NCBI GenBank assembly: GCA_028287765.1
Contig: JAQBPA010000029.1
Coordinates: 1 to 35,300 of the forward strand
DNA: 35,300 nt
DNA from: Bacteriovoracaceae bacterium
GTDB taxonomy: Bacteria > Bdellovibrionota > UBA2394
Reading direction: 5' to 3'
The notes under the pieces were generated by a model. The model saw nothing but the letters and a program-made list of their open reading frames with translations. It searched no databases and was not told the DNA's origin. Both the position numbers and the translations under genes were made by a program. Positions 1-35,300 of the stretch are shown piece by piece (within the stretch, counting starts at the first letter, position 1; each line of letters begins with the position of its first letter).

Positions 1-34
1 CCCAATTCTTAAGCCGAGTTCTCGTACTTTTTTA

Positions 35-751
35 ATGGCATCACAGTGGAAAATAAATACTTATCCACAGAAAATGGAATACGCAAATCCTTACTATGAG
101 GCGCAGTTAAATCTTCTTATTAGAATGTCAAAGACACGCTTCCAAGAGGTTAATCTAAATTCTTTTCCTCGATTTTTAGATGACGATTTAGTTCAATTTC
201 GAAATTTGAATCCATCGGTTTTCGTGTTGCCTGACAACCATGATTCGCAAGCGCCCAAAGAACGGTTAATCAAACTTTTGGAGCAAAAAGAAATTGAGTG
301 GTTGGGAATCGAGATGCTTCCAGAAGATTTTCAACAAGATTTAGATACTTTTATCGACGAACCGGAAGGTACAGAGAAATTTAGCCGATCGGAAGCACGC
401 CTTAAAGAATGGCTTCATACGATGTGGGACCCGGCGATAAATGAGCAAGACGTCGAGCAGGGTTATTTCGCTATCCTCAAAGCTGCAAAACGTTTGAAGA
501 AGCGAGTTATTGCGATTGATGCCGCTACCGATTACGAGGTGAGTGTAGAAGCTAGTAATTTCTCGCTTAGGTCAATTCTTCTTCGAAATTCTCTTTGGGC
601 CGAGAGACTTCCGCAGACGGGCCATGGGATTATCTTTGGCGGTGAAGACCACTTCAGAGGCCCCGGGGAAGAGGACGGTGTCTTCAACTTACTTCCGGCG
701 ACGGCCTTTATCAAACAAAGGGGTTTTTCAATATTTGCCCCTCAGAAATAG
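35..751 (+). CDS. ChaN/TIKI-superfamily-like protein (possibly 5'-incomplete)
   Basis: The 238-residue frame has three features of the haem-binding-uptake/TIKI (ChaN, EreA) fold. These are an early strand followed by a histidine (FVLPDNHDSQ, about 63-72), the segment GIEMLPEDFQQDLDTF (about 91-106), which matches the 'ALEMfp' stretch of ChaN, and a C-terminal GGEDHF (about 202-207) resembling the family's Gly-x-x-His end. ChaN proteins are haem-binding or uptake lipoproteins and TIKI relatives are proteases; which activity applies here cannot be told. No signal peptide is visible after the ATG at 35. The frame stays open to the left edge of the window, so the true start may lie upstream; an in-frame ATG also occurs at 74. 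A strong hairpin terminator follows at 804-837. The family call is an inference from motifs. Confidence 0.65.
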   Translation: MASQWKINTYPQKMEYANPYYEAQLNLLIRMSKTRFQEVNLNSFPRFLDDDLVQFRNLNPSVFVLPDNHDSQAPKERLIKLLEQKEIEWLGIEMLPEDFQQDLDTFIDEPEGTEKFSRSEARLKEWLHTMWDPAINEQDVEQGYFAILKAAKRLKKRVIAIDAATDYEVSVEASNFSLRSILLRNSLWAERLPQTGHGIIFGGEDHFRGPGEEDGVFNLLPATAFIKQRGFSIFAPQK

Positions 752-803
752 AAGGAAATGTATTTCAGAAGTCGCATAGGTAAATACGATAACATTGATT
801 GAG

Positions 804-837
804 AAAAAACTAAGCTGACCATTCAGCTAAGTTTTTT
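804..837. terminator. Bidirectional Rho-independent terminator
   Basis: A 15-bp stem with one mismatch (804-818 pairing with 823-837) and a CCAT loop is flanked by A6 on one side and T7 on the other, so it can stop transcripts from both directions. It serves the convergent genes 35-751 and 827-1324. The stop codon of the latter lies inside the stem. Confidence 0.8.
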
Positions 838-1324
838 TCTCTTCTCCAGATTTTTTATTGTCTATTTCCCGAGCTGCTTTTTCTGTGTTTGCATGGACAT
901 CATTGAGTAAATCGTCACGCGTTTTCATTTCCTTTCCGGTGGAAGAAAGTATTCCTCTTTCGACGTCTGCAGTAATATGTCGTATACCTTTTATCAAAAA
1001 GGTTAATTGTTTAATTTGTGCATCCAAATCTTTGAGCTCCGGATCCCTAGAAAGGTCGACTTTCCATTTTCCGTTAATTTTTTTTAGGTAAAATTGTGGC
1101 TTTTGTTCGCCTCGCTGGGTCACGGTTGCATGATCGTCCGTAATGAATTCGCCTGCTGTCTCAACTTCCTTTAAATCTTTTGGATTAATCTCGACAACGT
1201 TATCGCCGTCATCTTTTCCAAATCGTTTTTGAATGGCTCCATGGAGTTGATTTCCTTGAGAGGTCAAAATTGAATCCAAAAGATTTAAAGAAAATAAGAT
1301 TACTTTTCCCAGCCCCGCTTTCAA
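827..1324 (-). pseudogene. N-terminally truncated paralogue of the exported protein at 9705-10370
   Basis: Over its last ~120 residues this frame aligns with the protein at 9705-10370: INGKWKVDLS against IDGKWKIDLS, ILSSTGKEMKTRDDLL against VISSTGKEIKTPDDLL, and the shared tail NKKSGEEKKT against DKKSGEEKKP. The paralogue starts with a signal peptide and about 50 further residues that are absent here. The only available start is a TTG at 1324 with no ribosome binding site, and a stop closes the frame at about 1375, next to the stop of the neighbouring gene. An exported protein that has lost its signal sequence is most simply a deletion remnant. The coding frame is otherwise intact, so a cytoplasmic product cannot be excluded. 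Confidence 0.6.
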
Positions 1325-1372
1325 CGCGACAGAAGGCAGTCGTATCTTGATAAATTTTCTTTGAGATCCACA

Positions 1373-2590
1373 TCAGTTGGGTTCGGTAGTCGTAAACCGA
1401 ATTGTATGAATAACGGACCCGCCCTCCGAGGATGGAACAAAAATCGTGTCAAACAAAGCGTAAACTGGCGTCCCGTTTCGCTGCGCATTTTCTAAGAGTT
1501 CTTTTGCGTTTGGATCATTCAACACCAGGGGTGAACGCAAAAGTTTCCTCAAAGTAGTAGGCTCGACAGGTAGATTAGCAGACCATACATAGGGTTCAGC
1601 CATTTTGACTTCTGAGGCGCCACTCACTTCTGAGACGATTTCATCTGCTGCTTTATTTTGTATTACGCCGATTGCTTGCAGACCAGAGGTGAAGTCGTCT
1701 GGAAGATATTTAAAGGTCTTGCTGCCTTTCAATGTGAGATTCTCATAGGCTTGCATTGCTTCAATCGGAAGATCGTAGAATAGACCTCCGGCTCCTGCAA
1801 ATCCAAACGTCCCAGCAGTCCATCCAGAGTAGTTAGCTTCATTCAAAAAATAGGCCGTTACTAAGTAGGCTGGGGGCAAAACAAAAGAGGCCTTCCTGGT
1901 AGCAGCGGTAGTTAGCCCAGCCCCGATAAGAGTGAACGCGGCTTTCGCTAGCTCGTTGTTACCTTGAGAGTAAGCCTGATATGCAAAAAGCATCCCAACA
2001 GAAGCGAGGGACAAACCTTGAGCGATCCTAAAAGCTCGCAGCGGCTTCTCTTTATAATAGGAACCCATTAACCCAGAGACGAATGCGAGACCACTTGCGA
2101 TGCGATTTGGTCCGAAAATTAGATTCGCTCCCGAAAGGACTTGAAGGCCGATATTTGAAATGCCAAGACCGCCTTCGGAATTGATTGACCTGGATCGCTC
2201 CTTCGCCCAGGCAGAAATTCGTTGAGTGATTTCAGTTTTATCTTCATCCAGTTCGAGGTAGACAGTGGCAGTCCTTGGATCTGCATTTTCAATATCGGAA
2301 CGCAGTCCTCGTATTCTACCTGCGACAGCTTCGATTTTGATTCCACCAGAAGCAGGTTGCCACTTAGCTTCAACATTGATTGGAGAAGAGAAAAGCTCGG
2401 GAAACTTCGACCTAAGTTCCGCAAGTTCTATGACCGGTGAGGTTGTTTGAGATTTCGTTAATGCATTTAAAACGCCTACACAGAATTCCCTGTTGATATC
2501 TCGAAGCCTGGCGGTAACAACGATGGCAGATGCTGAAGAGGTCATTAAAATGAGGTAATTAATTGAAAAAATTAAAGCTTTAAAACGCAT
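1373..2590 (-). CDS. Exported membrane-anchored protein of unknown function
   Basis: A protein of about 405 residues. The N-terminal signal peptide (MRFKALIFSINYLILM...SASA) is followed by a single early cysteine (REFCVGVL). A central block of small hydrophobic residues (about 145-290) could form several membrane helices, and the C-terminal ~130 residues are soluble. GTG (2593) and ATG (2590) are adjacent; ATG is preferred, although no clear Shine-Dalgarno is visible for either. I recognise no family. The mature N-terminal cysteine followed by a helix recurs in several other exported proteins in this window. Confidence 0.7.
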   Translation of the reverse strand: MRFKALIFSINYLILMTSSASAIVVTARLRDINREFCVGVLNALTKSQTTSPVIELAELRSKFPELFSSPINVEAKWQPASGGIKIEAVAGRIRGLRSDIENADPRTATVYLELDEDKTEITQRISAWAKERSRSINSEGGLGISNIGLQVLSGANLIFGPNRIASGLAFVSGLMGSYYKEKPLRAFRIAQGLSLASVGMLFAYQAYSQGNNELAKAAFTLIGAGLTTAATRKASFVLPPAYLVTAYFLNEANYSGWTAGTFGFAGAGGLFYDLPIEAMQAYENLTLKGSKTFKYLPDDFTSGLQAIGVIQNKAADEIVSEVSGASEVKMAEPYVWSANLPVEPTTLRKLLRSPLVLNDPNAKELLENAQRNGTPVYALFDTIFVPSSEGGSVIHTIRFTTTEPN

Positions 2591-2717
2591 CACGGTGGTT
2601 TATAACAGGTTCACCGAAGCGACGCAAATTGCTTAAGCCGAGCTATCTAAGTTGTTGATCTTCCGCACCTTGTAGAAGCAAACCCAAAATCGATCATGTC
2701 CTCTTGAGTCAGTTTTT

Positions 2718-2795
2718 TTAGAAATGCGAACCCTCTTTATATTCTGGCTGAACGAAGGTCCGAGCGTAAATTTTTGTTTTTTTAAATTTCGTCAT
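2718..2795 (-). CDS. Possible 25-residue basic peptide
   Basis: The frame starts MTKFKKTKIYARTF and ends in EGSHF. It has an ATG preceded at 8 nt by GAGG (GAGGAAGCCAAA). It lies alone in the 283-bp gap between two exported-protein genes on the same strand. The good ribosome binding site is the only support. Its basic start is superficially like the peptide gene at 25285-25383, but no sequence identity supports a link. Confidence 0.2.
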   Translation of the reverse strand: MTKFKKTKIYARTFVQPEYKEGSHF

Positions 2796-2876
2796 TTTGG
2801 CTTCCTCGATAATGTAAATATGCGCTGCAAAGATCGAAAATTAATGGGGGAAATGAATCGATCTCTTTTCACGTTT

Positions 2877-3794
2877 TCATTTGTTTCCAGAAACTTGTCT
2901 CTGAAATTCCAAACCATCTTCTCGTTCTTTATCTTTGCTGAAACCGCCACCCACCACTTTTTCTCTCTTAAATTTTTTAAGTTCTGTTGCCGATTTTCGA
3001 ATAGATGCATCAGGGTCGTGAGATTCTATCTCAAGAAATATCGGCACAGCTTTCAAATCGCTAATGAGCTGTTGAGCATGAGCACTGTCATCTGGAAATT
3101 GGGTTGGCGAATTTTTTTCAATGAATCGAAGCGTTTCGTGAACGACTCCATTTCGAAAATGGTCTTTATCTTTGGCTTTGGAAACTTCAGATTCAAGTGC
3201 CGCATACGCAAGTCTTCGCGTTGGCCATTCCCATCCACTTAAAACTTCACGAACCAGAGCTTGGATTTGTTCATCTGTAAGCGACGAGGCAGATCCCATG
3301 GCCCATGCGGCTGCGGCTTTCACGGAACCAGGTTTGCTCTCTTTAAAAAGCTCATAAATTTTTTCAGTTGTGGCTGGGGCCAGATCCTTATTTAAAGCGA
3401 TTAGACCGACGAGACTCCCCGTTTTAATACTCTCACTTGGATCAATTAATTTAGAGACAAGCATGGATTCGGATTCGGGAAAATTTAACTGCTTTGAAAG
3501 AGTAATCATAGATGCAAAATCCTGCTCGATTTCATTTAAATTAGCTTCTTCTTTTTCTCGCTGTCGAGACGGTTCCATTTTTTTGACAGAATCGCGCATA
3601 TTTCTTAGCCAAGATTCCTGCAACTCTTTTCTTCCATAAAAGAGCGAGTACCATTCGACTTTGCTTGCACTCGAAAGTCCTTCACCTTTTTCCTTCACAA
3701 GGGGAATCAGTTTAGAATCCGTATTGGCTAGTTCTTCAGCAAATAAAATTTGCAACGAGGTAAACAGAAATGAAATAAAAAATAGAATTCGCAT
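2877..3794 (-). CDS. Exported HEAT-repeat-like alpha-solenoid protein
   Basis: A 305-residue protein with a clear Sec signal peptide (MRILFFISFLFTSLQILFA, cleavage near AEELA). Regularly spaced helices carry the alternating small/hydrophobic pattern of HEAT repeats, for example AAAAWAMGSASSLTDEQ and RRLAYAALESEV, roughly residues 100-275. Such solenoids usually serve as protein-binding scaffolds, here presumably in the periplasm. The start is well fixed by AGGAG (3801-3805), six bases before the ATG. It appears to be a single-gene unit. No specific family is recognised. Confidence 0.8.
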   Translation of the reverse strand: MRILFFISFLFTSLQILFAEELANTDSKLIPLVKEKGEGLSSASKVEWYSLFYGRKELQESWLRNMRDSVKKMEPSRQREKEEANLNEIEQDFASMITLSKQLNFPESESMLVSKLIDPSESIKTGSLVGLIALNKDLAPATTEKIYELFKESKPGSVKAAAAWAMGSASSLTDEQIQALVREVLSGWEWPTRRLAYAALESEVSKAKDKDHFRNGVVHETLRFIEKNSPTQFPDDSAHAQQLISDLKAVPIFLEIESHDPDASIRKSATELKKFKREKVVGGGFSKDKEREDGLEFQRQVSGNK

Positions 3795-3933
3795 TTTTTT
3801 CTCCTATGTTAGAGGCAAAATCCCGAAAGAGAAAAAATAATAATCGACGACTTTCAAATAGCTATGGACCTTTGGACTGACCTCATGACCTAGGTATTAC
3901 AGACAATGCCTTGGAATCGATTAATCGATCTAG

Positions 3934-4560
3934 GTGAGAAGGATTGCTTTCCACTTTTTAATTTCCTCTACTATTATTTTTGTTTCTCAAACGAATTCTC
4001 AGTTTTCGCTTGCGGCTGAGCGCTCTTCTTCACTCTTCAAGAAACCAACCACTATCTGTGTTGTCTATTTAATCGCGATTTCATTTGGCATATATGTTTA
4101 CGGAGCCCACGTTTTAAACTTGGCTGGAAATGCATTTGAGCAAGAACAAACGACCATGAAGATGGTTGAAAATGCCCGAACGAATCAATTAGCTAGTTCC
4201 GAACTTTTAAATCTCATTTCGAGCATCGACGAACATTTTAAAAAGTCGGTCAAACAAGGACCCGATGTGAACCGCTTCGGTCATCCTGTTTTTCATGGTT
4301 ACGATGAAGTTGAAGTGAAACTAAGGCGTCAAAAGACGATTGAACTCAAAGACTATGTAAAATCTCATTCAATGACGGCGGAAGACATTAGAATCACGCA
4401 CAATTATGTAAGTTTTTTAATGCAAATATATGACGTCGCACGAAAATTTCGTTGGGATATCAAGGATCGTTTTATTTCAGGTACTAAATTTTATTCACCT
4501 AAATATTTTGATCCGAAGGTCTATTCTGAGATTCTGCAAGACTTGGGCCACCCCCCTTAG
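3934..4560 (+). CDS. Exported or membrane-anchored protein, unknown
   Basis: A 208-residue frame. It has a signal-like N-terminus (MRRIAFHFLISSTIIFVSQ) and a second hydrophobic helix at about 39-62 (TTICVVYLIAISFGIYVYGA). A charged, mostly helical domain of about 145 residues follows. The start is a GTG without a convincing ribosome binding site, so it is uncertain; the two-helix topology holds with this start. No family is recognised. Confidence 0.6.
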   Translation: MRRIAFHFLISSTIIFVSQTNSQFSLAAERSSSLFKKPTTICVVYLIAISFGIYVYGAHVLNLAGNAFEQEQTTMKMVENARTNQLASSELLNLISSIDEHFKKSVKQGPDVNRFGHPVFHGYDEVEVKLRRQKTIELKDYVKSHSMTAEDIRITHNYVSFLMQIYDVARKFRWDIKDRFISGTKFYSPKYFDPKVYSEILQDLGHPP

Positions 4561-4642
4561 CCCTTAGAATTCTGAATCAAAGCCGTGCGAGAAAATGATC
4601 AGATCTATGTTTCTTATGAAATCTTATTTTTAAAATGTTTCG

Positions 4643-5056
4643 TTAGCGCAAAATCCGACTGATCCAACATAATTTGATCTGAAATTTCCAGAATAATTTT
4701 TTGATTGTTTCATCGGTTAACAATTTCCATTGTAGACGCAGATTTGAAATTTCTCCCTCATTCAATGCTTCAACAATTACCGTCGTCGGCTCACATAGGA
4801 GCAACCAGGCGTCAGAAGTGATATCAAACCCAATCAATCTTTTACTTTTGACAGTGATTGGAGAGCCTACGATCGGAGACTCAATATAAATAAAATCTGC
4901 CTTTGGATCCCCTTTCACAAAGGTATTATATTCCAAGAAAATGGGAGGAGAAGCTTTGTCATCCTTCGCGCTTACTTTGAAATACGTAAGTCGAATAAAT
5001 CGAACTCTTTGCCACTTCAAAATTCTCGTCAAGCAAGCGGCCGCTCGTGCCATCAA
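4643..5056 (-). CDS. Doubtful hypothetical protein or gene remnant
   Basis: A 137-residue frame with plausible composition in the middle (TYFKVSAKDDKASPPIFLEY, then a run rich in I, V and D). It has only a TTG start, no ribosome binding site and no signal peptide. In frame it stays open upstream to a stop at 5156-5158, again without a start codon. Its C-terminus (KKLFWKFQIKLCWISRILR) looks like frameshifted read-through. An overlapping plus-strand frame (4941-5180) is equally plausible. I regard this as remnant or non-coding until homologues are found. Confidence 0.25.
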   Translation of the reverse strand: MMARAAACLTRILKWQRVRFIRLTYFKVSAKDDKASPPIFLEYNTFVKGDPKADFIYIESPIVGSPITVKSKRLIGFDITSDAWLLLCEPTTVIVEALNEGEISNLRLQWKLLTDETIKKLFWKFQIKLCWISRILR

Positions 5057-5195
5057 TTTTGAAGCTGGCTCTATATATTGGAAAAATCGACCGACACCTT
5101 TAGCGGCGGGCCTAGTCCCTGGGCAGATCAGTTGCCACGAAATTCCAGCGGCTCTTCAGGAATTTTCCAAACTTGCCTAAGAAGTTTGAAAAATT

Positions 5196-5312
5196 TTATA
5201 TCGAAAATAACGCCGCGATAATCAGTAGAAGAAATCCGGGGCCGAGCGGCCGGCGGATATTCGACCTTATCCACTCACCGGAGCAATAACCCTCGCCTGG
5301 AATCATCTCCAT
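5196..5312 (-). CDS. Possible 38-residue single-helix membrane peptide
   Basis: Starts MEMIPGEGYCSGEW and ends in the hydrophobic helix GPGFLLLIIAALFSI. The ATG at 5312 has AAGGGG about 7 nt upstream. There is no recognised family, and the surrounding DNA looks degraded. It could equally be the tail of a decayed larger gene. Confidence 0.3.
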   Translation of the reverse strand: MEMIPGEGYCSGEWIRSNIRRPLGPGFLLLIIAALFSI

Positions 5313-5389
5313 CCAAATTCCCCTTAAATCTGCTTTTCCACCGCTCTAAATCGTCGCGGTTCCACCCTCGAGCCTCTTTTTAGAAAAAT

Positions 5390-5406
5390 CCGTGTTGTAA
5401 ACACGG
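5390..5406. repeat. Perfect 7-bp inverted repeat
   Basis: CCGTGTT-GTA-AACACGG lies 77 bases before the ATG at 5483. No T-run follows on either strand, so an operator is as likely as a weak terminator. Confidence 0.3.
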
Positions 5407-5482
5407 CTGAAAAAATTGTAGCGACTTAAACCTTCCTTTGTATTTCTTATCAGCTGTGATTAAAGGCTCTGTGCGAATTTAT

Positions 5483-6361
5483 ATGCCGCAATTGCTTTTA
5501 GTCGTTTTGACTCTCTTCGTGATGGAGCCTACATTTGGTGCGCAAAATAAATGCATTCAATATGCCGAGCAAATCGGTCTTTTAGAAAAGACTGTCGGCG
5601 ATGATTTATCTGTAACAAAAGCATTTCAAGCTGCGGGTTTTTTTAAACGTCGCCGATTATTCAAATCTATTAAACAGATGAAGACCGAAAATAAAATTTC
5701 TAAAGAAGAAATTGAAAAGTTTGTTTCTGAACTTTCTCTTCAGTTAAAAGGCGCGCCTTATCGTTTTCGGGACGAATTAAAATCGCCACTCAAAGATCAA
5801 CTTGCAAAAATTGAAGAGAACGAAGCAACGCAACTTAAAGTACGTGAAAGGTTGGAAAAAGAATTTAGCGCGCTCGGCTGGATGAGAGATGCGAATAAGC
5901 GAGAAAAATTGAACGAGTTTTTATTGGACCGACGTTTTCAATTTGCTCTGACCCTTATTTTGAACTCTGTATCTTTATTTCAACTAGGCACTCTCGCTTA
6001 TCTTCCTGAGATAAGAGCAAAAACTTTTTCTCCGGAATCCTTCAGGCATCTTAAAATTTATGCAAAAATGAAAACCATTTTTTATGCTTACGTTCTTATT
6101 GTTAATCTTTTAAACGCTGGGGTTCATAGCTACGAAAAAACGATCGAGAAGCAAGATGAAGTCTCAAGAGTCGCAACCGAAGCTTTTATGAAAGTGAGTC
6201 ACGAGTTAAAAAACTCAAACGATGCTTTGAAAAAGAAATCCGTTCGGGAAGAGCTTTTTGAAGATTGGATTAAAGAATATCGCAGCCAAAACATCGGCCG
6301 CGATCCCGATCCTCATTCACAAAAATATAAAGAGATGCATCATCTGTTCTTAGAGAACTAA
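5483..6361 (+). CDS. Exported membrane protein of unknown function
   Basis: The frame is open from a TTG at 5438, but the signal peptide (MPQLLLVVLTLFVMEPTFGA) begins at the ATG at 5483. That start gives a protein of 292 residues. The mature N-terminus has the early cysteine followed by a helix (QNKCIQYAEQIGLL). A charged helical region follows, then two membrane helices (about 158-178 and 198-220 of the shorter form) and a highly charged C-terminal tail. This suggests an inner-membrane protein with a periplasmic coiled domain. No family is recognised. Confidence 0.7.
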   Translation: MPQLLLVVLTLFVMEPTFGAQNKCIQYAEQIGLLEKTVGDDLSVTKAFQAAGFFKRRRLFKSIKQMKTENKISKEEIEKFVSELSLQLKGAPYRFRDELKSPLKDQLAKIEENEATQLKVRERLEKEFSALGWMRDANKREKLNEFLLDRRFQFALTLILNSVSLFQLGTLAYLPEIRAKTFSPESFRHLKIYAKMKTIFYAYVLIVNLLNAGVHSYEKTIEKQDEVSRVATEAFMKVSHELKNSNDALKKKSVREELFEDWIKEYRSQNIGRDPDPHSQKYKEMHHLFLEN

Positions 6362-6375
6362 AGAAGCATCCTCGT

Positions 6376-6921
6376 TTAATTTTGTCCGACCGATTTCTTG
6401 ATCGAATCGAGTTCCACTTTCTTTGCCGCTAATTCAGTTTTCGCTGTATCGCTCCGTGTTTGCAGTTTTGAAAGTAAAATTTGTAATTTGGTTACATCGG
6501 TTCTTCTCAGATAAACGACATATCCAGTGCCCGCTGCTCCAGCTCCAGTGACGATCGCCGCAATTCCTGCAAATATTCGCAACATGGCAGCTAAACCAAA
6601 TGTATCGCTTCCGCTCCCTTTGACCACGGCTGATGCTCCAAGAAGGACAGTGAGAACAAGAAGGCCTGCTGCTGGAATACCCCAAGTGAAATAAGAGCGA
6701 GTACGAGTGCGAGTTGCTTTCGAAAGCGCTTCGTTCGTAAGAGCAATATCTTTATCAAGTTGCTCTAAAAATCCATGAGCTTTGCCGACTTCTTGAGATT
6801 TCGTTTCAATCAGCGTTAGTGCGTCTGCTTTTGACGTAGGTGTTGACTCGCTAGAAAATGCGAGCGGTGCGGATGACATCGTGATCCCAAAACTCAAAAA
6901 CACTGCGATAATCTTTCGCAT
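6376..6921 (-). CDS. Exported membrane protein with flanking coiled coils
   Basis: A 181-residue protein. It comprises a signal peptide (MRKIIAVFLSFGITMSS...AFS), a heptad-rich helix (about 35-75), two glycine/alanine-rich membrane helices (about 80-100 and 112-138) and a second coiled coil to the end. The ATG at 6921 is chosen because GGGGAG (TTTGAGGGGAGAATTT) sits just upstream. The longer frame starting at a TTG at 6936 would place the ribosome binding site inside the gene. It converges with 5483-6361, with only 14 bases between the stops. Function unknown. Confidence 0.75.
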   Translation of the reverse strand: MRKIIAVFLSFGITMSSAPLAFSSESTPTSKADALTLIETKSQEVGKAHGFLEQLDKDIALTNEALSKATRTRTRSYFTWGIPAAGLLVLTVLLGASAVVKGSGSDTFGLAAMLRIFAGIAAIVTGAGAAGTGYVVYLRRTDVTKLQILLSKLQTRSDTAKTELAAKKVELDSIKKSVGQN

Positions 6922-7407
6922 AAATTCTCCCCTCAAATTTTATTCTCGTTATTCGTATGATCGAAATGACTTCGAATCATCCGTGTTATTTCTTAATAGA
7001 TTTTTCGTTCTTAGTAGTCAAGAAGTCGCGACGGTGTACGAAAAAAAATTAACCGAAAAGTTTTTGATGCTTCTTTCCGTTAAATTTTTGAGATTTATAA
7101 ATGCTTCGATTGCCTGAGAAGTAATAGCTCATAAAGCAGGCAACAATCGCATAAGGAAGAATGTGCCATCCAAAAATTTCTATTGCGGTGCTAAAATAAA
7201 TCAATACGGAGTAACCTAACTTTCTGAATATGTTTATCTAAACAGGCTTTTGATTTTCACCATTGTCCGCGGATTGGAATGAATCCCCAGCATCTTTCAA
7301 TTGATAGTCAATAAAATCAAAAACTTAGATGTCGCTATCATGAAGCGGTATTCAGAGTTAAATAAATCTGCTAAGAGATTCGACACAACCAATCTAAGAG
7401 GATTTTT
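6922..7407. other. Gap holding a chloride-channel remnant
   Basis: Apart from the ClC fragment at 7049-7237 nothing coding is seen. Upstream of that fragment, in the same frame, lies a short start-less stretch (ending SADNGENQKPV) that I cannot assign. Confidence 0.5.
7049..7237 (-). pseudogene. C-terminal remnant of a ClC-type voltage-gated chloride channel
   Basis: Read on the minus strand, the frame gives a membrane segment (IEIFGWHILPYAIVACFMSY) followed by FSGNRSIYKSQKF. The Ser-Gly-x-x-Ser-Ile-Tyr-x-x-Gln sequence at the end of the last helix is characteristic of ClC channels/exchangers. Only about 57 residues remain of a protein normally over 400 residues long. A stop lies just upstream (7238-7240), there is no start codon, and the sequence further upstream does not resemble ClC. 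It is therefore a gene remnant, useful as evidence that this zone has suffered deletions or insertions. Confidence 0.65.
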
Positions 7408-8299
7408 ATGCAAAAACTTACAGTCATTTTTATATTTCTTTCAATTATAAGTCTGCAGGCCTTAGCGGTTGGAGTCCCTACTAAAATTGAACTTTCAGTA
7501 AATAACGATATTCTGGAATCGGGGCAAACTGTGAATGTCGTAGCTGAATGCAAAGATGGTAGTCGAGCAGGAGTCGGACAATTTGGATTGCTTGCGCAGA
7601 TTACCGGCTTTCCAAACCAGCGCAATCCTGCAGCTGAAAAAGGACAAGATAAAATCTTTCCGGGGTTCCCCGAAACTAAGTGGGAGCCGGTAAAAGCCAG
7701 GATTACATTTTTAGGTGAGGGTGAACGCTCAATCCCTTCGAAGATTTTGAGCAAGACTTTTACTTCCAATGCACGTTCGAGCACTGAGAAAGGTTGGACC
7801 TACGATAAAGCGTTGCTTCGAATTGCGACACTGCTTCCGAATGGTGAAGGGATAGCAAATTATGAATTAGCACTCCGAGATGAAAAATCTGAATTGTCAG
7901 GAGCACTTGTTGAGTTGTTAAAAAACGGGAGCGACTCTCATTATTGACTTCAGACATGGCGATCTTAGCACTGCTAGTAGAACAGGTCATACAGCTCAAT
8001 TTTTTATAAACGAAAAGGCTAATGTACAGGTTCAACTCACAACAGGTCACCTTTCGGCTCTAAGCCTTGCGGATTATTTCGAGTTTTGGCGAGAGAAGCG
8101 TTCCTATGAAGAAGCGCTCAAATCTGAATTGGCTTGGTATCAAAAGGGGTCGAGCGGCGACACAAAGTCAAAAGCTGAGTTTGAAAAGGAAATGGATCGC
8201 TCAGAAGATGTCATGCGAAGCATTGATCGTGAGTTAGCGGAAGAAACCATCAAAGCCCTTGGTACGAACAACCAGGTCCAGATAATTCGGTGGCGTTAA
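7408..8299 (+). pseudogene. Secreted protein with an internal +1 frameshift at an A6 run
   Basis: The first frame (7408-7947, 179 residues) has a signal peptide (MQKLTVIFIFLSIISLQALA) and a beta-rich body. It ends soon after ELLKNGSDSHY. One base further on, a second frame continues without a stop to 8299. It starts TGATLIIDFRHGD, has beta-type composition, then a charged helix, and ends QVQIIRWR. Removing one A from the six at 7920-7925 joins the two into a protein of about 296 residues. This may be a recent inactivating indel, a sequencing error in a homopolymer, or transcriptional slippage. The second half lacks any plausible independent start. Family unknown. Confidence 0.65.
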
Positions 8300-8344
8300 G
8301 GTCGTCAGACGAAATTTTTCAATCTATTCCGGTCAATTAGTTTC

Positions 8345-8749
8345 CTAAACACTGGTGTGAACCAGCTTACCAACTCGCTCAATATCTGTATAAAAATCCC
8401 GATAGTTGCAAAGAATTTCCTCGCCCGGTTCAATGTCGAGTAACGCAACGTCGATGTAGTCATCGGGATTCGTTGGATCGGGGCCAGTGTTAGGCATCTC
8501 AGAATGATTATAGAAACGAGCGTCATCAGCGCAGAGAATGTATCGATTTGAACTTCGATCCAGATAGGCGTAATTCAAGGTCTGATGGCGCGCTGGTTCG
8601 GACAATCGGTCAAGCTCAGCCAGTGTTAACTGAAGATCAAATCCGGGTTGAAATTTCCACATTGGCGTTCCCCTCATTACGTATTGATCCGCAAAAACGC
8701 CGATACCATGAATACTTGAAACGCCAATTTTAGTTTTTACCAGAAGCAT
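8345..8749 (-). CDS. SET-domain protein (putative protein-lysine methyltransferase)
   Basis: At 134 residues this is little more than a bare SET domain. It has the N-terminal SET strand pattern (SSIHGIGVFA, 11-20, with GTPMWKFQPGFD after it), the pseudoknot motif RFYNHSEMPN (78-87) and EPGEEILCNY (107-116). Together these form the S-adenosylmethionine and lysine-channel site. SET proteins methylate lysines of proteins; bacterial examples are scarce and some act on host or ribosomal proteins. No signal peptide is present, so it is cytoplasmic unless secreted another way. The start is supported by GAGGTG 7 nt upstream. It stands alone, without a partner gene that would reveal its substrate. Confidence 0.85.
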   Translation of the reverse strand: MLLVKTKIGVSSIHGIGVFADQYVMRGTPMWKFQPGFDLQLTLAELDRLSEPARHQTLNYAYLDRSSNRYILCADDARFYNHSEMPNTGPDPTNPDDYIDVALLDIEPGEEILCNYRDFYTDIERVGKLVHTSV

Positions 8750-8885
8750 TTTTTAACACCTCAGGGGTTTAAATTTTAAAAACCGTATATACACAGGAAC
8801 AATTTACGACTCGATCTCTGACATAACAATTGAACACAATTTCTTAAATCGAACTAATAAAGGAGACCTATTATTCAAAATCCAC

Positions 8886-9044
8886 TTAGGACGGATCTTC
8901 CGATTTTAATTTGAATTCCGGTTCCGGTCCGCCATTTCCATCTTTAACTGATACGACTTTACATTTGTAAGACGGATGGCTTTCGGCAAAACCATCTCTG
9001 CTAACTAAAGTAGCTATCGATAGAACCAATATTTCTATTTTCAT
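8886..9044 (-). CDS. Small exported peptide, 52 residues
   Basis: A short frame with a Shine-Dalgarno GGAG (complement of 9051-9054) six bases before its ATG. The first 20 residues (MKIEILVLSIATLVSRDGFA) look like a signal peptide. The mature part of about 32 residues has a single cysteine (YKCKVVSVKDGNGG) and an acidic, proline-containing end. It is otherwise isolated in a 500-bp gap. No family is recognised. Confidence 0.5.
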   Translation of the reverse strand: MKIEILVLSIATLVSRDGFAESHPSYKCKVVSVKDGNGGPEPEFKLKSEDPS

Positions 9045-9255
9045 AATGCTCTCCAATCTTTTCTTTTAAGAATGTTAAGTGTGAGAATCGGGAGAAGTCA
9101 ATCAAGCCTAATCTCACAATTTACATCAGAGATGTTCGTTCCAAAAAGAGCTCCTGATTAAACCAAACACGAATTTCCTTCAAAAACCCAATCGATTCGG
9201 CTAAGAAATCTTAAGTCTTTTAGGGGTAAAAAATTCAGGGTTTAAGGAGTTAGAT

Positions 9256-9636
9256 ATGTCAAAATTTTGCAGTTTATTTTCGTGCTTGGTAATAGTTCTG
9301 CTGCCGATCATTTCTTTTGCAACTGAAGATACAAAATTTGAGGGAGATTTATTAGATCAGACCATTCTCAGGATTGATTTTACAAAGGACAATGTTAAAG
9401 ACACGACTTTTAACTGCAAAGAACATAACTATTTTGGTTTTAGACCGGGAGGGATTGACGTGGGACCCATTCACGTTTTTCATTACCAAAATAAAGAGTA
9501 TCAATTTGGTACTGTCGAGAGTTGCGCTCAAACCCAAACTTTTTTTGAATATCTAAGTCAAAACCTTCGAAAGTCGGTCACCCTTACAATTGTTCAGGAA
9601 GCGAAATTTATTCAGCTCGTCGAGGTTAGAAAGTAG
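9256..9636 (+). CDS. Small exported protein, unknown
   Basis: 126 residues with a signal peptide (MSKFCSLFSCLVIVLLPIISFA). The mature domain is about 100 residues, with two cysteines (FNCKEH and ESCAQT) that could form a disulfide in the periplasm. AAGGAG lies 7 nt before the ATG, so the start is secure. It has no operon partners and no recognised family. Confidence 0.75.
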   Translation: MSKFCSLFSCLVIVLLPIISFATEDTKFEGDLLDQTILRIDFTKDNVKDTTFNCKEHNYFGFRPGGIDVGPIHVFHYQNKEYQFGTVESCAQTQTFFEYLSQNLRKSVTLTIVQEAKFIQLVEVRK

Positions 9637-9704
9637 ACTCGAGGTTACCGCAGGAACTAATGGAGTCTTTCATTGCCATGAACGACCCTTGCGGACTCTT
9701 TGGT

Positions 9705-10370
9705 TTACGGCTTTTTCTCTTCTCCCGACTTTTTATCGTCCGTTTCAGGAATCGATTTTTGGATATTCATATTCAAATCGTCGAGTAAATCGTCAGGCGT
9801 CTTTATCTCTTTTCCAGTGGAAGAAATCACTCCCTTTTCAAGGTCGTCGGCAGTTGATCGAAATCCTCTCGCCATGATGGACATTCGCGCTATCGCAAAT
9901 TCCAAATCGCTAGCTGGAACTTGCACTTCCTTCATTTTTGAGAGATCGATTTTCCATTTTCCGTCAATTTTATTTAAATAAAATGCAGGTTCATCTTCGC
10001 CTTGCTTTGTGAAGGTTGCTACGTTGCCATTGATCGATTCTTTACCAGCTTCAACGGGTTTCAAATCTCTTTTGCCCATATGAATAATTCTATCCGCTTC
10101 TTCCTTTCCAAATTTTTTCTCAATCAAGCCATGAAGTCGTTGCATTTGGTATACTGCAGTTGAATTCTCCGATACCAAATCGAATGCCTTTGGATCTACG
10201 AAAGTAACAACTTGCTTGAGGGCATTCGTGTCTCCGCTGTCTTTTGTTTTATAAAAAGAAAGAACCGCATTCTTTGGAGTCGAGAGGTCAGGCTCTACTG
10301 CAAAGAGCGGTTTCCCAGTTAAGAGAGAAGACAATATTATGGCTGCGGCTAAAAGATGATTCGATTTCAT
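9705..10370 (-). CDS. Exported protein, full-length paralogue of 827-1324
   Basis: 221 residues with a signal peptide (MKSNHLLAAAIILSSLLTG...FA). The early part (STPKNAVLSFYKTKDSGD, about 30-47) resembles the opening helix of NTF2-like/DUF4878-type domains, which begin with '...tPeeavraFy.Al..gD'. The strand pair EPAFYLNKIDGKWKID (about 130-145) fits the same fold. This is an inference. A linker and a lysine/glutamate-rich tail follow. AGGAA lies about 10 nt before the ATG. The truncated relative at 827-1324 shows that this family has been duplicated locally. Confidence 0.75.
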   Translation of the reverse strand: MKSNHLLAAAIILSSLLTGKPLFAVEPDLSTPKNAVLSFYKTKDSGDTNALKQVVTFVDPKAFDLVSENSTAVYQMQRLHGLIEKKFGKEEADRIIHMGKRDLKPVEAGKESINGNVATFTKQGEDEPAFYLNKIDGKWKIDLSKMKEVQVPASDLEFAIARMSIMARGFRSTADDLEKGVISSTGKEIKTPDDLLDDLNMNIQKSIPETDDKKSGEEKKP

Positions 10371-10507
10371 ATTATTTTTATTCCTATTTTTTCAGATGCA
10401 AGTTTTGTCTATATTAAAAACCTGCAAGGCTCAAAACGAACTTTGGTCGCTGGGCTAAGGTCCATCCTGCTGTTTTGCAAGGTCGGATAGATAACACGCC
10501 AAAGATT

Positions 10508-11317
10508 ATGTGTGGCCGATTTTTATTCTTTTTCGTCGTAGAGGTATTGGCGATTCAAAATGCAGTCGCCGATACTCGAGAACTGCTTGAGTCAGGGTAT
10601 TCATATTGGTCCTATTGGAAAGGAAGACAAAATACGACATTGCCCAAAACTTTAGATGGATTTTTAAATTCGAGAATAGGAATTACTTTTCCTTTCCATG
10701 GATTAACGTCCTTTTATAGAAGACTTGGAGAATCTCAAGACCCACTCGTTCGTAAATTTCTTCGGTCTCGCTGGGTTTGGGGCTTCAAAGGGAATTTTTT
10801 AATCGAAGATGAAAATTCTTACGAATTACTTTCGGCTCTTGTACGAACAGCAACGGAGCCAGAACGAAAACAAATAGTGCGCGTATTATTTCTCACTCCA
10901 GCGAATCCTCTCATTAATGGCATAAAAAATGGCATAAAAAACGCGATGATTGGCACGGGACGCATCACGTTCACGGGTCTTGCTGTGGAACGCGCCGCAA
11001 CGCATACTCATTTTATCTCATCACTCATTAAGAGCGATCCAACTCATTTCCTCTTCATCTCAGGAGCTATGGCTGCATTTGATTTTGGATTTAAAATACT
11101 TTATATTCTTCCTCTCTTAATACCCACTTCACAAAACTCGACCGGTGAATTTTCACGCAGAGAAAGTTATGGCGCAACGTTTAGAATTAAAATGGCAGCA
11201 CAGATTAAAGATCCGGAGGAACGCAAAATATATCTGGAAACTGGAAAACGATATCCGCTCAAAACGAGAATGAAGAGTATCTGCCGAGAGATTCTGTCGT
11301 TAATACCTAGATTTTGA
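10508..11317 (+). CDS. Exported or membrane protein, unknown
   Basis: A frame opens at a TTG (10475), but the signal-type segment starts at the ATG at 10508 (MCGRFLFFFVVEVLAIQ...VA), giving 269 residues. One further hydrophobic helix lies near residues 190-210 (AAFDFGFKILYILPLLIP). A 12-bp tandem duplication (AATGGCATAAAA twice, 10916-10939) encodes NGIKNGIK. The tail is basic. No family is recognised, and the ribosome binding site is weak. Confidence 0.6.
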   Translation: MCGRFLFFFVVEVLAIQNAVADTRELLESGYSYWSYWKGRQNTTLPKTLDGFLNSRIGITFPFHGLTSFYRRLGESQDPLVRKFLRSRWVWGFKGNFLIEDENSYELLSALVRTATEPERKQIVRVLFLTPANPLINGIKNGIKNAMIGTGRITFTGLAVERAATHTHFISSLIKSDPTHFLFISGAMAAFDFGFKILYILPLLIPTSQNSTGEFSRRESYGATFRIKMAAQIKDPEERKIYLETGKRYPLKTRMKSICREILSLIPRF

Positions 11318-11482
11318 ATTCTTTGCGTCGTCACGCCACTATATTCTTGAATGTAGAATATTCTAATGCAATGGAAGTCGATTTCCTTTTCCCCTTCTTG
11401 GCTTTCACCATCAGTTATTTATTAAACTCTGTTCTTTGATTGAAATTTTGTGAATAAATTTATGCGGCTTTAGATAATTTAA
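11318..11482. other. Non-coding gap
   Basis: No gene, hairpin or promoter match stands out. A short frame encoding a hydrophobic peptide (MEVDFLFPFLAF...) lacks a ribosome binding site and is not called. Confidence 0.3.
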
Positions 11483-11734
11483 TGCAGCCTCGATGGAAAA
11501 TGTGTTCCCTTCGCAGACTTTATTTCTGTCGATGCTTTTCAAAATAATTCAGCTCTGCAACCACTTTTGGTGGACCATTCCAATGTGGGAAAAATCCCAG
11601 AAGTAGCGTCTACTCTGAATCTTGCATTTCAAGGCTCAAACGACTACCTCAGACTCACAATGAATGGTACGAGTTGCGTCATCCATGGAGAGCCTTTCAT
11701 TGCCATGTCGTCTAAATACAATGCTTCAGTATGA
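11483..11734 (+). pseudogene. Start-less exported-type ORF ending in an ATGA overlap
   Basis: An 83-codon open frame with convincing protein composition: SLDGKCVPFADFISVDAF near the start and GTSCVIHGEPFIAM near the end, with two cysteines. A stop closes the frame just before 11483. No ATG, GTG or TTG occurs until deep inside, so the 5' part appears lost. Its TGA (11732-11734) overlaps the ATG of the next gene (11731), the classical arrangement of co-translated genes. The pair was therefore probably once an operon. Confidence 0.5.
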
Positions 11735-12168
11735 AACAAATCGGTTCAGTTATTTTCATTTTGATATCCGTTCTCGCATTCGTTTGCTGTGGAAATGATA
11801 GCAATGCTTCAAGTGAAAGCATTGCTCGATTTGCGGTTTCTCACGGATTTGACGGTGATTATTACGAAACAAATGCCTCTTGCGATTTAGCAGATTCGCA
11901 AATTCTGGCTGCGAGGACAGGTCTGCTCATTCATTTTGCTAGAAACAATATAAAAACTTACCCCGCAGATTCGTGCACAATTGCCTACAATATTACCGAT
12001 CTTACTGAGAACCATATCTCTTCTAAATTTTATAAGGCTGAGAGGGCCTGCGTTGATTTGGAAACTCGTCTTCTCGATTTTATGAATGGGACCTACTCTC
12101 TTTCAAACTCAATCTTGCGCGTTGGTCTCGGCGGCTCAGATTGTAAAACTTTAATCCGAAAATCATAA
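11731..12168 (+). CDS. Exported cysteine-containing protein or lipoprotein
   Basis: 145 residues. The hydrophobic start MKQIGSVIFILISVLAFVCCGND ends in a double cysteine. This could be an imperfect lipobox (F-V-C-C) or a Sec signal peptide. The mature part contains four more cysteines (ASCDLA, DSCTIA, RACVDL, SDCKTL), which suggests two disulfides and periplasmic or surface location. There is no ribosome binding site upstream. Translation may have depended on the overlapping frame 11483-11734 through the ATGA junction, so expression is doubtful now that the upstream frame has no start. Confidence 0.6.
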   Translation: MKQIGSVIFILISVLAFVCCGNDSNASSESIARFAVSHGFDGDYYETNASCDLADSQILAARTGLLIHFARNNIKTYPADSCTIAYNITDLTENHISSKFYKAERACVDLETRLLDFMNGTYSLSNSILRVGLGGSDCKTLIRKS

Positions 12169-12194
12169 GAACAGTGTTTAATAATGAGTTTGGA

Positions 12195-12935
12195 TTAAAA
12201 GATCTCTAATAATAATTCCGATTTTTGTTCTAGGAGCTTGATCTTTAGTCTTTTCTCTGGAGCTGTTGCTTGTGCAATGGTGATGCTTTTCGCTTCAGGA
12301 TTAAAAAAGATCCAGCCTTCTTGCTTCAAAGTGGATCGATACCCATCGATGAGACGCTCACTTTTAATTGTAATTCTACCCTGCTTGCCGTGACCAAGTT
12401 CTTTAAGTCTATTAAAATTACCTAAGGCAGTCCCGGGATTTTCTGAAAAATCAATTTGAGCAGACATTTTTTTTGCCGATTTATAAAACGCAGAGTTTGC
12501 CGTTGCGGCCTTAGCGCGAAAGCGAAGATTGAAGGCGTAATATCTAAGATCGTTATTTTTTTCCCAAGCGTCATACAAACTCAACTTCTCAATTTCACCC
12601 GTTGGAGTCCGCAGAGAAATGCGATCTTTTGTTAGTTCAACTAAAATACCGTAAAGGAATTTATCGGGAGTGTCGGAAACCGCACCCACATAGTCATCAC
12701 TTCTATAATCAAATACTCGTCTAACCAAAACGATCTTATTAAGAAAAGCCTGATCAGTGGAATTGCCAAGCAATTCATAAGAGCCCTTGCTTGCTCTAAT
12801 TCCTTTGGTAATTTTAAATAGGAGCTCTTGGCAAAATCCGCCAATGGGCATCGCATTCACTCGACATGGAAGAATTACAACCGAAGCAAAAAAAATGAAA
12901 TGACAAAAAGATAATCCAACTTTTTTAAAACCCAT
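12195..12935 (-). CDS. Exported protein, unknown
   Basis: The ATG at 12935 is preferred over the longer frame because the signal peptide (MGFKKVGLSFCHFIFFASVV...VNA) begins there and AGAAGGG lies upstream. This gives 246 residues. An early mature cysteine (GGFCQELLFKITKG) is followed by a region of alternating strands (FLYGILVELTKDRISLRTPT). That region looks like the small barrel-type stretch of the exported protein at 28839-30200 (LFRGKFTHVKADHIYFKD); the likeness is weak. No catalytic motif was recognised. Confidence 0.7.
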   Translation of the reverse strand: MGFKKVGLSFCHFIFFASVVILPCRVNAMPIGGFCQELLFKITKGIRASKGSYELLGNSTDQAFLNKIVLVRRVFDYRSDDYVGAVSDTPDKFLYGILVELTKDRISLRTPTGEIEKLSLYDAWEKNNDLRYYAFNLRFRAKAATANSAFYKSAKKMSAQIDFSENPGTALGNFNRLKELGHGKQGRITIKSERLIDGYRSTLKQEGWIFFNPEAKSITIAQATAPEKRLKIKLLEQKSELLLEIF

Positions 12936-13036
12936 CACACCGACCCTTCTATATATATATGAGAGATTGATAGTACATTCGATTTTGCCCCACAAGTCAT
13001 TTTCGTGGTGGTTGTAGCGCGGTTTTGAACAAATTC

Positions 13037-13405
13037 TTAGAAGAAAACTAAGTATCTCGTTTCACCTGTGGGAACTTTTCGGACCTGAACCGAGATTTTT
13101 CCGCTTACAGAAACAACTATACCAGTGGGCTCTTCGCTTGCGTCGATTGAAACTTTGGCAGGTAGACCAGAATTTTTGTAGAAAAAATAATCTCGCGAAC
13201 CATCTCCATTAAGATAGCCTATGAGTTTTAGTCCGCCGTCTTGAATCATCAACTGCTCTTTAGGCGCGACAGTTATATTGTGATTAATCAAAGCTACTTG
13301 TGGTGCACAGTCGGCGAGTCCTGATTCTTTGTTAGCACTGGCCATATTAGGCAGCAAAGCTCCTGTGCCCATAGCCGTTAAAAGAAATATAAAACGAAAA
13401 GTCAT
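13037..13405 (-). CDS. Small exported beta-rich protein
   Basis: 122 residues with a signal peptide (MTFRFIFLLTAMGTGALLP...ASA) and a mature domain of about 98 residues. That domain has one cysteine and predominantly beta-type sequence ending in YLVFF. GAGGAG is present but about 20 nt from the ATG, so the ribosome binding site is unusual. It lies downstream of 12195-12935 in map order on the same strand but is separated by about 100 bp. Function unknown. Confidence 0.7.
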   Translation of the reverse strand: MTFRFIFLLTAMGTGALLPNMASANKESGLADCAPQVALINHNITVAPKEQLMIQDGGLKLIGYLNGDGSRDYFFYKNSGLPAKVSIDASEEPTGIVVSVSGKISVQVRKVPTGETRYLVFF

Positions 13406-13494
13406 TTAAGTTGGTTAGCAGACTCCTCTAAATTTCAAAAGAAAAGGCTCATCACTCACATCACGAAGTCGCATGCGACATTTCAAAATGTGCA

Positions 13495-15618
13495 TCACTC
13501 CTGCTTAACGAGAGTCTCTGCATCCATGAAAGGTTCAAAGCCTTGAAGAATCTGATGAGTGAGCATCGAAACAGCATTCACACCATTTTCAGTATAAAAT
13601 ATACTTCTCCAATTGCTCGATTCTAGATACCCCTCGACGGCATCCTGGAATAACAACATCTCGCCGCCGTATTCTCGAACGGTGATGGATGCAAGTTTTC
13701 CGCTTCCATCAATTCGCATTTTGTAGCCGACGTGCACAATGTCGCCCCATAAAACACGCAACTCAGGATTGGCTTCAACCAGTTGTCGAATCACATACCC
13801 GTGATTTGACCCCGTTGGGTCCCAAGCTAAAATGAGAAATTCGTTGTTTATGTGAAAAATAGTATATTTCAAAGTGGATTTGTCTTCTGCTTCAAGAGTG
13901 ATATTTTTAAAAATATCTTTTATCGGATGGACGGCATCCTTCAACCCTTCGGGAATTTTAATACTCAAATTACCGGATGTTAAATCGGAAAATTTAATAT
14001 TTTTTTCAACCTTTGCTATCGCAATTCTTTCAATATTTGTGTTCTGTTTTTCATGAGCGGTCTCAATTTCCGTTTCTGAGAGAATCTGAAAAGGAAAAGA
14101 TGTATCACTAGCGGCGGAAGGTACAAGCAATCGCCATTCTTTATATGCCGTGGATTCTCTATTAATATGGAACTCTCCAGTAATTTCATCGATCGTGATG
14201 ATGGCATCTCGTGCGGGTCCTGGCTTAGGTTTCAAAAGTTGATTTAATTCAGAGGAGGCGATTTTATGCAGTGTATGGCCTTTAAATTGTTCCAACTGCC
14301 GCCATTCCATGCCGGAAATAGCTAAATGAGCATCATCAAAAACATTGAGCTCATTTCGTAATCGATCGAGTAACGCACGAAGCGATTGGACTCCATGCAA
14401 CGCCGGTTCTTTTAAGAATCCATCGTCATCAATACTTACAAATTGAAATTCCGGAATCGCAGATGATTCGAACACAAAACTCAACGAGCCCCCGAACAGA
14501 AGGAGTGTTCCTGGATATTGCTTCGAAATTAAATTGAACGCGTATTGATGCAATCTCTCCGAACTCTTCGGAAAGAAGATCATCTCCATATTCAAGTCAG
14601 GTCTTTTGAATGCGATGTATCCGACGGAAGGACCTTTATGGCCTCTTTGCGTGAGTTTTGCTTTTAATTCTTCGTTGTAAGGAAGTTGAATGATTTGTGC
14701 AGAAGTAAGTAGACCAAGCCTGCGCATTTCGTCATTGAAGACAATCGGTGCTAGATTCATGGTGGCGTCGAATGATCGTTCGTCTTCGCCATAGCTGTTT
14801 CCCCAATCTGCCAACAGCTGAACTCTCGCATGACGATCTATATTGAAAGACTTTTTTACAGCTATGAGCATCGGACCGAGCGAGTCCTCAGATTTAACAA
14901 AATGATCCTTCAGCCATGCCCCGTTTCCGAGATTCAAATGAACGATCGAAAAAGAACCATCTGGAAATTTTTTTGCTTTAAAACTGATGGATCCCGAAAA
15001 AATGACCTTACTATTCGGATTCGCGCTTGAAATTAAATTTCTCGCACGCTGATGGGTCATCCCATTACCCTCATTAAAAAAAATAAAAGGATGGTCCGGA
15101 ACACCTTCGATATAAACATATTCGCTTTTACCAAGTTCGATTTGATCATCCGGAGATGCATTTTTTTCTGAAACTTTTTGTGTCCATCTGCCGATCATGT
15201 CTGTCGTGCTTAGAAATTGTGCATCTATATTTTTAACGGATGCGATCGTCCATTCCGACGGTTCAGTCTTTTCGCTATCCGACGTAACGATTTTATTTAA
15301 AGTGGCCTCAGCTTCTGCAGCAACTGCAGACTGCATTGCGATGGCATCGCGCACTTCACCTTTTTTTAGATAATTAAATGCAAAGGCCGTATCTGGTATC
15401 CATGAAGGTGTCCGCTCGCGCCAGTAGGCAAATGCTTTAGATCCAACAGGATTCGACGGAATCCCACCGGATCCAAATCGAATTTTCACATGAGAGTAGT
15501 ATTTGGAAACCACTGCGCCAATCGTGCCTAAGTACTCCTCACATTCAGCACTCCGACATTCTAAATTCGATGAAAATGATATTGCAAAAAAAGCAAATAA
15601 AAACCCCTTAAAGCTCAT
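13495..15618 (-). CDS. Large exported protein with a threefold repeated module
   Basis: 707 residues with a signal peptide (MSFKGFLFAFFAISFSSNLE) and an early mature cysteine (AECEEYL). Three stretches share one pattern: hydrophobic strand, small loop, His plus helix, 'P..(k/l)(v/l)(i/l)..G(s/d)(i/l)', two strands. They are residues about 177-233 (HPFIFFNEGNG...KVIFSGSISF), 344-402 (MEMIFFPKSSE...TLLLFGGSLSF) and 592-653 (EFLILAWDPTG...RVLWGDIVHV). Each copy keeps a histidine (THQRARNLI, LHQYAFNLI, NHGYVIRQL). The first two are followed by a similar helix leading to a tryptophan (LLADW, ISGMEW). GAGG lies 6 nt before the ATG. I know of no matching family. The fold may be a repeated nucleotide- or ligand-binding-like alpha/beta module, which is inference only. 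Confidence 0.75.
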   Translation of the reverse strand: MSFKGFLFAFFAISFSSNLECRSAECEEYLGTIGAVVSKYYSHVKIRFGSGGIPSNPVGSKAFAYWRERTPSWIPDTAFAFNYLKKGEVRDAIAMQSAVAAEAEATLNKIVTSDSEKTEPSEWTIASVKNIDAQFLSTTDMIGRWTQKVSEKNASPDDQIELGKSEYVYIEGVPDHPFIFFNEGNGMTHQRARNLISSANPNSKVIFSGSISFKAKKFPDGSFSIVHLNLGNGAWLKDHFVKSEDSLGPMLIAVKKSFNIDRHARVQLLADWGNSYGEDERSFDATMNLAPIVFNDEMRRLGLLTSAQIIQLPYNEELKAKLTQRGHKGPSVGYIAFKRPDLNMEMIFFPKSSERLHQYAFNLISKQYPGTLLLFGGSLSFVFESSAIPEFQFVSIDDDGFLKEPALHGVQSLRALLDRLRNELNVFDDAHLAISGMEWRQLEQFKGHTLHKIASSELNQLLKPKPGPARDAIITIDEITGEFHINRESTAYKEWRLLVPSAASDTSFPFQILSETEIETAHEKQNTNIERIAIAKVEKNIKFSDLTSGNLSIKIPEGLKDAVHPIKDIFKNITLEAEDKSTLKYTIFHINNEFLILAWDPTGSNHGYVIRQLVEANPELRVLWGDIVHVGYKMRIDGSGKLASITVREYGGEMLLFQDAVEGYLESSNWRSIFYTENGVNAVSMLTHQILQGFEPFMDAETLVKQE

Positions 15619-15817
15619 TACAAGCCTCTACAAGTTCCGATTTAGCCGGTCAACTTTTTATGCCCATGGGGGCTCAGGTGATTTTGGGCAACTTCTTATA
15701 GTTGTTTTAGGTACTTCACGAAAAAAACTGACTCAAAATTTGAGGACAAAATATCGACGTTTGGATGTTCCAATACTATGAATTTTTGAATAAGAATCCT
15801 TCGTTTTTAGCCTAATC

Positions 15818-15833
15818 TGGCATAAGAATTGCT
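15818..15833 (+). promoter_or_regulatory. Predicted sigma-54 promoter for 15856-16659
   Basis: TGGCATAAGAATTGCT matches the -24/-12 consensus TGGCAYR-N4-TTGCW with exact spacing. The expected start of transcription is about 15844, 12 nt before the ATG. Confidence 0.7.
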
Positions 15834-15855
15834 TCATATTCCTTAAGGTCTAGCT

Positions 15856-16659
15856 ATGACGAAATTAACAAAATTCACACTCATTTTTCTAACATCGTTT
15901 GCAGCATTCACGTCGGCTGTCATCCATGATATTAAGGCCACGAGTTGTTCAGACTATCTGCATCTTCTCTCAAATCCCAGCCTAAGGATTTCCGCGACCT
16001 TATCACCAGAGATTCAGAAAGTTTTCGAGGAATACATTGAGGACGTAAAAAAAGAGCTTACACTACATCAGCAAAAATTTTTGCTAAATGCCATTTCTAA
16101 TATTCAAAAGATAAAATTCGATCTTAAGAAATCTGAGGCAGCCCACGTTACTCAGCTCACTCGACAGATAAAACTCAGTGAGCCATTCGATAATACAGAT
16201 CTGGGAATTATTCTTTTAGTGCACGAAATCTCTCATTTAAAGGACTTATTAGTTCAGGGTCGATTAAATATGACTGTCAAAAAGTGGTTTTTTTTCCATA
16301 AAGATCAGTTACTCGAAAATGAAAGGCGAGCTTTCTCGGCCGAATACGATTTCATCCGAAAAGTTTTTACAAAGGACGATATTGAAATCCTTGATACCTA
16401 TTGGAAGCAGAGAATGGAAAGAGAGAATATATCAGTGATAGACTTGCTTGATAAAAATGACTGGGACTTTTCTTATTCTGCTATTTTGCAGAATAAAATA
16501 TCTTCAGCATTAAAATCATCCAAAAATCAGTACGTCGAAGCCAATGCCCAGCGGTACCAATCGAAACAAGCGCAGATTAAGATTTATGGCGCTGTTATAT
16601 TGGTCGGCGTTCCAGTGGTCGGATTCAATCTTTATAAGCTTTTGTCTCATTTCTTTTAA
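15856..16659 (+). CDS. Exported, C-terminally membrane-anchored putative HExxH metallopeptidase
   Basis: 267 residues. The signal peptide (MTKLTKFTLIFLTSFAAFTS) is followed by an early mature cysteine (TSCSDYL). A helical region leads to HEISH (123-127) within IILLVHEISHLKD, the zinc-binding helix of gluzincin-type peptidases. The likely third ligand is a glutamate in NERRAFSAE (155-163), as in M48-like enzymes. A single C-terminal membrane helix (about 241-263) would anchor it with the catalytic domain in the periplasm. It is driven by a predicted sigma-54 promoter at 15818-15833, with AAGG as a weak ribosome binding site. The substrate is unknown. The family level (M48-like) is inference; the HExxH motif is seen. 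Confidence 0.75.
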   Translation: MTKLTKFTLIFLTSFAAFTSAVIHDIKATSCSDYLHLLSNPSLRISATLSPEIQKVFEEYIEDVKKELTLHQQKFLLNAISNIQKIKFDLKKSEAAHVTQLTRQIKLSEPFDNTDLGIILLVHEISHLKDLLVQGRLNMTVKKWFFFHKDQLLENERRAFSAEYDFIRKVFTKDDIEILDTYWKQRMERENISVIDLLDKNDWDFSYSAILQNKISSALKSSKNQYVEANAQRYQSKQAQIKIYGAVILVGVPVVGFNLYKLLSHFF

Positions 16660-16664
16660 AGTCT

Positions 16665-16714
16665 ATTCATTTGCTTTTTGTATTCGTCGATTTTTTGCCA
16701 TCTCCGATTCAATT
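16665..16714 (-). pseudogene. 50-bp copy of the 3' end of gene 19622-20269
   Basis: The segment matches 19620-19670 at 48 of 51 aligned positions, with two substitutions and one single-base gap. It reads IESEMAKNRRIQK where the intact gene reads IESEMAKKSTNTK, because the gap shifts the frame. Slightly upstream, LKTL resembles LKKL. It is the last trace of a second copy of that gene. Confidence 0.65.
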
Positions 16715-16883
16715 AGCGTCTTCAGTCATGGGATCAACATAGAAATCACTCTCATGGCGGGTTATATCGTTCTCATGGGACATGGAAGTGATGCTCTTAA
16801 GGCCGCGCAGAAGAGCCCGATACCAGTTTTCTTAAGGCATTTAACAAAAAAACAGAGGGTTGAATTCCAATTCCGATTTTCGT

Positions 16884-19184
16884 TTAATCCTTTTGCTCCA
16901 ATGAAAAAGATCGAATTTCTCCTCGATCAAAAGTTGCCGCTTCGCCAATTGAAGCCCGTCCACTGGCTAAACTTTGCGAATAAATATTTTTGCTGTCTTC
17001 GAGCAGCTTTAGTCCTTCGTCATTTGGGAAAGTCGCGAGTGGAATTTCATAAATATCTCTCGTCGAACCATTCGTAAACGTCGCGGAAATATGTCCATTC
17101 GGATTAATATTAATACTCGTGATGTACCCAGCCGTTCTTCCATTCTGACTAGAAACAATGACCGAAAGGGGCGCTGAAAACTGAGTAGATGAAAAAGTTC
17201 CTTGTGAAATTTGTCCGAAGTCATAAGCCATTTCTCGCACAATTGCGGCTCCATTTGCCCATTGAATTTCACTTCTAAATCCAGCTAATGCCGGGTTAAT
17301 CATTTCACCTGCAACTAATTGCGCATCAAGATCTAATGCGGAGTAATGATGAGGTGCGACACCTACCAGACTTCCCGAAGTATTGAAGGTCATTGTACCT
17401 TCGGCGAGAACAACGGCGCCACCAGGGGTGCCGACGTAATTGATGAGATTAGTTCCCATTGTTAAGACATGATAGCTCCAAGAATTTATGGCTTCCTTTC
17501 TAAAAAAAGTCACAACGCTTCTGGAGTTTCCGAGTGAATCATAAACCATGATGGCTGTATTAAAATTGGAAGTTGCTGCGGCCTGAGTGAAACTCGTGGT
17601 TTCAAAAGCTACTGCAGCAATTGGCTGACTAGCATCAAGATTGAGTAAGTAGTGAATCGTTGTCGTTGCAATAGGTTTCGAGGCCAGTCCTAATGTGGTA
17701 ACTTGAACATTCGTGAGTTTCGTGGCGACTTTTCCTTCTTCATCAATCGCGTAGCCTTGAAGAGTATAGCCGCTCTGCTGCATGACTAATTGTCCCGCTA
17801 AATCTCGTACAAAAGCACCAGCCCGAGTGAAGTAGGTAGATCCGCTCAATGGCTCATTCACCGCAAAAAAACCAGAACCTTGTATCGCAAGGTCTGTTGG
17901 TTGAGTTGTGTTTACAAAAGCTCCTTGGGAAAAATCGGGGAGATTTGCATTCAAGTCTGAAGCGGAAGATTTGGGCGTGTCTTTTTGTTCTATTGCAAAT
18001 GACTGAATCCATCCCCGCCCAGAAGATCGGCTTTCTGCGATAGAAGCACTTCCACTGATTTGGTTTTCCGCATAAATATCTTTGCTATTTTGGACGAGAC
18101 TTAATCTTTCTTCATTCGGAAATAAGGCAAGTGGAATTTCATAAATATCTTGTGTCACTCCGTTGGCAAAAAATGCCGAAATACGTCCATTCTTATTGAT
18201 ACTAAACCCCATTAGATTCCCGGAATTTCTTCCATCCTGCGCAAGTAATTCGGCTGCCGAACTTATTCCAAATTGTGTTGTACGAGAGGTGCTTCCACTC
18301 ATTTGCCCGAAGTCGTAGTTGATCTCAGCAATTGGAGACCCGCCCTTCCATTGAATATAACCTGCTGGATTTCCCAATTCCGGATTAATCAAGTCACCGG
18401 CCGCCAAAATACCTGACTCATTGAGATGAGACGGTACCCTGAATGTTGTTTCAGCTGTTACGTCGGTTAGAGAACCGGCTGAATCAAAGATAAGTATACC
18501 ATCCTGCAAAATCGCACTTCCACCTGCGACAGCTGCATAATTGGCTAAATTCGATCCCTCGGTAAGCACATGATAGCTCCAAGTATTCGCGGCAACCTTT
18601 CTAAAGAAGGTATGAATCTCATGAGCATTTCCTACGGAGTCATATGCGGTTTGACTAACATTAAATTGAGAGGTCAAAGCTGCGTTGGTCAGAGTAGATC
18701 CATCAAAAGGTCCTCCAGCTGTATTCTGACTAGCATCAAGATTCACTGAGTAATGAAGTATTGTCGTCGCGCGAGCCTTCGAATCCAGTCCCAACGTGGT
18801 AACTTGAATATTTGAGAGCTTCGCGGCGACTTTTCCTTTCTCATCGATGGCGTAACCTTGAAGATAATAACCATCTCGTGTTGTGAGGACGCCTGTACCG
18901 AGCGAGTCCTTAATAAAGGATCCCGATCGAGTGAAATATTTTTCTCCCGAAGCCGAATTCACAATAAAAAATCCGTGACCTCTGATCACGAGATCCAAAG
19001 TTCGATTGGTGCTAACAATTTTACCTTCAGAAAAATCGGCAAGTGGTTGACTGCTACCCTCCACAGAAGATTTGGAATCATTTGATAAATTTTGATTTTC
19101 ACTTTTGTTCAAGGTGTCCGACGAAGATCCACAGCCTGCTAACAAAAAGCTCGAAACGATTAAAATTGCAGCAAAAAATTTCAT
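16884..19184 (-). CDS. Lipoprotein with two tandem flagellar-hook (FlgE-like) domains
   Basis: 766 residues beginning with a lipoprotein signal (MKFFAAILIVSSFLLAGC, lipobox LAGC, Cys18) and a serine/asparagine linker. Two similar halves follow, about 48-402 and 415-766. Each opens with the hook/rod signature: DFSEGKIVSTNRTLDLVIRG with GHGFFIV and KYFTRSGSF in the first, DFSQGAFVNTTQPTDLAIQG with GSGFFAV and YFTRAGAF in the second. Each continues through 'G(Y)xLQGYAIDE.GKVA.KL.N(I/V)QVTTLGL' and ends in SF.(I/L)EQKD. The D0 coiled segments needed for hook polymerisation are absent at both ends. The family normally builds the flagellar hook; here a membrane-anchored, non-polymerising surface protein is inferred. 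The start is supported by GGGGGAA upstream. No flagellar genes are nearby. Confidence 0.85.
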   Translation of the reverse strand: MKFFAAILIVSSFLLAGCGSSSDTLNKSENQNLSNDSKSSVEGSSQPLADFSEGKIVSTNRTLDLVIRGHGFFIVNSASGEKYFTRSGSFIKDSLGTGVLTTRDGYYLQGYAIDEKGKVAAKLSNIQVTTLGLDSKARATTILHYSVNLDASQNTAGGPFDGSTLTNAALTSQFNVSQTAYDSVGNAHEIHTFFRKVAANTWSYHVLTEGSNLANYAAVAGGSAILQDGILIFDSAGSLTDVTAETTFRVPSHLNESGILAAGDLINPELGNPAGYIQWKGGSPIAEINYDFGQMSGSTSRTTQFGISSAAELLAQDGRNSGNLMGFSINKNGRISAFFANGVTQDIYEIPLALFPNEERLSLVQNSKDIYAENQISGSASIAESRSSGRGWIQSFAIEQKDTPKSSASDLNANLPDFSQGAFVNTTQPTDLAIQGSGFFAVNEPLSGSTYFTRAGAFVRDLAGQLVMQQSGYTLQGYAIDEEGKVATKLTNVQVTTLGLASKPIATTTIHYLLNLDASQPIAAVAFETTSFTQAAATSNFNTAIMVYDSLGNSRSVVTFFRKEAINSWSYHVLTMGTNLINYVGTPGGAVVLAEGTMTFNTSGSLVGVAPHHYSALDLDAQLVAGEMINPALAGFRSEIQWANGAAIVREMAYDFGQISQGTFSSTQFSAPLSVIVSSQNGRTAGYITSININPNGHISATFTNGSTRDIYEIPLATFPNDEGLKLLEDSKNIYSQSLASGRASIGEAATFDRGEIRSFSLEQKD

Positions 19185-19621
19185 ACTATTCCCCCGGATT
19201 ACTGACGATAGAATATTTAAAGTATTCGATCAAAAATCCATTCGAGCAAGAACTTTGTATGATGCAATGCCTCAATTCGACTTTAAAAAATATCGAATCC
19301 CCGATGAGTAAAGCGCGCCGCAACAGTTGCGTCTTTTTTTTCTAGGCAATTTATTTTTGACTGACGAGCCCAGTAAGAAAAATCCTAGTCGTTAGTTCTG
19401 CACGATGAGATCGCGCAATGCCTGAGTGCAATACTCCAATGTTCTAGTAGAAGCATCTCGATTTGGGCGACAGAGCAAGGCGTGAACTTAAAATTAATGA
19501 ATTACCCAGTCGGACAAAAATTATAAGCCAACTCAACCTCATCTATGGATCATCTTATCCATGGAGTAGCGCATCCGTGGTTGAAAATTTATTGAAGTGG
19601 GAAGCATCCGACTGGATATAT
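19185..19621. other. Gap with a possible 3' gene remnant on the plus strand
   Basis: A frame at 19198-19311 (ITDDRIFKVFDQKSIRARTL, ending KKYRIPDE) looks like the C-terminus of a protein and is followed directly by a plus-strand terminator (19319-19341), but no start is available. Frames further right (about 19390-19615) are short and unassigned. Confidence 0.35.
19319..19341 (+). terminator. Rho-independent terminator
   Basis: CGCAA-CAG-TTGCG is followed by a T-rich tail (TCTTTTTTTT). It reads on the plus strand, although no intact plus-strand gene precedes it. Confidence 0.6.
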
Positions 19622-20269
19622 TCATTTGCTTTTTGTATTTGTAGATTTTTTCGCCATCTCCGATTCAATTTCCTTACTTAACTTCTTCAACTCATCAGAA
19701 AAAACTTCCAAATTTTTATTGATGGCACGTGAAGATAAATCAGCAATCGGTTTTAAAGCGGGTTCGCCAATTTGCATTAAGCACGACCGAAGTGCTTCGA
19801 AGCGCGCACGCACGGCTGCACTTATTACGATATTTGCTTCAAAGCTCAACTCCTTCGTATCTCGTTTTGTCTCGGCGAATAGTTGATAAGTTGTAATCAG
19901 CTCCTTCAGAAGATAGGGGGCAATTTCGGGCCCCTGATTGAGAACATTTTTGATTAGGGATTCTTTGGATTTTTTCAAAAGTCGAATGCGATCAGAGTTT
20001 GGCTGCTCAGCGGATTCTTCAATTTCTAGTCGACTATAAAAAGCTTGATAATTAACAAGAAAATTAAATAATAGCGATCGGATTTCAGGTTTGCCTTCGA
20101 GTGTCGAACTCCATTCGTTGTGAAGTAGTACGAAATTTTTTATTGCCTCGTCAGCTTGCTCTTCATTGATGGAAAGATTAATTTCTTCAGCCTGTAAAAG
20201 AGAAAATGAACTTTGCAGAATCAAAATAAAAAAAGAGAGCTGGATATATCTAGGCAGCGATTTCATCAT
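19622..20269 (-). CDS. Exported helical protein, unknown
   Basis: 215 residues with a signal peptide (SLPRYIQLSFFILILQSSFSLLQA) and an all-helical charged body. One segment (CLMQIGEPALKPIADLSS, about 163-180) looks like a HEAT-repeat unit. The tail is lysine-rich. The ATG overlaps the stop of 20266-20874 by 4 nt, so the two are co-transcribed and translationally coupled. A 50-bp copy of its 3' end lies at 16665-16714. Function unknown. Confidence 0.7.
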   Translation of the reverse strand: MMKSLPRYIQLSFFILILQSSFSLLQAEEINLSINEEQADEAIKNFVLLHNEWSSTLEGKPEIRSLLFNFLVNYQAFYSRLEIEESAEQPNSDRIRLLKKSKESLIKNVLNQGPEIAPYLLKELITTYQLFAETKRDTKELSFEANIVISAAVRARFEALRSCLMQIGEPALKPIADLSSRAINKNLEVFSDELKKLSKEIESEMAKKSTNTKSK

Positions 20270-20874
20270 TGCTCATTCAGGGGATGTGCCAGTGCTCTCT
20301 CGATAATAAAAATTATTTCTCTGAAGAATGTCTCTCGATCAGGCGCATCCTTGCCATCACTGATCGTCATATGGATTTCATCAGGCTTTTCAATTACAAT
20401 AAAATGATATCGATCGTCGATCAGACTGTGAGACGAGTCTTCCAGAACGGGCTCTGTTGGTTTCAAATAGCCCTCCTGAATCAGATCGGAAATAATTTTT
20501 TCACCTAGAGCGGGGGCGAAAATAAACGTAAAATTTCCAAATCTCGAAGTTGGCTGAGGCCATGAATTAACGTAGGTATCTGGTTTTATAAAACGATAAC
20601 TCACAGAAAAATCATTTCGTTTGTTTGGAGTTCCTACCCAGAATTTTGAACGACTGAATCCTCCAATTGAGCTCGGATGGTACTCTGTCCTCCGTTTCCA
20701 GTTGAGTTTCTCAAAAGTGGATTTGTAAGGAAGAAGATCAGGATAGGCTTCCCAGACAGCACTTTTATATCCAAATCTCTTTGCAAGAGCGGTGATCCAT
20801 AATGGACAGTTCATTCCCGCCTGCAGATCAGTGGAAACAAAGGAAATAAAAAGTAAGAATAATATTTTTCTCAT
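20266..20874 (-). CDS. Exported protein, unknown
   Basis: 202 residues with a signal peptide (MRKILFLLFISFVSTDLQAG) and an early mature cysteine (MNCPLWITALAKRF), the arrangement seen in several exported proteins here. The body is aromatic-rich and mixed alpha/beta (FGNFTFIFAPALGE, RYHFIVIEKPDEIH). It is the first gene of a two-gene unit with 19622-20269 (4-nt overlap). It begins 82 bp after the stop of the histidine kinase gene, so read-through from the signalling operon is possible. No family is recognised. Confidence 0.7.
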   Translation of the reverse strand: MRKILFLLFISFVSTDLQAGMNCPLWITALAKRFGYKSAVWEAYPDLLPYKSTFEKLNWKRRTEYHPSSIGGFSRSKFWVGTPNKRNDFSVSYRFIKPDTYVNSWPQPTSRFGNFTFIFAPALGEKIISDLIQEGYLKPTEPVLEDSSHSLIDDRYHFIVIEKPDEIHMTISDGKDAPDRETFFREIIFIIERALAHPLNEQ

Positions 20875-20956
20875 ATTTTGTACTCTGCGAGTCTTTAACG
20901 CAGTTCAGCACCCATGGCAATATCCAGAAGAACTAGTCTAGATCCCCCAATTGGCT

Positions 20957-23128
20957 TCATACAAAATACTCAACAATCTTCTCCGCTTTCTCTTCTTTTG
21001 AAATGATTCCTTTTATCCAATACATTCCTTGTGAATATAGCCCTTGAAAATCCTCAGGTGCTGATGCGGTGTTCAACATAATTTCATGAAAGCCAAGATC
21101 ATCGTAAAAACCTTTCGCATGAATTTCACCACGCTCACCGTTCTCCAGCTGAGAATCGACTAAGATGGGCTTATTCGGATCGAGTTTTCGAGCATCTTTA
21201 AGAAATTCAGAAGCTCTTCTATAAAAGCGAAGCGTGAGTCCCTTAGCCTTCGCCGCTTTTTTTAGGTTGATGATATGCAGGCCATTATCATCGATCACAC
21301 TTCCATCATATTTGCCAATCACGTCCTCATCCATTGGAGTTATAATAAATTTAATTTTTTTGATGAGAATTTTTGGAAGCAATCTTATATTCTTACGATC
21401 ACATTCATCTAAAAGCCTAGAGTCGCTGTCATTATGGGTGAGAAGAATAGATCGTTCTTGAAGATTAAACATTTCAATGAGATCGAGACCTGTTTTGTTT
21501 ATCTCGGATTCTTGCAGATCGTAATCCATCAGCACTAGATCTGAGGAAGAAATCGTATTCGACTCCGCCCAGCTCTTAAAATTTTCAAATCTATTTTGAA
21601 CAACGATTTTCATCTGCGGACATTTTTGATTGATCAACTTTTTTAACCGACCAGCAAAGCTTTCATCATTATCCATAATGATCACTCGATCGCAGTGAAG
21701 CAGGTCTATTTCTTTAACGAAGGAGTTCCGAGACCACTCCGCTAAAAAACGAAGCTTAATAGACGTTCCGACTCCTTCTGTTGAATCGATAAATACTTCT
21801 CCATTTCCCTTTTTTATGATTTCAATGGCTTTCGCTAAACCCGTTCCGCGATCGCTTCCTTCTTTCGTTGAGAAGCCATATTGGCCCACTCGATCGACTT
21901 GCTCCCTTGGAATTCCTCGACCCGTATCCCGAACCTCAACAACTGCATGCTCTCCATCTCGTTTAACGGAGAGCACGACCTCACCTTTCTCCGCAATTGC
22001 TTCGACTGAATTATTAATCAAATTTGAAATGGCTGTTCGAAATTCAACAGGATCAATCCTAGAAAACACATCGAATTCGCTCGTCAAAAAATCAAATCTA
22101 ATATTTATGCGACGATCATGAAGATACTCCACCGATTTCATTTCTGCCATATGCGCAATGTAAGGCGTAAGTTGAAGAACATAACTTCTTTGTTCATCAC
22201 TTAAACTTTGAGAACCAGCTCTTTGAAGCTGCTGCATTTTAATCGAGATGTCGCTGGCGGACTTTTGAAGAATTAGTAAATCCTCTTCGCTAATTTTAGA
22301 ACGAAGAGTTTCAATCATATTGATGATAATGCTCGTGTAAGATTTCAAATCATGTCCAAGTTGAGCAGCCATTCGGCCCCGTTCTTCTTCGACGGATTTT
22401 TTCAAAAGTTTCTCTTGTTGCTTTTCGATTCGACCTTGCAGTGAATCAAATATACTTTTGATCGCTTCAGTTTCGCTTAACACCGCAGCAGTTTTATATG
22501 CAGAAATTTCATGTTTCCTCGTGCGATCGTGAGGGTCGAAGTTTTCTATATGCTGTTTTAAATTTTCAAGTGGGGCACCTATCCCCACGAGAAGAGATTT
22601 TGATCGAAGTAATAAGGCCATAAGAAGAGCGATAGCAATGGCCACTGCCGTAAGCGCCATATATTCAAGAACTCTTGGACGAATTGTATTCGGAAAAACG
22701 ACTTTGATTGAAAACATTTCCGGGCTATTCGGATAAATTTTAAATGAAGATACTTGCACAATGTAAGGATTAAAAAGGACTTTCCAAAAGCCTGTTTCTT
22801 GGAATTTAAGAGAATCAGGACCCGCAGAAAGCTTTGAGGCAACTAAAGGTCGAATCTGTTTCGCACTTACTGAAAGCCAAACGGCATTCGTCGTTTCCAA
22901 AGATTTCGACAAATCGCCCCGTATCTCAATCTCATCTCCAATTTGAATTTTTGGTTTAATGATTGCAGCCAACTCCTGAGTTAAAAGTTCAAGCTTATTT
23001 TGCTCTGCATTTAAAAAAGCAACTGTAAGAATTGGAACAATCGCTACGACGGAAAGCAAAACGGAATTTAAAGTAATTTTCCAGACAACTTTTCGAAGCA
23101 AAGTCTTTAGAGTAATTTCATGTTTCAT
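20957..23128 (-). CDS. Hybrid sensor histidine kinase with two C-terminal receiver domains
   Basis: 723 residues. An N-terminal membrane helix (about 20-40), a periplasmic sensor region (about 41-152) and a second helix (about 153-174) come first. A coiled linker leads to the dimerisation helix with the phospho-acceptor histidine in QLGHDLKSYTS (His259). The ATPase domain has NLINNSVEA (N box, 369-377), DTGRGIP (G1, 401-407) and RGTGLA (G2, 427-432). Two receiver-like domains follow. The first has acidic residues at 486-488 and Asp535 in LVLMDYDL. The second has Asp613-614 and Asp658 in PILVDSQL. It is the last gene of the signalling operon (4-nt overlap with the MFS gene). It probably senses a periplasmic signal, perhaps the partner lipoprotein, and exchanges phosphate with the regulator at 27110-28477. 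Confidence 0.9.
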   Translation of the reverse strand: MKHEITLKTLLRKVVWKITLNSVLLSVVAIVPILTVAFLNAEQNKLELLTQELAAIIKPKIQIGDEIEIRGDLSKSLETTNAVWLSVSAKQIRPLVASKLSAGPDSLKFQETGFWKVLFNPYIVQVSSFKIYPNSPEMFSIKVVFPNTIRPRVLEYMALTAVAIAIALLMALLLRSKSLLVGIGAPLENLKQHIENFDPHDRTRKHEISAYKTAAVLSETEAIKSIFDSLQGRIEKQQEKLLKKSVEEERGRMAAQLGHDLKSYTSIIINMIETLRSKISEEDLLILQKSASDISIKMQQLQRAGSQSLSDEQRSYVLQLTPYIAHMAEMKSVEYLHDRRINIRFDFLTSEFDVFSRIDPVEFRTAISNLINNSVEAIAEKGEVVLSVKRDGEHAVVEVRDTGRGIPREQVDRVGQYGFSTKEGSDRGTGLAKAIEIIKKGNGEVFIDSTEGVGTSIKLRFLAEWSRNSFVKEIDLLHCDRVIIMDNDESFAGRLKKLINQKCPQMKIVVQNRFENFKSWAESNTISSSDLVLMDYDLQESEINKTGLDLIEMFNLQERSILLTHNDSDSRLLDECDRKNIRLLPKILIKKIKFIITPMDEDVIGKYDGSVIDDNGLHIINLKKAAKAKGLTLRFYRRASEFLKDARKLDPNKPILVDSQLENGERGEIHAKGFYDDLGFHEIMLNTASAPEDFQGLYSQGMYWIKGIISKEEKAEKIVEYFV

Positions 23129-24417
23129 TTAATCTCGCTCCTAAAGGAATCACGTTCTACAAAAATGACTGTGAGCGAAAAAATAATTGAAAATACAATC
23201 ACCGTAACGAACGCTTCTCGAACCGAAGGAGTACCGCCTCTAAAAAGAGTCAAATAAGTGCTGTACGCTCCGACCCAAAGGTACCCCGGAATGTTTTGGA
23301 AACTAAGTGCCGTCGCATAGTCCTGCTTTTTTACTAACGACATTAAGTCATTCATTGAAATATTTTGAATGGCAGACGTTGCCGTATTAAGTAGAGCGCC
23401 GTAAACGAAGATATAGATTATTTGGATTACAGCGTTTGAATGTTGATAAAGCGGCAAAAAAGCGAGACTGCTCAACAGCGTCAGCACATAAAATGTGAGC
23501 AAATATTTCCCTCGGCTTAATTTATGAACCAACAGTGGAAGAATGTGGCCTTTGACGGCTCCTCCAAAAGCAGAGCCGAGCATGAACGAAACCATGAAAG
23601 CCCAACGCAGAAAATTGTCTCCTTCATATTCTCGACCAAGAGAAATGATTAAATAGCCAGCAATGACAACCGAGATCATCCAATACGAGAGATTGTAAAT
23701 AGACGAAATCCTAGCCGACCTATCAGTCACCAACGCTTTTATGATTGCAAATGGTGAAGATGGATGAAGAGTTTTTTCGATATCTCCGATTTGTCGATAG
23801 TCTCGCAAAAGAGTTACGAAGCAACCAGCATACAATATAATCCCAAATAGAAAGGTATGAGGAAGTAGATGCATTTGATTAAATATCGCGGCCAATACAA
23901 ACGCGCAAAGGACTGCAATAGTCGTATAGTATTTGCCATGATTTTGGCTAGTGGTGAGACTCGTCAGCAAAAGCTTTTTTTCTTCTTCCGTTTGACAGGC
24001 TCGATGAAGCGCATCCTGATAAAAAGCTTCGATAGATCCTGAACTGAAAGGCTTTGCTAGACCGATCAGTATTCCGTGAATAATAAATAAAACTCTGGAA
24101 AAATCGTTATGAATGAGAAGCGCAATATAAACGCAGGTCAGTCCCGTCATAATCGTTCCTAAACATAACGCGATTGAAGGAACGCGACCCATTCGATCAG
24201 CCAAAATTCCAAATGGAACTTCGAGAATGCCATTCAATGAAAACTCAATCAAAGTTACAAGAGCAACCGTATCCACAGGAACACCTGAAGAGATAGCGAG
24301 CACACCCACGATGAGTCTAAATAATACCGAATTAAAAAATACTGCACTGGCGTAGAGAGCTCTAAAAACTCCAAGTCGAACAATAATTTCATGACATGAA
24401 ATATTTCTTTCCGTCAT
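23125..24417 (-). CDS. Major facilitator superfamily transporter
   Basis: 430 residues with about twelve hydrophobic helices. The MFS motif A is clear between helices 2 and 3 (GILADRMGR, 70-78, preceded by EVPF). MFS proteins move small solutes or peptides across the inner membrane using the proton gradient. The overall style (EVPFGILADRMGR, long central loop at about 205-225) fits drug/peptide exporters better than sugar importers, but the substrate cannot be read from sequence. Its position between the HExxH gene and the histidine kinase, with 4-nt overlaps on both sides, suggests it exports the product of this operon. Confidence 0.85.
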   Translation of the reverse strand: MTERNISCHEIIVRLGVFRALYASAVFFNSVLFRLIVGVLAISSGVPVDTVALVTLIEFSLNGILEVPFGILADRMGRVPSIALCLGTIMTGLTCVYIALLIHNDFSRVLFIIHGILIGLAKPFSSGSIEAFYQDALHRACQTEEEKKLLLTSLTTSQNHGKYYTTIAVLCAFVLAAIFNQMHLLPHTFLFGIILYAGCFVTLLRDYRQIGDIEKTLHPSSPFAIIKALVTDRSARISSIYNLSYWMISVVIAGYLIISLGREYEGDNFLRWAFMVSFMLGSAFGGAVKGHILPLLVHKLSRGKYLLTFYVLTLLSSLAFLPLYQHSNAVIQIIYIFVYGALLNTATSAIQNISMNDLMSLVKKQDYATALSFQNIPGYLWVGAYSTYLTLFRGGTPSVREAFVTVIVFSIIFSLTVIFVERDSFRSEIK

Positions 24418-25277
24418 CTTATTCCCGTCGCACAGATTTTTTCGGTTTTAAATTCGAAACTCTCCAGATCGAATCGGACCGATTCAATAATTTCTGTAAT
24501 ATGCTCGTCGAATGATAGGCATTTATGTTGTTTAGCCGTTTGATAATCTTGCTTAAACAGCGGACTAATTTTTTCTATCATTTTATAAGCAGCGTCACGA
24601 TATTGAGAGTCGAGCTTTTTCGTAGATATAATTCGAAGAGCGAGACTCAGCATACAAGCTTCTGCAAAAGCGCCATGATAAATTCCAATTAACGGGCGCT
24701 CCGATTCTCGAATCGCTGAATACTTTGTTTCATCCCAAGGTTGGCTAAACACGTTTTGATCATCGTGAGTTGTCACAACCATATTGAGATAATGATGAGC
24801 TAGTTCGTGGATGATGATCTCGGCCCATTTAATCGGACAGTTACTATCCATTCGATAAAGGATCTGTCCGAAAATTTTTGGATCGGAAGCGGATTCAAAG
24901 CGATCTCCCACCATCGTTTGAGACAATTGAGGCTTAATGATTTTTATGACTTCGAAATACTCAGGCCATACACCTCGAATGAGTTTCAATGCCTTTTGAT
25001 ATGTTGTTTCTTTTTTCAAGAACAGTTTGCACGTATTTGATCTAAAAATATCGCTCCCTAGACTCGATTTTTTTCGACGGAGATCTAACTGTATAAAAGA
25101 TCGCAAGCTCTTCTTTTTTTCAGAATCGTCTACAGAAAAATAGCACCATGAGAGAAATGGAAGGCTCATTTTTTCTAAGTCCCTTTCAGAAAAATCAGGC
25201 AGAGAAGAGAGAAGGCATTTCCCTCCCTCTTCTCTCAGATTTAAGACGTAGGATTCAATCATTCCCAAATCAAACAT
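24414..25277 (-). CDS. HExxH protein resembling peptide-modification (mod_HExxH-type) proteins
   Basis: 287 residues from the ATG at 25277. The longer frame from a TTG at 25313 overlaps the small peptide gene and lacks a ribosome binding site. HELAH (157-161) lies in WAEIIIHELAHHYLNM. About 25 residues later comes YSAIRESERPLIGIYHGAF. The order HExxH, spacer, 'R...RPL.G..Hg.(y/f)A' is typical of the HEXXH-motif proteins found beside RiPP maturation genes (TIGR04267-like). The match is from memory and approximate. The protein has no signal peptide, so it is cytoplasmic. It follows the 32-residue peptide ORF by 7 nt and overlaps the MFS gene by 4 nt. Likely role: processing or modification of the peptide (inference). 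An ordinary metallopeptidase is the alternative. Confidence 0.7.
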   Translation of the reverse strand: MFDLGMIESYVLNLREEGGKCLLSSLPDFSERDLEKMSLPFLSWCYFSVDDSEKKKSLRSFIQLDLRRKKSSLGSDIFRSNTCKLFLKKETTYQKALKLIRGVWPEYFEVIKIIKPQLSQTMVGDRFESASDPKIFGQILYRMDSNCPIKWAEIIIHELAHHYLNMVVTTHDDQNVFSQPWDETKYSAIRESERPLIGIYHGAFAEACMLSLALRIISTKKLDSQYRDAAYKMIEKISPLFKQDYQTAKQHKCLSFDEHITEIIESVRFDLESFEFKTEKICATGIR

Positions 25278-25284
25278 AGAGCAC

Positions 25285-25383
25285 TTATGGATAACTGGCC
25301 CGAACTTCGCCAATCAGTTTGTTCTTAAGAAGAGATAGATTGAATGTGCGTCTTTTAACGCGCATTTTTTTATTTCTATTCAT
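25285..25383 (-). CDS. Short basic peptide, candidate signal or RiPP precursor
   Basis: A 32-codon ORF inside the signalling operon, too short for usual gene callers. It has AAAGGA 8 nt before the ATG, the best ribosome binding site in this part of the operon, in the 18-nt space after the binding-protein gene. The start is very basic (MNRNKKMRVKRRTFN), the middle amphipathic (LSLLKNKLIG) and the end EVRASYP. Its stop lies 7 nt before the ATG of the HExxH gene, which has no ribosome binding site of its own, so the two are probably translationally coupled. Size, position and partners fit a precursor peptide. It could instead be a mere leader ORF that couples translation. Confidence 0.6.
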   Translation of the reverse strand: MNRNKKMRVKRRTFNLSLLKNKLIGEVRASYP

Positions 25384-25401
25384 ATGTTGTTTCCTTTCAT
25401 A

Positions 25402-26895
25402 TTAATTCCGCACCATCGAAGTCCTTCGGACGTCGCGATACGAAAAATCCCAAAACTTTATGCTTAGACCTCCTTCATTTTTTATGTGAAGACCTGGTCG
25501 ATACCAAGTTGTGAAAACTGGATAAAAAAGAGGAATCGCAGGAGCGTCTTTAAAGAACGCAGCCTCCATTTTATTTAAAATTTCGATTTGCTCGCCCTTC
25601 TCTGTCTTGTTTTGATATTTCAAAAATAGATGAGATAAATTTTTATTCTGATATCCCTGCAATCGCTGACTTAATCCATTGGCATAGACGACGAATGATG
25701 TTGATGGATCAAAATTAGTTGGAGCTTCACCCTTTAAAATCATATCGACCTTTCGAAGGCGAATATCGCGAAGCATTGCATCAAACGGCATGGATTTTAT
25801 TTCCAACGTAAGGCCGATATTCTTAAACGCATCGATCAAATATTTATCCAATATCTGAGAATCTTTTGAAGTCTCTCTAATGCCGAGGATCACTTTTCTT
25901 TCAGTTTTTTTTGTATTCTTAGAGATAATTTCACGAGCTTTCTTCACGTTAAAAGGATGTCTTTTACTTGTGTATCCGACATAACCACTGGGAATCATCC
26001 CACCGGCTGGAATCCCCTCTCCCTCAAATTTTTTTTGCAGCTCGTCGATGTTAATAGCGTTGGCTACCGCTAAACGGTTTTCCCTATTTTTAAAAATTCC
26101 CCGCGCGCATTGAAATACTAAGGTGTATGTTCCAGCAAGTTTTTGTATGTAAGAGCTGTTTGATAGAAGCGCCTTCGAGACCTCGGAATCAAGATTGCTA
26201 ATTGTGTCAATGCCTCCTGATAAAAATATCTTCAGCTGGTTTTCTGGTTTAATTTTTTTATAAACTATTTTTTCGAATTGGGCTTGAGCATCAAATCTTT
26301 CGGTCACGATCTTATCGTTATTAATTTCAGTAATCTTATACGGTCCAGTGCCAATGTATCGACCGTTAACTTTTTTCATAACGCTCGCCTCTGCACTTGC
26401 CAAATTCTTCATAAGAAGTTCAAAATTTTTATTTTTAAGTTTTAGAACAAAACGAGTGGGACTCAGAATTTTAAAACCAGAACAAGACTTTCTTTCCATG
26501 CAATCTTCAAAAGCTTCTAATTGAGATGTAAATTTGCCTTTATTCTTAGCACTTCTTACGAACGAGTTAAGAATATCCAACGAAGTCACCAGAGAGCCGT
26601 CGTGAAATCTCTTTTCTGATCCGATTTCAAATTCAATTTCGTTTCGATCACTAATAACCCTCCAGGAAGTAGAAAGCTCCGGCACAGGTGCAAGGCGCTC
26701 ATCGAGACTTACAAGACGATCAAAAACGTTATCGACCACCTTATTTCCATTGATATCATCGCCGTATTTAAGTTCAAGATCTGGAATCGCCGTGATTGGA
26801 ACATTAAGGACGCCAATTTCACTCGTTTGAACATTCGATTTAGTGCAACTTGCAAAAACGAATGCAAAAAATAAAATGAGTGAAGTTCGCTTCAT
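25402..26895 (-). CDS. Oligopeptide-binding-type lipoprotein (SBP_bac_5 / DppA-OppA family)
   Basis: 497 residues. A lipoprotein signal (MKRTSLILFFAFVFASC, Cys17) is followed by the hallmarks of family-5 solute-binding proteins: FHDGSLVTSLDILNSF (97-112), GTGPYKI (182-188) and the usual C-terminal 'aipLfyP' region (APAIPLFYP). Such proteins bind peptides or small ligands for ABC importers, but no permease or ATPase genes are present. It overlaps the preceding 73-residue gene by 4 nt and is followed at 18 nt by the peptide ORF. In this setting a role as periplasmic ligand receptor feeding the histidine kinase is likely (inference), as known for binding proteins that partner with sensor kinases. 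Confidence 0.88.
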   Translation of the reverse strand: MKRTSLILFFAFVFASCTKSNVQTSEIGVLNVPITAIPDLELKYGDDINGNKVVDNVFDRLVSLDERLAPVPELSTSWRVISDRNEIEFEIGSEKRFHDGSLVTSLDILNSFVRSAKNKGKFTSQLEAFEDCMERKSCSGFKILSPTRFVLKLKNKNFELLMKNLASAEASVMKKVNGRYIGTGPYKITEINNDKIVTERFDAQAQFEKIVYKKIKPENQLKIFLSGGIDTISNLDSEVSKALLSNSSYIQKLAGTYTLVFQCARGIFKNRENRLAVANAINIDELQKKFEGEGIPAGGMIPSGYVGYTSKRHPFNVKKAREIISKNTKKTERKVILGIRETSKDSQILDKYLIDAFKNIGLTLEIKSMPFDAMLRDIRLRKVDMILKGEAPTNFDPSTSFVVYANGLSQRLQGYQNKNLSHLFLKYQNKTEKGEQIEILNKMEAAFFKDAPAIPLFYPVFTTWYRPGLHIKNEGGLSIKFWDFSYRDVRRTSMVRN

Positions 26896-27113
26896 TCCGA
26901 ACCTTCATCAAATTTGTCGATGTACTTGGCTCGGATTTCTTTCCATCGCTCTCGCAAAATATCTGCTCTAGGCGCAGCGACATTCATGGCAGCCTTACAG
27001 TAGGAGAGATCAGAATGAAGATTTGAATTCACAAGCTCGACGGCATTTAGAATGCCATGGAGTTCGGATTGAAAATCATGAAGTAAATCGCTCTTTGAAA
27101 CTCGATCGCTCAT
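26892..27113 (-). CDS. Small protein with a histidine-kinase H-box-like helix
   Basis: 73 residues, all helical. The segment LLHDFQSELHGILNAVELV (about 10-28) resembles the first helix of a histidine-kinase dimerisation domain, in which H-[DE]-[LF]-x3-L-x2-I surrounds the phosphorylated histidine (here His12). No ATPase domain follows. It could be a stand-alone phosphotransfer or kinase-interacting protein linking the hybrid kinase and the regulator. It overlaps the response regulator gene and the binding-protein gene by 4 nt each. The H-box reading is an inference from a short match. Confidence 0.65.
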   Translation of the reverse strand: MSDRVSKSDLLHDFQSELHGILNAVELVNSNLHSDLSYCKAAMNVAAPRADILRERWKEIRAKYIDKFDEGSE

Positions 27114-28477
27114 ATGGAACTTCCTAAAAGGCCCGCCAGAAGATTTTGTGCTTTTTTCTGACCTACCCCCAAATGTCGCATAAGCGGACGGATCGGACGT
27201 GCTTTTCCGACCTTCTTAATAAAATGCTCAACAACTTCTCTTTCAATCTCCAAAATGAAAGTTTTAAGTCCAACTTCTTCTACGAGCTTCGCTTGTTTTG
27301 GTGTCAGAACTTTATAGGAATATTTTTCCTCGTATTCATTTTTAACAATTTTTTCGGGAAGATCTTCGGTTGAAAAAATGGGCTTCTTACTTTTTCTCTT
27401 TGACTCCCAAAAATCAAAAAACTCTCGCTCATTTCCAGGCCAATCGTAATTCACTAAAGCTTTTCGAGCATTGGCCCGAATCACCATGCCCCGACCACCA
27501 CCGAAATTTCTTTGAACATGGTCTAAAAGCAGTTCAATATCTCGCGGACGTTCTCTTAAAGATTTGAAATGGACAGTCAGGCCTGCAATTCGATTATAAA
27601 AGTCTTGTCGAAATTCTTTCGCAGCCATTTTTTCGTAGAGATCCTCGCAGGTCGCAGTGATCAACTTAAAATCTGAATGAAGCATCTTCTCCGATCCAAG
27701 CGGTGAATAATTTCCATTTGCCAATGAAACGAGTAACGATTTTTGCATTCTAATACCGATCGTTCCGATTTCATCGATGAACAGCGTTCCGCCATTTGCT
27801 TGGCCAAGCAATCCTACTCGTTTCTTTTTTCCGTCCGTGAATGAGCCCGCTTCATGTCCAAAAAGTTCTGATTGAAGGGTACTGTCTTGGAGTCCCTCGG
27901 GACTGAACTCGACATATTTATCGCGTGTTCCGTGCCATCCTTCGTGAAGAGTTTTCGCAAGTACGCTCTTCCCACAACCCGAAGGACCCGAAATGTGAAG
28001 AGAAACTTTGGTGCCGAGATTATCGACAAGAATTTCATATTGCTTCAGATGATCTGGATCTTGGGTGAGAAATTTTTGAGCAATTAATTTTCGAACGCGA
28101 ATCTTTTGGTCCGAGCCAACACAATTTTGAAGAATCTCCTCAATCGCTGCGAGTTTGAACGGCTTCGTAAGGTAATCGTCGCATTCATTTTTATAACCTT
28201 CTTCGACATATTCTTCTTCTCGATGCCCCGAAAGAATGACACTATAAATTCCTTTTCTTTTGAGATCTGGAATCAATTCAAATCCGGCTCGTCGCTCTTC
28301 GAGATCAACGTCGATAAAGGAGACATCGAACGCCTGCCGAGTGACCTGCTCTCTCGCTTGCGATCTCGATACCGCATAGTGAACCTCGTGACCAAGGTCA
28401 GTAAGTTGCTTCGTCAGATTATTTCGCTGAAGTTCGTCGTCTTCGATAATGAGAATTTTGAGATGCGACTTTTTCAC
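27110..28477 (-). CDS. NtrC-type response regulator with variant GAFTGA loop
   Basis: 455 residues. The receiver domain (1-120) has Glu12-Asp13-Asp14, phospho-acceptor Asp56 (SFIDVDL) and Lys105 (LTKPFK). The AAA+ domain has Walker A GPSGCGKS (164-171), Walker B TLFIDE (231-236) and the sensor motif YDWPGNEREF (344-353). The C-terminus (RPLMRHLGVGQKKAQNLL) is a Fis-like helix-turn-helix. The sigma-54-contacting loop, normally GAFTGA, reads GSFTDG (211-216). The conserved Thr is kept, but two other positions are changed. The start is GTG with GAAGGAG 5 nt upstream. First gene of the operon. It is the obvious activator for the sigma-54 promoters at 28811, 31067, 35168 and perhaps 15818. Confidence 0.9.
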   Translation of the reverse strand: MKKSHLKILIIEDDELQRNNLTKQLTDLGHEVHYAVSRSQAREQVTRQAFDVSFIDVDLEERRAGFELIPDLKRKGIYSVILSGHREEEYVEEGYKNECDDYLTKPFKLAAIEEILQNCVGSDQKIRVRKLIAQKFLTQDPDHLKQYEILVDNLGTKVSLHISGPSGCGKSVLAKTLHEGWHGTRDKYVEFSPEGLQDSTLQSELFGHEAGSFTDGKKKRVGLLGQANGGTLFIDEIGTIGIRMQKSLLVSLANGNYSPLGSEKMLHSDFKLITATCEDLYEKMAAKEFRQDFYNRIAGLTVHFKSLRERPRDIELLLDHVQRNFGGGRGMVIRANARKALVNYDWPGNEREFFDFWESKRKSKKPIFSTEDLPEKIVKNEYEEKYSYKVLTPKQAKLVEEVGLKTFILEIEREVVEHFIKKVGKARPIRPLMRHLGVGQKKAQNLLAGLLGSSI

Positions 28478-28500
28478 GTGGGCTCCTTCAAAGTTGGGGC

Positions 28501-28528
28501 TTTATAGCAGAAAATCTGTATCCGTAAA
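28501..28528 (-). promoter_or_regulatory. Predicted sigma-70 promoter of the signalling operon
   Basis: On the minus strand TTTACG (complement of 28523-28528), 16 bases, then TATAAA (complement of 28501-28506). Transcription would start near 28494, 17 nt before the GTG of the response regulator. Confidence 0.45.
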
Positions 28529-28540
28529 GATGGCCCTGAG

Positions 28541-28548
28541 GAATACAC
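28541..28548. promoter_or_regulatory. Half-site GAATACAC next to the operon promoter
   Basis: GAATACAC is the half-site of the palindrome at 28574-28592 and stands 13 bp upstream of the predicted -35 element of the signalling operon. It would be in place for autoregulation (inference). Confidence 0.35.
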
Positions 28549-28573
28549 TTGGAAAACGCGGCTGTATGCCTGG

Positions 28574-28592
28574 GTGTATTCAAGGGAATACG
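28574..28592. promoter_or_regulatory. Palindromic operator, candidate response-regulator binding site
   Basis: GTGTATTCAAGGGAATACG contains the perfect inverted repeat GTATTC-N4-GAATAC. A near copy (GTGTATTTTTAGGAATACG) lies upstream of the second sigma-54 promoter at 30940-30958. Its centre is about 250 bp upstream of the expected start of 28839-30200, an enhancer-like distance. Confidence 0.6.
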
Positions 28593-28672
28593 TCGTAGTG
28601 TTTAGCGGTCCAAATAAGAGATTATCGATAGCTTGGGTTATATCGAAGCTGATTCTTCGCTGACGACTTCTA

Positions 28673-28728
28673 CCTTGAAATGTCCAAGCAGAATTGAGCG
28701 AATATGTAAAAACATAGTCATTTCAAGG
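28673..28728. repeat. Inverted repeat upstream of a sigma-54 promoter
   Basis: CCTTGAAATG (28673-28682) and its exact complement CATTTCAAGG (28719-28728) enclose 36 bases. These contain a second hairpin TATGT-AAAA-ACATA (28703-28716). The element lies between the operator at 28574 and the -24 element at 28811, so it may be a further regulator or architectural-protein site. Confidence 0.5.
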
Positions 28729-28810
28729 GTCGAGTTAGGCACAGTATTTGTTACATAAACGAGTTTGGACGATAGCCATGCATAAAAACCCGATAAGAAA
28801 GAATTGGTTT

Positions 28811-28826
28811 TGGCACGAGTTTTGCA
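28811..28826 (+). promoter_or_regulatory. Consensus sigma-54 promoter for 28839-30200
   Basis: TGGCACGAGTTTTGCA is a full match to TGGCACG-N4-TTGCW. Transcription is expected at about 28837, only two bases before the GTG of the gene. Confidence 0.88.
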
Positions 28827-28838
28827 CTATTCACCTTC

Positions 28839-30200
28839 GTGATCAGATTTCGACCGCTCTTCATCTCGGCTGCTTCATTTTTTGTTTTGATTTCGAGCTT
28901 CCCATTTTCGATTTCGGCAAAAGATCCTGAAAATAATTCGCTGTGCAAAGAAACACTTGCTCGATTATTTAGAGAATACAGCCATCTAGAAAGCGAGCCT
29001 CTAACTTCTCAGAAATCTTATATAGTTCTTACGCGCGACGAAAAGGGGTCCCAACTCTTTCGTGGGAAATTTACACACGTGAAAGCCGATCATATTTATT
29101 TTAAAGACCTTGAGCCTATTACAATTTATGGAAAGGATTCAGACCACTATGGGCAATTCAAAGTAGAAAAAGATCGGCAAATTGAAGGCGACATTTCATT
29201 AAGTAAGGTCGTCCATATATCTCCAGCGGAAGTAACCTGGGATCGTTCAATGTTTGGAAATCGTTTGCTAAAGAACAGGTTTATCCTTTTGACTATTGGT
29301 TTTCCCTTTCTATGTTTTCTTCATCTCCTCGATATGTATAAATTGCTTCTGGATCCTTTCATTCCGATTCAAGAGCTTGGCTCCACAAAGGGAGGAGTGC
29401 GATTGACCGCAGGATTTCCCTATCGCAAACAATCTCTACAAAATCGAAGCGCACAACTCATCAAAGAAATAGAAAAGTTTGAAGAGTTTAGTCATGATGC
29501 TGGATTCAATTCCAACTCAGGCGTTCTCCTTACCATCCGGAGATTTGCGTTTCCTTGCTCTGAATCTGGAGTAGGCAGATATATTCGTGCCGCCAATTTA
29601 GCCTCGGTGAAAGCCAAAATTGATCTGAATTTTAACAAACATTATGACTCAAAATATGATTTCCCTTCAACGTCGCTCGCTTTGCACGAAATCGTTCACA
29701 CCATAACCCTTAGGCAACTTAATTTTGGAAAGGATGGCGAAACCTTTCATAAAAAAATTCTTAACGAAGCTCTGTCTGATTTTATTCCAGCTCTTTTTCT
29801 TAATGATCCGAAGATCGTAACAACAAAAACCGTCCTGAGGGACATCGAAGATCCATTTAACAAAAATGCCGTGGATCGTCTGATTCTGTCGCTTTCAGAT
29901 CCACTCATAGCAACTAGCGATGACGAACATCTCCTCAGCCTTCCTATTTCAAATCTTTTCTGGTCGCTTCGAACATTTTTAGATCCACGAGTCCATCCTG
30001 GGGTTTTGCAGAAATATTCTAAAGCCATCATGTTAAGCATCACTGAAAAGGATTTCGACTCTCGACCGCAGTTTTATAAAACCATCCTAAACGAAACGAT
30101 AAAATTCTTTTCTATGAATTCGTCTCGAGACGAAATCTATAAAATTGTCGATGCGAATGCGAAAAAAATGGCGCTCGTTCTTAGTCGAGATACTCATTAA
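28839..30200 (+). CDS. Exported thermolysin-like HExxH metallopeptidase
   Basis: 453 residues. The signal peptide (MIRFRPLFISAASFFVLISS) is followed by an early cysteine (NNSLCKETL). A small beta-rich domain (about 58-130) and a membrane helix (about 147-170) come next. The catalytic region has HEIVH (283-287) in LALHEIVHTI and NEALSD (309-314) 21 residues later, which correspond to the zinc ligands and NExxSD motif of gluzincins such as thermolysin. The enzyme is therefore likely tethered to the inner membrane and acts in the periplasm. GTG is the only start that keeps the signal peptide; it has no ribosome binding site and lies 12 nt after the -12 element. The target is unknown. Confidence 0.8.
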   Translation: MIRFRPLFISAASFFVLISSFPFSISAKDPENNSLCKETLARLFREYSHLESEPLTSQKSYIVLTRDEKGSQLFRGKFTHVKADHIYFKDLEPITIYGKDSDHYGQFKVEKDRQIEGDISLSKVVHISPAEVTWDRSMFGNRLLKNRFILLTIGFPFLCFLHLLDMYKLLLDPFIPIQELGSTKGGVRLTAGFPYRKQSLQNRSAQLIKEIEKFEEFSHDAGFNSNSGVLLTIRRFAFPCSESGVGRYIRAANLASVKAKIDLNFNKHYDSKYDFPSTSLALHEIVHTITLRQLNFGKDGETFHKKILNEALSDFIPALFLNDPKIVTTKTVLRDIEDPFNKNAVDRLILSLSDPLIATSDDEHLLSLPISNLFWSLRTFLDPRVHPGVLQKYSKAIMLSITEKDFDSRPQFYKTILNETIKFFSMNSSRDEIYKIVDANAKKMALVLSRDTH

Positions 30201-30293
30201 TCGTACGCCCAATTACCCTTAGATATTCTAGGTCTTGAAACTGAAACGAAGAATGAGCCTGTGCTCCACCTTGTTTTGAAGCATTTGCATGGA

Positions 30294-30322
30294 TTGACAC
30301 GGATTGGCATCATTGCTACGAA
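30294..30322 (+). promoter_or_regulatory. Possible sigma-70 promoter for 30344-30793
   Basis: A perfect -35 TTGACA is followed after 17 bases by a weak -10 (TACGAA), 21 nt before the ATG. The -10 match is only three of six, so this is tentative. Confidence 0.35.
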
Positions 30323-30343
30323 AGCTAAGATTTAGGAGAACTT

Positions 30344-30793
30344 ATGAAAACGATTTACACACTCACTTTCTTGATTTTAACCCTGTTCAGCGGGCCCGAT
30401 TCTCAGGCCTCAACATCCGAAGTCACCGCACAATGGACCTGTAAGCCTGAGCTCGTGGAATATGTTATGCAACCAGGCGGAAGCTGTGGCGCAAATACTT
30501 GCTATGAAGTCCTTATTTATTCCGAAGGTGTTTTAGTGGATCGAGAATTTTTTGGGGTGAATAAGGAGGCAGCGCAGTCACGGCTAAATGTTCTCGAACG
30601 AACCAAGAAAGCGGCCATCGATAAAAATCAGGAGTTCCAGTTTACAAAGTTTAAAATAAAGCATTGGTACGGAGATGGTTCTATTTTGACTTGGAAAATC
30701 AAAGATAAGGATGATCCCGCTGCTTTAAGAGCAAAAATCGCGGAGCTTCAAAAAAAACTTGAAGAATTAGAAGCAGGGCAAACGAAAAAATAG
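30344..30793 (+). CDS. Small exported protein with C-terminal coiled coil
   Basis: 149 residues with a signal peptide (MKTIYTLTFLILTLFSGPDSQA). The domain contains three cysteines (WTCKPEL, GSCGANTCYEV). The C-terminal helix has regular heptads (ALRAKIAELQKKLEELEAG), suggesting an oligomer. TAGGAG lies 6 nt before the ATG. It sits between two sigma-54-controlled units but has its own, probably sigma-70, promoter. Function unknown. Confidence 0.75.
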   Translation: MKTIYTLTFLILTLFSGPDSQASTSEVTAQWTCKPELVEYVMQPGGSCGANTCYEVLIYSEGVLVDREFFGVNKEAAQSRLNVLERTKKAAIDKNQEFQFTKFKIKHWYGDGSILTWKIKDKDDPAALRAKIAELQKKLEELEAGQTKK

Positions 30794-30939
30794 CGGTCGA
30801 ATAAACTCCCAAATCATCTCCGAGCCACCCCGATGAAATTAGCCATCGGTCTTCCGCGAAAACGGTTCTTCACAAAGACTTCCGACCCCCTGCTTCATTG
30901 CAAAAGCAAAACAGCGAAACATTCTGATTGCAGTCCCCT

Positions 30940-30958
30940 GTGTATTTTTAGGAATACG
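30940..30958. promoter_or_regulatory. Second copy of the palindromic operator
   Basis: GTGTATTTTTAGGAATACG is the counterpart of the site at 28574-28592, and the flanking CCTG is shared. The centre lies about 145 bp upstream of the expected start of the sigma-54 transcript, a normal enhancer position for an NtrC-type activator. Confidence 0.6.
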
Positions 30959-31066
30959 CTTTTGTGAATTTCAAAAAGTTACACTTATCGACATAAGTTC
31001 ATCCAAGATCCCGAATTGGTTTCTATTTTCTAAAATTATAGTCTGAAAAACCTTCTCATTTTTAGT

Positions 31067-31082
31067 TGGCACGGAAATTGCC
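31067..31082 (+). promoter_or_regulatory. Sigma-54 promoter of the 31128-34164 operon
   Basis: TGGCACGGAAATTGCC matches the consensus except for the last base. The start is expected near 31093. The sequence CCTTCGTG spans the start region here and at the promoter at 28811. Confidence 0.82.
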
Positions 31083-31127
31083 ATATAGCCTTCGTGTTTT
31101 TAAAAAAATTAATCACGGAGGTAAAAA

Positions 31128-31421
31128 ATGGACCAACAAAATCAAACCAAAACTCGTCGGAAAATAAAAAAGCCTGCCGAGGTTTTTAAAGTCTGCCCCA
31201 TTTGCGATTGCAGAAAACTTATTCGATTCGATGGCGAAGTCTTCTGCAATGGATGCGACTGGAACAGCGTTGAAATCAACGCAGTACTCTCAACAAGAGT
31301 CACCCGATCCTTGCAAGTCGAGAACCTTGAGTGCTCCCCATATATACCTGAGGGGGCTGCAAAACGGGCTGCAAATAGGCTGCAGCAAAAAAGTTTAAAT
31401 ATTTTAGGAGGGGCAATATGA
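31128..31421 (+). CDS. Zinc-ribbon protein
   Basis: 97 residues. A lysine/arginine-rich start (TKTRRKIKK) is followed by a C4 zinc ribbon: CPIC (Cys23, Cys26) and CNGC (Cys40, Cys43), the latter in FCNGCDW. The remaining 45 residues are helical. Such ribbons usually bind nucleic acid or RNA polymerase. It is the first gene of the sigma-54 operon, with an excellent ribosome binding site (GGAGG, 6 nt). Its stop overlaps the next start by 4 nt, which pairs it with a sigma-region-4-like protein. A role in transcription is inferred. Its 3' end contains the left copy of the GGCTGCA inverted repeat. Confidence 0.75.
   Translation: MDQQNQTKTRRKIKKPAEVFKVCPICDCRKLIRFDGEVFCNGCDWNSVEINAVLSTRVTRSLQVENLECSPYIPEGAAKRAANRLQQKSLNILGGAI
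31353..31384 (+). repeat. Left arm of a 32-bp inverted repeat (three GGCTGCA units)
   Basis: Three units of GGGCTGCAAA spaced 12-13 bp apart, within the zinc-ribbon gene. It matches the complement of 31879-31910 at 30 of 32 positions. Each arm overlaps the 3' part of a gene. Confidence 0.75.
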
Positions 31422-31987
31422 GCGACTTAAAAGATATTTTTAACCCTTGGCTAAATTCCGATGGAACAAGAAAAGCTGACGATGAGATTCGAAAAATATC
31501 TAAAGATTGGGATCCAGCAACTTGGGAGGCCTACCTTCAAACTCACGAGCGACGCTTAAAGGAAGTCCTTCTACACGGATCGAATGATATCGAAAATTTT
31601 TCAGTGAATGCCGTAGCCGTGCTTTTTGATATGGCCGAAAGCGAGTCAAATCCACATTTAAAACGGGCGGTTCAGATTGCTCTGAACAAACTTAGCAACC
31701 GAGAAAATCAAATTCTTCGATTGGTCTTTTGGGACGGCAAAACCACGCGAGATATTGCCGAAGAACTGAATATAAGCAGATTCAATGTCCGAAGGGCATT
31801 AGAAAGGGGTCTAATCAAAATTCGTGAAATATTCGTAGCGAATGAAATCCCAACTACCGCAGAAATTTCAAAAAATCTTGCAGCCCATTTGCAGCCCATT
31901 TTGCAGCCCCGCCGTTCTATAGGTAGGGACGGATACACGGCGAAAGAAACAAGTCTGCCATTAACCCCTGAAAGGGATATCACATGA
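31418..31987 (+). CDS. Sigma-region-4-like regulatory protein A
   Basis: 189 residues. The central segment (about 82-140) is a sigma-70 region 4 helix-turn-helix: LSNRENQILRLVFWDGKTTR, then DIAEELNISRFNVRRALERG and IKIRE. Regions 1-3 are missing; instead about 80 residues of acidic helical sequence precede it and about 45 residues of tail follow. It therefore cannot be an ordinary sigma factor. It may act as an anti-sigma-like, co-activator or DNA-binding protein, or form a split sigma factor with the protein at 32153-32557. The ribosome binding site AGGAGG is 6 nt upstream. It overlaps both neighbours by 4 nt. Confidence 0.8.
   Translation: MSDLKDIFNPWLNSDGTRKADDEIRKISKDWDPATWEAYLQTHERRLKEVLLHGSNDIENFSVNAVAVLFDMAESESNPHLKRAVQIALNKLSNRENQILRLVFWDGKTTRDIAEELNISRFNVRRALERGLIKIREIFVANEIPTTAEISKNLAAHLQPILQPRRSIGRDGYTAKETSLPLTPERDIT
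31879..31910 (-). repeat. Right arm of the 32-bp inverted repeat
   Basis: TGCAGCCC three times, inverted relative to 31353-31384, with 494 bp between the arms. It encodes the LAAHLQPILQP part of the sigma-4-like protein tail. Confidence 0.75.
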
Positions 31988-32151
31988 AAATAAATAATTT
32001 TTTTAGAATGATTACTCACGCTCTTTCGTCTTTTTGGAAATTTATATTTTCCGATCGGATCGACCGAGAACGCTTAAAACAGATTCGTCAGAAACACGCT
32101 GAACTTATTTACAACAGCAGATTCACAAACTTTCCGCCGAGGAATTTATAA
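31984..32151 (+). CDS. Small amphipathic/basic protein, 55 residues
   Basis: The ORF begins in an ATGA overlap with the sigma-region-4-like gene and ends one base before the next ATG. The N-terminal half is hydrophobic/aromatic (FFRMITHALSSFWKFIFS), the second half basic (DRERLKQIRQKHAELIY). It could be a membrane-associated peptide or a small partner of the regulators. The tight coupling on both sides makes it a real gene. No family is recognised. Confidence 0.7.
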   Translation: MKINNFFRMITHALSSFWKFIFSDRIDRERLKQIRQKHAELIYNSRFTNFPPRNL

Positions 32152-32152
32152 T

Positions 32153-32557
32153 ATGAACCTCCAAGTTGCCTTGCCCTGGCTTAACGAGATCGTGAGTGAT
32201 CCGAAAGAAATTCAGAAATTGATCGATCGACACGCTCTTGAGGATTGGTACGCAAATTATTCTCAAAATAAGATCGATAGAAAAAATGGATCCATTGATC
32301 ATTTTCCCTTGAAGGAAAAGCAGCGTGTTCGAGAACTTCTTCGAAAGCTTACTAGTTTCGAACAAGCGGTCGTTTATCTTAGATTTTGGGAAAATCTCTT
32401 GGCTTATGAAATCGCACGGCTGTTCGGACTCTCCGAAGAGAGAATTCTTTCTATTCTGGAGGAATCGATCAAAAAGCTTCGGTCTTTATATGATTTGGAA
32501 CTGAGCAGATCGCAAATATCACAAGACAATTTGCTGGAAGGAACTTCCCGATCATGA
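32153..32557 (+). CDS. Sigma-region-4-like regulatory protein B
   Basis: 134 residues. A second region-4-type domain lies at about 58-112: LRKLTSFEQAVVYLRFWENL, then LAYEIARLFGLSEERILSIL and KKLRSL. As in the protein at 31418-31987, regions 1-3 are absent and only about 55 residues precede the domain. GAGG lies 9 nt upstream of the ATG. Two non-identical stand-alone region-4 proteins in one operon are unusual and suggest a two-part regulator (inference). Confidence 0.75.
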   Translation: MNLQVALPWLNEIVSDPKEIQKLIDRHALEDWYANYSQNKIDRKNGSIDHFPLKEKQRVRELLRKLTSFEQAVVYLRFWENLLAYEIARLFGLSEERILSILEESIKKLRSLYDLELSRSQISQDNLLEGTSRS

Positions 32558-32591
32558 ATGAAAATAAAAAACAGTTTTGAAGGGACTTTTA

Positions 32592-32966
32592 ATGGAAAAT
32601 ACAGAACAAAAAACGGATCGTGGACACGATCTCTTCTGGATGAATCCAGTAACAGGTAAACGCATCCACGCTGGAAAAGCTTTCTATGATGAAAGATTCA
32701 ACGAGTACCGCCTTAAGATCGATGAAACACCAGACGATAAACAATTTTATCTAAAGCCTATGGGTGCGGCAGAAAGCGAAGTTCGATATCGAGTGGAACA
32801 AGTCATAAAAAAAAGCGGCAAATTTCATCATCGAGAAGAAAAGGGTGACGGCTACACCAGCCCTGAGACAGCTGGAGAAGTTCATATCGATTTCGGCTCT
32901 AGCATGAAAGTTTTAGTTTTAAGCTTCAATTCAAATTCCAAACAAAAGGAGAACTCTTCATCATGA
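32592..32966 (+). CDS. Hypothetical cytoplasmic protein
   Basis: 124 residues from the ATG at 32592 (AAGGGA 7 nt upstream). The longer frame from a TTG at 32577 is rejected because it would include the ribosome binding site. The sequence is polar, with a beta-rich first half (LFWMNPVTGKRIHAGKAFYD) and a charged middle (KSGKFHHREEKGDG). It overlaps the VirB2-like gene by 4 nt. No family is recognised. Its place before pilin-like genes suggests a link with them. Confidence 0.7.
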   Translation: MENTEQKTDRGHDLFWMNPVTGKRIHAGKAFYDERFNEYRLKIDETPDDKQFYLKPMGAAESEVRYRVEQVIKKSGKFHHREEKGDGYTSPETAGEVHIDFGSSMKVLVLSFNSNSKQKENSSS

Positions 32967-33265
32967 CAAAATTAAAACAGACCTACGTACTTTTTCCGCT
33001 CCTCACTTTTTTCGGGATGGCGCTAATTAGCGATTCAACTTTTGCTTTCGGCTTCGAAAGCAAAATGCAAAATGTGACTTCCCAACTTATTAGTACGGTC
33101 CTTCCACTGCTTTCGATTCTGGGACTCGTCTACGCGTCTATTCTTGCTATCTCTGGAGACGCTGGAGCAAAAGCGAGAATTATCACGGTGATTTCCGTTT
33201 CACTGATCGGATTTCTGGCACCTGCCATCATTCAATGGCTGCAACACGCAGTCGGAGGTTTTTAA
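32963..33265 (+). CDS. VirB2/TrbC-like pilin subunit
   Basis: 100 residues. The signal sequence (about 1-29, ending STFAFG) is followed by two hydrophobic helices (about 40-64 and 70-95) separated by a short polar loop (GDAGAKAR). This is the size and layout of the VirB2/TrbC major pilin of type IV secretion systems. The identification rests on topology and on the downstream VirB3/TraL-like gene. No VirB4, VirB6-11 or relaxase gene follows, so this is an orphan pilin-type pair rather than a complete secretion system. Confidence 0.65.
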   Translation: MTKLKQTYVLFPLLTFFGMALISDSTFAFGFESKMQNVTSQLISTVLPLLSILGLVYASILAISGDAGAKARIITVISVSLIGFLAPAIIQWLQHAVGGF

Positions 33266-33582
33266 TGGACGAGCTGAGATCATCAACAATTCATCGAAAC
33301 TTAGACTCCAAGATCAAAATCATGGGCATGGAAGTCCACGATCTAATTTTGATTCTGATTTTCGCGGCTACGATGAATTTAATTTTTGGTCGAACTGGTT
33401 TTGCTTTTGTTTTTGTGATCCTGATCCCTGCCATTTTGGGATCTACACTTTATCTTATTAAGCGAAACAAACCTGATGGATTTCTCATCGACTACTTCCG
33501 ATACCACCTCTCACCTGGTTGGTATGCGGCAGGATCGCAAAACAAAGATCAAGAAACCAGACCCCGGAGAATTTATTTATGA
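33265..33582 (+). CDS. VirB3/TraL-like membrane protein
   Basis: 105 residues from the ATG at 33265 (GGAGG 6 nt upstream; TAATG overlap with the pilin stop). An N-terminal cytoplasmic stretch (STIHRNLDSKIKIMGMEVHD) precedes two adjacent membrane helices (about 31-65). The segment YLIKRNKPDGFLIDYFRYH follows, then SPGWYAAG. This corresponds to the VirB3/TraL layout, in which two helices are followed by 'lrk.kp..fl..l.yw.lp'. VirB3 partners VirB4 in type IV secretion, but VirB4 is missing here. Family call is moderate. Confidence 0.65.
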   Translation: MDELRSSTIHRNLDSKIKIMGMEVHDLILILIFAATMNLIFGRTGFAFVFVILIPAILGSTLYLIKRNKPDGFLIDYFRYHLSPGWYAAGSQNKDQETRPRRIYL

Positions 33583-33734
33583 AAATATTTAAAATCGGAA
33601 ACAAATTAAAAACAGGAGTACCTATGAAAAAGTTATTTTGTTCTTTGCCGCTCGTCCTTGTGTTTCTCGGATGGGCATCTGTCGTCATCGTCTTTTTTCT
33701 AGAAGCCGAAAAACTGATGCGCTTTGCACAATAA
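33579..33734 (+). CDS. Single-helix membrane peptide, 36 or 51 residues
   Basis: Two in-frame starts are possible. The ATG at 33579 overlaps the previous stop by 4 nt and gives 51 residues. The ATG at 33624 has AGGAG 6 nt upstream and gives 36. Both share the membrane helix (FCSLPLVLVFLGWASVVIVF). The shorter form is supported by the ribosome binding site; the longer adds a basic segment (KIFKIGNKLK). No family is recognised. It belongs to the operon by spacing. Confidence 0.6.
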   Translation: MKIFKIGNKLKTGVPMKKLFCSLPLVLVFLGWASVVIVFFLEAEKLMRFAQ

Positions 33735-33774
33735 AACCATTCACTAACTTTAAAAAATTTCAGGAGAAAACTTA

Positions 33775-34164
33775 ATGAATAATATCCAAAACAAACAACC
33801 CACCGAAGAATTTAAAATAAACTGGACCGCCGCCTGTCATGCGAGTGCCCTATTGGGAGTTTTACTTCCGTTCGGAAATATAATTGGTCCAGTCGCCTTA
33901 TGGATCGTAAACAAAGATAAATACCCAGAAGTTATGAATGAGGGGAAGATCGCCATTAATTTTCAAACGACCATAAGTCTCGCTCTTTTCGCCCTTGGTG
34001 CTGTCATTTCAATTTTGAGTATCAGCCATCCAATGATGGCTTACTATTATCTGAGCGCACATTTGACATCCTGGATTCCAATCGCATTCGCCGGCTTCAA
34101 GAGTTACAAACTTTTAAATGGCGAACGATTTGAGTATCCATTTTCATTTAGATTTATAAAATGA
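33775..34164 (+). CDS. DUF4870/Tic20-like membrane protein
   Basis: 129 residues. The opening (WTAACHASALLGVLLPFGNI) and following segment (GPVALWIVNKDKYPEV, then GKIAINFQTT) are the conserved core of DUF4870. The family pattern is W..(a)CHl..l.g...P..n.i.Pl..W...k...p.v...gk.alNFq. Three or four membrane helices are present. Function is unknown across the family. AGGAG lies 8 nt before the ATG. Last gene of the sigma-54 operon. Confidence 0.8.
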   Translation: MNNIQNKQPTEEFKINWTAACHASALLGVLLPFGNIIGPVALWIVNKDKYPEVMNEGKIAINFQTTISLALFALGAVISILSISHPMMAYYYLSAHLTSWIPIAFAGFKSYKLLNGERFEYPFSFRFIK

Positions 34165-34210
34165 CTTGTCGGCACGTGACTTGAAAGGTTTAGGTCGATT
34201 TACATGCAAT

Positions 34211-35140
34211 TTATCTAAGCCGCGCTAAAATTTTTTTACAAATTGAGACAAAAGAATTTGCGAATCGCTTTAATGGAGGTCGCATTTTTGTCAGTACATC
34301 TGAATGCGGTTTGAAACTAATTGTAAATTCTTCTCCGCCAATTTCCTTTAGACATTCTTGGATTACGGAAACCGTAGTTCTTAGATTTGCTTTGACAAGT
34401 GAGGTCCCAGCTTTAATTTTTGGCACATGAATTGCAAGAAAACGGTCTTCTAAAATTTTTTCTATTTCTTCATGGGAATGTGCCTGAACGAATCTAAGGC
34501 CTTTTTCGGTTAATCCGTATTCCAAAATACCTAAAGGCATAACAATTCTTGCATTGAGTTTCTTTTGGATTCCTTTTACTTCAAGATCATTCAATATTTT
34601 TGCTTGTAGCTCAAAGTCGTACGCTGAAGGCATATGAAGTTGAATATTTTGCCACGCTTGAGTGGATTTAATAATATGCGGGTTAACAGATAGTTTTTTT
34701 TTCGTGAAGCCTTCCGTTATTTCTCGCTCGGTTTGCAAAGCTGAAATGGGATGAAAATGATATAATGTGATTTCAGGCGTGAATTTGAAAAGCGCTGCCG
34801 CCCCTTCTATTTTAATGGATACTGCTCTCATTTTTGAGCCCGTTGTGTCGGAGTTGTGTTGACCAGTTGAAGCTTGAAACCAGGCATTCATACCATGAAC
34901 AAAGAACCATGCTTCTTCACCACTTGATGTCATAAGAAGGCCACGCATATCGGCGATTCCACCATCTTCGGATTTTTCCGTAACTGCAACTTTGTCTGGG
35001 AACGGGTCCACCATAAGGTTGTCGGTCCGCCGAAAGGAATTGCTTTCCGGTTGGTCGTGTTGAGGAGATGCCGCCTCTAAACGATTCCAAATACTCACCA
35101 ATGAGAGCGCGATAAGGGCGAAAATTCGAAAAACGTTCAT
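34211..35140 (-). CDS. Exported protein with HxHP motif, possibly JAB/MPN-like
   Basis: The ATG at 35140 (signal peptide MNVFRIFALIALSLVSIW...EAA) is chosen because a sigma-54 promoter (35153-35168) would start transcription near 35142, excluding the upstream ATGs. This gives 309 residues. A central region has LYHFHPIS, and about 40 residues later HMPSAYDFE, then VMPLGILEYGL. HxHP and SxxD are the zinc ligands of JAMM peptidases, although the spacing is longer than usual, so this is a weak inference. The C-terminus is basic. It converges with the 31128-34164 operon. Confidence 0.7.
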   Translation of the reverse strand: MNVFRIFALIALSLVSIWNRLEAASPQHDQPESNSFRRTDNLMVDPFPDKVAVTEKSEDGGIADMRGLLMTSSGEEAWFFVHGMNAWFQASTGQHNSDTTGSKMRAVSIKIEGAAALFKFTPEITLYHFHPISALQTEREITEGFTKKKLSVNPHIIKSTQAWQNIQLHMPSAYDFELQAKILNDLEVKGIQKKLNARIVMPLGILEYGLTEKGLRFVQAHSHEEIEKILEDRFLAIHVPKIKAGTSLVKANLRTTVSVIQECLKEIGGEEFTISFKPHSDVLTKMRPPLKRFANSFVSICKKILARLR

Positions 35141-35152
35141 GTCCATAATTGA

Positions 35153-35168
35153 TGCAATAGTGGTGCCA
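35153..35168 (-). promoter_or_regulatory. Consensus sigma-54 promoter for 34211-35140
   Basis: On the minus strand TGGCACCACTATTGCA matches TGGCAC-N5-TTGCW exactly. The ATG lies 12 nt after the -12 element, the same distance as at 28811-28841. Confidence 0.82.
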
Positions 35169-35238
35169 AGCAACACGTCCTTAAGCGAACTCAAAGCTGA
35201 TGGTGCAATCCCTTTTTTAGTTGAAAGTAGGGTGACCT

Positions 35239-35300
35239 ATGCCGCACCTGCTAAGACATGGGTTTCCTTACCTCTGGTTATTTGTCTCATTCTACTTCTG
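35239..35300 (+). CDS. Possible start of an exported protein, cut by the window edge
   Basis: An ATG with AGGGTG 5-7 nt upstream opens a frame (MPHLLRHGFPYLWLFVSFYF) that looks like a signal sequence and runs off the window. Confidence 0.3.
   Translation, partial: MPHLLRHGFPYLWLFVSFYF

Follow-up and report, generated by a model that had tools for sequence, protein, structure and literature searches.

The 35,300-nt stretch of DNA analyzed here (the window) carries a real and conserved seven-gene cassette, and the best explanation of its genes appears to be signaling that works like a peptide pheromone circuit, with a binding protein as co-receptor. We put the probability that the operon is a self-contained RiPP-type peptide-signaling circuit at roughly 0.6. 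As the first-pass annotation of this DNA had supposed, no description of the cassette was found in the literature searched. Its host is an uncultured MAG (2.84 Mb; 76% complete).

All seven open reading frames (ORFs), read from the sequence and the ORF list, lie on the minus strand between window positions 28477 and 20957, and 4-nt ATGA overlaps could be read at four junctions (27110-27113, 26892-26895, 24414-24417, and 23125-23128). The genes encode, in order, an NtrC-type response regulator (27110 to 28477; GTG start), a 73-aa protein (26892 to 27113), a family-5 binding protein (SBP) that is a lipoprotein with lipobox FASC (25402 to 26895), a 32-aa precursor peptide (25285 to 25383), an HExxH protein (24414 to 25274; likely start at ATG 25274, with TTG 25313 also open), a putative peptide exporter of the MFS type (23125 to 24417), and a hybrid histidine kinase (20957 to 23128). 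Earlier family calls were upheld by Pfam, with matches to Response_reg (1.4e-18) and Sigma54_activat (3.9e-41) in the regulator, SBP_bac_5 (1.4e-41), MFS_1 (5.8e-10), and, in the kinase, HATPase_c (6.9e-18) and Response_reg (7e-4, under the Pfam gathering score). Pfam gave no match for the 73-aa protein and none for the HExxH protein.

The closest relatives of the cassette belong to Bacteriovoracales, Bacteriovoracaceae, and Bdellovibrionia bacteria, which places the window in the phylum Bdellovibrionota. Two of them (L019 and L020) hold all seven genes in the window order (regulator, small protein, SBP, peptide, HExxH, MFS, kinase). In L011 (genome G030), the regulator and the small protein are absent and there is a second MFS gene; the run of SBP, peptide, HExxH, MFS, and kinase genes is intact. 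L021, a 3.4-kb contig from the cassette middle, has the part that its contig covers. A contig scan for the close subtype outside Bdellovibrionota returned only the same four relatives. The neighborhood search suggested in the first-pass annotation thus showed the peptide, HExxH enzyme, MFS, SBP, and kinase to be kept together in relatives, and among the homologous loci none was seen that kept the kinase and regulator while the short ORF or the HExxH gene was absent.

The peptide gene, first proposed from a single 32-residue ORF, is real. This ORF (MNRNKKMRVKRRTFNLSLLKNKLIGEVRASYP; core FNLSLLKNKLIGEVRAS) is preceded by an AAAGGA ribosome-binding sequence, and homologous peptides are encoded in the same place in L011, L019, L020, and L021. 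In a whole-genome search, the four relatives each had an ORF of 26 to 32 aa between the SBP gene (or what is left of it) and the enzyme gene, with the peptides MDSYDFDLDIHQDEVIGELRGSELGH (G030), MNSGITFNLDIHRDPVLGEIRGSVDIGGGGY (G121), MTTLEQNEQLEDVIINLDIFDDEIMSEARVSA (G118), and MNGENVDVLVNLDVLTDEVIGETRGSADW (G116). An ungapped 17-residue block of the five peptides scored 447 versus a shuffled mean of -36 (SD, 22). The window peptide, which at its acidic positions diverges more than any other, matched the block of the other four better than 5000/5000 of its own shuffles (0/5000 as good). A core motif is definable across the precursors; their N-terminal parts differ. As in RiPP clusters, the short precursor gene stands beside genes for a modification enzyme and an exporter. 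Because the window peptide has no Sec signal, we propose that it would leave the cytoplasm across the inner membrane via the MFS transporter.

Just after the precursor gene, an RNA hairpin with a 15-bp stem (25201 to 25235, minus strand) lies early in the HExxH gene, 50 nt beyond the stop codon of the precursor; folding of 61 nt gave -27.1 kcal/mol (z = -4.9). Its position is kept in 5/5 loci: in each of them the most stable 50-nt segment of the whole operon starts 20 to 57 nt after the precursor stop, in the hydroxylase gene. In none of the five loci was any of 500 synonymous-codon shuffles as stable (z = -4.0 to -7.0). The hairpin sequences are unrelated among loci and their base-pair register shifts, with the position in the protein constant. 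A search of the operon against Rfam gave no match. As in an intrinsic terminator, the stem leads into T7 in L011 and into T4 in L020. The simplest reading is a partial terminator or 3'-end barrier favoring precursor mRNA, which we infer would hold that mRNA in excess over the enzyme mRNA.

The HExxH protein is probably a RiPP-type peptide hydroxylase and not a protease. It scored 50.8 bits against TIGR04267 (NCBIfam; aKG-HExxH-type peptide beta-hydroxylase; curated cut-off, 40). In the whole-genome search, the proteins of G030 and G118 were also above the cut-off, that of G116 was below it (34.6), and that of G121 was borderline (39.8, or 40.2 with its frame neighbors). HExxH and an R...RP..G..H block are invariant in an alignment of the five orthologues. 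The sole PDB match of the enzyme profile was ChlH (8s5f), with the R..RP..G..H block aligned and an E value (0.067) that is weak alone. The best Foldseek match of an AlphaFold model (pLDDT, 71) was the HExxH domain of 8s5f (ChlBH), an aKG-dependent oxygenase (probability, 1.0; E = 6e-4; TM, 0.57). The profile, the ChlH alignment, and the 8s5f fold are each modest alone, and together they weigh strongly toward a hydroxylase over a protease.

The window enzyme thus resembles the aKG-HExxH enzymes of RiPP pathways (ChlBH, PflC/PosC, BpmH, and PesO; TIGR04267/IPR026337) in profile, motif block, fold, and an adjacent precursor gene (for PflC/PosC and PesO, see PMC12636437 and PMC13060819). In the published clusters reviewed, such enzymes are paired with MNIO, rSAM, or nitroreductase enzymes, whereas here the sole modification enzyme is the HExxH protein, linked to a binding protein, a kinase, and a regulator. 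PflC/PosC remove ARMD, acting at its Ala, and in PosC A91V the Val at that site is beta-hydroxylated with no cleavage (PMC12636437). Since two precursors of the wider set described below (L064 and L065, both from one genome) carry a literal ARMD, the 32-aa precursor would most likely be oxidized at, or close to, the position that precedes the invariant Arg (window, GE-V-R-A-S). The PosC results lead us to predict hydroxylation of Val27 in the window peptide and cleavage at the Ala of the G118 peptide.

The solved structures nearest to the SBP are peptide- and opine-binding proteins. A family-5 binding protein is also common to the Opp/Dpp oligopeptide ABC importers, but ABC permease and ATPase genes are found neither among the seven genes nor in the complete loci L011, L019, and L020. 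A binding protein belonging to an ordinary ABC importer, which would have spoken against the first-pass reading, was therefore not seen in the operon or the complete conserved loci. The MFS transporter is linked to the cassette: in 369 genomes, its five closest homologues were exactly those in cassettes, and the sixth was the second MFS of G030, beside its cassette. G310 has a further homologue and G122 a weak one; both are orphans with no cassette around them and were rejected as cassette members.

The kinase is predicted to have two transmembrane helices that flank a small alpha/beta domain in the periplasm, followed by an H-box whose phospho-acceptor, H259, is invariant in an alignment of relatives, a HATPase domain, a receiver, and a second receiver-like region at the C terminus. 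A Cache or PAS assignment for the sensor fold was discarded, as there were only weak matches, none below E = 0.001. The pairing of a periplasmic binding protein that has no ABC permease with an adjacently encoded two-TM kinase whose periplasmic domain is small recalls LuxP-LuxQ, TorT-TorS, and ChvE-VirA, which sense small molecules. Unlike in those systems, the SBP here belongs to family 5, and the putative ligand is a peptide encoded in one operon with its modifying enzyme and exporter. Within the periplasm, the mature peptide would be captured by the lipid-anchored SBP, which would present it to the small alpha/beta domain of the kinase.

The kinase would then signal to the NtrC-type regulator, possibly via the 73-aa protein. 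The latter, a possible phosphorelay partner, has positional counterparts of 82 aa in L019 and 69 aa in L020, with 18 to 26% identity, no family match, and one aligned His (H12) common to the three loci. The receiver and AAA+ domains of the regulator were recognized by Pfam and its C-terminal HTH was judged by eye; orthologues are present in L019 and L020. The first-pass annotation had the regulator drive sigma-54 promoters, and this part did not hold up. The GAFTGA loop is degenerate in all three regulators of the subtype (GSFTDG in the window, GSHSEA in L019, and GSYTGS in L020), and because this loop is the contact loop, sigma-54 activation is not supported for the window subtype. In regulators of the wider set, the loop is mostly intact (GAFTGA or GSFTGA). 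RpoN is present in the genome, where exact -24/-12 sites number 45 versus 2 in the reversed control; those in the window are at 28811, 34421, and 35153. We rejected sigma-54 targets as part of the cassette, given the degenerate loop, the 16 Sigma54_activat matches in the genome, and sites that are not conserved and mostly absent near the relatives' cassettes.

The regulator may act on other targets and at its own promoter, where a candidate operator lies upstream of the operon. This site (GTATTC-N4-GAATAC; 28576 to 28591) is the only exact occurrence in the 2.84-Mb assembly, and a half site, GAATACAC, lies at 28541-28548. Sigma-70 region-4 proteins (PWL..DG...TWE.YL) were observed near 8/29 cassette loci and 0/16 others, and also near the window cassette; they may be a cassette output.

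TIGR04267 matches occur in 125/369 Bdellovibrionota genomes. Forty HExxH loci from at least seven families were sampled by length and contig size, before their neighbors had been seen (the sample is not random); 5 long proteins were set aside, and 35 short ones were analyzed. Long HExxH proteins of the phylum (385 to 480 aa) were rejected as cassette members, since their gene contexts differ. A family-5 binding protein gene adjoins 24 of the 35 short HExxH genes, joined in 22 of these 24 by a kinase gene and often by one for an NtrC-type regulator. With 5 to 15 SBP5 genes per genome, this adjacency has a binomial P of <1e-22 even at a generous 5% background.

Most precursor candidates in the wider set differ from the window peptide in export signal. 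They are 70 to 295 aa long, with Sec-type signals (judged by eye) and ends such as VDISIFDSHQFAQARMDFVRQ, and the Sec-type precursor cores align ungapped with the window core. The precursors of L073 and L077 contain five to six repeats of NLxxLRxxGxSESRVEIL, a multicore type found in one genus only. Short leaderless precursors were accompanied by an MFS in 7/7 loci, versus 0/21 for precursors with a Sec signal (Fisher's test, 8e-7). Two of the seven are atypical: the MFS of L022 comes from a different MFS branch, and L069 has an 11-TM MFS-like domain fused to the kinase, with weak recognition (BLASTP, 2e-4; no Pfam match). The association persisted without them (Fisher's test, 2e-5). The pairing of leaderless precursors with an MFS is the best indirect evidence that the MFS carries the peptide. 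L072-type precursor ends and the L022 precursor differ from the core motif; as some candidates are without it, the wider set may be a mixture of classes.

The same gene set would be expected from a RiPP with another purpose, such as a toxin or a metal chelator, under feedback control. RiPP clusters commonly have MFS export and linked two-component control, and aKG-HExxH enzymes are known from such pathways, as cited above. The cassette could accordingly make a bioactive peptide (antimicrobial, metal binding, or predation related), with the SBP, kinase, and regulator serving to control its production by feedback or autoinduction rather than to communicate between cells. This is unlikely in our judgment, as the cassette has a single modification enzyme, no immunity gene is evident, and the core is not of a variable, toxin-like kind; moreover, conservation of the core motif is strong even between distant genera and looks more like that of a ligand constrained by its receptor, and the SBP is a constant partner over 24 loci. 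We consider it distinctly improbable that the SBP and kinase sense external peptides (from prey, envelope, or nutrients), with the HExxH-modified peptide being a receptor effector or cofactor and not a released signal. SBP5 proteins do bind diverse peptides, Bdellovibrionota include bacterial predators, and the many precursors with Sec-type signals could stay in the cell and act in its periplasm. However, the precursor family varies with export mode (MFS or Sec signal), which suggests inner-membrane crossing and says nothing on leaving the cell.

The peptide had been described as "modified or trimmed." The first half is supported by an enzyme of RiPP-modifying type with a ChlBH-like fold; trimming is less likely than oxidation. 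That the HExxH protein is a zinc metallopeptidase trimming the peptide seems very improbable, even though the HExxH motif is present and PflC cleaves hydrolytically when its substrate lacks a leader (PMC12636437): the protein exceeds the TIGR04267 cut-off, its R..RP..G..H block aligns with ChlH, its top fold match is an aKG-dependent oxygenase, and Pfam gave no peptidase family match.

The signaling circuit that we favor resembles the Gram-positive agr and ComQXPA systems, in which a precursor, modifying protein, exporter, membrane kinase, and response regulator are encoded together. It differs from them in its unrelated enzymes, extra binding protein, Gram-negative envelope, and NtrC-type regulator. 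To our knowledge, dedicated peptide signals have rarely been described in Gram-negative bacteria, and none for Bdellovibrio-type bacteria were found in the literature searched. More tentatively, and at somewhat less than an even chance, oxidized ribosomal peptides may serve as pheromones across the phylum. Their precursors would be single-core and leaderless with an MFS, or single- or multicore with a Sec signal; aKG-HExxH modification at [AVLITS]-R-x-[SDE] would yield a hydroxylated or C-terminally amidated ~12-mer, read by a family-5 SBP and a kinase. If true, this would be the first RiPP-pheromone/binding-protein receptor class that we know of in Gram-negative bacteria. Because a single operon provides a named gene for the ligand, maker, exporter, co-receptor, and kinase alike, the hypothesis is testable by one coexpression and one binding assay. 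The cassette also gives context to the HExxH genes of 125/369 genomes, and the combination of SBP5, HExxH, and kinase genes provides a pattern for finding more.

Exact sigma-54 -24/-12 elements occur in the window at 28811-28826 (plus strand), 34421-34436 (plus) and 35153-35168 (minus), with near-exact elements, each carrying one mismatch, at 31067-31082 and 15818-15833 (both plus). Across the whole genome, we counted 45 exact sites versus 2 in the reversed control. Several of the elements in the window are followed directly by genes for secreted proteins. One gene directly downstream of an exact element (28839-30200, plus strand) is transcribed divergently from the operon and encodes a secreted protein with an HEIVH motif, for which a Pfam search returned no matches. 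Farther along the plus strand lie genes for two proteins consisting of sigma-70 region 4 only (31418-31987 and 32153-32557). The family of the first, marked by PWL..DG...TWE.YL, was found near 8 of 29 cassette loci versus 0 of 16 other loci. On the minus strand, 16884-19184 encodes a 766-aa lipoprotein whose two tandem halves look, by eye, like flagellar hook protein (FlgE type; RTLDLVIRGHGFFIV, PTDLAIQGSGFFAV), which would be odd in a lipoprotein.

HExxH genes in other Bdellovibrionota genomes take further forms. Long TIGR04267 proteins of 385 to 480 aa (loci L057, L058, L059, L083, and L084) are common across one family, in a recurring neighborhood that does not look like a RiPP cluster. At six loci (L063, L067, L068, L075, L076, and L081), HExxH genes of ~280 to 310 aa adjoin a gene for a ~450- to 470-aa protein with an 'LQQ..VASSTYF'-like segment and, in the two examined, weak ABC/AAA ATPase matches; this is a second and distinct HExxH cluster type. 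Locus L069 encodes, on its minus strand (1193-4201), a 1,002-aa protein in which an 11-TM MFS-like domain is fused to a histidine kinase that has a receiver-like end. In one genus only, secreted precursors (L073:8729-9616 and L077:8769-9557) repeat the core, NLxxLRxxGxSESRVEIL, five to six times in tandem and resemble pheromone precursors.
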